Below, piece after piece: positions 1 through 64,000 of a stretch of DNA of 64,000 nucleotides; position 1 is the stretch's first letter, and each line of letters begins with the position of its first letter. The DNA comes from Luteibacter aegosomatissinici. GTDB taxonomy: Bacteria; Pseudomonadota; Gammaproteobacteria; Xanthomonadales; Rhodanobacteraceae. The notes beneath the pieces are model-generated. The model did not search any database. It was not told the DNA's origin and worked only from the letters and a program-made list of their open reading frames with translations. The stretch spans positions 2,108,001-2,172,000 of the forward strand of contig NZ_CP095742.1 in the NCBI RefSeq assembly GCF_023078495.1. Direction: 5' to 3'. The translations under genes and the position numbers were made by a program.

Positions 1-1
1 C

Positions 2-469
2 AACTTCGAGGCCGATGAGGCCGTGGCGCTGATGCACGCGGTGCGGCGCCGGCTCGGGCCGGGTGCGCGTTTCATCGTGGGCGCCGACCAGGTGAAACCG
101 ATCGATACGTTGCTGGCCGCCTATGACGATGCCGAGGGCGTGACCGCTGCGTTCAATCGCAACGTGCTGGTACGGATCAATCGCGAACTGGGCGCCGATT
201 TCGACGTGGATGCGTTCGAGCATCGTGCTGTGTGGAATGCGGCGAAATCACGCATCGAGATGCACCTGGAAAGCGCCGTGGCGCAGACCGTGACGGTAGC
301 GGGGCAGCGCTTTGCCTTCGAAGCCGGTGAAACCATCCATACCGAGAACTCGCACAAGTTCACGCCCGAATCGTTCGCGGCGCTGGCAGCGCGGGCAGGG
401 TGGGCGGTGGAGCAGCAGTGGATTTCCGAGGACCCCGCGTTCGGCGTGTTCTTGCTCAGGGCGCCATAG
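2..469 (+). CDS. egtD: L-histidine N-alpha-methyltransferase EgtD, C-terminal part
   Basis: Only the last 155 codons are in the window; the frame is open from base 2, so the gene starts upstream. The visible part matches the end of the SAM-dependent EgtD fold (DUF2260 family), which trimethylates histidine to hercynine in ergothioneine synthesis. Recognisable pieces are the N-F-E-A-D-E start, the segment ARFIVGADQVKP, the AFNRNVLVRINRELGADF block, and an ending with HTENSHKFTPE and a Trp-Ile-Ser near the C-terminus. It ends with TAG at 467-469. A REP-type inverted repeat follows within 15 bases. Upstream partners such as egtB are not visible. Confidence 0.85.
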   Translation, partial: NFEADEAVALMHAVRRRLGPGARFIVGADQVKPIDTLLAAYDDAEGVTAAFNRNVLVRINRELGADFDVDAFEHRAVWNAAKSRIEMHLESAVAQTVTVAGQRFAFEAGETIHTENSHKFTPESFAALAARAGWAVEQQWISEDPAFGVFLLRAP

Positions 470-481
470 CCAATTGGCTCA

Positions 482-578
482 CGTAGGAGCCCACCCTGTG
501 GGCGACATCTTTTGCGACATCGCCACAGGGCCTGCGGTCGTGTCGCGAACAGCGTCGCCCACAGGGTGGGCTCCTACG
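482..578. repeat. REPIN-like inverted repeat, GTAGGAGC family, copy 1
   Basis: Two 25-base arms, 482-506 and 554-578, are perfect reverse complements with core GTAGGAGCCCACCCTGTGGG. They flank a 47-base centre. The same arm pair recurs at 60264-60361 and, with one variant arm, at 63388-63483; single arms occur at 49755 and 58211. It sits between the convergent ends of egtD and pgaD, a typical extragenic place for REP doublets mobilised in trans by a RAYT transposase. None is in this window. Confidence 0.85.
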
Positions 579-590
579 TTCGTGTGGTAG

Positions 591-1034
591 CTAACGAGAT
601 TCCTTCAGGGTCATGAAGCCATCGTCCGCTACGCTCACGACGGCACGGCGCGAGCCTTGCAGGCGTACGGCTTCGTCGGTGTGGGCGCCGATCTTCGCTG
701 CTGTTTCGGCCACGCCCACGGGCGAGTTGCCGCGACGTTTCTGTTTGCCGACGAAACGGGCGTAGTTGTAGCCCGACCAGGCTGTGAAGATGGCGGCAGT
801 CGCAAAGGCCACGATCAGCACGATGTGGATATCGCCGCCATCGGTGATCGGGTCCATCAGGTGCAGTTGGGTCATGGCATCCCGGATGCCGTAGGCCCAC
901 GCGCCCAGGGTGACCAGCGGTAGCCACAGGAAGGCCCAGGCCACCCACAAGGTGACGGTGACCAGGCCGAACATGGCTTTCTGCGCAGTGCTTTGGCGTT
1001 CGGGCCGCTGGATAACAATGGCTTCGGCTTTCAT
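591..1034 (-). CDS. pgaD: Poly-beta-1,6-GlcNAc synthase subunit PgaD (copy 1)
   Basis: 147-residue inner-membrane accessory subunit of the PgaC glycosyltransferase, which polymerises UDP-GlcNAc into the biofilm polysaccharide PNAG. Two hydrophobic segments are visible, at about residues 22-50 and 70-90, followed by a basic, then acidic cytoplasmic tail. The start is the ATG at 1032-1034, which overlaps the pgaC stop in an ATGA junction. A longer open frame upstream lies inside pgaC and is discarded. It is the last gene of the pga locus. A paralogue lies at 6369-6869 and shares the MKA(E/D)-I-x-I-x-RPE(R/K)QS start and the SRRAV motif. Confidence 0.88.
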   Translation of the reverse strand: MKAEAIVIQRPERQSTAQKAMFGLVTVTLWVAWAFLWLPLVTLGAWAYGIRDAMTQLHLMDPITDGGDIHIVLIVAFATAAIFTAWSGYNYARFVGKQKRRGNSPVGVAETAAKIGAHTDEAVRLQGSRRAVVSVADDGFMTLKESR

Positions 1035-2281
1035 CGCAGGCCCCGGTCCGGGCTGACCCAAACGGCGCGCGTGCCCTTGCGCTTCATGATGGCCTTGGGC
1101 AACGCGACGATGGACGTGGCGGTGTTGAGGATCCAGTAGATAAGCGGGTACCAGATCATCCAGTAGTAGTTGCGGCCGATGCGTGTTTCGTAGCGGCGAT
1201 CGACCAGCAGGCTGATGCCGAACTGAAGCAGGCAGATGATGCCCAGCACGACGCCATGCCACTGCGGTAGCAGGGTATCGATATACAGAGAGGGCGGCAG
1301 CTGGATGAAGTGACCCAGCGCCCAGAGCGTGATGATGGTGCCCATGGTGTACGACCACAGCAGGCTGGTGAAGTACTCGAACGCCACTGGCCACATGCGC
1401 CGCTGGCGCCAAGCCATTAGCTTCCCGGTGTAACGCAGCAGCACTTCGGAGCCGCCCTGCGCCCAGCGCAGGCGCTGCTTCCACAGGCCGCGTACCGTCT
1501 CGGGCATGAGGATCCAGCACAGTGCGTTGGGTTCGTAACGGATTTCCCAGTGGCGCATCTGCAGCCGCCAGCTCACGTCGATGTCCTCCGTGACCATATC
1601 GGTGCTCCAGTAGCCCACATCGTGCAGGGCGCTCTTGCGGAAGCAGGCGATGACGCCCGATACCGTGAAGATGCGGCCATACACGCGCTGGGCGCGCTTG
1701 ATCAGCCCGATGATGGAAGAGAACTCGCCGACCTGGAGCTTGCCGAGCAGCGTGGAACGGTTGCGGATACGCGGGTTGCCGGTCACCGCGGCCACGCGCG
1801 GGCTATCCAGCATGTGCGAGACCATCCAGTGCGTGGCGAAGTCATCCAGCAACGCATCGCCATCCACGCACACCAGGAAATCGGCGTTGGAGGCGAGGGC
1901 GGCAGCACGCAGCCCCATGGCCTTGCCCTGGTTGGAGGCCATGTGGATCACGCGCAGCTTTGGGTACTGGTCCAGCAGCTGGTCCAGCTGCGCGCCGGTA
2001 TCATCGGTGGAGCCATCGTTGATCGCGATGATCTCGAAGTTGGGCCACTGTTGCGAGGCCAGGTGGGCGATGGTTTCGCGCACCTGTTCCCCCTCGTTAT
2101 GGCAGGGCACCACCAGGGTCACCATGGGGTACTCGGCCAGCTCGGGCGGCTTCACCCGCAGGGGTTCATTCCGCTCCCAGCGGAAGTAATAGATGACCCC
2201 ACCACTCATCCACACCAGCGACATCGCCAGCGGGTAGTAGAACGCGAATTCCAGCAGGAAGTGCAGCACCCCTGAATTCAT
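1031..2281 (-). CDS. pgaC: Poly-beta-1,6-N-acetylglucosamine synthase PgaC (copy 1)
   Basis: 416-residue processive GT2 glycosyltransferase of the inner membrane. An N-terminal membrane segment precedes the GT-A domain. Family motifs include VVPCHNEG and INDGSTDD (nucleotide binding), VCVDGDALLDD, the VTEDIDVSWRL TED motif and the QRLRWAQGG (QxxRW) product-binding motif. Further membrane segments follow. Start ATG 2279-2281 overlaps the pgaB stop (ATGA), and its own stop overlaps pgaD. It is about 75-80% identical by eye to the second copy at 6866-8122 in the catalytic region, so one copy probably arose by duplication. Confidence 0.93.
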   Translation of the reverse strand: MNSGVLHFLLEFAFYYPLAMSLVWMSGGVIYYFRWERNEPLRVKPPELAEYPMVTLVVPCHNEGEQVRETIAHLASQQWPNFEIIAINDGSTDDTGAQLDQLLDQYPKLRVIHMASNQGKAMGLRAAALASNADFLVCVDGDALLDDFATHWMVSHMLDSPRVAAVTGNPRIRNRSTLLGKLQVGEFSSIIGLIKRAQRVYGRIFTVSGVIACFRKSALHDVGYWSTDMVTEDIDVSWRLQMRHWEIRYEPNALCWILMPETVRGLWKQRLRWAQGGSEVLLRYTGKLMAWRQRRMWPVAFEYFTSLLWSYTMGTIITLWALGHFIQLPPSLYIDTLLPQWHGVVLGIICLLQFGISLLVDRRYETRIGRNYYWMIWYPLIYWILNTATSIVALPKAIMKRKGTRAVWVSPDRGLR

Positions 2282-4161
2282 CGGGCGGGCTCCGGGTACG
2301 GGTAATCCGATGCCGAGATGTACGGACGGATCGATTCCAGGTCGGGGTGATTGTGCAGGAAATCGTCGGGGTAGTAACCGATATGGCGTGCACCGGCCGC
2401 CTGCACGGCGCGGATGCGGTCGTTGATATCGCCCACGTCGATCGGCTTCTTCGTGCGCCAGTTCTGCGTGGCGAACTCGAACAGGGTGCGGTCCACCGCG
2501 CCCGGCTCGGCCAGCACCTTCGCAACGAGGTTCCTGTACCAGCCGATGCGATCCCATTGCTGGTCAAGCTGCGGCATGGCCATGATGGCCGTCATGTCGT
2601 ACGCCTTGATGAAGGCGGGCAGGCTCTGCGCTGTCCAGGCCTCGGCGTTGGGTTGCAGGATGGGCCGGGCAAAGATGTTGCGCGCTGTCAGCAGCTGTGG
2701 CCGCCACTTCTTCATGCGCCCGGCGAGTTCCTGGGTGAATGCGATGAGCTCCTGGGTGTTCTGTGCAGGCGTGTTCTTCGCCCAGGGGCCAAGGCGGTCG
2801 GTATCGCGCAGGTAGGCGTCGTCGGAGAACAGGATGCCTGCTTCGTCCGTGTGCATCGCCAGGTCTTCGTACACATCGCCAATGAGCTTGCGCACGTTGG
2901 CATCGTACGGGGCGAGCCGGAAATGGTCGCCGCCGGGTGCCGGTTCGCCGGCTAGCGACGGCAAGTCCTTGCCGTTGGGGAAGCGGAATGCCATGACCGG
3001 CATCCAGGCATACACGCGCACGCCGGCGCGGGTGCGTAGCTGCCAGGACACGCGCGAGAACAGATCCGACCGTACGGGCAGGTGGCGGTTCGCGAAGTAC
3101 ACTGCATCGGCCACGCCGTCGCCATCGGGATCGGCGTACGCCTGCAACCACACCTGGCTGGGATGCATGCGTTTGATACGGTCAAGCAGTTTCGACAGGT
3201 TGCGATCCTGCTGCGCGGGGTCGGGGTCGTACACATAATCCAGGTCGACCTGCACCGCACGCGTCGGGTCGACACGTGCCTGGTGGCGCATGAGCCAGCC
3301 CAGGCGGTTGGCCGTGATGTTGCCGCTCACCAGCAGGCGCGGGATGGTGCCGCCCGAGCCGAGCGACGGAATGGCATCGCCCAGGCTGAAGGAGATGTTC
3401 ATGCCCAGCCCCGCGGCCACCTCCTGGCCCACGTGGGTGAATGCGCCATACGGCCACGCGATGGCGCGTGGACGCACGCCGGTGTGTGCGGCGATCTCAT
3501 CGGCGCTCTTCGACAGGTCGTTGCGCACGCGCGCGGCGTATTCGGCTTCCGTTTCGTAGCGGTTCTTCGCCGCGTCGTATTGCAGGTAAGCGGCCGCAGG
3601 CATCTGGTTGCCCTGCGGGTTGCCGTTGGTGCCCTGGTGTAGCGCCCACGAATGCGAGGCGAACTCGATAAGCCCCGATTTCTGCATCTCGCTCACCTGG
3701 TCCCAGGTGAGGAAACACGAGCGGTCGCAATCGCTGCCGTTGTACGGCATGCGCTTGCCATCGGGCAGGTCCATCCACGAACCCACCACGGCGGCAAGTG
3801 CCGGGAAGTGGTAAGCGCGCAGTAGCGGATAAACGCGGGTGTAGAAGCTTTCCAGTCCGTCATCGAAGGTGAGCAACACCGCATCCTTTGGCAAGGGGCG
3901 GCCGCCTTGCGAGGCTTCCTTCACCTGGTCGAACGTGACGATGTTGTAGCCGTTGGCCTTGAGCCAATCGAAGTGGGAGACCAGGTGATCGGTGCTGGTG
4001 GCATCCGGGTCGCGGTCGGCATCGAGGCCCACGTCGTCGCGGACATCGTGGTACGCCAGCACGATCAGGTTCGGCCGCACGGGGGCGGCCGGCTGCGCGA
4101 AGGCGGGAAGCGCCAGCCCGAGCAGGGCAAGCATGGACAACAGCGGGCGCATGGACTTCAT
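2278..4161 (-). CDS. pgaB: Poly-beta-1,6-GlcNAc N-deacetylase PgaB
   Basis: 627-residue two-domain enzyme that partly deacetylates PNAG for export. Residues about 30-290 form a carbohydrate-esterase-4 deacetylase: AYHDVR supplies the first Asp, TFDDG the metal-site motif, and FASHSW a metal His. The rest resembles the GH-type C-terminal domain (VWLQAYADPDGDG, YAWMPVM, ILFSDDAYL). I start at ATG 4159-4161, which forms an ATGA overlap with pgaA; an in-frame ATG three codons earlier is possible. The signal peptide ends LALPAFAQPA with no lipobox Cys, whereas E. coli PgaB is a lipoprotein, so this one may be a soluble periplasmic form. Confidence 0.92.
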   Translation of the reverse strand: MKSMRPLLSMLALLGLALPAFAQPAAPVRPNLIVLAYHDVRDDVGLDADRDPDATSTDHLVSHFDWLKANGYNIVTFDQVKEASQGGRPLPKDAVLLTFDDGLESFYTRVYPLLRAYHFPALAAVVGSWMDLPDGKRMPYNGSDCDRSCFLTWDQVSEMQKSGLIEFASHSWALHQGTNGNPQGNQMPAAAYLQYDAAKNRYETEAEYAARVRNDLSKSADEIAAHTGVRPRAIAWPYGAFTHVGQEVAAGLGMNISFSLGDAIPSLGSGGTIPRLLVSGNITANRLGWLMRHQARVDPTRAVQVDLDYVYDPDPAQQDRNLSKLLDRIKRMHPSQVWLQAYADPDGDGVADAVYFANRHLPVRSDLFSRVSWQLRTRAGVRVYAWMPVMAFRFPNGKDLPSLAGEPAPGGDHFRLAPYDANVRKLIGDVYEDLAMHTDEAGILFSDDAYLRDTDRLGPWAKNTPAQNTQELIAFTQELAGRMKKWRPQLLTARNIFARPILQPNAEAWTAQSLPAFIKAYDMTAIMAMPQLDQQWDRIGWYRNLVAKVLAEPGAVDRTLFEFATQNWRTKKPIDVGDINDRIRAVQAAGARHIGYYPDDFLHNHPDLESIRPYISASDYPYPEPAR

Positions 4162-6227
4162 TCTCCCCAATGGAGCGTCAGGTCGAGGACGAAGCGATGC
4201 TCGCGGCGCCCATCGTAAGGTTGGTTGTGCCAGCCGATGCCCCAGCCGAGGCGCACGCCCTCGCGGGCCTGGAACACCTGGCCGTAACGCACCGTCGCCA
4301 TCCAGTCGGTGGCATAGCCCTTCTCGGCGTACTGGCCCACGGCCACGTCGATGCGTTGGGTGACGCTGCGCTCGTAGAACTGGCCGAGCAGGTTCTCCAG
4401 CCGGCCCGTGAGGGCATAGCTGTTGTCACGGCGCGGATTGAAATAGGGGCGATCGGTATCGGTATTCATCGAACCACCCACTTCCACGCCACCATCGATC
4501 GTGAGGTTGGGTTCGGTGTGCACGCGCTGGATTACGGACGCCAGCCAGCCGGTTCGGGTGTTGCCGTCGCTGAACTTGTCGCGCGAAACGCCCAGGCGTG
4601 CCTGAGTCAGCTCGCTCGCACGCCACGTCACCGCGGTATCCAGGGTCTTTGCCGAGACGCCGTAGTACTGCGCGCGCAGCGGGGTATCTTCGCCGGCGGT
4701 GCTGTAATCGGCGGCCAGGGCCCAGTGATCGGTCAGTGACCAATCAAAGCCGGTCTCCAGCGCGGTCTTCCCGACGTAGCGATCGGCGGAGGGGAGGGCC
4801 TGCACATAGGCCATGAAGCCCTGGGCGTAGCCACGGATGCCGACGCCAAAGCGCGTGCGGCGCACGTCGCCTTCGGGCAGGTCGGCGGTGGAGTAACGGC
4901 CCAGCGCCATCACCCGCCAGTGATCGTCAATCAGCGGGCTGGCGATGCTGGCCTGCGTGGTGGCATCGCGGTCGCCGTAATCGGGGCTCGAGCCCTTGCC
5001 CTGCTCGGTGCTGATATCGAATTGCCAGCCTTTCTCGCGCTGCCAGGCGCGCTCCGCGCGATCGACCCTGCCATTGCGGTCGGCACGGGTTTCGGCTTCG
5101 GCCAGGATCTCGTCGACCTGGGCGTAGTCGTTGAGGGCACGATACGCCTCCGCTTCACCGACCAGCGCATCGACATCGCGGCGGTCCAGCGTGCTGGCGA
5201 TATGGAAATCATCCAGCGCGCGGCGCGGCCAGCCACGAGCCAGTTCCGTATTGCCGAGTTCACGGCGGATCTGCGCGTTGGTCGGGGCTTCGCGGCTCAT
5301 GGCGTAGAGCTGGTCGTAAGCCGATCGCGGCATGCCCACATAATTGCGCAGCACAGCCGCGTTGAGATCGGCATCGACCTTGCGCGGGTTCTGGATCGGC
5401 AGGCGAATGCCACGGATGCGCACCCACGGCTGTTCCCTCGCGGCGAGTTCATCGATCGTCGCGAAGGCCTTGTCGGTCTGGCCGGATTCGGAATACGCGT
5501 ACATCAGGCCAATGCGCGGTTCGCTATCGGTGCTTGCGTAGGGGCCCGGGTCCTTGCGGATGCTGTCCTCATAAAGCGCAGCGGACTCCAGTGGGCGCCG
5601 GCGTACCAGCAGGGCATCTGCCACTGCGCGCTCGGCGTAGGCGGGCAGGTCCACGCCCTCCTTTTTCAGGGCGTCGTAACGCTGGATGGCCTCATCCGGC
5701 CGCCCGGCCTGGTCCAGCGCCACGAGCAGGTCGAAGGTCCCGCGCCGGCGCAGGTCGGCGGGCAGCGAGGGGTCATCGGCCAGCTTGCGCGCATCGGCCA
5801 CGGCCTTGTCGGCCTCGGCATAGGGGGTGTTCGGGTTGGCGGGCTCGCCATCGGCCCAGCGGATTTCGTGGGCCGCATGGTCGGCATCCAGCCGGGCCAG
5901 GTCGAGGGCCGTAGGCGGGGGTTGCACGCCGGGCGCCAGCTGCCTGGCGCGGGTGGTCGCCCCCAGCTCCGTCAACAAAGCGACGTTCATTTCGCGCGCT
6001 TCGCGATCATCGGGCCACTGGTCCAGGATCGCCTGCAGGTGCCGCAGCGCGTCGACCCGGTGCCCCTGCGCGCGCTCGTCGCGCACCTGGGCCATCAGGG
6101 CATCACGGTTGGCGGCAGGCGTGGCGGCGAGGGCCGCGTGGCCCTGGATCGCAAGCGCAAGCGCCAGGCACAGCCTTCCCCGTGGCACGCGCGCTTTGCG
6201 CGGAGGTGTCGTGTTTGAGATTCGCAT
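4158..6227 (-). CDS. pgaA: Poly-beta-1,6-GlcNAc outer-membrane export porin PgaA
   Basis: 689-residue export protein with a Sec signal peptide (ALALAIQGHAALAATPA), about 400 residues of TPR-like helices (for example DALRHLQAILDQWPDDREA and ALDDFHIASTLDRRDVDAL), and a C-terminal beta-barrel of alternating aromatic strands. It passes deacetylated PNAG across the outer membrane. I choose ATG 6225-6227 because AAGG lies five bases upstream and the signal peptide follows; a start at 6266 adds 13 residues without a better site. Its stop overlaps pgaB. In transcription order it follows pgaD copy 2 after 141 bases, so it may have its own promoter. Confidence 0.9.
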   Translation of the reverse strand: MRISNTTPPRKARVPRGRLCLALALAIQGHAALAATPAANRDALMAQVRDERAQGHRVDALRHLQAILDQWPDDREAREMNVALLTELGATTRARQLAPGVQPPPTALDLARLDADHAAHEIRWADGEPANPNTPYAEADKAVADARKLADDPSLPADLRRRGTFDLLVALDQAGRPDEAIQRYDALKKEGVDLPAYAERAVADALLVRRRPLESAALYEDSIRKDPGPYASTDSEPRIGLMYAYSESGQTDKAFATIDELAAREQPWVRIRGIRLPIQNPRKVDADLNAAVLRNYVGMPRSAYDQLYAMSREAPTNAQIRRELGNTELARGWPRRALDDFHIASTLDRRDVDALVGEAEAYRALNDYAQVDEILAEAETRADRNGRVDRAERAWQREKGWQFDISTEQGKGSSPDYGDRDATTQASIASPLIDDHWRVMALGRYSTADLPEGDVRRTRFGVGIRGYAQGFMAYVQALPSADRYVGKTALETGFDWSLTDHWALAADYSTAGEDTPLRAQYYGVSAKTLDTAVTWRASELTQARLGVSRDKFSDGNTRTGWLASVIQRVHTEPNLTIDGGVEVGGSMNTDTDRPYFNPRRDNSYALTGRLENLLGQFYERSVTQRIDVAVGQYAEKGYATDWMATVRYGQVFQAREGVRLGWGIGWHNQPYDGRREHRFVLDLTLHWGE

Positions 6228-6368
6228 ACTGCCTTGTGACCTTATTTTCGCCGCCGCGATGTCCATTTCCGGCAGCGTTTCATTTTTTGTGAGAATGCCG
6301 CTCGCTTGACGCGACGACGGGCGGCGGAATTATGGATGCAAAGCCAATGCCAAGGCCCGTGACACCGG

Positions 6369-6869
6369 TCAGCCTTTCCCCTGCTGCAACTCGGGGAAAT
6401 CCATGATGTGGCTGAAATCCGGCGCGTCGGCTTCGGGTACGGAAATCTGGTCCTTCTCATCGACCTCGAGCACGGCGCGCCGGCTTTCCTGCACCATGAA
6501 CGCCTCTTCCACGCTGGTGCCCAGGGACTCGGCCGCCGCGGGAATGGGCACCGGCCGTGCCTTGCGGCGGCGCTGCCTCGTCTTTCTTCGCTGGCGTCCG
6601 TCGTAGAGCGACCATGCCAGGAACACGAGGAGGCTGACGGGTGCCACCCAGACGATATCGGCCAGCTCGCGCGCGCTGCCCAGCACCATGTCGGGGACCC
6701 AGCGCTCCCACGCAGGCGGCATGCCCAGGCTCTCGGCCAGGGCGTGCAGCACGGGGAGCCAGAGGAACCCCCAGAGCAGCCACGCGATCACCGTGAGTAC
6801 GGCATAAAGGATGCGCCTTGGCAGCGACTGCTTTTCCGGGCGGTCGATAAGGATGGTGTCGGCTTTCAT
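6369..6869 (-). CDS. PgaD-like subunit (copy 2)
   Basis: 166-residue paralogue of the PgaD at 591-1034. It has the same opening (MKADTILIDRPEKQS), two membrane segments at about 20-45 and 72-92, then a strongly basic stretch and a tail with QESRRAV. The C-terminal tail is longer and ends in an acidic/Gln-rich segment. Start ATG 6867-6869 overlaps the stop of the adjacent pgaC copy 2 (ATGA). The pair is presumably a second synthase module sharing one PgaAB export system. Divergence from copy 1 is higher than for PgaC, suggesting the duplication is not recent. Confidence 0.82.
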   Translation of the reverse strand: MKADTILIDRPEKQSLPRRILYAVLTVIAWLLWGFLWLPVLHALAESLGMPPAWERWVPDMVLGSARELADIVWVAPVSLLVFLAWSLYDGRQRRKTRQRRRKARPVPIPAAAESLGTSVEEAFMVQESRRAVLEVDEKDQISVPEADAPDFSHIMDFPELQQGKG

Positions 6870-8122
6870 TGCACTCCCCGGTCAGGGCTTACCCACGTAG
6901 CCCGGCTGCCATGGCGGCGCAGGAACGCGCGGGGCAGCGCCACGATGGAGGTGATGGTGTTGAGTAACCAGTACGCCAGCGGGTACCAGATCATCCAGTA
7001 GTAGTGGCGGCCGATCTTCGCTTCGTAGCGGCGATCCACCAGCAGGCTGAGCATGAATTGGGTAAGGCACGTCACCCCCAGCACGATGCCGTGCCACTGC
7101 GGCACGAGCGAGGCGACATGGAAGGGTGCAGGGACATCGGTGACCTTGCCCAGGGCCCACAGCACGATGATGGTGCCCATGACGTACGACCACGCCACGC
7201 TCAGCAGGTACTCGATGGCCAGTGGCCACATACGGCGTTGCCGCCAACGCAGCAGCGCGGGGAAGTAGCGTAGCAACACTTCCGAGCCGCCCTGTGCCCA
7301 GCGCAGGCGCTGCTTCCACAGGCCGCGCAGCGTCTCGGGCATGAGGATCCAGCACAGGGCATTGGGTTCGTACTGCACCTCCCAATGGCGCATCTGCAAC
7401 CGCCAGCTCACGTCGATATCTTCCGTGACCATGTCGGTGTTCCAGTAGCCCACATCGTGCAGCGCACTCTTGCGGAACGCTGCGATCACGCCGGATACGG
7501 TGAAGATGCGGCCATAGATGCTCTGCGCGCGCTTGATCAGCCCGATGATCGACGAGAACTCGCCGACCTGCAGCTTGCCCAGCAGCGTGGAACGGTTGCG
7601 GATGCGTGGGTTGCCGGTCACCGCGCCCACGCGCACGTTGCGCATGAGGCGGGACACCATCCAGTGGGTGGCGAAGTCATCCAGCAACGCGTCACCATCC
7701 ACGCAGACGAGGTACTCGCCATGCGCCGCCAGCGCAGCGGCGCGCAGGGCCATGGCCTTGCCATGGTTGGAGGCCATGTGCATCACGCGCAGCTGCGGAT
7801 AGCCGGGCATCATCGCGTCCAAAATGTCGCCGGTGTTGTCATCCGAGCCGTCGTTGACGGCGATGATTTCAAAATCCGGCCAACGCTGCGCCGCCAGATG
7901 CGCGATGGTCTCGCGCACGTTCGGGCCCTCGTTAAAACAGGGGACGACGAGGCTGACGAACGGGTAAGCCTCGAGGGGCGGCGGTGATTCGCGGTCGCCC
8001 ATATGCCTTTCCACCCGCAGGTAATAGATCAGCCCACCGCTCATCCAGAGCAGCGACATCACCCAGGGGTAGTAAAACGCGTATTGGAGGAGCGAATGCA
8101 TCAACGATGCATCCGACGTCAT
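6866..8122 (-). CDS. pgaC: Poly-beta-1,6-N-acetylglucosamine synthase PgaC (copy 2)
   Basis: 418-residue GT2 synthase with the same catalytic set as copy 1: VVPCFNEG, VNDGSDD, VCVDGDALLDD, VTEDIDVSWRL and QRLRWAQGG. The start is ATG 8120-8122, preceded by GGAGAG eight bases upstream; about 30 upstream residues in the same frame lack membrane character and are excluded. It is the first gene of the minus-strand pga cluster, so the 166 bases up to marC (8123-8288) probably carry the main promoter. No operator was recognised there. Keeping all catalytic motifs argues it is functional. Confidence 0.92.
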   Translation of the reverse strand: MTSDASLMHSLLQYAFYYPWVMSLLWMSGGLIYYLRVERHMGDRESPPPLEAYPFVSLVVPCFNEGPNVRETIAHLAAQRWPDFEIIAVNDGSDDNTGDILDAMMPGYPQLRVMHMASNHGKAMALRAAALAAHGEYLVCVDGDALLDDFATHWMVSRLMRNVRVGAVTGNPRIRNRSTLLGKLQVGEFSSIIGLIKRAQSIYGRIFTVSGVIAAFRKSALHDVGYWNTDMVTEDIDVSWRLQMRHWEVQYEPNALCWILMPETLRGLWKQRLRWAQGGSEVLLRYFPALLRWRQRRMWPLAIEYLLSVAWSYVMGTIIVLWALGKVTDVPAPFHVASLVPQWHGIVLGVTCLTQFMLSLLVDRRYEAKIGRHYYWMIWYPLAYWLLNTITSIVALPRAFLRRHGSRATWVSPDRGVQ

Positions 8123-8288
8123 CCGGTGCTCTCCATGCCGAGTCTGCCAATCGTCATGGTGTAGGCCCTTATGCTGTGGGGAACGGTGCAAACCGGCGGC
8201 CACGGGCGGCAACCGGTTTACGCATATCCGGCACTTTCAGGGCATTTACGTCGATTTTTTGTGGACGGCCTGCCGATTCCGTTCAGGA

Positions 8289-8927
8289 TCAGCCCAGGCT
8301 GGGGAAGGCGTTGCGGATGCCCGTGACCATCATCTGCACGGCGATGGCGGCCAGGATCATGCCCATCAGGCGCCGGGCGATGCCTACGGCCTTGGCCGAG
8401 AGGTAGCGTGCGATGTACGGGGCGCCGAGCAGCGAGACGGCAAGGACGACCAGGAAGGTGCCCAGGCCCAGGGCCATGGACATTTCGGTATGTGCGTTTC
8501 GCGCCGTCTGGCCCAGTACGATAAGCGTCGCGATGGCACCGGGCCCGAGCAGCAGCGGGATGGCGAGCGGATAGATGGCGACATCTTCCGCAGCGGCCAG
8601 CGCTTCCGCCTCAGACAAGGTGGGGTTGTGTTGGCTGCTTTCCGAGCCATGCAGCATCGACAGCGCAATCAAAAGCACCATGATGCCGCCCGCAATCCGG
8701 AAATCGTTCACCGTCACGCCGAACATCGAAAGAATGGCGGCGCCCGCCGCGGCAGAGACAACGCAGCCGATGGTGACAGCGATCAGAACCGCCCACGCGA
8801 CCTTGATCCGGTCGCGGTCGGTGATCCCGTCGGTAAGGGAAAGGAACAGGGGCACGTTCGCGATCGGGTTCATGATGGCGAACATCGCGGTGAACACCTT
8901 GATGGCGAACGGTATGTCCCAGGACAT
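8289..8927 (-). CDS. MarC family integral membrane protein
   Basis: 212-residue protein with about six membrane helices, showing the MarC family pattern: FAIMNPIANVPLFLSL near the N-terminus, GAAILSMFG, and a mid-protein PLAIPLLLGPGAIATLI loop with conserved Pro/Gly. MarC proteins were once linked to multidrug resistance, but their function is unknown. ATG 8925-8927 is preferred (AGGGGAG six bases upstream); a GTG directly before it is possible. It is transcribed toward the pga cluster but separated from it by 166 bases. The gene for tRNA-Ala and its terminator lie upstream. Confidence 0.87.
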   Translation of the reverse strand: MSWDIPFAIKVFTAMFAIMNPIANVPLFLSLTDGITDRDRIKVAWAVLIAVTIGCVVSAAAGAAILSMFGVTVNDFRIAGGIMVLLIALSMLHGSESSQHNPTLSEAEALAAAEDVAIYPLAIPLLLGPGAIATLIVLGQTARNAHTEMSMALGLGTFLVVLAVSLLGAPYIARYLSAKAVGIARRLMGMILAAIAVQMMVTGIRNAFPSLG

Positions 8928-9042
8928 CACTGGCTCCCCTTGAAGGCCGGGATGGGCCGATAGGTGCGATCACCACCACGTGAAACACTACTGACGCCGC
9001 CGTTGCGCGGCAAGCGGTACGGCTTCGCGCTTCCCAAAAACT

Positions 9043-9072
9043 AAAAAAGCCCCGGAACGGATTCCGGGGCTT
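9043..9072 (-). terminator. Rho-independent terminator after tRNA-Ala
   Basis: Eleven-base perfect stem, AAGCCCCGGAA (9047-9057) with TTCCGGGGCTT (9062-9072) and a four-base loop. Read on the minus strand it is followed by a T run, so it ends the tRNA-Ala transcript 15 bases after the CCA end. Confidence 0.85.
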
Positions 9073-9086
9073 CTCTTTTGTAATTT

Positions 9087-9162
<76 letters not shown>

Positions 9163-9219
9163 ACGTGAGCGATAGATACTATCAGGCGCTCCAGGGGCCG
9201 CCAAGCCCCCGAGCATGGG

Positions 9220-10341
9220 CTAGCCAGGCAGCAGGGCCGAAAGCCGGTCGAACAGCACGGCCTTGCGCCAGCCTTCCAAGGCCTCGGGCCAGTCGCCGCC
9301 GGTCATCACGTACTCCTCCATGGTGCGGCGGGAGCAGAGCAGGCCGGGTGGGATGTCGAGGTGGCTGGCCAGGGTATCGACGGCGCTGCGCATCTCGTTG
9401 ATGGCGCGCTTGGCTTCGCCGGCCGGGTGGCCGACGACCGAGGCCGTGGCTTCCACTTCATCGGGTTCCACGGGGCGGCGTACCAGCTCGAAGAGCTCTT
9501 CGCGCTGGGCGGATCGCAAGGCACGCGTGCCACGGGTCAGTTCTTCAAGCTTGACGATGTCGTTGGGAATGCTGCCGGCCAGGTCCAGCGCGTGCGCGTC
9601 TTCGAGCAACCACGAACGCGGTTTGTCGAGGGCGCGTGCCGTGGTTTCACGCCAGCGCAGGATGCGGCGGAGCAGGGCCTGGCGTTCGCGCGGCCAATCC
9701 GCTGCAGGCTTGAAGCCGCGCTGCGGTTGCGGATCGCCCTCGCGCTGGCTGGCGCGGCGCTTCATCCGTGCACAGTCTTCCGCGTGCCATGCCGAGCGGC
9801 CGCGTTCTTCCAGCCGCTCGCTCAGGATGGCGTGCACCGGGTGCAGGTGCACCACATCAAGCGTGGCGTACAGTTTTTGTGACTCGGTGAGCGGCCGCTG
9901 CAGCCAGTCGCTGCGCGTCTCGCCCTTGTCCAGTTCAGCGCCGACCAGGTCGGCGACGAGGGCGCGATAGCTGATGCCCAGGCCCATGCCGACAAACGCG
10001 GCGGCGATCTGGGTATCGAACAGCGTATGCGGGCCGTCGGGGAGGAACGGTGACATTGCCTCCAGGTCCTCGCCGGCGCTGTGCATCACCGTGACTACAG
10101 GCTGTTCTGCAAACACCGGGCGCAACGTTTCCCCGAGCGGGAAGGCGAGGGGATCGATCAGGGCGTAACGGCCTTCATGCGCGAGCTGCAACAAGGCGAG
10201 CTGCGGATAGAACGTGTTCCGGCGCATGAATTCGGTATCGAGTCCAACGACCGCGCCCGCGCCGACCGGCGCCAGCCAGGCGGCCAGTTCGTCACGGTGT
10301 TCGATCCATGGGGCGGCGGGAGCGAGTTCGCTCGATGACAT
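9220..10341 (-). CDS. rnd: Ribonuclease D
   Basis: 373-residue 3'-5' exoribonuclease for tRNA and small-RNA 3' maturation. The DEDDy exonuclease motifs are present: GLDTEF (Asp, Glu), HSAGEDLEAM, FDTQIAAAF, and YATLDVVHL with Tyr and the final Asp. HRDC-type helical domains follow (for example LPRERQALLRRILRWRE-type and IPPGLLCSRR segments). Start ATG 10339-10341 has AAGGA seven bases upstream; 18 more in-frame residues before it lie outside the fold. It is a single gene, next to tRNA-Ala and convergent with nothing. Confidence 0.93.
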   Translation of the reverse strand: MSSSELAPAAPWIEHRDELAAWLAPVGAGAVVGLDTEFMRRNTFYPQLALLQLAHEGRYALIDPLAFPLGETLRPVFAEQPVVTVMHSAGEDLEAMSPFLPDGPHTLFDTQIAAAFVGMGLGISYRALVADLVGAELDKGETRSDWLQRPLTESQKLYATLDVVHLHPVHAILSERLEERGRSAWHAEDCARMKRRASQREGDPQPQRGFKPAADWPRERQALLRRILRWRETTARALDKPRSWLLEDAHALDLAGSIPNDIVKLEELTRGTRALRSAQREELFELVRRPVEPDEVEATASVVGHPAGEAKRAINEMRSAVDTLASHLDIPPGLLCSRRTMEEYVMTGGDWPEALEGWRKAVLFDRLSALLPG

Positions 10342-10447
10342 GAGGCGTCCTTGTAGATAAACGGGACCGTGCGCGCGTGTTGCCCTGCAGCGCACGATTC
10401 CCTAAGGTGGCACCGCACGATAGCAGGCCCACGCGGAACCGCCCACC

Positions 10448-12403
10448 ATGCCCAACACCGAGACCGTCCGCCGACAGCGCGCCATTGGCGGTGCGATGGG
10501 TGTGGCCGTGCTCGGCTTCGCGTTGTTCTACCATTTCTTTCCGCAGCTTTTGCACGTAGAGCCGGGCCAGCCATCGGCGCGAACACCGGTGCGCAGCCAG
10601 CCCGGCACCATGGGTTTCGACCAGCGGCCGCAAGCCGCGCCGGCGGCCGTGGCATCGGAAGTGGATGCGGGCCCGCCGCTCGTACTGGCGCCCGCCGCCG
10701 TCATCGCCGCGCGCCGGCGCGAGAAAACGAACGACGTACAGCTGCCACCGCAGGCCACGCCGGATTCGCCTGAACTCACCGCGCTGCTGGATCGTGCTGA
10801 CAAGGCGCTGGCCGCTGACCGCCTGGTGGGCGGCAAGGATAGTGCCGCCGCACTTTATGCGAGCGCGCTAAAGGAGAAGACCGATAGCGCGCGTGCGTTA
10901 TCGGGCATGGATGAGATCCGTGCCCGCCTTGCCGCGGAGATCGAGCAGGACATCGCCCTGGGTGATGCCGATGCCGCGCGAGATGCGCTGAGCGCCCTGA
11001 AGTCCCTGCCCAACAGTGCGAAGGATAGCCAGCCGCTGGTTCAGCAGCTGGCTGTGCTGGACAAGGTGCGCCCGCTGCTGACGACGGCCGCGACCCAGCT
11101 CCAGGCGGGCCATGCGAACCAGCCCCGTGGCGATAGTGCGCTGGATACGTATCGCCAGGTGCTCCAGCTCGATCCGCAGAACGCGGTGGCGATCCAGGGC
11201 ATCAGCCAGGTCCAGCATGTCGTACTCGACCAGGCGCTCGCGGCGGTCGCGCAAAGCGATTTCGCCGCCGCGGATAACGCGCTCGCCGAAGCGGCGGCCA
11301 TCGAACCGGGGTCCCAGGCCTTGCAGGACACGCGCGGCCGCATCGAGGGCATGCGTCGGCAGAATGGTGCGGCGATGCTGGCCCAGGCGCGCTCCGCGCT
11401 GGATGGCGGTAATGTCGAGCTGGCTCAGCAACTGGCGGCCAAGGCGCAGCAGATCAGCCCCGACCTTGCGGGCATCGACGATTTCAACGAACGGGTGACC
11501 AACGCCAAACTCTACGCGAGCTACAAGCCGGGCCAGGTGTTTGCCGACCGCTTCGTCGATTCCACCGGTCAAGCCCCGCCCATGGTCGTGGTGCCGACAG
11601 GCAAGTTCACGATGGGCTCGCCCGATGGCGAGGCCGGCCACGATGCGAACGAGGCGCCGGCGCACGAAGTCGACATGGATAAAGGCGTTGCCCTTTCGCG
11701 CAGTGCTATCACGATCGGGCAGTTCCGCGATTTCGTGCGGGCGACCGGTTACGTGCCGCAATCGCAGTCACTTGGTGGCAGCAGTGTCTACGACGAGCAA
11801 AGCGGGGGCCTTCGCGACGACGCCTCGGCCACCTGGCAGGATGATTACGCGGGCAAGCCGGGCCAGGATCGGCTCCCCGTGATCAATATTTCCTGGAACG
11901 ATGCCAAGGCCTATGCCGACTGGCTCTCGCAACGCACCGGCAAGAAGTACAGGCTGCCCAGCGAAGCCGAGTTTGAGTACGCCCTGCGCGCCGGCAGCAC
12001 GACCCGCTACTGGTGGGGCGATGGCACACCGTCATCGCACGTGGAGAACCTGACCGGCGGCAATGATCGTTCGGGTTCCGGGCGCCGCTGGAGCAACGCT
12101 TTCAGTACCTACAAGGACGGCTACTGGGGGCCGGCGCCGGTCATGAGTTTCACGCCAAACCCGTTCGGCCTGTACGACATGGGCGGCAACGTATCGGAGT
12201 GGGTGGCGGACTGCTGGCACGACAATTACATACGCGCGCCGCGCACCGGCGAGGCCTGGGTGAACCCTGGCTGCAGCCGCCGGGTGATACGCGGCGGCTC
12301 GTGGGGCAGCGCACCGGATATGGTGCGCTCGGCCTACCGGCAGGGCGCGGCCGCCGATGTTCGCAGTGCGCGCGTGGGCTTCCGTGTGGCACGTGAGCTC
12401 TGA
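10448..12403 (+). CDS. TPR and formylglycine-generating-enzyme-like (SUMF1/FGE-sulfatase) domain protein
   Basis: 651 residues. An N-terminal membrane anchor (about 13-30, GGAMGVAVLGFALFYHFF) is followed by a Pro/Ala linker, about 300 residues of TPR-like helices, then a C-terminal FGE-sulfatase domain from about residue 375 (GKFTMGSPDGEAGHDANEAP, ISWNDAKAYADWLS, RLPSEAEFEYALRAGS, GNVSEWVADCW, RVIRGGSWGS). Family members include true formylglycine generators, EgtB-like enzymes and non-catalytic sensors. Cys residues occur in VADCWHDN and PGCSRRV, but the FGE active-site pair cannot be assigned. The domain probably faces the periplasm. The gene stands alone, divergent from rnd. Confidence 0.82.
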   Translation: MPNTETVRRQRAIGGAMGVAVLGFALFYHFFPQLLHVEPGQPSARTPVRSQPGTMGFDQRPQAAPAAVASEVDAGPPLVLAPAAVIAARRREKTNDVQLPPQATPDSPELTALLDRADKALAADRLVGGKDSAAALYASALKEKTDSARALSGMDEIRARLAAEIEQDIALGDADAARDALSALKSLPNSAKDSQPLVQQLAVLDKVRPLLTTAATQLQAGHANQPRGDSALDTYRQVLQLDPQNAVAIQGISQVQHVVLDQALAAVAQSDFAAADNALAEAAAIEPGSQALQDTRGRIEGMRRQNGAAMLAQARSALDGGNVELAQQLAAKAQQISPDLAGIDDFNERVTNAKLYASYKPGQVFADRFVDSTGQAPPMVVVPTGKFTMGSPDGEAGHDANEAPAHEVDMDKGVALSRSAITIGQFRDFVRATGYVPQSQSLGGSSVYDEQSGGLRDDASATWQDDYAGKPGQDRLPVINISWNDAKAYADWLSQRTGKKYRLPSEAEFEYALRAGSTTRYWWGDGTPSSHVENLTGGNDRSGSGRRWSNAFSTYKDGYWGPAPVMSFTPNPFGLYDMGGNVSEWVADCWHDNYIRAPRTGEAWVNPGCSRRVIRGGSWGSAPDMVRSAYRQGAAADVRSARVGFRVAREL

Positions 12404-12507
12404 TCCGAACCCACTTATGCCGAATTGACAGGCATCGCCTATTGACGGCGGTGGGTCGCCGTGCCGATGCTTGCCACGTTCATCAAACCCGGAAGAGGCG
12501 AAGCACC

Positions 12508-12852
12508 GTGGCGACTTCGATCATCGTGGGCTACCGTCCGTTTCCCGGCCGCACCGACCTTGTGATCTCCATCCTGCTGGAGATCTACGAAGCCATGCAG
12601 CGCGCCGGCCTGATTACCGCTCGCCGGCCGTGGATCATGCGAAGTGAGGACGGCAACGTGGTTGCCGCCTTCGAGATGACCAACGAGTATTCCTACGCCG
12701 CCTCCGAAAAGATCCGCGAGGTCGCCGCGCTCCGGGCCCGCCTTATGGGTGTTGCCGAGCGCGTGCCACTGGGCAATATCCGCGAGGCCTCGAACCCGTA
12801 TGCCGAGTTCGAGACGACGACGGGATACCCGGCGACCGCTGCAGCCCGGTGA
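12508..12852 (+). CDS. Conserved hypothetical protein, 114 residues
   Basis: Not recognised. I start at GTG 12508-12510 because GGAAGAGG lies just upstream and the sequence from MATSIIVGYRPFPGR onward looks folded; the 22 codons before it look non-coding. The protein has no signal or membrane segment and is mixed alpha/beta, with an ILLEIYEAMQRAGLIT helix and a FEMTNEYSYAASEKIREVAALRARL segment resembling small ferredoxin-fold (Dabb-like) proteins. That resemblance is weak. It ends just before the convergent hicB. Confidence 0.6.
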   Translation: MATSIIVGYRPFPGRTDLVISILLEIYEAMQRAGLITARRPWIMRSEDGNVVAAFEMTNEYSYAASEKIREVAALRARLMGVAERVPLGNIREASNPYAEFETTTGYPATAAAR

Positions 12853-12855
12853 CCG

Positions 12856-13194
12856 TTAAACGACCAGCAGCTCGCGCTCCATGGCGTGCTGCACAAACTG
12901 GTTCAGGCTGATGCCCCGCGCCGCGGCGGCCTCGGTGGAGCGGAGGTGCAGCTCAGCGGTAACGCGCGCCTGGAACTTGCCGGAAAACGTACGCACTGCG
13001 GGAATGCCGGCTTCCCGGCAGGCCTCCATGAAGACCCGCAGCGAGATAACGCCCTCGCGACGAAGGCCTTCCACATCCGGGGCGTAAAAATCGGCCCCGC
13101 CATTAAGGCCGACGAACTCGCCACGGAACATGTCGATCTCGGGGTCGTACTGTACGACGGCACGGTGGCCGTCGATGACCATTATGTTGTTCAT
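12856..13194 (-). CDS. hicB: HicB family antitoxin
   Basis: 112 residues: an N-terminal HicB fold (VVQYDPEIDMFRGEFVGLNG, then VEGLRREGVISLRVFMEACRE), then a C-terminal ribbon-helix-helix (ARVTAELHLRSTEAAAARGI and SLNQFVQHAMERELL) that would bind the operator. Start ATG 13192-13194 overlaps the hicA stop (ATGA), giving toxin-first order and coupled translation. It neutralises HicA and represses the pair. Confidence 0.88.
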   Translation of the reverse strand: MNNIMVIDGHRAVVQYDPEIDMFRGEFVGLNGGADFYAPDVEGLRREGVISLRVFMEACREAGIPAVRTFSGKFQARVTAELHLRSTEAAAARGISLNQFVQHAMERELLVV

Positions 13195-13445
13195 GCGATC
13201 ACTCCATTGCGATAGAGCCATTTACGAATGTCCGCCACAGCGCCCTTGTCGGTGTCCGGACTGGGGTGCGGCCTGTGGAAGACCCTTACTTCGCCAAAAA
13301 GGAGCACGGTGATGCGGGACCCTTCCGCCTCCCTGAGGGAGGCCCCCAGATGGCGGAGAAGAGCCACGATATCGGCCCATTTGACGTTGCCCGACGTGGG
13401 GCGGGTTGCGATGAGATCGAGGGTGCGTTGGTGGCGGGATGTCAT
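13191..13445 (-). CDS. hicA: HicA family mRNA interferase toxin
   Basis: 84 residues. HicA toxins have a dsRNA-binding-like fold and cut mRNA independently of ribosomes. Visible are the N-terminal helix, the conserved Gly/Ser-Arg strand (EGSRITVLLFG) and a VFHRPHPSPD segment with the expected His, followed by a C-terminal helix (VADIRKWLYRNGVI). The start is ATG 13443-13445; ten upstream codons overlap the operator and are excluded. It is the first gene of the hicAB operon. Confidence 0.88.
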   Translation of the reverse strand: MTSRHQRTLDLIATRPTSGNVKWADIVALLRHLGASLREAEGSRITVLLFGEVRVFHRPHPSPDTDKGAVADIRKWLYRNGVIA

Positions 13446-13449
13446 GGAA

Positions 13450-13470
13450 TGGTACCAGAAAGTAGTACCA
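13450..13470. promoter_or_regulatory. Probable HicB operator upstream of hicA
   Basis: Perfect inverted repeat TGGTAC (13450-13455) / GTACCA (13465-13470) with a nine-base spacer, five bases upstream of the hicA ATG. Position and symmetry suit a ribbon-helix-helix repressor dimer; the binding itself is inferred. Confidence 0.6.
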
Positions 13471-13592
13471 AGCAAAGCTACCGATGCGACATGCCCGGCG
13501 GGAGCGGCGCGAACCGACTACGGTTGTAGCTGAATGTGCCCACCGTGGCTCGGTTGGGCGTATGCTTGACCTTTCGTTCCAGAATGGCCGCC

Positions 13593-14189
13593 ATGGCACG
13601 TCCACGCGAGTTCGACCGGGATACCGCGCTTCAGCGGGCGATTGAGACATTTGCCCAGCACGGATACGAGGGCACATCGACGCCCATGTTGCTGGATGCC
13701 ATGAAGATCGGAAGGCAGAGCCTTTACGACACGTTCGGCGATAAGCGCGCGCTGTACATCGAAGCCTTGCGGACGTATTCGGAAGAGAGCATCGGCGGTA
13801 CGCTGGCCGCCATGTTCGCCCACGCGAATGTGCTCGATGGAATCGAAGGCGCATTACTTGCCTTCGCAGAAACCGCCACCACGCCGGGCGGGACGGCATG
13901 CCTCGGTATTCATGCCGTCGCGGAATTCGGTACCACGGCACCCGATGTCTGTGAGGTCACCGCCGCTGTCGGTGAGCGCACGCTGCTGGCGTTCGAAAGC
14001 CGGTTGCGCGATGGCATCGGCCGCGGCGAGATCGCCGCCTCCCTTGACCCGCCAGCGGGTGCGCACTTTCTCCTGGCGACCCTTTCCGGCCTGAAGATCG
14101 CCGCCCGCGGCGGCGCGCCCAACAGTGTGCTCAGGCAGATTATCGCGGTGGCGCTACGCTCGTTCTCACCGGTCAATATAGTTGACTGA
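13593..14189 (+). CDS. TetR family transcriptional regulator
   Basis: 198 residues with a classic N-terminal TetR HTH (FDRDTALQRAIETFAQHGYE, then GTSTPMLLDAMKIGRQSLYDTFGDK) and a C-terminal TetR_C-type ligand domain. ATG 13593 is preferred; an ATG three codons upstream (13584) is also possible. The gene is followed by a terminator, then by an SDR gene on the same strand. TGATCGATCA palindromes lie right after its stop and before the SDR start, so it probably represses the downstream SDR gene. Confidence 0.87.
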   Translation: MARPREFDRDTALQRAIETFAQHGYEGTSTPMLLDAMKIGRQSLYDTFGDKRALYIEALRTYSEESIGGTLAAMFAHANVLDGIEGALLAFAETATTPGGTACLGIHAVAEFGTTAPDVCEVTAAVGERTLLAFESRLRDGIGRGEIAASLDPPAGAHFLLATLSGLKIAARGGAPNSVLRQIIAVALRSFSPVNIVD

Positions 14190-14197
14190 TCGATCAA
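14182..14197. promoter_or_regulatory. Candidate TetR operator, site 1
   Basis: The sequence contains the perfect palindrome TGATCGATCA (14187-14196), overlapping the tetR stop. The same core recurs at 14266-14277, both upstream of the SDR gene. Confidence 0.5.
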
Positions 14198-14227
14198 TAA
14201 AGGCGTAGCCTCACCTATGGTGCGAGG

Positions 14228-14254
14228 AAGGCAGGGCTAGCCCTGCCTTCTTTT
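14228..14254 (+). terminator. Rho-independent terminator of tetR
   Basis: The palindrome AAGGCAGGGC / GCCCTGCCTT (14228-14249) is followed by CTTTT. It separates tetR from the SDR gene, so the SDR gene needs its own promoter between here and 14296. Confidence 0.75.
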
Positions 14255-14265
14255 ACGGCCATTAT

Positions 14266-14277
14266 TTGATCGATCAA
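14266..14277. promoter_or_regulatory. Candidate TetR operator, site 2, upstream of the SDR gene
   Basis: Perfect 12-base palindrome TTGATCGATCAA, 18 bases before the SDR start codon and sharing its core with site 1. Its place in the SDR promoter suggests repression by the adjacent TetR protein. Confidence 0.6.
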
Positions 14278-14295
14278 TCCATAATTAGGTGATGT

Positions 14296-15036
14296 ATGAG
14301 CCAGCGAGCGTTGGAAGGAAAGGTGGCGTTTGTGACCGGTGGGTCGCGTGGTATCGGAGCGGCCGTGGTGCGGCGCCTGGTGGGCGAGGGCGCTGATGTG
14401 ACCTTCAGTTACGCAAGCTCGGCGCAGGCCGCGAATGCGCTCGTCGCCGAACTCGCTGGGGCTGGCGGCCGGGTCACCGCTGTCCAGGTCGATAGCGCGG
14501 ATGCCGTGGCACTTGGCGCAGCGATTGGCGAAACCGCAGGTCATGCCGGCCGCCTCGACGTCCTCGTGAACAATGCCGGTGTGCTTGAGCGCGGTAGCGT
14601 CGAGACGCTGGGCATGGATGCATTCGATCGCGTATTTGCGGTCAATGTGCGCGCGGTCTACGCCGGTGTGCAGGCCGCACAGCGGCATATGGGCGAGGGC
14701 GCCAGCATCATCACCGTGGGCAGTATCGTCGCGGATCGCTCGGGTTTTCCTGGTGCGTCGGTTTACAGCGCGTCCAAGGGGGCAGTCCAGGCGATGACGC
14801 GCGGTTTTGCGCGGGACCTGGGCCCGCGTGGCATCACCGTCAACAACGTGCAGCCGGGCCCGACCGAGACGGACATGAATGCACCGGAGTACCACGACAT
14901 GCTGTCGTCGCTGATCGCGCTTGGCCGTATCGGCAAGCCCGGCGAAGTGGCTGCGTTCGTCGCGTGGCTGGCGGGCCCGGATGCTCGGTTCATCACCGGT
15001 GCCAGCCTGACGATCGATGGCGGTTACCTGGCGTGA
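14296..15036 (+). CDS. Short-chain dehydrogenase/reductase
   Basis: 246-residue classical SDR (FabG-like). The NAD(P)-binding motif TGGSRGIGAA is at about residues 14-23, NNAG at 92-95, the catalytic Ser in GSIVADRSG, and the YSASK Tyr/Lys pair follows. The C-terminus ends ITGASLTIDGGYLA. The substrate is unknown. The upstream TetR gene and two palindromic operators suggest an inducible detoxification enzyme. Confidence 0.88.
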   Translation: MSQRALEGKVAFVTGGSRGIGAAVVRRLVGEGADVTFSYASSAQAANALVAELAGAGGRVTAVQVDSADAVALGAAIGETAGHAGRLDVLVNNAGVLERGSVETLGMDAFDRVFAVNVRAVYAGVQAAQRHMGEGASIITVGSIVADRSGFPGASVYSASKGAVQAMTRGFARDLGPRGITVNNVQPGPTETDMNAPEYHDMLSSLIALGRIGKPGEVAAFVAWLAGPDARFITGASLTIDGGYLA

Positions 15037-15045
15037 GGCAGGGGC

Positions 15046-16362
15046 CTAAAGGTGCCCGTACACGCTTTCCAGCTGCGTGACCGCGGCGTTGACCCGTTCA
15101 ATGCCCGTAGACTGAACCTGGGCGCTCTCCCCGATCGCACTCGTCACCTCGGTGACGTGATCGACAGCGCCCAGGATCTCCTGCATGACCAGGCCGGCAC
15201 TGCCCACCAGCTCGGCGCCTTCATCCACGCGATCGCGGGCGTTACCGATGAGCGCATGGATCTGCTTCGACGCGTTGCCGCTGCGTTGCGCGAGCTGGCG
15301 CACCTCGTCGGCCACGACGGCGAAGCCCTTGCCACTCTCGCCGGCGTGCGCGGCCTCGATGGCCGCGTTGAGCGAAAGCAGGTTGGTCTGGAACGCGATG
15401 GTGTCGATCATCTCCAGGATATCTTCGACGGAGCGCGTGCTGTCCTGGATGGCGCCCATGGTGCGCACCACATCCGCCACCACGCCGCCGCCGCGTTGGG
15501 CCGCGGCGCGCGCGCCACCGGCCAGGGCTTCGGCACGGCCGGCCTTTTCCGCGTTATCGAGCACGGCGTGGGACAGCGACACCACCTCGCGCTGCAGTGT
15601 CTGTGCCGCCATGGTCTGTGCCGTGATATCGGTGGCGTACTTCACCACCCGTACCGGCTTGCCATGGGCATCGAGGATGGGGTTGTAGGTCGCCTGGATC
15701 CATACGATGCGGCCGCCACGGCCGAAACGTCGGTACAGCGCGCTGGTGTGGCGGCCTTCGCGCAACCCGTTCCAGAAGGCGATGTAGGCGTCAGAGTCCG
15801 CCTCGGTGGGGTCGACGAACATGCGGTGATGGCGGCCCACGATCTCGTCGATCGTGTAGCCCATGGCGGCGAGGAAATTGGCGTTCGCGTCCAGGATGGT
15901 GCCGTCCAGGGCGAACTCGATCGTGGCCTGCGCGCGGTCGATGGCCCGCAGGCGGCCGTCCATATCGGCCTCGGCGCGGCGCCGTTCGGTGACATCGGTG
16001 GCGTACTTCACCACGCCGGTCACCCGGCCGAACGCATCCTTGATGGGGTTGTACGAGGACTGCAGCCATACGTCGCCGCCATGCTTGTGCAGGCGGCGGT
16101 AGAGGCCCGAGTCGGGCTTGCCCTGGCGCAGGCCCTCCCAGAATTCGGCGTATGCCGTGGACCCGGCCTCGGCGGGATCCACGAACTGGCGGTGGTGTTT
16201 GCCGATGATCTCGGCCAGGCGGTAGCCCATGGTCTGCAGGAACAGGCCGTTGGCATGGCGCACGGTGCCGTCCGGCCCGAACTCGATAATGGCCTGGACT
16301 TTATCCAGGGCGGCCAGCTTTCCGCGCATGGCTTGCTGTTGCCGTATCCAGCGACCAATCAT
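15046..16362 (-). CDS. Cytoplasmic PAS-PAS chemoreceptor (BdlA/Aer-like)
   Basis: 438 residues without membrane segments. Two tandem PAS domains (about 20-135 and 142-257) each carry the GYxxxEIxGxHHRxFVDPxEA signature and a PAC end ([20 protein letters not shown]). A methyl-accepting signalling module follows with the conserved hairpin tip ([20 protein letters not shown], then [16 protein letters not shown]). The layout and length match BdlA, which controls biofilm dispersal in Pseudomonas, and many flavin-binding Aer-like receptors. The link to the pga locus 7 kb away is only suggestive. The start is ATG 16360-16362. Confidence 0.88.
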
Positions 16363-16474
16363 CGGTCCGACCCCGCCAAGAGTGTGATGTACGTCACATA
16401 TCGGCGGCCATTTTGCACACTTTAGGCAAAAACGGCGGAAATGGTAAATTCACTATCGCTTCGGTCAAAAACAT

Positions 16475-16506
16475 AAAAAAAGGCCTCCCAGCGGGAGGCC
16501 CTTTGG
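16475..16506. terminator. Terminator beside attL (ancestral tRNA-Leu terminator)
   Basis: Stem AGGCCTCCC / GGGAGGCC flanked by an A7 run on the left. On the minus strand it ends in a T run. After excision of the prophage it would lie directly downstream of tRNA-Leu, so it is probably the original tRNA terminator. Confidence 0.75.
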
Positions 16507-16508
16507 TA

Positions 16509-16528
16509 TTGGTGCGAAAGTGGGACTC
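16509..16528. other. attL of the prophage
   Basis: TTGGTGCGAAAGTGGGACTC copies the 3' end of tRNA-Leu at 34490-34510, with one C missing (TTGGTGC versus TTGGTGCC). The last 14 bases (CGAAAGTGGGACTC) are identical, after which the sequences diverge. Confidence 0.85.
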
Positions 16529-16656
16529 ACAAGCCGTTGGTGGTCAACGGATGTATGGCATTTACATGCCAGTTACTCCCAAAATTACTCACAACACCTG
16601 CTCGCTACCTCGCATTACAATCCGCTCGGGGTGAGGCTAAACCGAGGGGCAGGGTC

Positions 16657-16968
16657 ATGAAGCAGATCATTCTAGCCGGGCTGTGCCTGGCCGTGGTCGG
16701 GTGTGCGACCGGAGAGAAGGTGCGGCGGCTCGATACGGGCATGGATCGGCAGGCCGTGGAGCGCCAGCTGGGGCGCCCGGACGGTTTCAGCGAGCAGGAA
16801 GGCTATCAAGTGCTCACCTACAAGAACCGGCTGATGTCGGGCTGGTCTTGGGATCGAGCCGACTATCAGGTTTTGCTCAAGGATGGCTTAGTGGTCCAGT
16901 ACGGGCCAGGGGAAGTTCGTCATAACCAGCCGAACTCTGGGTTGGTCATTGTGGCACCCGCTCGATGA
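16657..16968 (+). CDS. Small lipoprotein, prophage cargo
   Basis: 103 residues with a lipoprotein signal (LAGLCLAVVGC, Cys 16), then a domain resembling SmpA/BamE-type small lipoproteins (MDRQAVERQLGRPDGF followed by a Tyr-rich strand). The start is ATG 16657, preceded by GGGGCAGGG. The next gene's ATG overlaps its stop. It lies 130 bases inside attL, a common place for cargo genes. Confidence 0.7.
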   Translation: MKQIILAGLCLAVVGCATGEKVRRLDTGMDRQAVERQLGRPDGFSEQEGYQVLTYKNRLMSGWSWDRADYQVLLKDGLVVQYGPGEVRHNQPNSGLVIVAPAR

Positions 16969-17366
16969 TTACCAACATCATGCGGACATCCCTCGTGGTC
17001 GTCCTTGCGACTGCCGTCCTTCCTTCGATCGCCACCGAGTCAAAGAGCGTCCCGGTCGATGAGTTCTACACGTCGTTGAGGCGGGCCATGGACATGGCGG
17101 AGGGGCATCCACCAAAGCCTGACACGATCGCAGATCTAGATATGGCCAGTGCTGTCGGCTACGTCGCCGGAATGTGGGACGGGATGAAGCTTGCTGCCGA
17201 GATGAAGCGCCAGGGAAGCTCATCTTGTATGAGTTCCCCAACGCAGGTTGCAGGCATGATCCGGATTGTGTTGCGGTATATCGATACTCACCCACAGGCG
17301 CATTCTGGCGACCGGTTTTCGGCAGTAGGATCTGCTTACTTCGACGCGTATCCATGCCTCAAGTGA
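16965..17366 (+). CDS. Rap1a/Tai-family-like exported protein
   Basis: 133 residues with a signal peptide (LVVVLATAVLPSIA), then a pattern of the Rap1a/Tai family, known as immunity proteins against type VI amidase effectors: GYVAGMWDGM, a Cys, SPTQVAGMIRIVLRYIDTHPQ and a terminal AYFDAYPC. No amidase toxin lies beside it, so an immunity role is not shown; orphan Rap1a/Tai proteins are common. Its ATG overlaps the upstream lipoprotein stop (ATGA), implying co-translation. Confidence 0.6.
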   Translation: MITNIMRTSLVVVLATAVLPSIATESKSVPVDEFYTSLRRAMDMAEGHPPKPDTIADLDMASAVGYVAGMWDGMKLAAEMKRQGSSSCMSSPTQVAGMIRIVLRYIDTHPQAHSGDRFSAVGSAYFDAYPCLK

Positions 17367-17659
17367 CCCTTCCCCCCGTTCTCACGGAAGCAGAGCTAGC
17401 CGATTACCTCGGTGTGACCAAGCTAACTGTCTACCGCTGGCGGAAGGCGGGGAAGATTGGTTTCTACATGGTCGGCAAGTCGCCTAGGTTCTCAGAGAGC
17501 CACATCGCTGAGTATCTGGCGTCTCAGACTATCCCGGCGGTGGCCCTTGAGCCGAGGCCGACCACGAAGCCTACGCGTAAACGCAACGACGACCATCCCG
17601 GAGCCCTGGCCCAAGCGCATGCCATTCTCTCGTGTGCTCGCAAACGGGATGGCCGTTGA
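17354..17659 (+). CDS. Helix-turn-helix (excisionase/MerR-like) DNA-binding protein
   Basis: 101 residues. The N-terminal HTH_17-type domain reads LTEAELADYLGVTKLTVYRW then RKAGKIGFYMVGKSPRFSES, typical of excisionases and small phage regulators. The C-terminal tail is basic. I start at ATG 17354, which overlaps the end of the preceding gene; a longer frame upstream is read through that gene. It could be the partner of the serine recombinase at 19372 or a regulator. Confidence 0.72.
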   Translation: MPQVTLPPVLTEAELADYLGVTKLTVYRWRKAGKIGFYMVGKSPRFSESHIAEYLASQTIPAVALEPRPTTKPTRKRNDDHPGALAQAHAILSCARKRDGR

Positions 17660-18219
17660 GTATTTCCCCTGTTGTTTATTGATATCCGTTGTTCTCAGTC
17701 GAGCTGATTGGTTTGATATTCAATCAACGTCACTGACCCGCCGGAGTGCCCCTACGTCCGCCTATGGACCACTAATCACTAGGGATGCCTGATCTACGCA
17801 TGGGGCAGGTAGGGCCGTGACTGTAAATCCCTGTTCTTTGCAATAGGGGGCATATCTTGCGACCTGAGCCTTCCTTGCAATACCTGCTACGGGGAATACC
17901 GCCTCACCCGCTACCACGCTACCGGGTAACCCCTAGTTGCCTTGTGGTGTACCCCCTACAGTGCGGATTTGGGCCATTCGCCTAAGGTGGCGGCACCGAA
18001 CTCAGACCGTAGGCCAGCCACCCATCACTACTCATCACTGTTTTAGTGATCGAGGCGGTTGCAAACCCAACCGAAACCATCTGGGTTATTTCTGGGTTTC
18101 GGGTGCTTGGATGGTTCTTATCAGGTGCCAGATCCCGCTAAATCTACTTCCTTCTATTTTTGATAGCGTGCACGGGCAAACGGTTAACATCGTGGAATAT
18201 TGGGGGTCAAGGATCGAAG
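17660..18219. other. 560-base intergenic stretch in the prophage
   Basis: No convincing gene: short open frames here lack start sites and plausible composition. It holds an inverted repeat ATCACT / AGTGAT (18034-18050) and several TAGGGG/CCCCTA segments. It could contain control or attachment sequences for the neighbouring recombinase; nothing specific was recognised. Confidence 0.4.
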
Positions 18220-18954
18220 ATGGCTAAGGTGTCGCGTGCGTGGTGGACGTTGTTGCTTGGGTTGACAGTCGGGGGGATTAGCTCTTGGCTGATTTTCCGT
18301 GCTCCAGTTTGGGCTTGTGGTCCTTTCCGTGTCGAGAAATCGGCAGAGTGGGCCGGGGTATTGGTGAGCACGCTCGCGGCGGCGTTTACGCTTCTCGCGG
18401 TTGTGACCGGCTTACGGAGTGCGGAACGTGCCATACAATCCGAGCGACTCATGCGAAAGGAGGAGCGCGATCACGCGTCTGCCCGCGAGCAGCGACACGC
18501 CGGCCTTCTGTTATCGATGCTCTGTAGTGACCTCTTTGGCCTATCGGTGCATGCGTTGGTTTGGGCCGCGTTGCTTGAGGATGAAGAGCACAGTCTAGAA
18601 GGCGTGTATCACCAAATATCTCAGTATCATCTCCCTTCGTTCGATATGGCTCTGCCAAGCTTGACCACTCTGCCTCGTGATCTCGATACGAATCTCGGAT
18701 ACACGTTCCTTGAGTTCCGACGGATTAAGGCTCTTGTTGAGGGAAACCGGATGCTTTCCGGCACTTGGGACGGTGGGGCAGTGGCTGCCGGACGGACCAA
18801 CCTTCTCTCGGTTGTAAAGCCGTTCTGTGAGACGGCCATGCAGAGCTACGTACTGGCGAGCATTGCTGCGGACGAGAAACCCCTTGTGAGGGAGATCGCG
18901 AAGGCGGCAGCAGACATTATCAACATTCAGGACAGCCTGAAGGACAATGACTGA
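18220..18954 (+). CDS. Hypothetical membrane protein, prophage cargo
   Basis: 244 residues. Two membrane segments, at about 8-25 (LLLGLTVGGISSWLIF) and 43-62 (WAGVLVSTLAAAFTLLAVVT), are followed by a basic helix and a soluble C-terminal domain of about 170 residues with no recognised family. The start is ATG 18220; 20 upstream codons look non-coding. The layout (two N-terminal helices, cytoplasmic domain) resembles small membrane-anchored phage exclusion proteins, but this is inference. Confidence 0.65.
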   Translation: MAKVSRAWWTLLLGLTVGGISSWLIFRAPVWACGPFRVEKSAEWAGVLVSTLAAAFTLLAVVTGLRSAERAIQSERLMRKEERDHASAREQRHAGLLLSMLCSDLFGLSVHALVWAALLEDEEHSLEGVYHQISQYHLPSFDMALPSLTTLPRDLDTNLGYTFLEFRRIKALVEGNRMLSGTWDGGAVAAGRTNLLSVVKPFCETAMQSYVLASIAADEKPLVREIAKAAADIINIQDSLKDND

Positions 18955-18974
18955 TCCGTTATCTGGGTACGGTA

Positions 18975-19280
18975 GTGAATATCGAAGGGAAGGATTGGCT
19001 TACCGAAGCCGAGGCGGCGCATTACTGCGGAGTCAGCATCCGCCAGTTCCAGGCGCACTATGAGGTTGTCGGCTTGTTGCCCAGACGGTTCATGGGCAAG
19101 AAGCTCTACGAGCGTGCCGCATTGTACGAAGCGATTGCGAAGGCTCCGCCTTGGGATCGTGAGACAGCTCCGATCCAGCCGCTAGCCGACTCACCCCTCG
19201 GTCCATACCGCAATTTGACTGCCACGAGGCTCAGACCCTACAAGCCGAGGAAGAAGGGCTCTGCTGACGGCCTTTTATAG
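18975..19280 (+). CDS. HTH-domain protein upstream of the serine recombinase
   Basis: 101 residues from a GTG start at 18975. The N-terminal helix-turn-helix reads WLTEAEAAHYCGVSIRQFQ then AHYEVVGLLPRRFMGKKLYER, the excisionase/MerR-like pattern seen again at 17354. The C-terminus is basic. It ends with TAG at 19278-19280, so TAG works as a stop for this early-type gene if the call is right. It is the likely directionality factor or regulator of the recombinase 90 bases downstream. Confidence 0.65.
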   Translation: MNIEGKDWLTEAEAAHYCGVSIRQFQAHYEVVGLLPRRFMGKKLYERAALYEAIAKAPPWDRETAPIQPLADSPLGPYRNLTATRLRPYKPRKKGSADGLL

Positions 19281-19371
19281 CGTCAGAAAACTCCCCTCGG
19301 GGCACATACTTCCACGACTGTGGCCCTAGATACGCCTATTTTAGGCTAGCCATGACTGCCAGGAGCACGCA

Positions 19372-20922
19372 ATGTGCCCGGCCAAATTCGTGCTGCCTAC
19401 GCCCCATCCAGTTCCTGTGGCTGCCTATCTGCGGATGTCCACGGATATGCAGCAGTATTCCATCACGAACCAGACCAGGGCGATAACGGGTTACGCCAAC
19501 TCCCACGGAATGAGCATTGTCCGGACCTACCGGGATGATGGACGTAGCGGGCTGACGATCGAGCACCGTCCGGGATTGATATCGCTGATACAGGATATCT
19601 CCCATGGACCTCCTGGGTTCACCGCCGTACTCGTACTGGACGTGAGCCGCTGGGGTCGTTTCCAGAATTCCGACGAGGCCGCCTATTACGAGTTCCTGTG
19701 CTGGAAGGCAGGAATTCGGGTCTGCTACGTCGGGGAGCTGTTTGAGAACGACGGGACGCCCTTCGCCATGGTGGTCAAGGGTATCAAGCGGGCCATGGCT
19801 GCCGAGTACAGCAGGGAGCTGTCTGCGAAGACCTCGGCCGGTCAGCGGAACCTCGCCACTCTCGGATATCACCAGGGGGCGCTGTCGGGCTACGGTCTTC
19901 GACGGATGCTCATTGACACTAGCGGGAAGCCAAAGGGTCTCCTAGCAATAGGTGAGCGCAAGAGCTTCGCCACCGATCGCGTGATTCTGGTTCCTGGGCC
20001 CATTGCAGAAGTTCGCACCGTGCGATGGATCTTTGACCAGTGCATCGCGGGCGTGTCGTGTACGGACATCGCAAGGGCCTTGAATGCCAAGGGGACGTTG
20101 AATCACTTAGGGCACCCCTGGACTTATCAAACAGTCCGTACGGTGATCGAGAGCGAGAAATACGTCGGCACGGCCGTCTATGGGAGGGACAGCAAGCTGC
20201 TGGGCGGGAAGCAGGTGGCCAATCCCGAATCCATGTGGGTGCGTAAGAAAGACGCCTACAGGCCGATAGTCACGCAGGAGGTCTTTGACGCGGCTCAGCG
20301 TTCCCGTAAGGATCAGGTAGCACGAATGCCCACAGATGAAATGCTGAAACGGGCTAGGGCGATCTGTAGACGCCTGGGGACAATCAGTTCGACGCTGATT
20401 GCCCGTGAGCCCGGTTGCCCATCTGTACCTGCCTATACGCGACGGTTCGGTAGCCTCAATGCGCTTTACAAGATCCTGGGCTTCGAGCCTCGTACCCATA
20501 AACACTATGGCGAGGTGAGGGCCTACGTCACTATTTGGCAGAGGACGCTGACGGCCTTCACCGCTGACTGGCTGGAGGAGGCGGGGTCACACGTAGAACG
20601 ACGTGCAAGGTCGCTTACTATAGATCATGCGTGGACGGTCTCGTTTAGTGTGCTGAACGCGCACGGGGTCACCACGAACTATCCCGCCTGGTTCCGGCAT
20701 CGGGAGCCCGAGGATACGGATATCGTGGTCTTTGCCCGAGCCAGCTACACCGAGCCTTGTCCACGGGACTATCTCGTGTTGCCCAGAGTCCTATTTCCTG
20801 AGTGGCCTAACGCCTTCTACAACCACAACGGCCCCACCATTGAGGGCTGCACGTATCCTTCGTTAGCCATCCTGGGCGATCTAGCCAGGCTTTCTCGAAT
20901 GGAGAGTCAGCTATGTGGGTAA
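19372..20922 (+). CDS. Serine recombinase with C-terminal repeat domain
   Basis: 516 residues. The N-terminal resolvase catalytic domain carries the active Ser in AAYLRMSTDMQQYSITNQ, Arg in DVSRWGRF, and the long helix KRAMAAEYSRELSAKTSAG. A Recombinase domain follows (ARALNAKGTLNHLGHPWTYQ, then VRTVIESEKYVGTAVYGR). After about residue 310 there is a segment like homing-endonuclease-associated repeats (GCPSVPAYTRRFGSLNALYK). The element also has a tyrosine integrase, so this protein may serve another role: inversion, integration of a nested element, or a second excision route. Confidence 0.85.
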   Translation: MCPAKFVLPTPHPVPVAAYLRMSTDMQQYSITNQTRAITGYANSHGMSIVRTYRDDGRSGLTIEHRPGLISLIQDISHGPPGFTAVLVLDVSRWGRFQNSDEAAYYEFLCWKAGIRVCYVGELFENDGTPFAMVVKGIKRAMAAEYSRELSAKTSAGQRNLATLGYHQGALSGYGLRRMLIDTSGKPKGLLAIGERKSFATDRVILVPGPIAEVRTVRWIFDQCIAGVSCTDIARALNAKGTLNHLGHPWTYQTVRTVIESEKYVGTAVYGRDSKLLGGKQVANPESMWVRKKDAYRPIVTQEVFDAAQRSRKDQVARMPTDEMLKRARAICRRLGTISSTLIAREPGCPSVPAYTRRFGSLNALYKILGFEPRTHKHYGEVRAYVTIWQRTLTAFTADWLEEAGSHVERRARSLTIDHAWTVSFSVLNAHGVTTNYPAWFRHREPEDTDIVVFARASYTEPCPRDYLVLPRVLFPEWPNAFYNHNGPTIEGCTYPSLAILGDLARLSRMESQLCG

Positions 20923-21263
20923 CGCACACAGAGCGGGCGTGGCGGCGGGCGGAGGAGGCTGGCGATTTGGCGAAAGCCGCCCGACTGGCAGAGTCCCGTA
21001 TTGCTGGCGCCTCAAATGCACTCGGCGCGATTCAAGCGGATGCCGAAGGACGGCGGCGGCTTACGGAAGCAGGATTCTATCGACTCTCACTCGGAAGGTC
21101 GTCTCGGGTCGGCAGGAGTGGCCGGGCCGAAGGGTTGGCCGTACTGGAGGCCGTCATCTTGGCGAGGTCACTGGCGAGAGTTCTATCTAGCCCGCAACTG
21201 GTGCGCTGGCTATCGAAGCACCACCCCGCCGAACTTGCTGCGCTCAACGCAATGGCCGAGTAA
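20913..21263 (+). CDS. Hypothetical protein coupled to the serine recombinase
   Basis: 116 residues, starting at ATG 20913 inside the recombinase 3' end, so translation is probably coupled. All-alpha, Ala/Arg-rich sequence (RAWRRAEEAGDLAKAARLAE, ILARSLARVLSSPQLVRWLS). No family was recognised. The overlap suggests an accessory protein of the recombinase. Confidence 0.6.
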   Translation: MWVTHTERAWRRAEEAGDLAKAARLAESRIAGASNALGAIQADAEGRRRLTEAGFYRLSLGRSSRVGRSGRAEGLAVLEAVILARSLARVLSSPQLVRWLSKHHPAELAALNAMAE

Positions 21264-21351
21264 CCAGCTTTCAGTCTTCTTCGCTTGGTGCGCGCATGGG
21301 TACGAACTCGATGCGAGTACCGCAGGCAGGGGACTTATGGCGGATTATCCA

Positions 21352-22101
21352 TCAAGCAGCTATATAGGCTGAATCGAAATCAGATAACGTAATTGCCTTT
21401 GATACTTGCGCCAGGATCGCCAACTCTTGCGTAGCCTTCTTCGGTTCAGCGCGGTCATCGACAATGAACAGGACAGACTCTGTATCCATCAGCTCTTTCT
21501 GCATCTGCAAAATTTTTCGCAACCGTGAGGAGACAGAGAGTGGGATGGGAGCAATGGCATCCACATACTTTGTCCCCCACTTAAAATCGAAGCGCAGCTC
21601 TTGTCCGTTCGGTAACCGAACGATCGGGGACTTCTCAATGGGCCACAATGGAGCCTTTAGCCTCATGAGGCGTTCGACCTCACGATTGAGACTGAGATCA
21701 GAGTCAGCTGCGGCGTAATGCTCCTTCTCCCACGCGACTAGGGCGCAGATCATACGGATGACGGAGCCGCCCAATATATGCAGGCGCGATGCATCACCGT
21801 CAATCTCAAACGAACCGTCGTCGCATAGAGAAAATCCATGAGTTGCGGCAAGCTCCGCTAAGCCGCGCCAATTTCGACGGTCCTCAAGAGAGTATCCGAG
21901 GCTACGTAATGCGAATAACCACAATCCATCGTCCGTGACGACGAATCTATCCCCATAATTGATGAGATAAAAATCGATGGGTGATCCGTTAGGCAGCGAC
22001 ATGGGACTACTTACGTAGAGTACGTCCTGACCTTGGCCGTCGATGCGATTGCATCGCCAGCCCATATCTCCAAAGATGCTTTTGCAGTCGATCGATAGCA
22101 T
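21352..22101 (-). CDS. DUF1828-domain protein, cargo cassette
   Basis: 249 residues. The N-terminal half shows the DUF1828 pattern (PIDFYLINYGDRFVVTDDGLWLF, then LGYSLEDRRNW). The C-terminal half is mixed alpha/beta with LRFDFKWGTKYVDAIAPI and VLFIVDDRA. Function unknown; related domains occur in prophages and defence-rich loci. It lies two bases downstream of the gene at 22104-22595 and is less GC-rich than the host genes, suggesting a transferred two-gene module. Confidence 0.65.
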   Translation of the reverse strand: MLSIDCKSIFGDMGWRCNRIDGQGQDVLYVSSPMSLPNGSPIDFYLINYGDRFVVTDDGLWLFALRSLGYSLEDRRNWRGLAELAATHGFSLCDDGSFEIDGDASRLHILGGSVIRMICALVAWEKEHYAAADSDLSLNREVERLMRLKAPLWPIEKSPIVRLPNGQELRFDFKWGTKYVDAIAPIPLSVSSRLRKILQMQKELMDTESVLFIVDDRAEPKKATQELAILAQVSKAITLSDFDSAYIAA

Positions 22102-22103
22102 GC

Positions 22104-22595
22104 TTAGGCAAACAAATCGTCAATGAAGGGTTGAGCCAAAGACCGTCCGGGAATGTCTCGGATTGTCGCATGCCGACGGAATCTTTCGATCCAACCAGCC
22201 AAGAGCGAAGGGTCTAGATTACAAAGAACCTGCCTCACTGCATGAGACTGCCCGGGTTTGCGTTCGTCTCCAATGTGGATGTGGGGTCCGTAGATCTCTT
22301 TCTCCAAATCCACATGAGAGCGTTTGAAATGTGGATAAACCTCTAGCATCAGAACGCGGTGGACTTGCGTCCCCTGTCGGTGCATTACTGCGTATTTTTG
22401 GTAAAGGCCAAAACCCCGCCGCTCCGCTTCGCCTTCGAAAGTCAGGCCAGGAATACTAGTCCGGCTTGCATCAAGCAATGCGCTGCTGCCGCGATGGCAC
22501 CTTACGCGATTGTCCCTAGGATGCCATTCGATTTCTTCGGCAAGGAACTTGGCCTGTTTACACCATATTCGGCATTGCTCAATCCAGTCTTCCAT
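22104..22595 (-). CDS. Hypothetical protein, partner of the DUF1828 protein
   Basis: 163 residues, not recognised. I start at ATG 22593-22595 (MEDWIEQC), preceded by GGGGAGCAGC; an in-frame ATG 11 codons upstream is possible. No membrane segment. The C-terminal half has His-rich elements (RSHVDLEKEIYGPHIHIGDE, RRHATIRDI) that could bind metal or nucleic acid. It precedes the DUF1828 gene by two bases, so the two are probably one functional pair (defence, toxin-antitoxin or anti-repressor). Confidence 0.6.
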   Translation of the reverse strand: MEDWIEQCRIWCKQAKFLAEEIEWHPRDNRVRCHRGSSALLDASRTSIPGLTFEGEAERRGFGLYQKYAVMHRQGTQVHRVLMLEVYPHFKRSHVDLEKEIYGPHIHIGDERKPGQSHAVRQVLCNLDPSLLAGWIERFRRHATIRDIPGRSLAQPFIDDLFA

Positions 22596-22705
22596 GTGCT
22601 GCTCCCCTTGCCTGACCGGCCTTCCCACTGCGCTCCAACCGTGACAATGCCACGACTAGGTTCTCGCCGAAAGGGTAGGCCGTCCCTGGCCTCAGCAAGT
22701 GCACG

Positions 22706-24928
22706 TTATGGGCTCTGCGTCGCCGCTGGGAGCCCGTAGAGGTAGTAGTCCAGCAGGCCCGTCCGGGTGGCCGGGGATTGGGCCTTGAGCCACCGCTGAA
22801 TGGCCTCGGAGGTCGCCTTGGCGTCTGCGGCCGTCATGCCGGTTTTGGCTATGGCCCGTGAGTTCACCGCCCCGATGGCGTCCGTGACACCGGCACCGAG
22901 GCTGGCCCCCAGCAGGCCACCGTCGATGCCCCCTACGGCATGGCCTAGAAGGCCGCCAAAGCTACCTCCTACAGTGCGTCCGATAAGACCCCCACGGTTA
23001 CCTAGGGTCTTACCGAAGACTGCCCCTGAGAGTAGTCCCTGGGCCTGCATATCGGCTGCCGTGCCTGGACCGGCGGCGGCGATCTTTTGGTCGGAGATTC
23101 CTCGGCGAAGGAGGCTGTCCCTAACATTCTCCAACTAGCTTCGCGTGGCGTCACCGAGGCCATAGCGGGCGTTGTCATCGGACCGGAGGGCCTGCTTTAC
23201 ACGAGCGACGGCAAGCTGTGGATCGCCAGCAGTGTTAAGGCTACCCGGAGCGTTAGGGTCAAGTAGCCCACGTACGGCTTGCATGTCGTTAATAGGCTGC
23301 GAAAGCTTGGCGTACGTCGCCAGGTTATTACGATAGCCCGGTACGGCCCGGTCGAGAGTAGAGACAATCTTGGCGGTGACCGGTCCATACAGTGCAGCCT
23401 CTTGGGAACCAACGACGCCATTGGTGGCGTTTGCCGAGAGCATATTCCCAATGTTCTGGCGCATATCGTCAAGGGCCCGGGCAGGGACCATTCCAGCCCC
23501 GTCCCGATTCCTGGCGATAAGGTCGAGGTGCTGGCGCGCCGCACCGGACACCGTAGGGTTGCCTGACTTAGTGAGTTCTTCCAGTTGGCCCACGATTCGG
23601 CTGGGGTCAACCATGTTCTTGTTGATCGCCGTAATCGCCTGGTCCAGCACCTTCTGTGCCTTCTTGGTCTTCACGGTGATCTGGTTCAACTGGTCGGCAG
23701 CTTCGCCCTCGTCCAGGGTCCCACGTGCCACCTTTCCGGCAATCGTCTTTGCGTCCTGCAAGGCGTCGAAGTCGGGGCGGAACATTTCGCCCTTGATGCT
23801 ATCCAGCACATCCGCCGCGTTCTTGTACCGCTGCTGCGGTGTGGTCGGGGCGAGCTGGTCACGGTAATACGCTTGCGTTGCATCCCTACGTGCCTGTACG
23901 GCGGTTGCCAGGTCATCGTCAGTCCCGGCGAGACGGTTAAGCAATCCGACTCGGGCCGAGTTGTTGGCGTTGTCCTGAGCTACGAAAGCAGCCGAGGAAG
24001 CAGGGTTGTTGCGCAGCATGCGTTCGGCCTGTACGGCGTCGGGCGTCTGCAAGACCTGAGCGGCAGAAGGCACTTCACCCGGAACCAACTGAGGTGCATT
24101 TGCCAGTTTGGCCACGGTCGCAGGGTCACTCCCGTAAAGGCGGGCGATGTTGGCATCCGCCACGGCTTGCGGGTTGGTGACGTGCTGAATGAGGTTGCCT
24201 ACACCACGGCCGACAGCGCCAGCACCTTGGCCGACACCGTAGAGAACCGGGCCCGTGGCAGCTCCTACGGCGATCTGCTTGGCCTTCTCCGCCCCGTAGT
24301 TATCGCCACCGTCCGCGATGGGCTGCGTCGCAGCCATGAGGCCGCCTTCGGCAGACAGCAAGCCAAGCTTTCCGGCGGTGCTGGATACCTTGGGCAACAG
24401 ACCGAGGGCCCGGGCTTCACCGATACCGGTAGCCCAAGGAAGAACCTCACCGAGCGTTGCGCCCGTGTAGCTCCCTACCGAGTTCGGCACCGACTGCTGG
24501 TAAGCCTGCTCGCGATCCTGAACCCACTTGTCGTACGCGGCCGTTTGCTGGTCGAGCCAGTTACCCTTTTGCTTGCCAGTGACCAAGCCCGAAAGGGTGT
24601 TATCAGCCGGTGCTACGAAGTCACCAATGGCCTTGGCACCGTGCATGCCCAACTGGGCAACGCCCACCGGCACGCTTGCTACGTGGTGGGCAAAGGCATC
24701 GCCGAGGTTATTGCCGAAGTCGTTTACGTCCTTGTAGCCCTGGGCAATGGCATCACCCGCACGCTGCATGAGCGATCGCTCGGGCTGTGCTGGCGCTTGG
24801 GTCGAAGCCGGGGACTGCTTGGCTAGATTTGCCTGGGCGTACGCAATGGCGTCCTGCTCTGTTGCGCCCTCTGGTGCATTGATCTCGTACGTGTGCCCAT
24901 CCGGACCGGTTACGTGGAAGATGGGCAT
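22706..24928 (-). CDS. Phage internal-virion-like protein with one in-frame TAG
   Basis: 740 codons from ATG 24926-24928 to TAA 22706-22708, read through TAG at 23135-23137 (codon 598). The first 597 residues start with a small beta domain (GPDGHTYEINAPEGATEQDA), a Gly/Ala-rich membrane-active segment (LYGVGQGAGAVGRGVGN), then long helices. After the TAG the frame continues for 142 residues with a Gly-zipper region (GGSFGGLLGHAVGGIDGGLL) in matching style, so both halves are one protein. Such proteins are ejected into the host with DNA in podoviruses of the BPP-1 kind. ATG overlaps the upstream TAA (TAATG). Confidence 0.7.
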
Positions 24929-26308
24929 TAATCGACCCTCCGAGCAGACCAGCCGCCGTTCGTGGCGGCAGGCTGAGCCGCGGGCTGGCTCATCGAGGGG
25001 CTTACGTTACCGAACTGCACCTTGCGGGCGGTAAGGTCATTGAGCTTGTCCACGTTCGCCTGCTTCTGGTTATGAATGTCCTGCTTGAGGGCCTTGTAGA
25101 CGGCACGGAGCTGGTCGGGGGTCTGAGCCGCATTGATGGCTTCAAGGGCATGCTCACGCGAGCTGTCCGTCGTTCCCGCAGCACCCGTCGCCGACGAGGC
25201 AATCTTCGCGTACTCCTGGGCCACAAGGTTCCGGGCCGTAAGGAACGCGGCTGTATCCGGATCGCCACCAATGTTGCTCTTGGCGTTCAGCAGCATCTTG
25301 TTGAAGGCGGGGATGCCAGTGCGGCCAACCTTGTCACCGAGCGAAAGCATGGTGTCGAAGTTCTTATCGAACGTTTCCTCCTGCCGCTCAAGGGCATCGG
25401 CCTGCTTCTGCGTGTAGGCAAGCGAACCCTGAATCGCCTTATTCCGACCGGAGACCGTGGCAAGCTCCTGAGGACCCACGCCAGCCTCTTTCGATACCTG
25501 GGCGATCCGGTTGTTCACCTGATTGCGAATCGCATCACCCGACTTACCCCGCGAGTACTGCGGGCGGGTCCCGGTAAGGATCTGGTCCCACGCCATGTTA
25601 TCGATGGCGTCCGGAGTCAGGTCATTGTCACCACCCGAACTCGTGAGGCCAAAGGCAGCTTTGAGCTGGTCGTCAGTCGCACCCAACCCGCGTAGGGCAG
25701 CAATCTTTCGGTCGGTCTCCGAAGCCTGCAGGGGGGGCGAAGCGATTGGCCGTAGCGATGGTCTTGTAGCTGCCGTCCTGCTGCTGTTCCTGGGTAAGGA
25801 TGCTGTTGCCCTGTTCGATCTTTCGCAGGTCAGGCGTGTTGAGGTCACGCTGAGCCTTCTTTGCCTGCAAATCGGCCATCTGGCTGGCGATGGTATTTCG
25901 ATGCAGGTCCAGAGCCGCCTCGGGATCGATTCCCATGAGGGCGTTCGCATACCCGTCCTGATTGAACCCAGTCGTACCGTCCGGGTTCTGCGTGACGAAG
26001 TGAAGTGCAAGGTCTTGGATCTGGCGACGACGCTGCATCTGGTCCTGCTGGTCAGCCATCTGCGATTGCATGAAGTCCTGACGCTGCTGCTGGAACTTGT
26101 CGTCCTGCAACTGGCGAGCGCCTTGCTGTACGGATTGCAGGCCGCCCAGCAGACCACCGGATATTGCCTGGAACGGGGTGACGCCCGGCTGGCTGTTGTT
26201 GGCGAGAATGGAAAGGCCCGCGTTGAGCAGGCCACCGTTGACGAGCTAGCGTCGCTCGTCGTCACTTGCGCCCGGAGTCGGGCCAATGAGGTTATCGAGG
26301 AAAGACAT
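24928..26308 (-). CDS. Phage internal-virion-like protein, one in-frame TAG and a homopolymer frameshift
   Basis: Starts at ATG 26306-26308 (MSFLDNLIGPTPG, AAGG upstream) and ends at TAA 24928-24930. TAG is codon 21 (26246-26248), inside RR-TAG-LVNGG. The reading frame then runs to a seven-C tract (G7 at 25731-25737 on the plus strand), where it must skip one base to reach the frame that carries QASETDRKIAALRGLGATDD to the end. Six Cs would restore the frame. The upstream half is Gln-rich (FQQQRQDFMQSQMADQQDQM), the downstream half helical. The break may be mutation, assembly error or +1 frameshifting. Confidence 0.6.
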
Positions 26309-26317
26309 TCTGCCGCC

Positions 26318-26611
26318 TTAGTGCACTTGAGCGTCTGGGGACTGGCGAACGCTCGGGTTGTGATTCGGTTCGAAGATGGTCACTACCGAAGAAATCGGGA
26401 GCCACACGATGTTTCGAATCCCGTTGTGGTCGGGGAGTAGCTCGGCCCGTAGGAAGTTCGGAACAGAGGCATCCAGCCACGTGCACCGAAGGGTAGGGCA
26501 CACAATCGTGGTTTCGTTCTGTTTGGCTGCCAGCAGGTAAGGCATGGCGTCAGGGCTCGCATGAGCCTTCGCGGCCGGACTGTCCGGGTCCATGATGATC
26601 AAGTAATCCAT
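26318..26611 (-). CDS. Hypothetical phage protein, 97 residues
   Basis: Starts at ATG 26609-26611, nine bases after the preceding late gene, and ends at TAA 26318-26320 just before the next. It begins MDYLIIMDPDSPAAKAHASP and has a hydrophobic strand ISSVVTIFEP near the end. No family recognised. Its place in a tight late operon, and its intact frame free of TAG, support it as real. Confidence 0.6.
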   Translation of the reverse strand: MDYLIIMDPDSPAAKAHASPDAMPYLLAAKQNETTIVCPTLRCTWLDASVPNFLRAELLPDHNGIRNIVWLPISSVVTIFEPNHNPSVRQSPDAQVH

Positions 26612-26620
26612 AGTGATCCT

Positions 26621-27592
26621 TTAGAGGTAGTAGCCAGCGAGAGCGAGACCGCCGCCGATAACAGCGCCAGCACCAGCACCAATGGGGCCACCCGCTGCCC
26701 CGATAGTTGCACCAGTTGCAGCACCAGCGAGAGCGCCGCCACCTGCGGCTGCGACGGCACCGCCAGCGGTACGCGGCTTGTAGGCAGGGTTGAGGCCACT
26801 CGTCGCCGAACTGGTGAAGTTGCCCGCAGACGAGTTCAGGGCATTGCCAAGGTTGGCGAGGCGCTGCTGGTCATAGCCGTACATCCGCTGGTACCAGTCG
26901 TTGTACTGCTGGTCGATGTTGCCCTGGGCGAAGTCCTGCTGGACCTGGCCGAGACCGGCGAGCTGGCCGTTGTACTGGGCCTGCAAGGACTGAGCCCCAG
27001 TGAGGGCCTGGGAGGCACCAAGGATGTTGCTGGCGTTCTGCTGATTGGCAGCCAGTTGGTTCTGGAACCCCTGCTGCCATAGCTGCTGCTGATTTTGCAG
27101 GTCTTGGTAGCGAAGATTGGTCGTATTCGCGGCAAGGCGGTCAGCAAGCGTCTACTGGCTATCCTGCTGGGCCTACGCCATGGCCGAGCCACCGAATGCG
27201 CCGCCCTGTGAGAACTGGGCCGCGAGCTGGGGAACGGCAGACTTGTTGTAGGCGTTGATCGTGTCCTGATTGGACTGGGCGATGACCTGATTGAGATTGC
27301 CGCTGCCTGCGTAGGGATTGCTACCGGCGTTGACGTTGTACGCGCCCCCAAGAACGCTGTTCAGGGCGTTCTGCTGGGCCCCACTGCCTTGTGCACCTAG
27401 CCAGGCGTTACCTAGGGCCTGCTGCTGCCCGCTGGACAGGTTGGCGTTGAGCTAGCCGTCATAGGAGACGTAGGGCTTGTTATTGACCTGATTGGTCTGG
27501 TTAAAGAACTAGCTGTACTCGTTGGACAGCCAAGCCGGGAGTTCGGTCTTGGTCGTCGTCGTGGTGCTTTTCGGTTGTCCACCGCCGCCCAT
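26621..27592 (-). CDS. Glycine-zipper internal-virion-like protein with four in-frame TAG codons
   Basis: 324 codons from ATG 27590-27592 (GAGG seven bases upstream) to TAA 26621-26623. TAG occurs at codons 28, 47, 140 and 147 (27509-27511, 27452-27454, 27173-27175, 27152-27154); there is no in-frame TAA or TGA. The frame is plainly coding throughout: a Thr-rich start (MGGGGQPKSTTTTTKTELPA), then a Gln/Asn-rich middle (NLRYQDLQNQQQLWQQGFQN), then a Gly/Ala zipper at the C-terminus (GAAGGPIGAGAGAVIGGGLA). TAG contexts such as SAMA-TAG-AQQDSQ-TAG-TLADRL fit Gln. Gln is coded mainly by CAG here. A reader using the standard code would see only the last 121 codons. Confidence 0.75.
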
Positions 27593-27622
27593 ATTGCAAC
27601 CTCATAGATTGGTGTTTGGTCC

Positions 27623-27679
27623 GCCCTACCGTAAAAGTGAGCCGTGCATTACCCGGCACGGCGTCGGGCGAGGTAGGGC
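27623..27679 (-). other. Nested stem-loop in the late-operon leader
   Basis: Outer arms GCCCTACC (27623-27630) and GGTAGGGC (27672-27679) enclose an inner perfect stem GCCGTGC (27641-27647) / GCACGGC (27656-27662). It lies 31 bases upstream of the four-TAG gene and would be in the leader if late transcription starts further right. No T run follows on the minus strand, so it is not an ordinary terminator. Confidence 0.5.
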
Positions 27680-27735
27680 CTTGGGCGGCAAGGGTCCCTA
27701 TGACTTATGCCATTTCCGGGGTGTGTTTCCGTCCG

Positions 27736-28992
27736 CTATACCTGCCGCACAAACCCAATCTGTATCCAACCCTGGTCAGGAAATAGAATTCTCCCATCCG
27801 GCATCACCGCATAAGCGACAAAGCGCGTTTGATAAACCCAAGCCTCTCCATGGTTCGGTTGCGGCGGGGCGACTGCCCATCCAACTTGAAACCATTCACC
27901 CGTGTAAATATTCCGCACAAAGATGAAGCCCTGACTATTGATCAAGAACTGAATGGGACTATTCGGAAGCCCACTGCCATCGGCAAAAAACGCTTGCGCT
28001 ACGATCCGAACCTGCTGGGTGTACACCTGCGGGCTCACGCTCATATCGGGTCCGTTGCTCGGAACCGGCAGCGCTGACTGCGATGCAAGTGCAAGGGTGC
28101 CAGTTCCATCATCCGACGAGCGTGACTCGTAGGCCGACGCAACTTGAGATGCATTGCTTCGTGCTTGTCCCTCTACAGCATTACCGCCATCACGAATGTA
28201 TTCCCACGCGAATCGCTCAATGCCCCAATCCCCGTACTGTTTCACGTGGGTAAGTTCATGCGCCCACCATTCTGGCTCCTCGGAAACGTCTGGCGGTTCA
28301 CGATTGAAGACGATCGTATCCCCGACTGTTACCGCATAATCAGCCCCCATGAATCGGTTGCTTCGCCCGATCAAGTTAGGGAGCGTTATCTCAATTTGCC
28401 CAACCGCGTATCTGGCACGACCGAGGGTTGATTCATCGATCAGTCCGCGAAAAGCCAGTTTGACACTATCGGGAATCGGCTTGGAGCGTGAGTAGTGTTG
28501 GTCACGCGCAGCTTGGAGTGCAGCTGCTAACGGTGCGGCTGCGATCTGAAGTGGGTTCTGACCCCTCAGTGCATTTGCAGCCCCACCGGCGGTTGCAGAT
28601 GCAAGGTCAGTATTTAGCTCGGTACTAAACGTAGCAACGTCAAAGATGAAGGCGCCAGAGTCACCTACCCACTTCTGCGCGTATCGTTGAGCACGATTGT
28701 AAAGATATTGCTGGGGCTGGCGCGCCAGAGATGCGCCACCTTCAACCAAATCGCCGGTTGACGATGCCACTTGCTGGAGTGGTGCGAGAATGTCACTAGA
28801 GCTCTTTTGCCCCACAGCAGCCTGGGCAGCGTTGACCACCACCTGGGTGGGCGCAACCGTCCCCTGATAAACGACGGTGCCTGCGTCGCCCAGTGTCCTC
28901 TTGGCGTCACTCCAGAAATCGGCAGATGCCCCGCCAGATACCGTCAGCAATGCAAAAAGCAACGTATTTGCCGCAAATGCTCGATGCGTCAT
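27736..28992 (-). CDS. Exported DUF4157-domain protein, prophage cargo
   Basis: 418 residues with a signal peptide (FALLTVSGGASA), a helical N-terminal region, a DUF4157 zinc-metalloprotease-like motif (EPEWWAHELTHVKQYGDWGIER; HELTH) at about 240, and a C-terminal beta-rich domain with repeated Trp/Phe strands (VRNIYTGEWFQVGWAV). DUF4157 proteins are often secreted effectors or toxin parts. I start at ATG 28990-28992; 30 upstream codons precede the signal peptide and are excluded. It ends in TAG (27736-27738); with TAG read as sense it would run 24 codons to TAA. Confidence 0.7.
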   Translation of the reverse strand: MTHRAFAANTLLFALLTVSGGASADFWSDAKRTLGDAGTVVYQGTVAPTQVVVNAAQAAVGQKSSSDILAPLQQVASSTGDLVEGGASLARQPQQYLYNRAQRYAQKWVGDSGAFIFDVATFSTELNTDLASATAGGAANALRGQNPLQIAAAPLAAALQAARDQHYSRSKPIPDSVKLAFRGLIDESTLGRARYAVGQIEITLPNLIGRSNRFMGADYAVTVGDTIVFNREPPDVSEEPEWWAHELTHVKQYGDWGIERFAWEYIRDGGNAVEGQARSNASQVASAYESRSSDDGTGTLALASQSALPVPSNGPDMSVSPQVYTQQVRIVAQAFFADGSGLPNSPIQFLINSQGFIFVRNIYTGEWFQVGWAVAPPQPNHGEAWVYQTRFVAYAVMPDGRILFPDQGWIQIGFVRQV

Positions 28993-29202
28993 GACTCGCT
29001 CTCCCCGTGCAGTATGTGCACTCCACTCTTCCCCCCCAGGGTGAGCTGATGCCTTGGTGCCGCTGAGCGCAATATGTCGCACGTAGGATTTGCCAACTTC
29101 GCGGTACTCAATAGATCATACGAAGAACTACCTAGTTCGCAGCGCGGCGAACCGCACGACGTGTCTACCACGGCAAGAACGGAGCATAATTCCTGCGTGA
29201 AA

Positions 29203-29469
29203 ATGGTTGATGAAGATGCAATTCTTCGATTCGCCCAGCTAAATGCCGAGGCGATCGCGATGAATGACGCGGCCTTGGCGGACGATCTGGACGAGGCAAG
29301 GTTTCGTGCGCATCTGATTAGGACGGCCGCTGAGGAAATGGGCCTGTCCGAGGTGGTGGAGGCTGCCCAGGACGTAGTAGTCCTTCTTAGGGCGCCGGGT
29401 ACAGTGCCGTTACCTGATTACGGCCACGCAATGCTCAGGCTGGCAAGAATCCTCACACCTAGGGATTGA
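29203..29469 (+). CDS. Hypothetical protein, 88 residues
   Basis: I start at ATG 29203 (MVDEDAILRFAQ); a GTG two codons upstream is possible. Acidic, all-alpha sequence (FAQLNAEAIAMNDAALADDL, FRAHLIRTAAEEMGLSEVVE), ending PDYGHAMLRLARILTPRD. No family recognised. It is divergent from the DUF4157 gene. Confidence 0.5.
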   Translation: MVDEDAILRFAQLNAEAIAMNDAALADDLDEARFRAHLIRTAAEEMGLSEVVEAAQDVVVLLRAPGTVPLPDYGHAMLRLARILTPRD

Positions 29470-29707
29470 GCCGGAGCACGATACGAGCGTAAGATGCTTC
29501 CATGGCCTCACGGCCATCAGGCTTGGCAATTATCAAAGCACTTTTCGCCGAGTTCATTTGCACCGCGTTTGGCATGGATACCGCCTTGGCCCGCATCGCA
29601 GTCGCTACAGCATTGGATTTAATCCTAATGGCTTTTGATGGCTCTGAAGGAGGGCATAACATGGCAATTCATGGTGTTTTCATGGGTATGAATACTGTAG
29701 GGGTTCT
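29470..29707. other. Region with conflicting weak ORFs
   Basis: A plus-strand frame (29502-29759) and a minus-strand frame (29459-29662) overlap and both have plausible composition. Neither has a good ribosome site. The plus frame runs into the RNA gene at 29708. I cannot choose between them, and there may be no gene. The motif ATTCATG recurs at 29671, 29730 and nearby. Confidence 0.35.
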
Positions 29708-29804
29708 GCGGGGACCAAGGCGGGGTATTCATGTCAGCGGTGAAGTGATTAGGCGTTAAGTGTGCCAAGAGGCCCTATGGGGTTCGACTCCCCTCCCCGC
29801 ACCA
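29708..29804 (+). ncRNA. 97-nt RNA with tRNA-like 3' end, class unresolved
   Basis: The 5' seven bases GCGGGGA (29708-29714) pair perfectly with TCCCCGC before A-CCA (29801-29804). A T-arm-like hairpin GGGG-TTCGACT-CCCC directly precedes that 3' strand, and a Rho-independent terminator starts 11 bases after CCA. The T stem has only four pairs. An inner hairpin TTCA/TGAA encloses a nine-base loop containing GCGG, D-arm-like. I cannot draw a standard anticodon arm and see no CTA anticodon. It lacks tmRNA hallmarks such as a tag reading frame. It could be an aberrant tRNA, a tRNA fragment acquired from another attachment site, or a new small RNA. Confidence 0.5.
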
Positions 29805-29814
29805 ATTCTGAAGA

Positions 29815-29840
29815 GGCTGCCCACGAGGCGGCCTTTTCTT
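29815..29840 (+). terminator. Terminator of the tRNA-like RNA
   Basis: Seven-pair stem GGCTGCC (29815-29821) / GGCGGCC (29827-29833) with loop CACGA, followed by TTTTCTT. The T run exists only for plus-strand transcripts, so it serves the RNA at 29708. It abuts the convergent gene at 29840. Confidence 0.75.
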
Positions 29841-30475
29841 TAACCCAACACCGCAAGGAAGCGGCTGGCTGCCTCAGACAGCCATCGCCTCATCATGGCC
29901 TCGGCTTTCCCCGTAAGCTCACGGTAGGTGCTGGCGCGTAGTCCTAGCTGCCGGGCCCGGTCATCCTTGGAGATCGCAGCCCGCCCACACAGGATTCGCT
30001 GCATGGCGTCCGTAAGCGCCTCCCATGCGAACGCATTGCGAAGGCATGCCAGGCCGTATAGCTCCACGGTCGGCCAGTACCTATGTACATCGCCCGTGGC
30101 GTACAGGAGAAGGGTAGCCTCTAGGGGGCCGTCCAGTTTCGCTATAGCCAATGCTCCTAGCGCGTCCCAGGACGGGTTATAGATCGGGTTGGCGGTGAAC
30201 TTGTGGTATCGCCATGACCGGAGGCGACGGGTGACGATTTTCCCCTCGTCGTCCCGAAGGGTGGGCACAAGTACCTTTCGCTTACCCCTTCGTTCCTCAC
30301 GCTCAGCCACGAAAAGCTCGCGAGGATTCCCGAGGTCTCCCGAGGATGAATCGAGGGGGCGCTCGTAGTTCACCCGCGATATCCAGGGTGTACCGCAAGC
30401 GAAAGCGGTAGCCAGGATACGTGCCGCCCTCTCGACCATTTCTTGCTGGGTTTCGGCCCGCCCGCCGTCCGCCAT
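29840..30475 (-). CDS. Putative phage late-gene regulator (antiterminator-like)
   Basis: 211 residues. The C-terminal part has a helix-turn-helix of the sigma-region-4/antiterminator-Q kind (ISKDDRARQLGLRASTYREL) and a terminal helix. The N-terminal part is basic (REERRGKRKVLVPTLRD). Position between the control operon and the late block fits a late regulator. Known families of this shape include phage Q-like proteins; assignment is inferred. It starts at ATG 30473-30475 and stops with TAA. Confidence 0.5.
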   Translation of the reverse strand: MADGGRAETQQEMVERAARILATAFACGTPWISRVNYERPLDSSSGDLGNPRELFVAEREERRGKRKVLVPTLRDDEGKIVTRRLRSWRYHKFTANPIYNPSWDALGALAIAKLDGPLEATLLLYATGDVHRYWPTVELYGLACLRNAFAWEALTDAMQRILCGRAAISKDDRARQLGLRASTYRELTGKAEAMMRRWLSEAASRFLAVLG

Positions 30476-30478
30476 GGG

Positions 30479-30772
30479 TCAAGCTTCCATGCGATGTCGC
30501 TGGGCTACCAATTGCTCATGGCGTCGCCATGCCCATCGGCGATAGGGAACTGCTAGCAAAGTGCAAGCACCAAGCTGCACCCGCTGGATGTCCGGCTTTC
30601 GGTTGTTCCAGCCTGGCGACCGTTGGGTAACGGTGAGAGCGTTACTAACAGCGTTACTTTCTGTCCGCATCTTGTCCGCTTTCGATGCGGACAGCCTCGA
30701 TGCGTCGGCACGCGTCACTGACGCGTCGTTTGGGGTCGTTGGGTGGTATACGGGGAGATAGTGGATGCTCAT
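30479..30772 (-). CDS. Hypothetical protein, 97 residues, uncertain
   Basis: Open frame from ATG 30770-30772 to TGA 30479-30481, four bases before the next gene's start. Basic, Ser/Thr-rich, with no recognised domain and no clear ribosome site. It fits the operon by position only. The frame could be chance in GC-rich DNA. Confidence 0.35.
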   Translation of the reverse strand: MSIHYLPVYHPTTPNDASVTRADASRLSASKADKMRTESNAVSNALTVTQRSPGWNNRKPDIQRVQLGACTLLAVPYRRWAWRRHEQLVAQRHRMEA

Positions 30773-30804
30773 AAACCGTAGAGCCCTTGGTAAATATTAA
30801 AGGA

Positions 30805-30939
30805 GCCCGATAGTCGGGGCACAAACACCGGTAAAAAGGTCAGAACTGACCCGATGGTCGGGGCGATTACGAGGCAAGTCACGCCACTTTCTTCTCGATT
30901 GACCCGATGGTCGGGGTACATTGACCCGATAGTCGGGGT
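30805..30939. repeat. Four palindromic iteron-like repeats
   Basis: Four copies of CCCGATrGTCGGG, starting at 30806, 30850, 30903 and 30925, each an inverted repeat (CCCGA/TCGGG) with a three-base centre. Copies 2-4 share the wider consensus GACCCGATrGTCGGGG. The last two lie in the coding end of the gene at 30879-31370, whose C-terminus therefore reads CTPTIGS. They may be binding sites for a replication or partition protein. Confidence 0.75.
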
Positions 30940-31370
30940 GGGACTTCTGTTTTTAGCGGCTCGCCATGAGTCCGCCATTTCGCTGATGCGACCGTGGTAA
31001 ACGGTACGTCCAGCGTTACTTTCGTCTCATGGATTGGAAACCATGTGTACCCGTACAGGCTAGGAGCGTGCATCCCGCCCTGACGTGTAAGCTCGATCAT
31101 CCCAGCACCTAACAATTCCCTGATCGCCCGTTGCAAGGTGTCTTTGGATTTCCAACCCTGAGTCTTCATCCACGACCAGGGAAGGGCGAGGTTCCCGTTG
31201 TTGAACCCGTTGTATCGCGCGCCCATGTCGAGAATGAGAGCTTTTGCTTTGTGACTAAGGCCCCGATAGTTCGGCGAGTTCAACACCGCTGCGGGCACGA
31301 TCAGGCGGTGTCCCTCCGCCGATGCTCCTTTCCCGGTATGCCTCGCTCGCTTGTCGTACCTGGGCTTCAT
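30879..31370 (-). CDS. Winged-helix replication/regulatory-like phage protein
   Basis: 163 residues from ATG 31368-31370, which overlaps the upstream stop (ATGA); an upstream extension is inside the previous gene. The core resembles a phage winged-helix module: HRLIVPAAVLNSPNYRGLSH, then KAKALILDMGARYNGFNNGN, then a DNA-binding segment WKSKDTLQRAIRELLGAGMI. Similar proteins sit in replication modules of small phages and plasmids. The palindromic repeats overlapping its 3' end are plausible targets. Confidence 0.6.
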   Translation of the reverse strand: MKPRYDKRARHTGKGASAEGHRLIVPAAVLNSPNYRGLSHKAKALILDMGARYNGFNNGNLALPWSWMKTQGWKSKDTLQRAIRELLGAGMIELTRQGGMHAPSLYGYTWFPIHETKVTLDVPFTTVASAKWRTHGEPLKTEVPPRLSGQCTPTIGSIEKKVA

Positions 31371-31777
31371 TGCGAACCTCCCGCCGCCGTAACTGCCTCT
31401 CCAAGCACTCCAACACAAGGGCCGGATGACTGGGGGAATACATCGGGCAGGGGGAGGTGTTGCGATCCTTGTAGCGAGTGGTGGAAACGCGCCCGTGCGA
31501 TATCGATACGGGAGCCCGTCTTAGCCGAAGCCTTGAGGCGTGACCTAATATCGGTCCAGCGGGCTTCCACCTTCGGCCACTCGCGAACGAGCGTGGCGAA
31601 CTGGTCCGGCTGCACAATGCCAGCGACGCGAGTTTGGCCTCCGGCCTTGACCAGCTCAGTGAGCAAGCTGCAAACACGCTCGCCTTGGATGTGTTGAGCG
31701 CGGGGCCAACGTGGATCCAGGGGGCAGATGTTCGCACTGCATGAGTCGAAGCGGGGGCACCGGGGAGCGGTACTCAT
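31367..31777 (-). CDS. Conserved hypothetical phage protein (Cys motif)
   Basis: 136 residues. The N-terminus has CPRFDSCSANICPLDPRW, a pattern common in small proteins of integrative elements, where Cys residues may bind metal. The remainder is helical (RVCSLLTELVKAGG, VEARWTDIRSRLKASAKTGS). Start ATG 31775-31777 overlaps the alpA stop, and its stop overlaps the next start, so the three genes are translationally coupled. Confidence 0.65.
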   Translation of the reverse strand: MSTAPRCPRFDSCSANICPLDPRWPRAQHIQGERVCSLLTELVKAGGQTRVAGIVQPDQFATLVREWPKVEARWTDIRSRLKASAKTGSRIDIARARFHHSLQGSQHLPLPDVFPQSSGPCVGVLGEAVTAAGGSQ

Positions 31778-32010
31778 GCGTCACCCCGTGAAACGGCAAT
31801 ACGCCCAGCCGCCCAAGACTGAATTTCCGCCTCGACCCACGCGCTGGTTGAGAGCGCCAGCTTTACGCGGCGAGGGAATTTTCCTGCCGCCTCCAGGCGG
31901 TATACCTGTGTCCCAGAAAGGCCGGTGCGCTCGCATACGGCAGGTAGGCGAAGGAACTTGATCGGGTTTTCGGGCACAAACGGGCCCGACACGTCGCTCA
32001 TAAGTGACAT
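31774..32010 (-). CDS. AlpA-family excisionase/regulator
   Basis: 78 residues from ATG 32008-32010 with GGAATCTCCC upstream. It is a small winged-HTH: KFLRLPAVCERTGLSGTQVY then RLEAAGKFPRRVKLALSTSA and WVEAEIQSWAAGRI. AlpA proteins activate or direct excision of P4-type elements. It leads the coupled operon with the next two genes. Two inverted repeats just upstream (32048-32079) are candidate operators. Confidence 0.82.
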   Translation of the reverse strand: MSLMSDVSGPFVPENPIKFLRLPAVCERTGLSGTQVYRLEAAGKFPRRVKLALSTSAWVEAEIQSWAAGRIAVSRGDA

Positions 32011-32047
32011 GGGAGATTCCAGTTGAGCCGGTCCCGAGCGAGTGCCT

Positions 32048-32079
32048 TGCAACGTTGTAGGTAACTACCTACGATGCAA
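32048..32079. promoter_or_regulatory. Nested inverted repeat upstream of alpA (candidate operator)
   Basis: Inner arms GTAGGT (32057-32062) / ACCTAC (32067-32072) with four-base spacer, and outer arms TTGCA (32048-32052) / TGCAA (32075-32079). The same half-site appears at 32308-32331, suggesting one repressor binds both. Confidence 0.6.
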
Positions 32080-32122
32080 GCGCCGCTGCCGGGAGAGCAC
32101 GGCCTTAGTTAGCAAGACTCCT

Positions 32123-32155
32123 AGCCCTCACCGTTGCGAGCGGTGGGGGCTTTTT
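32123..32155 (+). terminator. Terminator-like hairpin on the plus strand
   Basis: AGCCCTCACCG / CGGTGGGGGCT with a seven-base loop, followed by TTTTT. Nothing coding is upstream on this strand, so a short antisense or leader RNA may end here. An alternative is a cryptic structure. Confidence 0.5.
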
Positions 32156-32656
32156 GTTGCCCCCAAAGAAGGTCTAGAAGCGCATCCACGTCCCGCTTTC
32201 GTCCCAATGCGTGCCATCACGAAGGATGGTGTTGTAAGGCGTAGCCGGTTCGCTTGGGTGAAAGATATACCCCACAGTGGCGCGTATAAGGCTTGACAAG
32301 AAAAACCTTACCTATCGAACCATGTAGGTAATGGTCTCGTTCGCTCGACTTCGTATCGCCCTGGAAGCGTTGCAGACGCCACGCGGTTAGATAAACCGCT
32401 CCGAAACGACGACTTTCCCCGGGATTTCCGGTCCGTTTGGGGACGGCCCGCCGCGCCGTGGCGTTTTCGGCTGCGTCAGCCCTCGCCGTTCCACTACCAA
32501 AACACCTCCATCGCTTATGCAGCCCTCCCCAGTTCGCAATGACCGAGCTAATGCCATTAGATACAGTTGCTTAGGCTGTCCGCGAACTCACTGACTTCCG
32601 TGCATTGGAAGGGAAAATCAGGCCCAGCCGTTCACTTTGTGCCAGTTCGTTAAACG
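32156..32656. other. Non-coding control region of the prophage
   Basis: No convincing gene. It holds TTGACA at 32293-32298 (a possible -35 on the plus strand without a well-spaced -10) and the inverted repeat at 32308-32331. No repressor gene was found next to it. Confidence 0.4.
32308..32331. promoter_or_regulatory. Second inverted repeat with the TAGGTA half-site
   Basis: TTACCTA (32308-32314) / TAGGTAA (32325-32331), ten-base spacer. It shares the TAGGT/ACCTA half-site with 32048-32079, and TTGACA lies ten bases upstream. A repressor-operator pair is inferred. Confidence 0.5.
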
Positions 32657-32682
32657 AAAAAGCCCGCCGGTTAGGGCGGGCT
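32657..32682 (-). terminator. Terminator after the gene at 32709
   Basis: AGCCCGCC / GGGCGGGCT stem with a short loop and an A5 run on the plus-strand left side, so it acts on minus-strand transcripts that come from 32990 or the integrase. Confidence 0.75.
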
Positions 32683-32708
32683 CGAATACATGGGATGGGG
32701 ACAGCTGA

Positions 32709-32990
32709 TCAGCCTTGGACACTTTCACGCGGAGTAATTCGCCGATCGGCCAGCTCGTTCCGGGCAGCTTTGGCTTGACGGAGAAGATCCGAAATCGCCC
32801 AAAGGACATTGTCCTGAATCTCCTCACACATGCCTCGGAAGGAATCACCGTTAACCCCATAGGTCATATGGATCAACGAATCCGCCTTGTCGATGTTCGT
32901 GGCTATGAGATTCTTCAAATCGAGATCGTCCAGGGACTCAATAGGGACGAGCTTCCCGGCCATGCTCAGAGCTACACTTTCGTTACCCAT
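32709..32990 (-). CDS. Hypothetical phage protein, 93 residues
   Basis: Acidic helical protein (MGNESVALSMAGKLVPIESL, then DDLDLKNLIATNIDKADSLI). The frame starts at ATG 32988-32990 with GGAG eight bases upstream and stops at TGA 32709-32711, just before a terminator. No family recognised. It lies between the integrase and the terminator, so it may be co-transcribed with the integrase. Confidence 0.6.
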   Translation of the reverse strand: MGNESVALSMAGKLVPIESLDDLDLKNLIATNIDKADSLIHMTYGVNGDSFRGMCEEIQDNVLWAISDLLRQAKAARNELADRRITPRESVQG

Positions 32991-33080
32991 GATCGCGACT
33001 CCTGATGTCGTGGTGGTGGTTAGGCGGGCGGGGTGCTGCTACACCCTGTCCCGCCGCTTCTGACTATCGCGTCAGAATTC

Positions 33081-34307
33081 TTACGCCGCAGACCCCGCCT
33101 GCGACTTGAATGCAACGACCTTGCCACCGGCCCGCAGGCCGTCAAGGTAGTCCGCCCAGGCTTGCATCATCCGCGTACGCTCATCGAGGTACTGGGCGGC
33201 ATGAGTGTAAGCCTCACGAACTTTGTTCGATTCAGCATGGGCTAGCTGGCGCTCAATGGCGTCCGCGTTCCAGCCCATTTCATTCAATCGGGTAGCTGCC
33301 AGGCTACGGAAGCCGTGGCCCGTCATTTCGTCACCCGAGTAGCCTAGGCGACGCAGGGCAGCGTTGACCGTGTTTTCGCTCATCGGGCGCAAGCCACTGG
33401 CGAGGGAAGGGAAGACGTACCGGCCATTGCCGGTGAAGCTCTGTAGCTCGCGAAGGATCGCCACGGCCTGCTGGGAAAGCGGGACGAGGTGCGGAGCCTT
33501 CATCTTCATCTTGGGCCCAGGGATACGCCACAAGGAGCCTTCAAGGTCGAACTCAGCCCATTCCGCCGTCCGCAGTTCGCCCGGACGCACGAACACCAGT
33601 GGGGCGAGCCGAAGGGCGCACAGGGTCACGTACTGGCCCGTGAAGCCATCAATGGCACGGAGTAGCTCGCCGATCTTGAGTGGGTCCACGATCGCGGCGT
33701 GATGCTTCACCTTGGGGGCTTTCAGAGCGCCACGGAGCGAGCCGGTGGGGTCACGGTCCGTCAGGCCCTCCAACATGGCGTAGCGAAATATCTGACCCGC
33801 CTTGATCTTGGCTCGCTTGGCGGTTTCCAGCTTGCCCGCGTCCTCAATCTTGCGGAGGGCGGTCAGCATTTCCCGGTCGGTGATCTCCTTGATCGGACGA
33901 TCGCCTAGGTCGGGGTAGAGGAAGCTTTCTAGCAGCCAGCGGTTCTTGCTTGCCGTGACCTCGGCCACGTCCTGCCGAGCCAGCCAAAGACTGCCGACTG
34001 AGCGGAACGTGGGGGTAGGGGCCAGAGCCAGGGAACGGGCCCGCTTGGCCTCCTGACGGGTCGCGCTCGGGTCAACGCCGTTAGCGATGCTGGCACGGGC
34101 CGCATCACGCCGCAGGCGGGCTTGGGCGAGGGAGATAGACGGGTAGGTCCCAAGGCTCAGCATCTTGGCCTTGCCTTCGAACCTGTACCGGAAGCGCCAG
34201 CGAAGACCCCCGCTCACTGGGACCTCGATGACGAGCCCAGCAGCGTCAGTCACCCGGTACAGGGCGGCCTTGGGCTTGAGGGTTCGCAGTTTGGCGTCAG
34301 TGAGCAT
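33081..34307 (-). CDS. P4-type tyrosine integrase
   Basis: 408 residues. The N-terminal DUF4102-type arm domain (MLTDAKLRTLKPKAALYRVT) is followed by a core-binding region and the catalytic domain with Arg (VRPGELRTAEW), HxxR (GHGFRSLAATRLN), then His and Tyr in the last block (AHAESNKVREAY-THAAQYL). It recombines attP with the tRNA-Leu 3' end. It lies 183 bases from attR and reads away from the tRNA, the usual layout. Its start is ATG 34305-34307. Confidence 0.92.
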   Translation of the reverse strand: MLTDAKLRTLKPKAALYRVTDAAGLVIEVPVSGGLRWRFRYRFEGKAKMLSLGTYPSISLAQARLRRDAARASIANGVDPSATRQEAKRARSLALAPTPTFRSVGSLWLARQDVAEVTASKNRWLLESFLYPDLGDRPIKEITDREMLTALRKIEDAGKLETAKRAKIKAGQIFRYAMLEGLTDRDPTGSLRGALKAPKVKHHAAIVDPLKIGELLRAIDGFTGQYVTLCALRLAPLVFVRPGELRTAEWAEFDLEGSLWRIPGPKMKMKAPHLVPLSQQAVAILRELQSFTGNGRYVFPSLASGLRPMSENTVNAALRRLGYSGDEMTGHGFRSLAATRLNEMGWNADAIERQLAHAESNKVREAYTHAAQYLDERTRMMQAWADYLDGLRAGGKVVAFKSQAGSAA

Positions 34308-34419
34308 GTGAGTAACCGGCGGGCTCTCGGTGAGTACGACTCTACCTTACGCACAAAGTTACTCACATGCAATAGGGGCTGTGTCGGGTCCCCTTGGCAT
34401 GCCCTGAGACGGCGGACAA

Positions 34420-34446
34420 CAAAAAACCCGCCTTGCGGGGCGGGTT
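34420..34446 (-). terminator. Prophage-borne terminator downstream of tRNA-Leu
   Basis: Stem AAACCCGCC / GGCGGGTTT; on the minus strand it ends in a T run. It lies 44 bases beyond the tRNA CCA end, inside the element, and so replaces the chromosomal terminator left beside attL at 16475. Confidence 0.75.
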
Positions 34447-34489
34447 TCTGTGATCGCCTAGAAGGGTCGATCGGTCCTGATTTTGCTAT

Positions 34490-34510
34490 TTGGTGCCGAA
34501 AGTGGGACTC
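34490..34510. other. attR of the prophage in the tRNA-Leu 3' end
   Basis: TTGGTGCCGAAAGTGGGACTC covers the tRNA-Leu 3' terminus (CCA, acceptor strand, part of the T arm). The copy at 16509-16528 differs by one missing C. Confidence 0.85.
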
Positions 34511-34577
34511 GAACCCACACTGTATCTCTACAAACGGATTTTGAGTCCGCCGCGTCTACCGGTTCCGCCATTTCGGC
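34491..34577 (-). tRNA. tRNA-Leu(CAA)
   Basis: 87-base class II tRNA: acceptor GCCGAAA/TTTCGGC, D arm with GGCGGAACCGGTAGACGC, anticodon loop CTCAAAA (anticodon CAA, UUG codons), long variable arm, T arm GTGGG-TTCGAGT-CCCAC, and encoded CCA. The 3' part is the integration site, and the gene is intact after insertion. Confidence 0.95.
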
Positions 34578-34601
34578 ATGGGGCTGGCGATTATGCGGGA
34601 A

Positions 34602-35180
34602 TCAGTGCACCTGGTCGAGACCCAACTGGCGTTCATTGCGCAGGTACCAGTCGTCGCCCTGCTCATCGAACACCGCGCACTGGGTCATCCGGCCGGAGTA
34701 GATGTGCAGGCTGACGGTGACGGCGTCGCTGCTGGGATTACGGATCGTGTGGTACTCGTGTGGCGGGATGAGGCTGCCTGCCGAGCCCGGGCCGGCTTCG
34801 ATCGAGCCAACCGGGCGGAAGTGGTAGCGCGTCGCGTCGTGCTCGATCAGCTCGTACTGGACGATCTCAAGGGCACCGTTCCACACGCCTTCCACGCACC
34901 ACATGCCGCTGTGGTCGTGGATCTTGGTGCCCTGGCCGGGACCCCAGGTCATGGCGACCACGCTGTAGCCGTGCTCTTCGCTCCGGTAAAGCTCACGACG
35001 GGCGTAATGATCCTTGGCCGCTTCGAATACGCACGCCGGGAGGACCACCTCCTGCGAACGAATGAGCTGGCACAGGGCCTTGCGCAGGGTATCCGTGATG
35101 GCCGGCGTGGTCGGCTGGCTCACCGCGTTATCGATCGCGTTGATGAGCTTGCCGCTGCCCGGGAATTCGACCGTGAGCAT
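34602..35180 (-). CDS. Cysteine dioxygenase family protein
   Basis: 192-residue cupin of the cysteine dioxygenase type I family, oxidising cysteine to cysteine sulfinate. The metal motif TKIHDHSGMWC supplies two His, and HIYSGRM carries the third. It has the conserved EGxW-like strand (VEGVWNGALE). 3-mercaptopropionate or other thiols are alternative substrates in bacteria. It is next to a MetX-family gene, fitting sulfur metabolism. The start ATG 35178-35180 has AGAGG upstream. Confidence 0.82.
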   Translation of the reverse strand: MLTVEFPGSGKLINAIDNAVSQPTTPAITDTLRKALCQLIRSQEVVLPACVFEAAKDHYARRELYRSEEHGYSVVAMTWGPGQGTKIHDHSGMWCVEGVWNGALEIVQYELIEHDATRYHFRPVGSIEAGPGSAGSLIPPHEYHTIRNPSSDAVTVSLHIYSGRMTQCAVFDEQGDDWYLRNERQLGLDQVH

Positions 35181-35308
35181 GGGTGGAACCTCTTACTGGG
35201 GCGTGGGGACGTGGCGCTGCCCATGATCATAGCAGGGCGCCCGGCGGGGTGCCGTGCAGGGCCGTACGGTGCGACATTCCGGCTGCGGCGGCGTGCGATG
35301 TCCGGCCG

Positions 35309-36415
35309 TTACAGGCTGCGCAGGAAGCCGCCAATGGCCCGGCTGTAGTTCTCGATATCCACCAGGAACGCATCGTGACCCTGCGGGGAATCCAGCGCCA
35401 CGAAATCCACCTTCGCCCCGGCTGCCTCGAGCCCCTTGGCGATCGTCTCCTGCTGCTCGAGCGGAAACAGGATATCGGTGCTCACGCCGATGACCATGGC
35501 GCGCTCCACCGCGATGCGCGATAGCCCGCGCATGACATCGCCTTCGCCGTATTCGCTGATATCGAACCAATCGCTGGCGCGCGAGAGGTAAAGGTACGCA
35601 TTCGGATCGAACTGGCGATTGAACCGGCGAGCGTGGCCTTCCAGGTACGACTCCACCTGGAACTCAAAACCAAACGGCTCATTGCCCTCGCGCTGATCGG
35701 GCTCAAGCCGGATGCGGGCGAAGCGGCCATTCCATTCCATGGCCGAGCGGTAGGTGATCACGCCGAGCTTGCGCGCGATGCTCATGCCGTGGTCCGGCCA
35801 CACGTCGCCCTCGTAGTAGCCCTCGCGCCAGTTCGGATCGAGCCGGATGGCTTCGCGCTGGAGTGAGCGGATGGCGATGGCGAACGGCTGCGCCTGTGGC
35901 GCGGTGTCGACGCTGATGTGCGTACGCGCCGCCCCCGGGTGCAGCACCATGTAGGCGAGCGCACTCATGCCGCCCATGGAGCAGCCGACCAGGCAGGCCA
36001 GTTGGGTGATGCCCAGAGCATGGGTCACCGCCTCGTAGGCGGCGTTGGCGACGTCCTCCAGAGAGAGCTCGGGGAAGGTGAGGCGGTAGGGTTCGCCGCT
36101 GGCGGGATCGATGGATGCCGGGCTCGTGGAGCCCTTGTCGCTGCCCAGCGAATTCACGCAGATGACGAAGTAGCGATCGGTGTCGAACGCGTGGCCGGGG
36201 CCGATCATGTCCTCCCACCAGCCGGGCGTCGGGTCTTCCGCATTCGCCGCGGCATGCGCGCTGGGCGAAAGCCCGGTAAGGATAAGTATCGCGTTGCCGC
36301 GTGAGGCATCCAGCGTGCCCCAGGTTTCGTACGCCACGCGGGCGCCGTGCAGCTCGCCGCCGCGCTTCATGCGGAACGGCGAGCTCAGGTCATGGTATCG
36401 GCGGGCGTCGCCCAT
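35309..36415 (-). CDS. metX: MetX-family homoserine or serine O-acyltransferase
   Basis: 368-residue alpha/beta-hydrolase acyltransferase. Ser of the nucleophile elbow lies in GCSMGGM, the catalytic His in QGHDAFL, and Asp in the GVSTDILFP block. The family includes homoserine O-acetyl- and O-succinyltransferases and serine O-succinyltransferase, the last reported in Xanthomonas-type bacteria. The elbow GCSMGG rather than GGSMGG and the LSPSAHAAA segment lean toward the serine-succinyl type. Substrate choice cannot be read from this sequence with certainty. The start is ATG 36413-36415. Confidence 0.8.
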   Translation of the reverse strand: MGDARRYHDLSSPFRMKRGGELHGARVAYETWGTLDASRGNAILILTGLSPSAHAAANAEDPTPGWWEDMIGPGHAFDTDRYFVICVNSLGSDKGSTSPASIDPASGEPYRLTFPELSLEDVANAAYEAVTHALGITQLACLVGCSMGGMSALAYMVLHPGAARTHISVDTAPQAQPFAIAIRSLQREAIRLDPNWREGYYEGDVWPDHGMSIARKLGVITYRSAMEWNGRFARIRLEPDQREGNEPFGFEFQVESYLEGHARRFNRQFDPNAYLYLSRASDWFDISEYGEGDVMRGLSRIAVERAMVIGVSTDILFPLEQQETIAKGLEAAGAKVDFVALDSPQGHDAFLVDIENYSRAIGGFLRSL

Positions 36416-36470
36416 GCGCTGCTCCTTGGCTCAATGCAGCGAATGGTGACACGGACGGCGGGGTTTCGTC

Positions 36471-37139
36471 TTACTGCGCCGTACCTGCGGCGCGTTTCTC
36501 AGCCAGGTTGATCTGTTCCGCCACGGCGTGCGCCACGTTCGAATCCGGGTCCAGCAGCGGCTGGAGTTTGCGCCAGGTGGCGGCGGCATCGGTGTAGCGC
36601 TCTTGCTGGAACTGGGCGATGCCGAGCAGCCACAAGGCCTTCTGGCTATCCGGTTGTGCCGCGACAGCCTGCTCCAGCAGGGAAAGCCCGCGGCCCTCGA
36701 TCCGATGGTCGCCGCGTACCAGGGAATCGGCCTCGGCCCAGCCCACCATCGCTGGCACGTTCTTCGGATCGGCCTTCAGCGCGCCCTCGTACGCATCGCG
36801 TGCCTGCGCTGGCTGCTTCACCATCGTGTAGGTCTGGCCCAATAGCAGCCAGCCTTCGATGTCACCCGGGTTTGCCGCCAGGCGCGCCTTTAGCGCGTCC
36901 ACGGCCTGGCCGACAGTCATCTCCTTCGCTGGCTCCACGCCGTTGAGCGTGGCCGGGGTGCCCACCACCGCATACAGGCCGATGCTGGCCAGCGGGAGCG
37001 CGACAGCCAGCAGGGCCGCAACCGTGAACATGGCGCGTGAACGGCCATGCGTTCGGCCGTGTCGCACCATGGGAACGAGCAGCAGGGCAAGCGCCACGGC
37101 GAGCATCGCCGCAGCAACGGCATAGAACCAGTTACTCAC
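36471..37139 (-). CDS. ccmI: Cytochrome c biogenesis protein CcmI, TPR domain
   Basis: 222 residues. Two membrane helices at the N-terminus (WFYAVAAAMLAVALALLLVP, then AALLAVALPLASIGLYAVVG), then TPR repeats (LLLGQTYTMVKQPAQARDAY). CcmI escorts apocytochrome c to CcmFH. It starts at GTG 37137-37139, which overlaps the ccmH stop; an upstream TTG also fits. Last gene of the ccm operon. Confidence 0.88.
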   Translation of the reverse strand: MSNWFYAVAAAMLAVALALLLVPMVRHGRTHGRSRAMFTVAALLAVALPLASIGLYAVVGTPATLNGVEPAKEMTVGQAVDALKARLAANPGDIEGWLLLGQTYTMVKQPAQARDAYEGALKADPKNVPAMVGWAEADSLVRGDHRIEGRGLSLLEQAVAAQPDSQKALWLLGIAQFQQERYTDAAATWRKLQPLLDPDSNVAHAVAEQINLAEKRAAGTAQ

Positions 37140-37576
37140 CAATCATCCTCGGTATCGTTTGCTGCGGCTGTCGTCGCAGGTGCCGTGCGGGCACGGCGGC
37201 GTACCTGCACGGCGACCACGAGGCCGCCCAGCACGAGCACCACGAGCGGGCCAAACCACAACAGCCAGGTCTTTGGTTCCACCGGCGGCTTGTACAGCAC
37301 GAAATCGGAGTAGCGATCGACAAGATACGCCTTGATCTCGGCGTCGCTCTTGCCCGCCTGCATCATCTCGAAGATCTGCCGGCGCAGGTCGTGCGCGATC
37401 GGCGCATTGGAATCGGCCAGTGTTTCGTTCTGGCACATGGGGCAGCGCAGTTCGGCGCTGAGCTTCTGGAAGCGCACTTCCTCGGCACGGTCGTGGAACG
37501 GCAGGGGCTGGATCGCCTGGGCGATGGCCAGCAGCGGCAGCAGGCAGAGCAGGGCTAGGAGGCCGATCCGGCGCAT
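37136..37576 (-). CDS. ccmH: Cytochrome c maturation protein CcmH
   Basis: 146 residues: signal peptide/anchor, then the thiol motif LRCPMCQNETLADSNAP that reduces apocytochrome c, followed by RRQIFEMMQAGKSDAEIKAY and a C-terminal membrane helix (WLLWFGPLVVLVLGGLVVAV). The longer upstream frame lies inside ccmG and is rejected. ATG overlaps the ccmG TAA. Confidence 0.92.
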   Translation of the reverse strand: MRRIGLLALLCLLPLLAIAQAIQPLPFHDRAEEVRFQKLSAELRCPMCQNETLADSNAPIAHDLRRQIFEMMQAGKSDAEIKAYLVDRYSDFVLYKPPVEPKTWLLWFGPLVVLVLGGLVVAVQVRRRARTAPATTAAANDTEDDW

Positions 37577-38118
37577 TACGGGCTTTCCTTGGCCAGCGCC
37601 GCCAACGCGGGCCGGAATTCGTTGGCCACGACATCGGGTGTGATCGGGCCAACATGCTTGTAGCGGATCACGCCCTTGCCATCGATGAGGAACGTTTCCG
37701 GCGCACCGTACACGCCGAAGTCGATGCCCGCGCGGCCATCGCGGTCGACGATCACGACATCGAACGGGTTGCCATGCTCGGCAAGCCACGCGGTGGCATC
37801 CTGCGGATCATCCTTGTAGTTGAAGCCGACCAGCGGCAGGCCCAGCTGCTTCACTTCGCCCGAGAGCACTGGGTGCTCATGCACGCATTCGATGCACCAG
37901 CTGCCGAACACGTTCAGGAAGTAGGGCTTGCCAAGCAGCGACTGCTTGTCGACCTTGCGCGTGTCGTCGCCCAGGACAGGCAGCGCGAACGCGGGTGCGG
38001 GCTTGTTGATCAGTGGGGAGACGATGTCGTGCTGGTCGTGCGCGGTGTTCCACCAGATGCCGAAACCGAACAGCGCGACAAGCAGGCCAAAAGCGATGAG
38101 CGGAAGAAACCGGCTCAT
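37576..38118 (-). CDS. ccmG: Periplasmic thiol:disulfide oxidoreductase CcmG/DsbE
   Basis: 180 residues: an N-terminal membrane anchor, then a thioredoxin-fold domain. The active site is WCIECVHEHPVL, where family members usually show WCxxC with Pro after the first Cys. It ends in the GVYGAPETFLID cis-Pro loop. It keeps apocytochrome c thiols reduced for CcmH. The ATG overlaps the ccmF stop. Confidence 0.92.
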   Translation of the reverse strand: MSRFLPLIAFGLLVALFGFGIWWNTAHDQHDIVSPLINKPAPAFALPVLGDDTRKVDKQSLLGKPYFLNVFGSWCIECVHEHPVLSGEVKQLGLPLVGFNYKDDPQDATAWLAEHGNPFDVVIVDRDGRAGIDFGVYGAPETFLIDGKGVIRYKHVGPITPDVVANEFRPALAALAKESP

Positions 38119-40079
38119 GCCAGTTGCTCCTTCGCGGGTGCGGTTGCATGCGCCGCGGCCTTCTTCGCGCGGAAGCGCCGCTCGCCCGCGGCAAGGAACC
38201 CGCCCACCATCATGAACAGGCCACCCAGCCAGATCCAGCGCACGAAAGGCTTGTGGTACAGGCGCAGCGCCCAGGCACCTTCCACGTTGCCGCCATCCAT
38301 CGGCTCGCCCAGGGCGACATAGATGTCGCGGAAAAGGCCCGGGTCGATCGCGGACTCGGTTTGCACCTGGCCGCGAGAGTAGGTGCGTTTCTGCGGGTGC
38401 ATCGTGGCCATGACCGCGCCATCGCGCAGGATGGTGACGACGCCTTCGTCGGCGCGCCAGTTCGGGCCCGTTGTCTCGCGCACGCCATCGAAGCGGAACT
38501 GGTACGAGCCAACGGCTTCCACCTGGCCCGGCGCCATCCGCACGTCGCGCTCAGTGCTAAGCGATTCGGAAAGGAGTACGCCGATAAGGAAAACGGCCAC
38601 GCCGAAATGCGCGACAAGCATGCCGGCCATCTCGGCAGGAAAGCGGCGGCCAAACGGCATCTCGCGCCAGCGCTTCACCACATAGGCCAGCGTACCCGCG
38701 GCCACCCACACCGAACCCGCGACACCTGCGATGGCACGCAGTCGGCCATCGACAAAGAACACGGCCGCACCGGTGCAAATCACCGCGGCAATGCCGGCGC
38801 GCCGGGCCATGGAGGTGAGCTGGCGCCCTTCGGCGCGGCCCCAGCGCAGGTAAGGGCCGAACGGCAGTAGCAGCACCGCCGGCGCCATGAGCAGCACGAA
38901 CAGGAAGCCGAAGTACGGCGGCCCCACGGAAACGCGCCCGAGGTTCAATGCATCGCCGATCAGCGGGAACAGTGTGCCCAGCAACACCATGGCGGCCGCC
39001 GTGGTGAACAGCAGGTTGGCCACCATGATGCCGGTCTCGCGCGAGAGCGCGGCAAACGGCTTGCCGGTGGCGACCTTCGGCGCGCGGATGGCGTACAGCA
39101 GCAGCGAGCCGCCAATCACGACGACGAGGAAGCCCAGGATATACAGGCCGCGACGAGGGTCCGAGGCGAACGCGTGCACCGAGGTCAGCACGCCTGAGCG
39201 AACAAGGAAGGTGCCGAGCAACGAGAGCGAGAAAGCGAACAGCGAAAGCAGTACCGTCCATGCCGGCAGCGAGCCGCGCTTCTCCGTCACGGCCTGCGCA
39301 TGGATCAGCGCGACGCCGACCAGCCACGGCATGAACGACGCGTTTTCCACCGGATCCCAGAACCACCAGCCACCCCAGCCCAGTTCGGCGTACGCCCACC
39401 AGCTGCCGGCCACGATGCCCATGGTGAGGAACGCCCACGAGACGTTGGTCCACGGGCGCGCCCAGCGCACCCAGGCCTGTTCCAGCTCACCACCGAGCAG
39501 CGCGGCGATCGAGAAGGCGAAGGCGACGGAGAACCCGACGTACCCCATGTAGAGCACCGGCGGGTGGAACGTCATACCCGGGTCCTGGAGCACGGGATTG
39601 AGATCGCCGCCATCGGCCGGCATCGGCAGTTCGCGCAGGAACGGGTTGGACGTGAACAGGATGAAGGCGAGGAAACCCACGCCGATCAGGCCCATGACGC
39701 CAAGCACCCGGGCCACGAATGGCTGCGGCAGGTGCCGGCTGAAGGCGGCCAGCGCCACGGTCCACACGTTGAGGATAAAGACCCACAGCAGCATGGAGCC
39801 TTCGTGTGCGCCCCATACCGCGGTGATGCGGTAGTACCAGGGCAGCGCGAGGTTCGAGTTGTCGGCGACATAAGCCACCGAGAAGTCGTACACCAGGAAC
39901 GCGTGGATGAGGATGCCCATCGCCGCGAACACGAATACCGCCTGGCCGGCGGCGGCGGGCCGCGCGATGGCCATGAGGGCGCCGTTGCCGCGCCACGCGC
40001 CGATCATCGGCAGCACGCCTTGCACCAGTGCCAGCAGCAGGGCGAGGATCAGGGCGAACTGGCCGAGTTCGGGGATCAC
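38115..40079 (-). CDS. ccmF: Heme lyase subunit CcmF
   Basis: 654 residues with about 14-15 membrane helices. The WWD motif ([14 protein letters not shown]) handles heme; periplasmic His follow. It attaches heme to CXXCH of apocytochrome c with CcmH. Start GTG 40077-40079 overlaps the ccmE stop; the next ATG lies far inside. Confidence 0.95.
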
Positions 40080-40543
40080 TTGGGTGTGTCCTTCATGGCG
40101 GTGTCGTCGATATTGCGCTTCTGGTGCGCCTTCGCCATCGCGTCCTTCAGTTCCTTCGGCATGTAGTTTTCATCGTGCTTGGCCAGCACTTCGCTGGCGA
40201 TGAAACGGCCGTCGGCCATGCGGCCGGTGGCGATCACCGATTGGTTATCGCGGAACAGGTCGGGGAGGATGCCGGTGTATTCCACGGGCATGGCGCCCGC
40301 ATCGTCCACCACGATGAAGCTCACCTTCAGGCTGTCCTTCGCCCGCTGGATGGAGCCGGACTTGACCATGCCGCCCAGGCGAAACGTGGGGTAGGGCGTG
40401 GCCTGGCCTTCCTGCACCTGGCTGGGGGTAAACAGGTAGCTCATGTTCCGCTGCAGCGCGAACACCGTAAGGCCCACTGCGATAGCGGCGGCAACGATGA
40501 CGGAGATGACGACGGCGAGACGGCGTTTACGCGTTGGATTCAT
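40076..40543 (-). CDS. ccmE: Heme chaperone CcmE
   Basis: 155 residues with an N-terminal anchor, then an OB-fold domain. The heme-binding His is in [11 protein letters not shown]. It receives heme from CcmABCD and passes it to CcmF. It starts at ATG 40541-40543, 17 bases inside the ccmD end. Confidence 0.95.
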
Positions 40544-40727
40544 TACTGGCTGGGGTTCCCGGCCGGCGGCGGTTCTCCTGGCGCGCGATGCGTGCGCGGA
40601 TATCGCGCAGGTTGCGGCGGCGCCTGGCGAGCGGTGCCAGCGTGTCGATCAAAAGGACGATGAAGAAGACCGCGAAGGCGGTCCACACATAGGCACCATA
40701 GCCACCCATCGCGAGAAAGGTGCTCAT
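40527..40727 (-). CDS. ccmD: Heme exporter protein CcmD
   Basis: 66 residues: one membrane helix ([20 protein letters not shown]), then a basic helix. It starts at ATG 40725-40727, overlapping the ccmC stop. Upstream frame lies in ccmC and is rejected. CcmD anchors CcmE to CcmABC. Confidence 0.85.
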
Positions 40728-41491
40728 GCCTTGCCATCCTGCGCAGGGCCGAGCGCCAGTTCGCGCACCCAGGCCTTGCCGCCTTCGGAGGCGATCAGGT
40801 CGGCGCGCACGCGTGAGAACAGGCTGGCGATGTAATAGAGCTTGGTGGCGACCATCATGGTCAGCAGCGGCCACACCATGCTCGCGGCAATGTGCGAGGG
40901 GCCGAGCAGGCGGATGGTGGAGCCCTGGTGCAGCGTGTTCCACCAGTTCACCGAGAAATGCACGATCGGCACGTTCACCGCCCCGACCAACACGAGGAAT
41001 GCCGCAGCACGTGCACCCTGGCGACGGTCTTCAAAGGAGTGGTACAGGCCGATGATGCCGAGGTAGATAAAGAGCAGCACCAGTTCGGAGGTGAGCCGCG
41101 CGTCCCAGGTCCACCATGTACCCCACATGGGCTTGCCCCAAAGCGAGCCGGTGGCCAGGGTGATCGCGGTGAAGGCCGCCCCGATGGGCGCGGACTCCAT
41201 GGCCACGGTTTCGGCCAGCTTGATCCGCCAGACCAGGCCGATGAAGGCGGCGACGGTCATGATGGCGTAGATGAACAGGCTCATCCACGCACTGGGCACG
41301 TGGATGAAGATGATGCGGTAGGCATCGCCCTGCTGGTAATCCGCCGGCGCGACCACGAGGCCGCCGTACAGCGCGATACCGCCGAGCACGATGGCAAGGC
41401 CCAGCGCCCACGGGTACACGGCCCCCGCGAAGCGGTAGAAGATCGGCGGTGATCCCAGGCGGTGCAGCCAGAGGGGAACCCAGTTAGCCAT
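40724..41491 (-). CDS. ccmC: Heme exporter protein CcmC
   Basis: 255 residues with six membrane helices and the WWD motif GTWWTWDARLTS. It loads heme on CcmE. It starts at ATG 41489-41491, 65 bases after ccmB. Confidence 0.95.
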   Translation of the reverse strand: MANWVPLWLHRLGSPPIFYRFAGAVYPWALGLAIVLGGIALYGGLVVAPADYQQGDAYRIIFIHVPSAWMSLFIYAIMTVAAFIGLVWRIKLAETVAMESAPIGAAFTAITLATGSLWGKPMWGTWWTWDARLTSELVLLFIYLGIIGLYHSFEDRRQGARAAAFLVLVGAVNVPIVHFSVNWWNTLHQGSTIRLLGPSHIAASMVWPLLTMMVATKLYYIASLFSRVRADLIASEGGKAWVRELALGPAQDGKA

Positions 41492-41556
41492 TCGTCCTCA
41501 TCAACGGTTCGTGCATCGCGGTGAGTCCCCCATGGACGCCCCGCGGTTGCGTGCGC

Positions 41557-42243
41557 TCATGATTCCATCGCGATGCGCAGCGCGGCAGCACACGCCAGGG
41601 GCGCGAGCACCACGGCCAGCGCCAGGCCGGCGCCCAGCCACGCGACAGGCGCGATCCAGGGCAGGCCATCCTGAGCGGCGGCCACGGCCCCGGCGGCAAA
41701 GATCACCACGGGTACGCACAACGGCAGCAACATGAGCGCCAGAAGCATACCAGAGCGTTTTGCCCCGGCCGTCAGTGCCACCAGTACCGCGCCGAGCAGG
41801 CTCAGCAGCGGCGTGGCAATCGCCAGGGCCAGCACCAGCACGGGCGCCGCCGCGGGCGGAAGGTGCAGCATGCCGGCCAGCACCGGCGCCACGACGATGA
41901 GCGGCAATGCCGCGGTGAGCCAGTGGGCCAGGATCTTCATGCCCACCAGCAACGCCAGCGGCTGCGGGGCGAGCATCAGCTGCTCCATCGAGCCGTCCTC
42001 GATATCCGGGCGGAACAGCCCATCCAGCGAGAGCAGCATGGCCAGCAGCACCGTGACGAACACCACGCCGCCGGCGATGCGGGCGAGCAGGGCCGGCTCA
42101 GGGCCAAGGGCGAACGGGAACAGTGTCACCACGATGACGGCGTAAAGCACGGGTAGCGCGATATCGCCACGCCGGCGCCAGGCCAGGGTGAGGTCGCGGC
42201 GCAGCAGGGCGGCGCAGGCGGCGGTCGTGCTGCCGGGCGTCAC
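41557..42243 (-). CDS. ccmB: Heme exporter permease CcmB
   Basis: 228 residues with six membrane helices, the partner of CcmA. It starts at GTG 42241-42243 inside the ccmA stop. No further ATG gives a better site. Conserved block FRPDIEDGSMEQLML. Confidence 0.92.
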   Translation of the reverse strand: MTPGSTTAACAALLRRDLTLAWRRRGDIALPVLYAVIVVTLFPFALGPEPALLARIAGGVVFVTVLLAMLLSLDGLFRPDIEDGSMEQLMLAPQPLALLVGMKILAHWLTAALPLIVVAPVLAGMLHLPPAAAPVLVLALAIATPLLSLLGAVLVALTAGAKRSGMLLALMLLPLCVPVVIFAAGAVAAAQDGLPWIAPVAWLGAGLALAVVLAPLACAAALRIAMES

Positions 42244-42866
42244 GCGTGCAACCGGATGCGGCGGGGTTCATCGCCCGCGAACGTGACGGCGCCATGGCTG
42301 GTGACCAGGGCGGCGCCCCCGCGTGCGGCGTGTTCACGCAACAGGCGGTTCACCAGGGCGATGCCTTCGCGGTCGAGGTTGGCGTAAGGCTCATCCAGTA
42401 GCCAGACGCGGGCCGGCAGCAATAGCAAGCGAGCCAGTGCGGCGCGCTTCTTCTGGCCGGCGGAGAGGCGGCGCACCGGTTCGTCTTCGAACCCCGCCAG
42501 GCCCACGTCGGCCAGTACGGCATCGATGTCCGCGCCGCCGCGCACGCCGTAGAGGCCAGTGGATACCCGCAGGTTCTCGCGCGCGGAAAGGTCGACTTTC
42601 AGGCCGAGGTGGTGGCCAAGGAACACGACGGCACCGGCCATCGTATCCAGTGCGAACGGCGCGCCATCCAGCAGCACCTCTCCCTCGCCGGCACGCAGCA
42701 TGCCTGTAAGCACACGCATGAGGGTGGTCTTGCCACTGCCGTTATCGCCTTCCACCAGCGCGATCTCACCACCATGCAATGCGAAATCCACCGGCCCGAA
42801 CACGGGCTCATCCTGGCGCAGAAAGCACAGGGCGCGGGCTTCAAGCAGGGGCGGGTGAGCAGTCAT
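42240..42866 (-). CDS. ccmA: Heme exporter ATPase CcmA
   Basis: 208 residues with Walker A (GDNGSGKTT), signature RLSAGQKKR and Walker B (VWLLDEPYANLD). Powers CcmABCD. The start is ATG 42864-42866 with GGAGC upstream; a TTG directly before it is not needed. It lies 11 bases after kmo and opens the ccm operon. Confidence 0.93.
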   Translation of the reverse strand: MTAHPPLLEARALCFLRQDEPVFGPVDFALHGGEIALVEGDNGSGKTTLMRVLTGMLRAGEGEVLLDGAPFALDTMAGAVVFLGHHLGLKVDLSARENLRVSTGLYGVRGGADIDAVLADVGLAGFEDEPVRRLSAGQKKRAALARLLLLPARVWLLDEPYANLDREGIALVNRLLREHAARGGAALVTSHGAVTFAGDEPRRIRLHA

Positions 42867-42877
42867 CAAGCGCGCTC

Positions 42878-44242
42878 CTAAAGGGGGAGCGGTGGGAGTG
42901 TGGCTTCCAGGGTGCGTACGGCGGCATCGAGGTCGATGGTTGCCACATCGTCATGCCCGCGCAATAGCTGTTCCACGAGTGTGTCCTGGGCCTGGCCGCG
43001 TTCCAGCGCGTAGGCATAGGGCAGGTGGGTGAAGGTGACCATGCGGTAGCGCGGCAGGTAGTGCGTGGGCGAGCGCTGCGCCAGCAGGCCACCCAGTTCG
43101 CGCATGCGCAGGAAATGCGGATCGGCGACCTTGTCGCGCATCTCCACGTAGTTCTCGAGCGCCATGCGGGCGATGGCATCGGCGTTCGGCTTGCGGCTGG
43201 CTTCGAACGCGGCGAACACGGTGCCCATGTCAGCGTCGGGCATCTGTTCGAACAAGCGGGCGAGTTCGGCCGCATCTTCAAAGCCACAGTTCATCCCCTG
43301 GCCGTGGAACGGCACGATGGCGTGCGCGGCATCGCCGATCAGCAGCGCGCGCCCGCCAATGTGCCAGCGGTCCAGGTAGAGCGTGGCCAGTGAGCCCACC
43401 GGGTGCTCCGCCCAATCCTTCGCGAAGTCCGGCATGAGGTCGAGCGCGTCGGGAAACTCCGTGCGGAAGAACGCTTCGGCAGCGCCCGCGCCGGCGATGG
43501 TGCGGAAGCTGGGGTGCTCGCCATCGTTGGGCAGGAACAGGGTGACGGTGAAACTGCCTTCGCGGTTGGGCAAGGCGATGCACATGTAGTGGCCGCGCGG
43601 CCAGATATGCAGTGCGTTGCGTTCAATGGCAAAGGGTGCCGACGGGTCCTTGCCGGGCGGAATCTCCAGTTCCTTGTAACCGTGGCCCAGTTCTTCCACC
43701 CGTTCGCCCAGCGGGGCGTGACGATGCATCTCCGCACGCAGCGCCGACCCTGCGCCGTCGGCGCCGATCACCACGGGCGCATCCACCGTGCGTTCGCTGC
43801 CATCGGCGGCGCGCAGGGTCAACGTTCCGTGTTCCAGGTCCGCGGAGGCCAGGCCCTGGTCGAAATGGATGGTGGCGCCGGCGGCTTCGGCCGCATCCAG
43901 CATGAGGGTGTTGAGCCCGCCGCGCGATACCGACCAGATCACCTCGGAATCGTCCACGCCATAGCGCTGCAGGCCACTGTGGCCGGCGGGGTCGTGCACC
44001 ATGCGCCCGCGCATCATCACCGCCTGGGCCAGCACCTGGTCGGCCAGGCCCGTGGCGCGCAGCGCGTGCAGGCCGCGTTCGGCCAAGGCAAGGTTGATGG
44101 AGCGGCCACCAAGGAAACCTGCCTTTCGGGGGTCGGGGCGCTTTTCGTAAACAGTGACCCGGAAACCGCGCTGGGTCAGAAGGGTGGCGACCAGGGCGCC
44201 GACGAGGCCGGCGCCGACAACGGCGATGTCGTTACGGGGCAT
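42878..44242 (-). CDS. kmo: Kynurenine 3-monooxygenase
   Basis: 454-residue FAD monooxygenase hydroxylating kynurenine. GAGLVGA (9-15) binds FAD, and GDAAHAIVPFHGQGMNCGFE is the second FAD motif. Other signatures: GRSINLALAERGLHAL and GRMVHD. It feeds kynurenine into the NAD or anthranilate branch. It is followed by ccmA after 11 bases, perhaps co-transcribed. Confidence 0.93.
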   Translation of the reverse strand: MPRNDIAVVGAGLVGALVATLLTQRGFRVTVYEKRPDPRKAGFLGGRSINLALAERGLHALRATGLADQVLAQAVMMRGRMVHDPAGHSGLQRYGVDDSEVIWSVSRGGLNTLMLDAAEAAGATIHFDQGLASADLEHGTLTLRAADGSERTVDAPVVIGADGAGSALRAEMHRHAPLGERVEELGHGYKELEIPPGKDPSAPFAIERNALHIWPRGHYMCIALPNREGSFTVTLFLPNDGEHPSFRTIAGAGAAEAFFRTEFPDALDLMPDFAKDWAEHPVGSLATLYLDRWHIGGRALLIGDAAHAIVPFHGQGMNCGFEDAAELARLFEQMPDADMGTVFAAFEASRKPNADAIARMALENYVEMRDKVADPHFLRMRELGGLLAQRSPTHYLPRYRMVTFTHLPYAYALERGQAQDTLVEQLLRGHDDVATIDLDAAVRTLEATLPPLPL

Positions 44243-44325
44243 GGAGCCTGCCTGGACGATATTGCGGGGCAGCGCATCGTGCGCCGCAACGCCGCCGAGG
44301 GCAAGCCCTCAGGCGGCGCCGGTTA

Positions 44326-44826
44326 TCAGCTGGCTTTCTTGCCGCCGCGCGGCGGCACGTGGGTGGCAGCTGCCGGCTTGGCGGTAGCCGCGTCGAGGAA
44401 CCCGCGCTGCATCGATTTCCAGACGTCGAGATTGCGCTCGGTCATCTCGTTGAGCATGGACCACGGGGTCTGGCCCATCATCGTATTGAGCTGGTTGCGG
44501 AACTGCTGCTGCTGGTCGAGGAACACCTGCAGGCTGCGCTCCAGGTACGGCCCCATGAAGCCCTGCAGCGAATCCCCGTAGAAACGGATGATGTGCGAGA
44601 GCAGCTGCGAGGAGAGCATCGGCTGCCCGTGCTCCTCGTGCTCCGCGATGATCTGCAGAAGCACGGAGCGGGTCAGGTCCTCGCCCGACTTGGCGTCCCG
44701 GACCTCGAAATGCTCCCCGTCGAGAACCAGCTGGCGAACTTCCTCCAGCGTGATGTAGCTCGAAATTTCCGTATCGTACAAACGACGGTTCGGATACTTT
44801 TTGATGATGCGTAGGGTTTGTGCCAT
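44326..44826 (-). CDS. phaR: Polyhydroxyalkanoate synthesis repressor PhaR
   Basis: 166 residues: an N-terminal DNA-binding domain (RIIKKYPNRRLYDTEISSYI), then the PHB-accumulation-regulatory domain with helical repeats. It represses phasin genes and senses PHA granules. No pha synthase gene is in the window. Confidence 0.9.
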   Translation of the reverse strand: MAQTLRIIKKYPNRRLYDTEISSYITLEEVRQLVLDGEHFEVRDAKSGEDLTRSVLLQIIAEHEEHGQPMLSSQLLSHIIRFYGDSLQGFMGPYLERSLQVFLDQQQQFRNQLNTMMGQTPWSMLNEMTERNLDVWKSMQRGFLDAATAKPAAATHVPPRGGKKAS

Positions 44827-44932
44827 GCGGCGAACGCTACCACGAGGTATTGCGCCGCACCAGTTGGTTTCACGGCGTGTAAACGTTTTCAGTCACAGTG
44901 CGTGAATTTGGATCGATTTACGTAACTTGGAT

Positions 44933-46507
44933 TTAATGACCCGCCGCGCCGCCCGCATTGCCGAACGGCGGCTTGGCCAGCCACAGGATCGGAATAAGGG
45001 CCAGGAACAGAATCCCGCAGGTCCAGAAAACATCGTTGACCGCGAGCGTCAGGGCCTCGCGGTTGACGACCTGGTCCAGCACGGTGAGCTGGGGCTGGCC
45101 GTGCAGGCCCATGCCTTGCAGTTTTTGCACATAGGCCATGGCGGCCGGCGAGGCCGGGTTCACGTACTCGGTCAGCGAGGCATGGTGCGCCTCGCCGCGG
45201 TGCTGCCACAGGGTGACCGTGATCGCCGTCGAGACGCTGGAGGCCAGCGTGCGGCAGAAGTTGGCCAGCCCTGAGGCGCCGGCGATCTGATCCGGGCGCA
45301 GGCCGGAAAGGAAGATCTGGTTCAGCGGGATGAAGAAGCAGGCGATGCCAATACCCATGACGAAGCGAGGCAGTACCAGCGTCGCGAACGAGGCGCCGCT
45401 GTTGAACGTGGAAAACCAGAACGAGGTGAAGGCGAACACGATGAACGCGAAGGTCACCACCGCACGCAGTTCCAGCCGCTGGATGTTCTTGCCGATGATC
45501 GGCGACATGAGGAACGCGAGGATGCCGACCGGTGCCGTCGCCAGGCCGGCCCAGGTGGCCGTATAGCCCAGCGTGGTCTGCAGCCATAGCGGGAAGACGA
45601 CCGTGATGCCGAAGAAGCCCAGCATGCCCAGCGAAAGCGCGGTGACACCGACGGCGAAATTGCGCCGGGCGAACAGTGAGAGATCGACCACCGGGTGCTT
45701 CGCGGTGAGCTCCCAGATGATCAGGAACGTGAGCGCCACCAGCGCGATGAGGCCAAGCGTGAGAATGAGCGGCGAGGCGAACCAGTCGTGGTCGTTACCA
45801 TTGTCCAGCATGAACTGCAGGCAGCCCACGCCGATCACCAGCAGGAACAGGCCCACCGAATCGATCGGAGCGCGCACGATCTTCGTTTCACGCGTGCGCA
45901 GGATGCTCCATGTCACGACGCCTGCCGCCGCACCCACCGGTACGTTGATGTAGAAGATCCACGGCCACGAGAAGTTGTCGGTGAGGTAGCCGCCAAGGAT
46001 AGGGCCGAAGATGGGCGCCACGACCACGGTCATGGCCCACATGGCTAGCGCAATGCCTTGCTTCTCCTTGGGGTAGCTGGCGAGCAGCAGTGAGAGCGAG
46101 AGCGCCACCATCGGGCCCGAGCCCGCACCCTGCAGCAGGCGGAACACCACCAGCATGGGCATGCTCGTGGCCAGGCCGCAGAGCATCGAGAACACCACGA
46201 ACAGTGCGACCGAGAAGCAAAATGTCTTGACCTCGCCGAAGCGCTTGGCAATCCAGCCGGTGAGCGGCTGCATCACTGCGCTGGCCAGTGCGTACGAACT
46301 GATGGCCCAGGTACCCTCGTTCGAACTCACGCCGAGGCTGCCGGCGATATGCGGCACCGCCACGTTCACGATCGTCATGTCCAGGATCTCCATGAAGGTG
46401 GAGAACGCGACAGCGATCGTCAGCAGGACCAGGGGCAGGCCGTGCAGGGGTTTCGGGCCCGCGGCAGGCGCGGGCGCGGCATCCGGTGTGGCGGTGGTAT
46501 CGCTCAA
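44933..46507 (-). CDS. emrB: DHA2-type MFS efflux pump EmrB
   Basis: 524 residues with 14 membrane helices. The DHA2 pattern has FMEILDMTIVNVAVPHIAGS, then GxxxGPxxGG-like GPILGGYLTDNFSWPWIFYI. With EmrA and an outer-membrane factor it expels hydrophobic toxins. It starts at TTG 46505-46507 within the emrA stop (TTGA overlap). Confidence 0.9.
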   Translation of the reverse strand: MSDTTATPDAAPAPAAGPKPLHGLPLVLLTIAVAFSTFMEILDMTIVNVAVPHIAGSLGVSSNEGTWAISSYALASAVMQPLTGWIAKRFGEVKTFCFSVALFVVFSMLCGLATSMPMLVVFRLLQGAGSGPMVALSLSLLLASYPKEKQGIALAMWAMTVVVAPIFGPILGGYLTDNFSWPWIFYINVPVGAAAGVVTWSILRTRETKIVRAPIDSVGLFLLVIGVGCLQFMLDNGNDHDWFASPLILTLGLIALVALTFLIIWELTAKHPVVDLSLFARRNFAVGVTALSLGMLGFFGITVVFPLWLQTTLGYTATWAGLATAPVGILAFLMSPIIGKNIQRLELRAVVTFAFIVFAFTSFWFSTFNSGASFATLVLPRFVMGIGIACFFIPLNQIFLSGLRPDQIAGASGLANFCRTLASSVSTAITVTLWQHRGEAHHASLTEYVNPASPAAMAYVQKLQGMGLHGQPQLTVLDQVVNREALTLAVNDVFWTCGILFLALIPILWLAKPPFGNAGGAAGH

Positions 46508-47700
46508 GGCGCGCGCGCTCCGAGGTTCTGCTGCACGATCACATCAGCGGCGGCATCGGCCTTGGCGGCCACGTCGTCATACACTGTGGTCTGCGCCACG
46601 GGGGTGGTCGATGGTGCCTTGGCGAGTACATCGCCCTTGTCGTCGGTGATGTTGACCGTCACGGCCGTCGAGAGGCCGATGCGCAGCGGATGCGTGTCCA
46701 GGTCCTTCGCATCGATGGCAATGCGCACCGGCACGCGCTGTACCACCTTGATCCAGTTGCCGGTGGCATTCTGCGCGGGGAGCAGCGAGAACGCGCTGCC
46801 GGTCCCTGCGCCCAGGCCAACGACATGGCCGTGGTATTCCACGCCGCCGCCGTAGATATCCGATTCCACCTTGGCCGGCTGGCCAATGCGCACATGGCGC
46901 AGCTGGCTTTCCTTGAAGTTGGCATCCACCCACAGGTCGTGCAGCGGCACCACCGTCATCAGTTGCTGGCCAGGCTGCACGCTGTTGCCCACCTGGACGC
47001 TGCGCTGGGCAACGTAGCCATCGATCGGGGCGACGATGGCGTTACGCTGCGCGGCGACCCAGGCCTGGCGGAAGTTGGCCCGGGCCTGTTGCACGGCAGG
47101 GTTCGTTTCTACATCCGTTCCATCCACCAGCGCACGGGCCGCGTCGGCCTGGCGCTGTGCCGAGTCCAGCGCCGACTGCGCGGTTTCCACCGCGTCACGG
47201 GCGTGCTGCACTTCCTCCGGCGCCACTGCCTTCTCGGCAAGCAGCGGGATGCGGCGCTTCAGGTCATCCTGCGCGCGCTTCAGGTCCTGGCGGCGCGCGC
47301 CGAGCGAGGCATCGGCGCTGGCAGCGGACTGGGTCTGCTGGCGCACCTGGCGCACGGCCTGGGCGAGCGCCGTGCTGGCCTTGCGCAGCGCGATGTCGGC
47401 ATCGGTCGGATCAAGCTTGACCAGCACCTGCCCGGCATTCACCCGCTGGGTATCGTCGGCGAACACGCCCACGACGATGCCGGGCACCTGCGCCGAGATA
47501 CCGACCTGGTTGCCGCCCACATAGGCGTCGTCGGTGGTTTCGCGGGTGGAGAAAACGAACAGCCACAGCAGCAGCCAGGTGGCGGCGGCAAGCAGGAACA
47601 CCACGAAGGCGATGAGCAGGGCGCGTCCGCGCTTGCGCTTGTCCTTGGGGGCGTTGCCGCTTTCGGCCGGGAGCGTCGTGTCGTTGGGGGTGGCGCTCAT
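46504..47700 (-). CDS. emrA: Membrane fusion protein EmrA
   Basis: 398 residues: one membrane helix (LLIAFVVFLLAAATWLLLWL), a lipoyl half (DDAYVGGNQVGISAQVPGIV), a helical hairpin and a second lipoyl half (APIDGYVAQRSVQVGNSVQP). Adapter between EmrB and the outer membrane factor. Overlaps both neighbours. Confidence 0.9.
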   Translation of the reverse strand: MSATPNDTTLPAESGNAPKDKRKRGRALLIAFVVFLLAAATWLLLWLFVFSTRETTDDAYVGGNQVGISAQVPGIVVGVFADDTQRVNAGQVLVKLDPTDADIALRKASTALAQAVRQVRQQTQSAASADASLGARRQDLKRAQDDLKRRIPLLAEKAVAPEEVQHARDAVETAQSALDSAQRQADAARALVDGTDVETNPAVQQARANFRQAWVAAQRNAIVAPIDGYVAQRSVQVGNSVQPGQQLMTVVPLHDLWVDANFKESQLRHVRIGQPAKVESDIYGGGVEYHGHVVGLGAGTGSAFSLLPAQNATGNWIKVVQRVPVRIAIDAKDLDTHPLRIGLSTAVTVNITDDKGDVLAKAPSTTPVAQTTVYDDVAAKADAAADVIVQQNLGARAP

Positions 47701-49157
47701 GGGCTCTGGGCTCCGTCGGTGCTGGGCGTGGATGGGGAATTCGGAAGTTCAGCGCGGTAGCCGCCACCCAGTGCCTTGATAAGGCTCACGTCGGTGGAAA
47801 GGGCCTGGCCGTGCAGGTCGGTGGCCATGTCCTGCTGCTGGAGCAGGGTGGCCTGGGTCGCCAGCGATTCGCGATCGTCGCGGACGCCGCGTGCCGCGCG
47901 CGCTTTCGCACTGGCGAGCAGGGTGGTCGCGGCATTCACGGCATCCCCCTGTTGTGTGCGCCGTGCGGCGAGTTGCTGTGCGCCCAGTGCCTGCGTGGAC
48001 ACATCGCGGGCAGCCGAAGCCACCGTCGCGTTGTACTGCGTCACCGCGGCATCGAGCTGGGCTTTGCTCACGCCGTGGTTCGCCTCCAGCGCGCCGCCTT
48101 CGAAGATCGGCAGGTGGAGGGCCGGGGTCAGGGAGAACACGCGGCTATCGGCGTTGAACACCTTGTCGAGGTCAATGCTCGACAGGCCAGCCATGCCGCT
48201 CAGGCTCACATCGGGGAAGAACTGCGCGCGCGCCGCATCGGTCTGGCGCAGCGCGGCTTCGACCTGCCAGCGACTGGCGGCGATATCGGGGCGGCGTGCC
48301 ATCAGGTCGGTGCCGGCGTTATCCGGCAGGCCCGGTGCCACATCGGGCAGGGCGCGTGGCGATAGCGCGGGAAGTTCATTCGGCGAAACGCCGACGAGTG
48401 CGGCCAGTGCCGCGCGGCGAATGGCGGCGGAGCCTTCGAGCGCCGTTTTCTGCTGACGCGCACCCGACAGGTCGCCGCGCGCCTGCTGCACGGTATCCGG
48501 GACGTCCACGCCTTGCTTCACGCGGAGTTCGGCAATGCGCAGCGCACGCTCACGCGCAGCGATGAGCTGGTCGGTGAGCGTGACGCGCGCTTCATCGGTA
48601 AGCCAGCCGAAGTACGTATCGGCCACGGTGGACTGGATCGAGAGAGAGGCGGCAGAACGTTCTGCTTCCGCGGCGCGCGCGCTGTCGATCGCCGATTCAA
48701 TCGTGTAGCGCTTCTTGCCCCACCAATCGAAGTCGTAGCTCACCTGCACGCCAAGATCGGCCTGGTTGTACCAGGTGAAGCCAAGGAACTGCGCGGGGAT
48801 CAGGCCGTGTTCGCTCATGCGCTGGCGGGTGACCTGGGCGCTGCCATCGACGCGCAAGCCGGCCTGTGCGGCGGCGACGCGGATGTTCTGCTGTGCGCTG
48901 TCCACGCGCGATTTGGCCTGGGCCAGGTCGGGTGAGCCGCGCAGCGCCATGTCCATCAGCTGGTCTAGCTGCGGGTCGTTATACGCACGCCACCACGGCG
49001 CGGCGGGCCAGCCGGCTCGGGTGCCTGCCTCGACGCCGGCGAGCGGCACATCGGCACGTAACGCAGGGTGGTCAATCTTCGCCGGCACGTGGCAGCCGGC
49101 GAGTACCCCGGCAAGTGCCAGCGCCAGCAGCGCGGGTCGAAAATGAGAGCGGATCAT
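47697..49157 (-). CDS. Outer membrane efflux factor (NodT/OprM type)
   Basis: 486 residues with a lipobox (LALALAGVLAGC, Cys 22) and two RND outer-membrane-factor repeats, including WWRAYNDPQLDQLMD. It is the channel of the Emr-type pump. The start is ATG 49155-49157, overlapping the marR stop; the upstream frame is in marR. Confidence 0.9.
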   Translation of the reverse strand: MIRSHFRPALLALALAGVLAGCHVPAKIDHPALRADVPLAGVEAGTRAGWPAAPWWRAYNDPQLDQLMDMALRGSPDLAQAKSRVDSAQQNIRVAAAQAGLRVDGSAQVTRQRMSEHGLIPAQFLGFTWYNQADLGVQVSYDFDWWGKKRYTIESAIDSARAAEAERSAASLSIQSTVADTYFGWLTDEARVTLTDQLIAARERALRIAELRVKQGVDVPDTVQQARGDLSGARQQKTALEGSAAIRRAALAALVGVSPNELPALSPRALPDVAPGLPDNAGTDLMARRPDIAASRWQVEAALRQTDAARAQFFPDVSLSGMAGLSSIDLDKVFNADSRVFSLTPALHLPIFEGGALEANHGVSKAQLDAAVTQYNATVASAARDVSTQALGAQQLAARRTQQGDAVNAATTLLASAKARAARGVRDDRESLATQATLLQQQDMATDLHGQALSTDVSLIKALGGGYRAELPNSPSTPSTDGAQSP

Positions 49158-49672
49158 ACGGTCACATCCGTGGGATCGAGATGCAGGGCGAGCTTCTTCA
49201 ACAGGTGCTCGAAGGTGTTGCGTTCGGCGCTGCTGAAGCAGGAAAACTTCGAGACGAGCTCGGGGAACATGGGCGGCAGCATCTGGCGCACAAAATGCCT
49301 GCCCTGGTCCGTGATGCTCAGCACCACCTGGCGGCGATCGTGCGTGGCGTGCGCTCGCGTAATCAGGCCGCGCTTGGCCAGCAGATTGGTGATGCGGGTC
49401 ATGTTGGTCGGCTTCTGCTCGGCTAGTGCGCATAGCTCACTTGGTGTCGAACTGCCGTCGGCGGCCGAGTACAACATCATCAGCGTGCGGAAATCGCTGT
49501 CGTTCATGTCGAACGGCTTGAGCTTGGCTTCCACGTCGCGTTGCAGTGCCTCGCCGGTGAGCAGCAGCAGGCGGATCAACAACACCTCACACCGGGGCAG
49601 GCCCGGGATGATCTCGGCGACGCGGTCGACGCCATCGTAGAGGGCATCGACGCATGGTTTCAGGCTGGACAT
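49154..49672 (-). CDS. MarR family repressor of the efflux operon
   Basis: 172 residues with winged HTH: TPSELCALAEQKPTNMTRIT then NLLAKRGLITRAHATHDRRQ (wing DRRQ). Like EmrR/MprA it probably senses the pump substrate. First gene of the four-gene coupled operon; a palindrome lies 11 bases upstream. Confidence 0.9.
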   Translation of the reverse strand: MSSLKPCVDALYDGVDRVAEIIPGLPRCEVLLIRLLLLTGEALQRDVEAKLKPFDMNDSDFRTLMMLYSAADGSSTPSELCALAEQKPTNMTRITNLLAKRGLITRAHATHDRRQVVLSITDQGRHFVRQMLPPMFPELVSKFSCFSSAERNTFEHLLKKLALHLDPTDVTV

Positions 49673-49682
49673 TTCGCTGACG

Positions 49683-49704
49683 AATAGTTCGCTGGTGAAC
49701 TATT
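49683..49704. promoter_or_regulatory. MarR operator candidate
   Basis: Perfect inverted repeat AATAGTTC (49683-49690) / GAACTATT (49697-49704), six-base spacer, just upstream of marR. Autoregulation is inferred. Confidence 0.7.
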
Positions 49705-49754
49705 AGGCTAGCAAGGGTTGGTTGCCGGGGCAAGCGTTGGTTGGCGTCGTGCCC

Positions 49755-49779
49755 GTAGGAGCGCGCTTGCGCGCGATGG
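49755..49779. repeat. Single REP arm
   Basis: GTAGGAGCGCGCTTGCGCGCGA, a self-complementary variant of the arms at 482, 60264 and 63388. It sits between the marR operator and the tatD end. Confidence 0.6.
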
Positions 49780-49784
49780 CGTGG

Positions 49785-50552
49785 CTACGCGAGCCCGAAC
49801 AAGGTGGCCGCGTTAGCCGTGGTCACCTTGGCAACCTCGCCAGGGTCGCTCTCGCGCAATATGGCAATGGTCTCAAGCACATCCACCATATACGCCGGTT
49901 CGTTTCGCTCGCCCCGGTGATGCATGCACGGCTGGTCGGGTGAATCGGTCTCCAGCAGCAGCCATTCGAGGGGCATCTGCCTCACAACGCGGTGGATGCG
50001 GTTCGCGCGGTCGTAGGTCACGGGCCCGCCGATGCCGATGTGGAAGCCCAGCTCGAACAGTTGGCGGGCCTGCTCCTCGCTGCCCGAGAAGCTGTGCACC
50101 ACGCCGCGCAGGCCACCGATGCGGCGCAGCGTGTGGATGGTTTCCTCGAAGGCCCGGCGAGCGTGCACGATGACGGGCAGGTCGTGCTCCTTGGCGATAT
50201 GGAGCTGGCGAACGAAGAGGTCGCGCTGTTCATCGGGGTCCAGGCCGTCCACATAGAAATCCAGGCCGATCTCGCCCACGGCCACCGCGCCATGCCCGTC
50301 CAGCCAATGGGGAAGCTCACCAAGGTGGTCTCGCCGATGGTTTGCCATGAACAGCGGGTGCAGGCCGTAGGCCGGATAAACGCCTTCACGCGACGCCGAC
50401 AAATGCTCGATGGCTTCCCAGTTTCCGCGATCGATGGCCGGTACGATCCAGCGCCGCACGCCCGCCCGCGCGGCACGCTCGAACATGTCGCCGCGGTCGG
50501 CATCGAACGCGCTGTCGTCGAGGTGGGCGTGGGAATCTACCAGTTCGTGCAT
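49785..50552 (-). CDS. TatD family metal-dependent hydrolase
   Basis: 255 residues. DSHAHLDD starts the TIM barrel, then GEIGLDFY, VIVHARRAFEET, GVVHSFSG and LETDSPDQP. TatD proteins are deoxyribonucleases or quality-control hydrolases. Standalone gene. The start is ATG 50550-50552. Confidence 0.92.
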   Translation of the reverse strand: MHELVDSHAHLDDSAFDADRGDMFERAARAGVRRWIVPAIDRGNWEAIEHLSASREGVYPAYGLHPLFMANHRRDHLGELPHWLDGHGAVAVGEIGLDFYVDGLDPDEQRDLFVRQLHIAKEHDLPVIVHARRAFEETIHTLRRIGGLRGVVHSFSGSEEQARQLFELGFHIGIGGPVTYDRANRIHRVVRQMPLEWLLLETDSPDQPCMHHRGERNEPAYMVDVLETIAILRESDPGEVAKVTTANAATLFGLA

Positions 50553-50698
50553 GCGGTTTGCTGCCGTTTTGCTTGGTGGGGCCAGTCTAAGGCGTCGTTC
50601 AGTTTAACGATTGTCAAATGTGTTTCGAGGCGTTCTTGCGAATTTCCGGGGCCACTGTGGCCCGGCAAGCCGCCGATATTTTCCAGGAGAGTAGGGTT

Positions 50699-51304
50699 AT
50701 GAGCAGGTTGAAGATTTCCGTCCTGAACGCTGGTTTGGGCGCGGCCCTGGTGCTGAGCCTTTCTGCCTGCAACCGCGATGCGAATGCTGATGTGGCTAAT
50801 GCGCCGGCCCCGGCCGCCGAAGCTGCGCCCGCCGCTGCGCCCGAGCCGGCAGGTCCCAAGTACGCCCGCGTTGTAAGCGTCGATCCGGTGCGCGAGGCCG
50901 CCACTGCGGCGCAGAAGGAGTGCCACGACGAGGTCGTGACCCGCCGCGCCCCGGTCAAGGACCAGCACCAGATCGCCGGTACGGCCATCGGTGCGGTGGC
51001 CGGTGGCCTGTTGGGCAACCAGATCGGCGGCGGCAAGGGCCGTACCCTGGCGACCGTCGCAGGCGCCGTGGGTGGCGGTTACGCGGGCCACGAGATCCAG
51101 GAGCGCCGCCAGGAAACCAACACGGTGACCAGCACCGTTCGCAAGTGTGAGACCGTGCCTGGAAAGAGTGGCGACAAGATCGTGGCCTACGATGTCCGCT
51201 ATGAATACAACGGTGTCACCCGCTCGATCCGCATGGACCACGACCCGGGCGACCGCGTTGAAGTGCAGGAAGGCGTTTCGGTGGTTTCCGACGCTCGCCA
51301 GTAA
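50699..51304 (+). CDS. Glycine-zipper 2TM lipoprotein 1
   Basis: 201 residues from ATG 50699 with AGGAGAG upstream. Lipobox LVLSLSAC, an Ala/Pro linker, then a glycine zipper (IGAVAGGLLGNQIGGGKG, GAVGGGYAGHEIQERR), the SlyB/Rickettsia 17-kDa type. The C-terminal part is a beta-rich tail with YDVRYEYNGVTRSIRMDHDP. Envelope role, possibly stress. A second copy follows. Confidence 0.85.
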   Translation: MSRLKISVLNAGLGAALVLSLSACNRDANADVANAPAPAAEAAPAAAPEPAGPKYARVVSVDPVREAATAAQKECHDEVVTRRAPVKDQHQIAGTAIGAVAGGLLGNQIGGGKGRTLATVAGAVGGGYAGHEIQERRQETNTVTSTVRKCETVPGKSGDKIVAYDVRYEYNGVTRSIRMDHDPGDRVEVQEGVSVVSDARQ

Positions 51305-51336
51305 TCCATATCGATCCTCCATGAGGGCGTCACCGT

Positions 51337-51801
51337 ATGCATAGCATCGTCCGTAAAGCAGGCCTTGTCGCCGCCGCCATCGTGCCGTTGTCGTTGACAG
51401 CGTGTTACGAGCAGCCACGGCGCGAGTATCGCCAGGATCGCGTGGTGTACGAAGGTAGTTCGCGTCGCTGCGAACAGTGCGGTGTTGTCGACGACATCCA
51501 GCAGATCTACACCGACCGCCAGTCGTCACCGCTCGGTGCCGTGATTGGCGCTGTTGCGGGTGGCTTGCTGGGTAGCACCATCGGCAAGGGTGATGGCCGC
51601 TCGGCGGCTACCGTCGGCGGCGCCGTTGTTGGCGGTGTCGTTGGTAATTCGGTAGGCCGCCAGAATGGGCAGGATGTGGCCTTCCAGGTGCGCATCCGCC
51701 TTGATGATGGCCGCTGGGCCACCGTGACGCAGCGTGAAGATCCGCAGCTGCGGCGCGGTGACCAGGTGCAGATCCGCGGCGACCACGTCTATCGGTTGTA
51801 A
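51337..51801 (+). CDS. Glycine-zipper 2TM lipoprotein 2
   Basis: 154 residues, lipobox LSLTAC, a CEQCG segment, then IGAVAGGLLGSTIGKGDGRS and GGVVGNSVGRQNGQDV. It resembles the gene just upstream (33 bases away) in both zipper and tail, suggesting tandem duplication. Ends before a terminator. Confidence 0.85.
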   Translation: MHSIVRKAGLVAAAIVPLSLTACYEQPRREYRQDRVVYEGSSRRCEQCGVVDDIQQIYTDRQSSPLGAVIGAVAGGLLGSTIGKGDGRSAATVGGAVVGGVVGNSVGRQNGQDVAFQVRIRLDDGRWATVTQREDPQLRRGDQVQIRGDHVYRL

Positions 51802-51828
51802 TGTTTCGGACGTCTGGACGTCTATAAG

Positions 51829-51857
51829 AAAACCCGCCAAGTGGCGGGTTTTTCTTT
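51829..51857 (+). terminator. Terminator of the lipoprotein pair
   Basis: AACCCGCC / GGCGGGTT with loop AAGT followed by TTTCTTT. Confidence 0.85.
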
Positions 51858-51861
51858 GGCC

Positions 51862-51889
51862 AAAAAAAAGACCCTCGTCCGAGGGCCCC
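51862..51889 (-). terminator. Terminator of the hydrolase gene at 51953
   Basis: CCCTCG / CGAGGG stem; read on the minus strand, a T8 run follows (plus-strand A8 at 51862-51869). Confidence 0.75.
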
Positions 51890-51952
51890 TTTTTCCCGGG
51901 AATCGCAAGCTGCCCGCTCTGATTCCTTTTCCCCGCACGTTGTAGCGCCTGT

Positions 51953-52387
51953 TTAGTTCACGGCGTAGAACGCGTGGTCGCCAATCTTGCGGACGATGCG
52001 GCTGGCGGACCAGCTCGGTGCAACAGCAACCGTCGCGAAGTGATCGGCTTGTGGTACGTAGACGAGTCGTTCGCCCTTCGGCAGGTTCCAGTTGTTGATG
52101 GAATCGCCGGCGATCTTCCAGGCCTTGGTCCACGAAACGAGGTCGGTGACCTCAAAATCTTTCGGTGTGGTGGTGATAGCGAACTGGCGCGGCGCCGATA
52201 CGACATCGCACACATTGTTGCCACCCATGCCGCGATCGCGGCGACGAAGTGCAACTTCCGCCACGGCGTACTGGCCGATGGTCGGTTCACTACGTGCTTC
52301 GAGGTACACCGTCGTCGCCAGGCACGTCTGGTCGGCAAGGTGGCTTGGAAGGACGGACGCCATCCAGAGCAAAGCGGAAAGTTTCAT
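51953..52387 (-). CDS. SleB-type cell wall hydrolase
   Basis: 144 residues. CLATTVYLEARSEPTIGQYA then VAEVALRRRDRG matches SleB/CwlJ hydrolases (Hydrolase_2), with Glu in YLEAR as probable catalyst. N-terminal hydrophobic segment could export it. Lytic function is by family only. Confidence 0.78.
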   Translation of the reverse strand: MKLSALLWMASVLPSHLADQTCLATTVYLEARSEPTIGQYAVAEVALRRRDRGMGGNNVCDVVSAPRQFAITTTPKDFEVTDLVSWTKAWKIAGDSINNWNLPKGERLVYVPQADHFATVAVAPSWSASRIVRKIGDHAFYAVN

Positions 52388-52873
52388 GTGTATCTGCCTC
52401 CAACGAGCTTTTCCGTCACTTGCGGCGTCTTGGAAGAGCCATGGGGGACGTACGGGCGGTAGACGGGCGGGCAGGCCGTTACTACCTGGACCAACCGAAT
52501 GACATTCGCTTTGGATACGTAGTTACGCGAATGGTTCGGGCGTCACACACTGTGACTTTACTGGGCGGCTGTCCGGAGCCTCCCGGTAGGGTGTTGCTGA
52601 AAGGGAGCGGCATCGCAGTGGCGGCGGCTCCGTCAGCTACAGCGCGCTCGAAGGCGAGTGCGCGGTTCAAATCCTCCAGCTTCCGCTGGGTCGCGCCAGA
52701 ACCGTCATCATCGACGGATCGTCGCGGGTGTAACCATGGCGATACACCATGGCCACGTAATGGGATCGGCGGAGACTAGTGGCGCGTCACGTTTTGCGCA
52801 AGTGCAGACGCGGCACGGTTCAGCTAAGGCTCACGCTGATGAGAGATCAGTTTTTACGAAACTGTGCGACAGG
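52388..52873. other. 486-base intergenic stretch
   Basis: No confident gene. A minus-strand open frame (52482-52670) ends in TAG and could extend upstream without an ATG; it has no recognised domain. No clear repeat or RNA seen. Confidence 0.35.
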
Positions 52874-53659
52874 TCACGCAGCAAATGTCGACAAGACGTG
52901 CAGGCGCGCACCTTCGATTTCAAGAGTCTCTTCCTGAACGACGCTGTCATCCAATACGACAAGCGACATACGCAACTCGTCCGATTCTTTGTGCATCAAC
53001 ACGATGCCGGCATCGCGGCCGTTGATGCGCAACGATTGGCCCGCATGAAGTGCGACATCCGGCCGCACCGTACGCAGGTGTCGCTTGTGTCCACCAAGAA
53101 AGTGCAGGCGTGCCGCGATTTCCTGGCCTGGGAAGCAGCCCTTGTTGAATGAGACCGCAAGCATGCGCTCCATCGACAATGCAGGCGGAAGTAACTCACC
53201 GAGTGCTTCATTGGGCAGCCACGCGAAACCTTTTTCGATATGACGTGCAAGCCATGCATCGTTGTCGTTGCGTGTGCCGATGCGTATCGATGCACCGCCT
53301 TCGCCAAGCACGAGCGCGCCGTCCTCGCTTTCATGCGCATGCATGTCATCGTGCGCATCGCCATCGGAGACGAAACACGCATCACCCAGCGTGATCGTGA
53401 CCTTCGACCGAAACACGAAACGCTTCAGGTCATTCGCGAGCATCTCGCCATCACCGCCGCGCGGCACGATGACGAAGCGGTCATCGGTGATGCGCGCCAC
53501 CTGGAGCAGGGCGCGGACCCGTCCCTTGGGATCCAGCCACCCGCTCCATTGCCACTGGCCGGTGGGGAGGGCCAGCACATCGCTGGTCAGCTGGGCATTG
53601 GCAAAGCCGGCGGCATCGGGGCCGGCAAGGGTGATCGGGCGAGTGGTACGGCTCGGCAT
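52874..53659 (-). CDS. ygfZ: Folate-dependent Fe-S protein YgfZ
   Basis: 261 residues. GcvT-like fold with the hallmark NKGCFPGQEIAARLHFLGGH (K-G-C-x-x-G-Q-E). It supports Fe-S enzyme repair, here beside the sdh operon. The start is ATG 53657-53659; 26 upstream codons in frame lack homology. Confidence 0.9.
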   Translation of the reverse strand: MPSRTTRPITLAGPDAAGFANAQLTSDVLALPTGQWQWSGWLDPKGRVRALLQVARITDDRFVIVPRGGDGEMLANDLKRFVFRSKVTITLGDACFVSDGDAHDDMHAHESEDGALVLGEGGASIRIGTRNDNDAWLARHIEKGFAWLPNEALGELLPPALSMERMLAVSFNKGCFPGQEIAARLHFLGGHKRHLRTVRPDVALHAGQSLRINGRDAGIVLMHKESDELRMSLVVLDDSVVQEETLEIEGARLHVLSTFAA

Positions 53660-53785
53660 GGGGGCGCAGGGAAGGTGGGGGAGGAGTAAGATATACGGTC
53701 GGGCCAAGGCCAAACCAAGGTTCGGCGGGTTCGTCAAGGTTGTGCTGTGAAGGCACAGGTATTACGCTTTTAGAGTTTTATAACC

Positions 53786-53953
53786 ATGTCCGACCATCCC
53801 TCAGCGCCCGAAACGCCGAACGATTCCGCTCCTGCGAAACCGCTCGTCGACCCGGTCGTCCCCACGAACGGTGTGCCCGGGGTCGAGAAAGCGCCATTGG
53901 ATCCCACCCGCTACGGCGATTGGGAAAAGAACGGACGCTGCATCGACTTCTGA
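53786..53953 (+). CDS. Succinate dehydrogenase assembly factor 4 (DUF1674)
   Basis: 55 codons plus stop-rich short gene found by reading: ATG 53786 to TGA 53951-53953. The C-terminus PLDPTRYGDWEKNGRCIDF is the DUF1674/SDHAF4 signature. It protects flavinated SdhA during assembly. It precedes sdhC by 58 bases. Confidence 0.88.
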   Translation: MSDHPSAPETPNDSAPAKPLVDPVVPTNGVPGVEKAPLDPTRYGDWEKNGRCIDF

Positions 53954-54011
53954 CCCGAAGGCGAGCGAGGGATAGTTTGGGCATCAGCGATTCCAATCCA
54001 GGATAGCCGCC

Positions 54012-54404
54012 ATGGCACAAACGGGACGACCGCTCTCACCCCACCTCCAGGTCTACAAATGGCAAGTGCAGATGGTGACCTCCATCCTGCACCGCGCCTC
54101 CGGCATCATCCTTGCCGTCGGTAGCCTCCTTATCGTCTGGGGCCTCGCGTCCCTCGCCGCCGGCCCCGATGCCTACGCGTCGTTCAGTGCCTGCGCCGGC
54201 AGCGCCCTGGGCCTGCTGGTGCTGATCGGCTGGACCCTGGCGTTCTTCTACCACCTGGCCAACGGCATCCGCCACCTGGTGCAGGATACGGGCAAGGGTT
54301 ACGCCATCGCCTCGTTCGTCCGCTCCAGCTGGACCTCGATCATCGTGGCCATCCTGCTCACCATCATCACGTGGGCCTATGTGCTTGCCGGGAGCCACGC
54401 ATGA
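54012..54404 (+). CDS. sdhC: Succinate dehydrogenase cytochrome b subunit SdhC
   Basis: 130 residues, three membrane helices. The motif SILHRASGIIL carries the quinone-site Ser and Arg; FYHLANGIRHLVQD supplies the heme His. Stop overlaps sdhD ATG. Confidence 0.95.
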   Translation: MAQTGRPLSPHLQVYKWQVQMVTSILHRASGIILAVGSLLIVWGLASLAAGPDAYASFSACAGSALGLLVLIGWTLAFFYHLANGIRHLVQDTGKGYAIASFVRSSWTSIIVAILLTIITWAYVLAGSHA

Positions 54405-54787
54405 GCAAGGATCTGCGTAACCCGCTGGCCCGCGCCCGCGGCCTCGGCTCCGCGAAGGAAGGCGTCGGCCACTGGATGACCCAGCGCGTCACCGCGCTCG
54501 CCCTGGTGTTCCTCACCCTGTGGTTCCTGTGCACGCTGCTCGGCCTGCTGCACGCCGACTACGCCACCGCCCGCGCCACGCTGGCCAAGCCGTGGAACGC
54601 GGTGCTGGCCATCGCCTTCCTCGTCACGATGTTCCGCCACGCCGTCCTCGGCCTGCAGGTGGTCATCGAAGACTACGTCCATACCCGCTGGCTCGAAGTG
54701 GCCTCGCTGGTCGTTATCAAGTTCATCGCTGTACTCGCCGCGCTTACGGGCGTGTTCGCGGTGCTGCGTGTCGCGCTCGGAAGCTGA
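54401..54787 (+). CDS. sdhD: Succinate dehydrogenase membrane anchor SdhD
   Basis: 128 residues, three helices; MFRHAVLGLQVVIEDYVHT has heme and quinone residues. ATG 54401 overlaps the sdhC stop; ten upstream codons are in sdhC. Confidence 0.95.
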   Translation: MSKDLRNPLARARGLGSAKEGVGHWMTQRVTALALVFLTLWFLCTLLGLLHADYATARATLAKPWNAVLAIAFLVTMFRHAVLGLQVVIEDYVHTRWLEVASLVVIKFIAVLAALTGVFAVLRVALGS

Positions 54788-54790
54788 TCC

Positions 54791-56578
54791 ATGGAAGCCT
54801 ATAAGGTCCAACAACATAAGTATGACGTGATCGTGGTCGGCGCCGGTGGCGCTGGCCTGCGCGCCACCTTCGGCCTGGCCGAAAAGGGCCTCAAGGCCGC
54901 GTGCATCACGAAGGTGTTCCCGACGCGTTCGCACACCGTCGCCGCGCAGGGCGGTATCTCCGCCGCGCTGGGCAACATGGGCGAAGACGACTGGCGCTTC
55001 CACTTCTACGACACGATCAAGGGCTCCGACTGGCTCGGTGACCAGGACGCCATCGAGTACATGTGCCGCGAAGCCATCCCGGCCATCATCGAGCTCGAGC
55101 ACTACGGCGTGCCGTTCTCGCGTACGGAAGAAGGCAAGATCTACCAGCGCCCGTTCGGCGGCATGACCACGCATTACGGCAAGGGCACCGCGCAGCGCAC
55201 CTGCGCCGCGGCCGACCGTACCGGCCACGCCATCCTGCACACGCTTTACCAGCAGGCGCTGGCCCACGACGCCACGTTCTTCATCGAATACTTCGCCATC
55301 GACCTTATCTTTGATAAGGACGGCGTCTGCCGCGGCGTGCTCGCGCTCGACATGAACGAAGGTACGCTGCACCTGTTCCGCGGCCACGCGGTGGTCATGG
55401 CGACGGGCGGCTACGGCCGTGCTTATTTCAGCGCTACCTCGGCCCACACCTGCACGGGTGATGGCGGCGGCATGGTCCTGCGCGCCGGCCTTCCGCTGCA
55501 GGACATGGAGTTCGTGCAGTTCCACCCGACGGGTATTTACGGTGCGGGCTGCCTCATCACCGAGGGCGTCCGCGGTGAAGGTGGTTACCTCACCAACTCC
55601 GAGGGCGAGCGCTTCATGGAGCGCTATGCACCGAACGCCAAGGATCTTGCCTCGCGTGACGTGGTCAGCCGCGCCATGACGATCGAGATCCGCGAAGGCC
55701 GTGGCGTGGGCCCGAATAAGGACCACATCCACCTGAACCTGATGCACCTCGGTCCTGAGGTCATCGGTGAGCGCCTCCCGGGCATCGCCGAATCCGCGCG
55801 CATTTTCGCGGGCGTCGACGTCACCAAGGAGCCGATCCCGGTGCTGCCGACCGTCCACTACAACATGGGCGGTATCCCGACGAACTATCACGGCGAAGTC
55901 GTGACCAAGCTCGACGACAACCCGGATTCGGTCGTGCCGGGCCTGTTCGCCATCGGCGAAGCGGCCTGCGTGTCCGTGCACGGCGCCAACCGCCTGGGCT
56001 CCAACTCGCTGCTCGATCTGGTGGTGTTCGGTCGTTCGGTTGCGAACCGCTGCGCCGAGATCATCAAGCCCGGTACGGCCCATCCGGACCTGCCGGCCAA
56101 TGCGCTGGACCAGGCCCTGGGCCGTTTCGACGCGCTGCGCTACGCCAACGGCAACACGCCGACGGCCGCCATCCGCGCCGAGATGCAGAAGACCATGCAG
56201 AACGACGCCGCGGTGTTCCGCACCGGTGAAACGCTGCAGGAAGGCTCGACCAAGATTTCCGAGGTGTTCTCGAAGTTCAAGGACGTGAAGGTCACCGACC
56301 GTTCGCTGGTCTGGAACTCCGACCTCATCGAGACCCTGGAGCTTTCGAACCTGCTGGCCCAGGCCGTTGCCACCATGCATTCGGCCAACCAGCGCCCCGA
56401 GAGCCGCGGCGCGCATGCCCGCGAGGATTTCCCGGACCGCGACGACCACGACTGGCAGAAGCACACGCTGGTGTGGATTGACGAGGAAGGCCGTTCGAAG
56501 TTCGATTTCCGTCCGGTGCACATGTACACCCTGACGGATGAAGTCGAAGTCGTGCCGCCGAAAAAGCGCGTTTACTGA
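54791..56578 (+). CDS. sdhA: Succinate dehydrogenase flavoprotein SdhA
   Basis: 595 residues. GAGGAGLRA binds [19 protein letters not shown] includes the His carrying covalent [17 protein letters not shown] at the active site. Full length. Confidence 0.97.
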
Positions 56579-56599
56579 TACCGGACCGGAGAGGCAATC

Positions 56600-57388
56600 G
56601 TGGCAGAGTTCACGCTACCCAAGAATTCCACAATTACGGCCGGCAAGCATTTCCCGGCGAAGGGCGCGAAGAATACGCGCACCTTCAAGATCTACCGCTG
56701 GACGCCGGACGACGGCCAGAACCCGCGCACCGATACGTACGAGGTTGACCTCGATACGTGCGGCCCGATGGTCCTGGACGCCCTGCTGAAGATCAAGAAC
56801 GAGATCGACTCGACGCTGTCGCTGCGCCGCTCGTGCCGCGAAGGCATCTGTGGTTCGTGCGCGATGAACATCCAGGGCACCAACACCCTGGCGTGCACGC
56901 GTTCCATCGAGGAATGCGGCAGCAACGGCACCATCAACATCTACCCGCTGCCGCACATGCCGGTGGTGAAGGACCTGGTGCCCGATCTCACGCACTTCTA
57001 CGCCCAGTTCGCCTCGATCAAGCCGTGGATGCGCACGCAGAGCCCGGCACCGGCCGACAAGGAGCGCCTGCAGTCGCCGGAAGACCGCAAGAAGCTCGAT
57101 GGCCTGTACGAGTGCATCCTGTGCGCGTGCTGCTCCACGTCGTGCCCGAGCTACTGGTGGAACGGCGATCGTTACCTCGGCCCGGCCATCCTGCTCCAGG
57201 CTTACCGCTGGATCGTGGATAGCCGCGATGAAGACACCGGCAACCGCCTGGACGACCTCGAAGATCCGTTCAAGCTGTACCGCTGCCACACCATCATGAA
57301 CTGCGCCCGCACCTGCCCGAAGGGCCTGAACCCGGCCAAGGCGATCGCGGAGATCAAGAAGCTGATCGTGCAGCGCCGTTCGGCGTGA
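56600..57388 (+). CDS. sdhB: Succinate dehydrogenase iron-sulfur subunit SdhB
   Basis: 262 residues. [2Fe-2S] site [22 protein letters not shown]; [4Fe-4S]/[3Fe-4S] sites [16 protein letters not shown] and [11 protein letters not shown]. Complete. Confidence 0.97.
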
Positions 57389-57395
57389 TGAAGTA

Positions 57396-57542
57396 AGGCG
57401 CCCGCTTGTCGCGGGCTGTGAGTCAGCCGCTTTGCGGCTTGTAAATCGCCAGTGGAATCACGAGATGCAGTCCTGCGATTCTAATGACGATTTACAGCTG
57501 GCCGAAGGCCACGACTGACAGCCCGCGAGCGGCGGGCGGCTT
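57396..57542. repeat. Second, distinct inverted repeat
   Basis: Imperfect long inverted repeat: GCCCGC...GCGGGCTGTGAGTCAG (left) against CTGACAGCCCGCGAGCGGCGGGC (right), and GTAAATCG (57441-57448) against CGATTTAC (57488-57495), around a 39-base centre. It differs from the GTAGGAGC family. Lies between sdhB and sdhE and may terminate sdh transcription. Confidence 0.7.
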
Positions 57543-57583
57543 GCCAGTGGCGCCAACCTGGGCCGATGCGGAGCGAAGACCCC

Positions 57584-57835
57584 ATGCTCACTGACCCTCG
57601 TCTCAAACGCCTGCGCTGGCGTACCCGCCGCGGTACCCGCGAGCTCGACCAGCTGTTCGGCTGGTGGCTCGACGAGCGTTTCGCTGACGCGGATGAGCCT
57701 GCCAGGCTGGCATTCGATGAGCTGCTGGACGTGCAGGATCCCGATCTTTGGGATTGGGTGATGGGCCATGCCCGCGCCCCACGCGACGACTGGCAGGCCA
57801 TCATCGATGAGATCCGCGCAAGGCATCACCTTTGA
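57584..57835 (+). CDS. sdhE: FAD assembly factor SdhE
   Basis: 83 residues from ATG 57584. The RGxxE motif (RRGTRELDQLFGWWLDE) is needed for SdhA flavinylation. It overlaps ygfX at its 3' end. Confidence 0.93.
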   Translation: MLTDPRLKRLRWRTRRGTRELDQLFGWWLDERFADADEPARLAFDELLDVQDPDLWDWVMGHARAPRDDWQAIIDEIRARHHL

Positions 57836-58214
57836 GCCAAGGCCGTCGCCCAGGCTGACCTGGCTTCTTTCCCTCATTGTCCTTTCCGGCGCCATGGCGC
57901 CGTGGCCTACCAGCTTGCCGTTGGTGGCGCGGGCGGGCCTCTCCGTGGCTGCGCTGTTCCTTGGTGTGTGGCGGGTACGCCGGTTCATCCGGGTGCCCCT
58001 GGCCGCCGTGCAATGGCACCCACAAGGGGCCTGGGTGGTGGTCGATAACGCGGGGCAGCCCTTTGCCGCGGAACCTCGGGATATCCGCGTGGTCGGTGGA
58101 TGGGTTGTTCTACGACTTTTCTGGCACGAGGGCAGGGCGTCCCTGGTGCTGGGCCCGGATAACATGGCGGCGGAGGAGCTCCGGATCCTCCGCATCCGCC
58201 TCGGCCCCCTGTAG
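57807..58214 (+). CDS. ygfX: YgfX/CptA-like membrane protein
   Basis: 135 residues from ATG 57807, overlapping sdhE. Two membrane segments (LTWLLSLIVLSGAMAPWPTS, ARAGLSVAALFLGVWRV), then a soluble beta domain, typical of the SdhE partner YgfX. Reported toxin activity of the E. coli protein is debated. Confidence 0.75.
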   Translation: MRSAQGITFEPRPSPRLTWLLSLIVLSGAMAPWPTSLPLVARAGLSVAALFLGVWRVRRFIRVPLAAVQWHPQGAWVVVDNAGQPFAAEPRDIRVVGGWVVLRLFWHEGRASLVLGPDNMAAEELRILRIRLGPL

Positions 58215-58232
58215 GAGCGCGCTTGCCCGGCG
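58211..58232. repeat. Partial REP arm
   Basis: TGTAGGAGCGCGCTTGCCCGG shares the GTAGGAGCGCGC start with other copies; the second half is degenerate. Confidence 0.5.
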
Positions 58233-58309
58233 CCGCCGCATCGGGCAATCTGCCGCGCGGTGCCTGCGTTTCGTGGCGGCTCCCTCATCCAAGGTGCTTT
58301 TCGACAGGT

Positions 58310-59551
58310 ATGTTCAGACCCCTCGAGCTCTTTATTGGCCTGCGCTATACGCGGGCCAAGCGGCGCAACCAGTTCATCTCGTTCATCTCGACAGTGTCCA
58401 TCGTCTGCATCGCCATCAGCGTGACCGCGCTGATCACGGTGATGTCGGTGATGAACGGGTTCGACAGCGAGCTGCGTTCGCGCATTCTCGGCGCGGTGGC
58501 GCACGTCACCGTGTCCGGTATCGACGAGACCGTGCGCGATTGGCAGCGCGCAGTCGATGTGGCCAAGGCCACGCCGCACGTCGAGGGCGCGGCCCCCTAC
58601 GTTGAAATCCAGGCCTTCCTGCAGGCGCGCCGCTCCAGCGGCGCGATCATCCGTGGCGTTGTGCCCTCCCTTGAGCCGAAGGTCTCCGACCTCGACCGGC
58701 ACATGGTCGAGGGCAAGATGACCGACCTGACCGATCACAGCTGGAACATCATCCTCGGCCGCGAGCTGGCCCTGGAGCTGGGTGTGACCACCGGTGACAA
58801 GGTGACGGTGGTCGTGCCCCAGTTCACGGCCACGCCGATGGGTGCGGTGCCGAAACTGCGCAACTTCACCGTCAGCGGCATCTTCGAGCTGGGCATGCAG
58901 GAGTACGACTCCAACCTCGCCCTGATCAGCATGCCCGATGCCGAGCGGCTGAACGGCCAGGAGGGGCCTACGGGTATCCGCCTGAAGCTCAACGACATGC
59001 GCGAGGCCATGCCCGTCGCGCAGGACCTGGTCAACCGGCTGGGCCAGTCGTACCGGGTGCAGACCTGGATGGACACGCACGCGAACTTCTTCCATGCGAT
59101 CGACATGGAGAAGACGGTGATGTTCGTGATCCTCTCGCTGATCATCCTGGTGGCCGTGATCAACCTGATTTCCATGCTGATGATGCTGGTGACCGACAAG
59201 CAGGCGGATATCGCCATCCTGCGCACCCTCGGTTCCACGCCGCGCAGCATCATGGCCATGTTCATGGTGCAGGGCTTGCTGGTCGGCATCGTCGGTATCG
59301 GCGTCGGTGTCACGCTGGGTTCGCTGCTGTCCTACAACCTGCCGGCCATCGTGAAATTCATTGAGCACGTGACGGGGCATACCTTCCTGGCCCCGGATGT
59401 CTACTACATCAGCGAAGTGCCGAGCCAGTTGCTTTGGTCCGATGTGGGCTGGGTCGTGCTCGTGACCTTTGGTTTCTCGCTGCTGGCTACCTTGTACCCC
59501 GCGTGGCGCGCGTCGCGCGTGCAGCCCGCCCAGGCGCTCCGTTATGAATAA
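58310..59551 (+). CDS. lolC: Lipoprotein-releasing permease LolC/E
   Basis: 413 residues. FIGLRYTRAKRRNQFISFIS starts the N-terminal helix; a large periplasmic domain is followed by three helices. Extracts lipoproteins from the inner membrane for LolA. ATG 58310; the upstream frame is a REP region. Confidence 0.92.
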   Translation: MFRPLELFIGLRYTRAKRRNQFISFISTVSIVCIAISVTALITVMSVMNGFDSELRSRILGAVAHVTVSGIDETVRDWQRAVDVAKATPHVEGAAPYVEIQAFLQARRSSGAIIRGVVPSLEPKVSDLDRHMVEGKMTDLTDHSWNIILGRELALELGVTTGDKVTVVVPQFTATPMGAVPKLRNFTVSGIFELGMQEYDSNLALISMPDAERLNGQEGPTGIRLKLNDMREAMPVAQDLVNRLGQSYRVQTWMDTHANFFHAIDMEKTVMFVILSLIILVAVINLISMLMMLVTDKQADIAILRTLGSTPRSIMAMFMVQGLLVGIVGIGVGVTLGSLLSYNLPAIVKFIEHVTGHTFLAPDVYYISEVPSQLLWSDVGWVVLVTFGFSLLATLYPAWRASRVQPAQALRYE

Positions 59552-60233
59552 CCCAAGCGATATCGTCCTGCGCGCCACGGGTGTGGCCAAGGTGTACGAG
59601 GAAGGCGACCTGCGCACCGGCGTGCTTTCCAACGTGAACTTCGAGCTACGCCGTGCGCAGACACTGTCGATCGTCGGCGCGTCCGGTTCCGGCAAATCCA
59701 CGCTGCTGCACATCATCGGCGGCCTGGATACGCTTAGCGCCGGCAAGGTCGAGGTCAACGGCCGCGTGCTGTCCGAGCTTTCGGATGCCGAGCGTGGGCG
59801 TGAGCGCAATCGCTCGCTCGGTTTCATCTACCAGTTCCACCACCTGCTGCCCGAGTTCACCGCACTGGAGAACGTGTGCATGCCGCTGCTGATTCGTGGC
59901 GTGGCGATCGCGCAGGCGCAGAAGGAGGCCACCGCGCTGCTCGAGCGCGTCGGCCTGGGTGCGCGTCTGCGCCACCGGCCGGCGGAGATGTCGGGTGGTG
60001 AGCGTCAGCGTTGTGCGGTGGCGCGTGCGCTGGTCACGCGACCCGCGTGCGTGCTCGGCGATGAGCCGACCGGCAACCTCGATGAAGCCAATGCGGCGGC
60101 CGTTTACGACCTGATGCTGGAGCTGAATCGCGAGATCGGCACGAGCTTCGTGCTGGTGACCCACGATCCCCGGCTGGCGAAGCGGATGGATCGCACCCTC
60201 GAGCTGCACAACGGCGAACTGTTCGAGCGCTAA
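59544..60233 (+). CDS. lolD: Lipoprotein-releasing ATPase LolD
   Basis: 229 residues: Walker A GASGSGKST, signature MSGGERQRCAVARAL, Walker B CVLGDEPTGNLD. ATG 59544 lies 8 bases inside lolC. Confidence 0.95.
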   Translation: MNNPSDIVLRATGVAKVYEEGDLRTGVLSNVNFELRRAQTLSIVGASGSGKSTLLHIIGGLDTLSAGKVEVNGRVLSELSDAERGRERNRSLGFIYQFHHLLPEFTALENVCMPLLIRGVAIAQAQKEATALLERVGLGARLRHRPAEMSGGERQRCAVARALVTRPACVLGDEPTGNLDEANAAAVYDLMLELNREIGTSFVLVTHDPRLAKRMDRTLELHNGELFER

Positions 60234-60263
60234 GCCGCCGCCAGTTTCCCGCCGCGACGCCGC

Positions 60264-60361
60264 TGTAGGAGCCCACCCTGTGGGCGACGCCGTTCGCGAC
60301 CGCGCAACAGGTCCTGTTGCCCTGTCGCGAAAAGATGTCGCCCACAGGGTGGGCTCCTACA
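60264..60361. repeat. REPIN-like inverted repeat, copy 2
   Basis: Arms TGTAGGAGCCCACCCTGTGGGCGAC (60264-60288 on the left) and its complement ending at 60361. The same arm pair as at 482-578. Between lolD and the convergent anti-sigma gene. Confidence 0.85.
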
Positions 60362-60372
60362 GCATCCGGCGA

Positions 60373-61122
60373 TCAGATCGATTTGCTGATGATCTTCTGC
60401 GTCGCGGCGCGGCCGGCGGCGTCGGCCAGGGCAACGACGGCGAAGTTGTGATCGCCCGACGACCAGTAGTTGGCCAGCAGGCCGCCATCCTCGCGTTCGC
60501 CTCGCGGCAGTAGGTGGCGCGCCGCACCGGGCGGGCGCACGTAGAAGCTCACCGTGTGGCCGTTGCCATCGTCGTAAAGGACCATGGCCGCCGGGCCCTG
60601 GTCCGTGGCGAACAGGCGGCCACCCATGGGTCGGAAGCCGGCATCGGCCAGGTCGGGCAGGCGCACGTCCGCGCCCACGCGACCGCTTAGCCACGCGCGC
60701 AGGTCGTTTTCATTCGGCGTGCTGATGTCCAGGCCAAGGCCATGGTCCACCGCCAGCAGCCGGTACGCCTGCATCGCGTCGGCCATGGGTTCCATGGCGC
60801 CCTTGCCCATGCCGCGCGCCATCCAGCCGCCCATGGCGCCCAGGCTGAGGCAGAGGACGAAGCCGGCCGCGATGGCCGCCCGGCGCACGCGTCGTTCGCG
60901 CAGGCGGCCGCGGATCAGTGCCGGGTCGATGGCCGGGGCAGGGGCCAGGTCGCCGGCCAGCAGGGCACGCAGTTGCTGTGCGCCCTGGCGCCACGCCTGG
61001 ACCTCTTCAGCGCGTTCGGCATCACGGGCCAGGTAGCGTTCCACGTGGCTGCGCCGCGATTCATCGAGGTGGCCGTCCACGTACGCGTGGATATCGTGTT
61101 CGCTAGGCGGTGAGGTGGTCAT
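60373..61122 (-). CDS. Anti-sigma factor, membrane-bound
   Basis: 249 residues: a cytoplasmic N-terminal domain (HDIHAYVDGHLDESRRSHVE) of the ZAS-like anti-sigma type but without the zinc-binding Cys pair, a membrane helix (AAIAAGFVLCLSLGAMGGWM), then a periplasmic domain. Its start ATG overlaps the sigma gene stop. It would hold the ECF sigma until an envelope or oxidative signal. Confidence 0.82.
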   Translation of the reverse strand: MTTSPPSEHDIHAYVDGHLDESRRSHVERYLARDAERAEEVQAWRQGAQQLRALLAGDLAPAPAIDPALIRGRLRERRVRRAAIAAGFVLCLSLGAMGGWMARGMGKGAMEPMADAMQAYRLLAVDHGLGLDISTPNENDLRAWLSGRVGADVRLPDLADAGFRPMGGRLFATDQGPAAMVLYDDGNGHTVSFYVRPPGAARHLLPRGEREDGGLLANYWSSGDHNFAVVALADAAGRAATQKIISKSI

Positions 61123-61634
61123 TTCAGTAGCCGCAGGGCAGGGGTTTCAGTGGTGCCGTCACCCAGTGCGCGCAACGCGCGCCGGGCACGGGAAAGTCGC
61201 GACATGACGGTGCCGATGGGTACGCCGAGAATGCCGGCTACCTCCTGGTAGCTGAGCCCCTCGACGGTGACCCACAACAACAGGCTTCGTTGCTCGTCAG
61301 GCAACGCTGCGAAGGCCGCCAGGGTGGCGTGGGCCTCGGCCACGCGCTCGGCCGATGGCCACGTCGGCTCCTCGTCCCGCCCCAGCATGCCAAGCAGCCG
61401 CGCGTAGCGGCCGGCCCGGCGTTTCCCATCAAGAAACAACCGGTACAAGATCGCAAACAGCCACGCCCGCAGACTCTCGTCATCGCGCCGCGAGTTCCAT
61501 TTCGCGAGTGCCCGCTCCATCGTCGACTGGACCAGGTCATCCGCGGCGTGCGCATCGCGGGCGAGCCACAGCGCAAAGCGCCGCAAGCGCGGCAGCATGG
61601 TGCGCAAGGCTTCGTCGAATTGCGGATCGGACAT
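61119..61634 (-). CDS. ECF sigma factor
   Basis: 171 residues. Region 2 (RFALWLARDAHAADDLVQST) and region 4 (LSYQEVAGILGVPIGTVMSR, then LSRARRALRAL). I start at ATG 61632-61634 because GAGG lies upstream; an ATG at 61661 is only seven bases after the -10 motif. Stop overlaps the anti-sigma ATG. Confidence 0.88.
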   Translation of the reverse strand: MSDPQFDEALRTMLPRLRRFALWLARDAHAADDLVQSTMERALAKWNSRRDDESLRAWLFAILYRLFLDGKRRAGRYARLLGMLGRDEEPTWPSAERVAEAHATLAAFAALPDEQRSLLLWVTVEGLSYQEVAGILGVPIGTVMSRLSRARRALRALGDGTTETPALRLLK

Positions 61635-61667
61635 GCCGGGCCTCGTGCCGGAGCGGGACATGGGTTA

Positions 61668-61692
61668 GACGACCGTCGTGACGGAATATTCC
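61668..61692 (-). promoter_or_regulatory. ECF-type promoter of the sigma operon
   Basis: On the minus strand GGAAT (61692-61688), 16 bases, CGTC (61671-61668). It matches the plus-strand promoter at 61701, suggesting autoregulation. Confidence 0.65.
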
Positions 61693-61700
61693 GTTCACAG

Positions 61701-61725
61701 GGAATAAAAGTCGCTGACGTGCGTC
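61701..61725 (+). promoter_or_regulatory. ECF-type promoter of the catalase/cytochrome operon
   Basis: GGAAT (61701-61705), 16 bases, CGTC (61722-61725). Same boxes and spacing as the divergent promoter at 61668-61692. It lies 43 bases before the peroxidase start. Confidence 0.7.
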
Positions 61726-61768
61726 CCACCTTTTGAAGCCCCTTTCCCTGGGGCGAAGGAGAACCACC

Positions 61769-62851
61769 ATGCAGGACCCCAGGAACCCGCGCCCCCCGTC
61801 AGGCCTTGCCTGGCGCTGGGGCGTGATCGGCCTGGCCGTTATCGGCACCGCGGCAGTCTTCGGCTATGCCGGCGGCTGGCTGGCCCCCGACCGGCTCAGC
61901 CCGAAGAAGATCATCAACGTGCTGCAGGCCAACGGCGGCGACCACCCTGGCTACCGGCGCAACCACGCCAAGGGCATCTGCGTGGGTGGGCATTTCGAAT
62001 CGAGCGGGCAACTGGCGCCGTTCTCCGCGGCCAAGCTGTTCGCCTCGGGCACCAGCACGCCGGTGGTGGGCCGCCTGGCCATCCCTGGCGGCAACCCCCA
62101 GGCGCCAGATAGCTCGGCGCCTATCCGCAGCTTCGCCCTGCGCTTCGACATGGCTGATGGCGAGCAGTGGCGTACGGGCATGAACGCCATGCCGGTGTTC
62201 CCGGTGTCGACCCCGCAGGCGTTCTATGAACTGAATGTCGCCACCGCTCCCGACCCGGCGACGGGCAAGCCGAACCCGGACAAGGCCAAGGCCTTCTTCA
62301 GTTCGCACCCCGAGACTGGCCCGTTCCTCATGTGGATCTCGCAGGCGAAGCCGCCGGCCAGCTATGTGGACGAGACCTACAAGAGCCTCAACGCGTTCTA
62401 TCTCCGTGACCCTGCCGGACAGCGTCACGCAGTGCGTTGGCAGGTGGTGCCGGAAACGCCTTCCACGGGTGATGGCAGCCCGGCGGCGGGCGATACCGAC
62501 TACCTGGCCGCCGATCTGCAGAAGCGCCTCGCACAGGGTCCCGCGCGCTGGCACCTTCAGTTCATTTTTGCCAACGATGGTGACCCCGTGGATGACGCGT
62601 CCAAGGCGTGGCCCGACGATCGCAAGATGGTCGATGCCGGCACGATCGTGGTTGACAGCTGGCAGCCGCAAGCGGATGGCCCGTGTCGCGACGTGAACTA
62701 CGATCCCGCCATCCTGCCGCACGGCATGGAGATCTCGGGCGATCCGATCATCGTCGCGCGCTCGGCGGCGTATGCCGAATCGTACCTGCGCCGCACGAGT
62801 GAGGAAGGGCATCTGCCGGGCACCGAACGGCCGAAGGGGGAGACGCCATGA
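61769..62851 (+). CDS. Catalase-family peroxidase (SrpA-like), membrane-anchored
   Basis: 360 residues: N-terminal helix (WRWGVIGLAVIGTAAVFGYA), then a reduced catalase fold (RRNHAKGICVGGHFES with His; RSFALRFDMADGEQWRTGMN). Such small catalase-like proteins act as peroxidases. It is probably paired with the cytochrome b561 as electron donor; the ATGs overlap. Start ATG 61769, GGAG upstream. Confidence 0.87.
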   Translation: MQDPRNPRPPSGLAWRWGVIGLAVIGTAAVFGYAGGWLAPDRLSPKKIINVLQANGGDHPGYRRNHAKGICVGGHFESSGQLAPFSAAKLFASGTSTPVVGRLAIPGGNPQAPDSSAPIRSFALRFDMADGEQWRTGMNAMPVFPVSTPQAFYELNVATAPDPATGKPNPDKAKAFFSSHPETGPFLMWISQAKPPASYVDETYKSLNAFYLRDPAGQRHAVRWQVVPETPSTGDGSPAAGDTDYLAADLQKRLAQGPARWHLQFIFANDGDPVDDASKAWPDDRKMVDAGTIVVDSWQPQADGPCRDVNYDPAILPHGMEISGDPIIVARSAAYAESYLRRTSEEGHLPGTERPKGETP

Positions 62852-63381
62852 GCCGCTACGACACGTTCCATCCCGTGGCCCGCGTGCTGCACTGGCTCAT
62901 GGCCATCATGATCCTGGCAATGCTGTTCATTGGCGCTGGCATGGTGAGCACACTGGCGGAGAAGCACGCCACGCTGGTCGCCATCCACCGGCCGCTGGGC
63001 ATGATCATTTTCGTGCTGGCCTTGATCCGGCTCGGCTTCCGTCTGGTGCACCGCCCACCACCGTTGCCGGTGGGGATGCCCGAATGGCAGAAGCTGGCTG
63101 CGAAAGGTTCGCATTGGGTGCTGTACACGCTGATGATCCTCATGCCGCTGATTGGCTGGGGCATGCTATCCGCAGGAAAATATCCGGTGGTGATGTGGGG
63201 CGGGTTCGTGCTGCCGCCCATCCTGCCGCAAGACCCTGCGCTGTTCGCATGGTTGCGTGAGGCCCACCGCTATCTCGCGTGGTTGTTCTTCCTCACGTTC
63301 CTCGCGCACATGGGCGCGGCATTGATGCACGGCCTGATTCGTCGCGATGGCGTGCTCAAGTCGATGACGACAGGCAACTAA
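62848..63381 (+). CDS. Cytochrome b561
   Basis: 177 residues with four membrane helices and heme His (FHPVARVLHWLMA, TLVAIHRPLGMIIF, EAHRYLAWLFF, LAHMGAALMHGLIR). It could pass electrons to the upstream peroxidase. ATG 62848 overlaps its stop. Confidence 0.9.
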   Translation: MSRYDTFHPVARVLHWLMAIMILAMLFIGAGMVSTLAEKHATLVAIHRPLGMIIFVLALIRLGFRLVHRPPPLPVGMPEWQKLAAKGSHWVLYTLMILMPLIGWGMLSAGKYPVVMWGGFVLPPILPQDPALFAWLREAHRYLAWLFFLTFLAHMGAALMHGLIRRDGVLKSMTTGN

Positions 63382-63387
63382 GGCCCC

Positions 63388-63483
63388 TGTAGGAGCGCAC
63401 CCTGTGCGCGACGCTGTTCGCGATAACACAGCAAGGTCGTGGCGCTATCGCGAAAGAGGTCGCCCACAGGGTGGGCTCCTACA
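63388..63483. repeat. REPIN-like inverted repeat, copy 3
   Basis: Left arm TGTAGGAGCGCACCCTGTGCG and right arm CGCCCACAGGGTGGGCTCCT; the two arms are different variants of the family. Between the cytochrome b561 and lipoprotein genes. Confidence 0.8.
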
Positions 63484-63514
63484 GAGTCTGGATGAATCGG
63501 GCACAATCGCCCGC

Positions 63515-64000
63515 ATGCGCCTAGCCCTCATCACCATGCTCGTGCTGCTCGCCGGTTGCCGCAGCGTCGGCTATTACGCCCATGTCAGCCATGGGCAGAT
63601 GGCATTGCTTGCGGCGCGCAAGCCGATCGATAAGGTGATCGATGATCCGAAAACGCCGGACAAGGTGCGCAAGCGCCTGGTCACGGCACGGGATGCACGG
63701 CGGTTTGCCAGTGATCAGCTGGACCTCCCCGCGAACCGTAGCTACACGTATTACGTGCAGCTCGATCGCCCCTGGGTGGCGTACAACGTTTTCGCCACTC
63801 CGGAGCTCTCGGTCGATCCGGTCGTGCACTGTTTTCCGTTCGCCGGCTGCGTGTCGTACCGAGGCTACTTTCGTCGCGAGCTCGCCGACCGCGAGGCCGC
63901 ACGCCAGCAGGCGTTGGGATACGACGTAAGCATCGGCGATGTCCCTGCGTACTCCACGCTGGGTTGGTTTGCCGATCCCCTCTTGAGCAGCATGCTTGGC
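63515..64000 (+). CDS. Aminopeptidase-like lipoprotein (PF10023 type), N-terminal part
   Basis: Starts at ATG 63515 and runs off the window with 162 codons visible. Lipobox MLVLLAGC, then YYAHVSHGQMALLAARKPID and CFPFAGCVSYRGYF, the pattern of the putative aminopeptidase family PF10023. The catalytic part is outside the window. Confidence 0.8.
   Translation, partial: MRLALITMLVLLAGCRSVGYYAHVSHGQMALLAARKPIDKVIDDPKTPDKVRKRLVTARDARRFASDQLDLPANRSYTYYVQLDRPWVAYNVFATPELSVDPVVHCFPFAGCVSYRGYFRRELADREAARQQALGYDVSIGDVPAYSTLGWFADPLLSSMLG

What the first reader, a model, noticed from the sequence alone, without database searches (positions are those of the whole stretch)
22706..27592. Late prophage genes read through six in-frame TAG codons: candidate amber recoding
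Three adjacent minus-strand late genes (26621-27592, 24928-26308, 22706-24928) keep coding sense across TAG at codons 28, 47, 140, 147; 21; and 598. Every internal stop is TAG; none is TAA or TGA. All three genes end in TAA. Genes of early or cargo type in the same element may end in TAG (18975-19280, 27736-28992), which fits the pattern known from recoded phages where only late genes use TAG as Gln. The alternative is CAG-to-TAG mutation in a dead prophage, which these CAG-rich genes make plausible.
Basis: partly seen in the sequence, partly recalled or inferred. Interest (0 to 1): 0.95.

Follow-up and report, generated by a model that had tools for sequence, protein, structure and literature searches.

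The report
Mobile island with amber-recoded phage genes
A mobile DNA island in a soil bacterium carries virus particle genes in which the stop signal TAG stands for the amino acid glutamine, yet neither the island nor, as far as could be seen, the bacterium has the special tRNA needed to read it, so these genes can probably work only while a related virus that brings that tRNA is in the cell.

Summary
The six in-frame TAGs are real, and TAG is a sense codon (Gln) in this gene lineage. Homologues of the three genes lie in the late operon of P22-like podophages: 18 of 22 IMG/VR contigs of the group, and a complete-looking prophage in another Luteibacter genome, carry in-frame TAG in late genes. 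Opposite TAG stands mostly Gln (log2 odds +2.5). All 14 recoded contigs that reach the terminase gene carry a CUA tRNA; the 3 TAG-free ones do not. The window element is not a prophage but an 18-kb island (16529-34490) in tRNA-Leu(caa), with integrase and AlpA, without capsid, portal or terminase. Five of 23 genus genomes carry its integrase at 78% identity or more; the same five carry an island g1 with 3-9 TAGs behind a conserved 120-nt leader. No CUA tRNA was found in the islands or among 45 tRNAs listed for the window's genome. Best reading: a satellite-like island whose late genes are translated only when a recoded helper phage supplies the suppressor tRNA. TAG=Gln is near certain; a working satellite is inferred.

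The parts
16529..34490 (.). integrated island, 17,962 bp
   Evidence: In two same-genus genomes without it (G015 = L164, G012 = L165) the alignment to the left flank ends at window 16528 and that to the right flank starts at 34491 (34490 in L165), the two overlapping by 20-21 bp in the empty site
16509..16528 (+). attL-like repeat of the tRNA-Leu 3' end (14 nt exact, about 20 nt with one indel)
34491..34577 (-). tRNA-Leu(caa), integration target
   Evidence: ARAGORN; empty-site comparison
33081..34307 (-). tyrosine integrase, 408 aa
   Evidence: Pfam Phage_integrase 1e-24; 78-91% identical in four other islands of the genus
31774..32052 (-). AlpA-family regulator
   Evidence: Pfam Phage_AlpA 2.4e-14; relatives in four other islands
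31367..31777 (-). island backbone gene, 136 aa, no family
   Evidence: in four other islands, 59-71%; no Pfam match
30879..31418 (-). island backbone gene, 179 aa, possible DNA-binding/replication protein
   Evidence: HTH_36 below cut-off; homologue L035:5176-5673 weakly matches DnaD-like helicase loader phrog_186, 7.4e-5; in three other islands
30479..30772 (-). island backbone gene, 97 aa, no family
   Evidence: 4 of 23 genus genomes (own, G008, G013, G026); no Pfam match
29840..30475 (-). island backbone gene, 211 aa, no family
   Evidence: in four other islands; no Pfam match
27736..29082 (-). cargo gene with eCIS_core domain; ends in TAG as a true stop
   Evidence: Pfam eCIS_core 3.9e-8; stop codon; no match in the other elements compared
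27621..27740 (-). conserved non-coding leader upstream of g1
   Evidence: One copy in 5 of 23 genus genomes, upstream of g1 in each (150 of 667-1138 first-look candidates scored per genome); among 20 phage and related loci one weak partial match, L086, E 0.056; no Rfam match
26621..27592 (-). g1, DNA-ejection-protein homologue; TAG at codons 28, 47, 140, 147 read as Gln
   Evidence: PHROG phrog_4287 DNA ejection protein: 1.4e-4 for the part of this copy after the last TAG, 1.2e-10 and 6.1e-9 for homologues; codon alignment of 9 sequences
27509..27511 (-). TAG, g1 codon 28 (TAG also in phage G001; CAG in G003 and G013; not Gln in the other five)
   Evidence: g1 column 84
27452..27454 (-). TAG, g1 codon 47 (TAG also in island G008; Gln in 3 of the other 7)
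   Evidence: g1 column 103
27173..27175 (-). TAG, g1 codon 140 (TAG also in G013; Gln in the other seven)
   Evidence: g1 column 218
27152..27154 (-). TAG, g1 codon 147 (Gln in 5 of 8 others)
   Evidence: g1 column 225
26318..26611 (-). 'o', 97-aa ORF in the place where the phages have a 133-143 aa gene
   Evidence: homologues in the G004 (64%) and G005 (39%) islands; no significant match in 22 viral contigs, G001-G003 or L036; phage gene:
25731..26308 (-). g2, first part; TAG at codon 21 (26246-26248; TAG also in G001, G004, G005; Gln in G002, G025); frame breaks at C7 run 25731-25737
24928..25725 (-). g2, second part in another frame (frameshifted copy)
   Evidence: 75% identical to L004 5057-5824
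22706..24928 (-). g3, late-operon protein without a known family; TAG at codon 598 (23135-23137), Gln in all five aligned relatives
   Evidence: 73-77% identity to three phage copies
19372..20922 (+). large serine recombinase
   Evidence: Pfam Recombinase and Resolvase; 46-48% relatives in three other islands
18975..19280 (+). small gene near the far end of the island, true TAG stop

Best explanation
The genes come from a lineage of P22-like podophages in which UAG is decoded as glutamine with a phage-encoded CUA tRNA (shown by comparison). In the window they sit not in a phage but in an integrative, satellite-like island that has its own integrase, AlpA regulator and leader sequence and, of the phage late genes, only g1-g3. 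g1 is a DNA-ejection-protein homologue; g2 and g3 I call ejection-type from their place in the operon only. No CUA tRNA was found in the host, so translation of g1 would stop at codon 28. I infer that these products are not made until a recoded phage infects or is induced. The helper's suppressor tRNA, perhaps together with its late transcription, then allows g1 (and, in intact islands, g2 and g3) to be made. These proteins could enter the helper's virions and serve transfer of the island, or interfere with the helper. Shown: TAG=Gln lineage, island structure, absence of a CUA tRNA in what was searched, co-occurrence of integrase, leader and g1. Inferred: helper dependence, expression, virion entry, transfer. 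This copy is partly defective (g2 frameshift).
For: TAG=Gln: 229 of 392 non-TAG residues opposite TAG are Gln, log2 odds +2.49 against at most +0.31 for any other. CUA tRNA in G001, G002 and prophage G025 and in 14 of 14 recoded contigs that reach TerL (12 by ARAGORN, 13 by my scan, each of the 14 by at least one), 0 of 3 TAG-free ones. No CUA tRNA in five islands and two scar regions or among 45 tRNAs listed for the own genome. Island borders from two empty sites. Integrase at 78% or more in 5 of 23 genus genomes, island g1 in the same five, leader in the same five; major head protein in none of them. Past the TAGs g1 is under purifying selection between islands: dN/dS 0.115 (window-G005), 0.145 (window-G008), 0.047 (G004-G013). 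TAG at g1 column 103 is shared by window and G008, which group together (support 81/85) at dS about 1.4. g3 of three islands is separated from three phages, 100/100. 'o' was found only in islands.
Against: No expression, induction, packaging or transfer was observed. The window's g2 is frameshifted; in G008 and G013 only a fragment of g3 and no g2 was found, so the late module is eroding in some islands. g1 of the five islands is not one clade (AU p 0.0053 and 0.0079), so g1 was exchanged with phages and part of its purifying selection may have acted in phages. The second half of the window's g2 matches phage G003, not the other islands. Neighbouring genes of G004 and G013 differ widely in dS (0.18 against 1.1): mosaicism. 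dS values are near saturation. The window's g1 has the longest end branch of its tree (0.44). Phages known to infect these strains are lacking.
Confidence: 0.55

Rival explanations
1. The late genes are relics of a recoded phage caught in the island by recombination and no longer used; TAG=Gln is ancestral but the genes do nothing in the island.
For: g2 frameshift in the window; only a fragment of g3 and no g2 found in G008 and G013, fragments of g3 next to tRNA-Leu(taa) in G026 and G021; g1 not one clade; window g1 has the longest end branch of the tree (0.44).
Against: g1 is open to its end under TAG=Gln in 5 of 5 islands with the integrase, each time behind the same leader, of which only one weak partial match was found in 20 phage and related loci; dN/dS 0.05-0.15 past the TAGs in the three island pairs cited (other island pairs up to 0.22); 'o' found only in islands.
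Confidence: 0.3
2. A code-triggered anti-phage device: the ejection-protein copies are made only when a recoded phage brings its suppressor tRNA and then spoil its virions.
For: Same genetics as the best explanation; island cargo in G004 includes an IrrE-like domain gene with PADLOC hits and a DUF4411 gene without; G004 carries a CI-like repressor homologue and G005 a relative of it.
Against: No direct evidence; cargo differs between islands; g1 aligns with phage g1 along its whole length.
Confidence: 0.1
3. Ordinary decay: CAG to TAG mutations in a dead standard-coded prophage.
For: CAG-rich genes; one frameshift.
Against: 486 TAG against 2 TAA and 4 TGA in 22 viral contigs, with CUA tRNAs in the recoded ones; TAG at columns where no aligned relative has Gln, g1 columns 79 and 222; purifying selection past TAG.
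Confidence: 0.03
4. The host itself suppresses UAG, so the genes are expressed from the chromosome at any time.
For: tRNA-Ile and tRNA-Ala(tgc), which usually lie in rRNA operons (recalled), are missing from the list of 45, so the list is not complete.
Against: No CUA anticodon among the 45 listed; two genes of the island end in TAG.
Confidence: 0.02

Closest known systems
Amber-recoded (genetic code 15) phages, crAss-like and Lak phages (PMC9523058: search listing; PMC10746230: passages) and Borges et al. 2022 (recalled; not held; cited in PMC10746230)
   Same: TAG=Gln, phage-encoded CUA tRNA, standard-code host, TAG in late genes
   Different: Here small P22-like podophages (contig stretches of GC 0.56-0.62) and a prophage of Luteibacter; and above all island copies without any CUA tRNA
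Gram-negative phage-inducible chromosomal islands (PICI; PMC6092414, passages seen)
   Same: Integrase, AlpA-type regulator, specific att site, no capsid, portal or terminase gene found, cargo
   Different: 18 kb rather than 12-15 kb, carries phage late genes including an ejection-protein homologue, no recognised primase/Rep, recoded genes; induction and packaging untested
P22-type podophages (likeness by gene order; recalled)
   Same: Late gene order TerL, portal, scaffold, major head protein, stabilisation-type protein, ejection protein
   Different: In 50,697 GenBank phage records the stabilisation-type protein has 139 matches, all below 60% identity (the 15 listed are 23-31%); g1 and g3 have none

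Membership tests
Amber-recoded (code 15) phage lineage | In-frame TAG, not TAA/TGA, in late genes | tested here: met
Amber-recoded (code 15) phage lineage | TAG aligns with Gln | tested here: met
   log2 odds +2.49
Amber-recoded (code 15) phage lineage | CUA suppressor tRNA encoded by the element | tested here: not met
   Met by 14 of 14 recoded contigs that reach TerL and by prophage G025; not met by the window island or the other islands
Amber-recoded (code 15) phage lineage | Early genes free of TAG | tested here: inconclusive
   Prophage G025: 0 TAG in 7 early ORFs with 50 Gln codons, 48 TAG in 16 late ORFs, but also 6 TAG in 6 ORFs between them (counted). DnaB-like helicase 0 TAG in G001 and G002, yet a small ORF beside it has 2 TAG in G001 and 2 in its G002 counterpart. 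The window island has no phage early genes to test
Amber-recoded (code 15) phage lineage | Gln shown at UAG by mass spectrometry | not testable with these tools
   no proteome available
Gram-negative PICI | Integrase and AlpA/MerR-type regulator | tested here: met
Gram-negative PICI | Replication module (primase/Rep) | tested here: inconclusive
   Only weak HTH_36 and DnaD-like hits; 211-aa gene and homologues without family
Gram-negative PICI | No phage structural or lytic genes | tested here: not met
   No capsid, portal or terminase found, but g1 (ejection-protein homologue), g2 and g3 present
Gram-negative PICI | About 12-15 kb | tested here: not met
   17,962 bp
Gram-negative PICI | Att sites never occupied by prophages | not tested
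   only the site itself was mapped
Gram-negative PICI | Phage-dependent induction and packaging | not testable with these tools
   needs culture
Complete or near-complete prophage | Terminase, portal, major head protein present | tested here: not met
   Major-head-protein profile: none in own genome; the window island shares only g1-g3 with phages G001 and G003 and, with G002, also a short end gene and a 143-aa ORF

The most novel reading that the evidence does not exclude
A family of phage satellites whose virion-protein genes are written in their helper's genetic code: the helper's suppressor tRNA is the key that unlocks the satellite's late genes, so that a change of genetic code acts as the sensor of the right helper.
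Probability: 0.45. Interest if true: 0.96.

Novelty: new variant of a known kind. Interest (0 to 1): 0.86.

Why it matters
The recoded phages in the papers that I saw come from uncultured metagenomes, mostly of the gut. Here is a recoded podophage family tied to sequenced Luteibacter genomes, with a complete-looking recoded prophage and its CUA tRNA in one, and islands that carry recoded genes without the tRNA in five. That makes two open questions testable by induction and infection: what recoding is for, and whether a genetic-code change can couple a parasite of a phage to its helper. It also warns that standard annotation will split such genes or call them pseudogenes.

Tried and rejected
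Close GenBank phage relatives of g1 and g3: no match by tblastn. Profiles of g1 and g3 against PDB sequences: none for g1, one chance-level match (E 0.42) for g3. Rfam RNA next to the CUA tRNAs of G001 and G002 or in the g1 leader: nothing besides the tRNAs and one chance-level hit. The integrase search of viral contigs (183 relatives, best 80 kept) gave mostly unrelated elements; of these 80 only L086 shares the backbone order, and none has g1, g3 or 'o'. RNAalifold of the leader gave little covariation (2 of 22 pairs with a change on both sides), so no structure is claimed; I saw a possible pseudoknot in it by eye and drop it as untested. One clade for all island g1: rejected by AU test. 'Amber lock near the start': five of five islands have their first g1 TAG within codons 23-32; the product of the single probabilities is 0.0026 but ignores kinship. 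Among phage late genes the first TAG is early in MCP, portal, scaffold and g1, less so in TerL, gp4-like and gp10-like, and not in x121, x144 or x135 (g2 and g3 had too few sequences), so I leave it as a hint.
Full report
What was claimed and what is there. The translations confirm TAG at codons 28, 47, 140 and 147 of g1 (26621-27592), 21 of g2 (start 26308) and 598 of g3 (22706-24928). The claimed second gene is not one frame: at a run of seven C (25731-25737) coding sense passes to another frame, 24928-25725. A 97-aa ORF, 'o', lies between g1 and g2.

The lineage is recoded. A scan of IMG/VR with g3 found three contigs, 74-77% identical, with g1, g2 and g3 in the same order. Two of them (G001, G002) have in-frame stops of their own in these genes, all TAG; the third (G003) has none. 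G001 and G002 each have one tRNA match, with anticodon CUA; G003 has none. Codon alignments of g1 (9 sequences), g2 (7 elements; the window's two parts apart) and g3 (6) contain no TAA or TGA in frame. Residues opposite TAG are Gln in 229 of 392 non-TAG cells, log2 odds +2.49, with Thr next at +0.31; cells are not independent. Some TAGs stand where no aligned relative has Gln (g1 columns 79 and 222), as expected of an evolving sense codon. The tRNAs of G001, G002 and G025 share an unpaired first base, G2-C71, G3-C70 and G73 (read by eye), which from memory are glutaminyl-tRNA synthetase identity features; three other CUA tRNAs of the group look different, with C1 or A1 and long variable arms.

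Generality. A scan with the conserved stabilisation-type protein gave 22 contigs, G001-G003 among them. 18 of 22 have TAG in late genes, with 486 TAG, 2 TAA and 4 TGA in the aligned segments (segments of one gene summed). 17 of 22 reach TerL. All 14 recoded ones have a CUA tRNA, 12 by ARAGORN and 13 by my scan, each by at least one; none of the 3 TAG-free ones has. Several of the 14 are close kin, so there are fewer independent cases. Of 299 genomes drawn evenly from the window's order, 2 had the stabilisation-type protein, neither with a stop inside (G025 is not among the rows with a match, and the draw is a sample). The best matches in 50,697 GenBank phage records are distant: 139 records, all below 60% identity, the 15 listed at 23-31%.

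A recoded prophage in a sequenced genome. Genome G025, same genus as the window, holds a complete-looking prophage on contig C2 between two copies of tRNA-Gly(gcc), about 222.5-261.5 kb. Sixteen late ORFs from TerL to the tail fibre have 48 TAG; seven early ORFs (243174-248818, helicase included) have none among 50 Gln codons; six ORFs between the two sets have 6 (counted). A compact CUA tRNA sits upstream of TerL (C2:239816-239886). Default ARAGORN misses it and it lies below the Rfam cut-off (20.8 bits against 29); relaxed ARAGORN and my scan find it. IMG/VR contig L174 carries the identical tRNA and a g1 99% identical, so it is probably the same prophage.

The window element is an island. 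In two same-genus genomes without it the two flanks meet. The island spans 16529-34490, flanked by a repeat of about 20 bp of the tRNA-Leu(caa) 3' end. It holds a tyrosine integrase, an AlpA regulator, four further backbone genes and cargo, and shares with phage contigs G001 and G003 only g1-g3; with G002 it also shares a short gene near the island end (42%) and a 143-aa ORF (71%). A major-head-protein profile finds nothing in the own genome and only G025 among 119 relatives. Terminase and portal were not searched as profiles; their absence rests on the all-against-all comparison.

The island family. The integrase at 78% identity or more occurs in 5 of 23 genus genomes (own, G008, G013, G017, G026). 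Two further matches at E 1e-100 or better, 67% in G010 and 56% in G017, lie where no g1 was found. g1 occurs in the five and in prophage G025, in none of the other 17 genus genomes and in none of 96 others. The 120-nt leader upstream of g1 was found once in each of the same five and in no other genus genome (150 of 667-1138 first-look candidates were scored per genome). In 20 phage and related loci it gave one weak partial match, in L086, a related island without g1. The 97-aa backbone gene was found in 4 of the 5.

No CUA tRNA in the islands. ARAGORN finds none in the fetched island regions. A scan that recovers the CUA tRNAs of G001, G002 and G025 finds none in five islands and two scar regions; the same scan missed one of 14, so it is not perfect. 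The own genome has 45 tRNA matches; 43 fetched and 2 in the window, none CUA. tRNA-Ile and tRNA-Ala(tgc) are not among them, so the list may lack rRNA-operon tRNAs. tRNA sets of the other four island genomes were listed for two only (G004, G005) and their anticodons were not checked outside the fetched regions.

Selection. Past the first TAG of both sequences, g1 has dN/dS 0.115 (window-G005), 0.145 (window-G008) and 0.047 (G004-G013); over all pairs of the five islands the values run from 0.047 to 0.224 (Nei-Gojobori, dS 1.1-2.1, near saturation). g3 between the three islands has 0.117-0.151. The second half of the window's g2 resembles phage G003 and not the G004 and G005 islands (dN above 1 against the latter). 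g3 of the three islands is separated from that of three phages (100/100). g1 is not: window, G008 and G005 form one group (100/96), G004 and G013 another (100/98), and one common group is rejected (AU p 0.0053 with 9 rows, 0.0079 with 26). So island g1 was exchanged with phages at least once, and part of the selection may date from phages. 'o' has no significant match in the 22 contigs or G001-G003.

Reading. TAG is Gln in this lineage (confidence about 0.97). The window genes are sense-coded copies in an island that cannot decode them alone (about 0.9). That the island is a working satellite using the tRNA of a recoded helper is the best explanation (0.55); a relic is the main rival (0.3). 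The first g1 TAG lies at codons 23-32 in all five islands, so without suppression almost nothing of the protein would be made.

Prior work. Searches of the PMC library: 'phage satellite' with 'suppressor tRNA' gave one paper, PMC10879173, on theta ribozymes beside phage tRNAs (passages read). At least three of satellite, ejection protein, helper phage, recoded and amber codon gave three papers, none on this by title and start of abstract. 'Luteibacter' with 'phage' gave 31 papers, 15 listed, none on recoding by title and start of abstract. Searches for recoded phages and for AlpA-type satellites were seen as listings. PMC11210395, PMC10746230 and PMC6092414 were read in passages. Borges et al. 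2022 is not held and is known to me from memory and from PMC10746230. In these searches I saw no report of satellites or islands with recoded genes; subscription journals are mostly not in the library.

Noticed in passing
window 27621-27740 (-); L029 6640-6760; L032 6440-6560; L034 8300-8420; L035 8385-8500: 120-nt conserved non-coding leader upstream of g1 in all five islands, 17-nt core CCCGACGCCGTGCCGGG exact in all five; the core is in none of the phage contigs of this group that were held, but in 20 other IMG/VR stretches not looked at further; no Rfam match.
   Followed up: partly
L075 3316-3386 (-) = G025:C2:239816-239886: Compact CUA tRNA (71 nt) that default ARAGORN misses; similar compact CUA tRNAs in L174 (identical) and L180.
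   Followed up: partly
L036 and L167-L188, major head protein gene: First TAG at codon 14 of the major head protein in 14 of 18 sequences with TAG (L036 and L174 are probably one prophage); the first TAG is early also in portal, scaffold and g1.
   Followed up: partly
L176, L177, L178, L187: Members of the same phage group without TAG in late genes; the three that reach TerL have no CUA tRNA found. In G003 (L178) no late gene ends in TAG either.
   Followed up: no
L189 (G260), L190 (G134): Relatives of the stabilisation-type protein without in-frame stop in another genus of the same family and, weakly, in another family of the order.
   Followed up: no
L037 15576-16818; L039 9790-10186: Fragments of g3 right beside tRNA-Leu(taa) in two genomes, the one in L037 with 3 TAG: probable scars of further islands.
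   Followed up: no
L028 17078-17674; L031 17765-18181: Island G004 carries a homologue of the phages' CI/S24-type repressor and G005 a relative of it; possible immunity or sensing.
   Followed up: no
L014 12283-13994: Island cargo beside g3: IrrE-like domain gene and DUF4411 gene, both ending in TAG, 3 and 6 codons before the next stop.
   Followed up: no
L182, L184, L186: CUA tRNAs with long variable arms and C1 or A1, unlike the others: suppressor tRNA acquired more than once, or another amino acid in those phages.
   Followed up: no
window 27736-29082: Cargo gene with an eCIS_core domain and a possible signal peptide (by eye); no match in the other elements compared.
   Followed up: no
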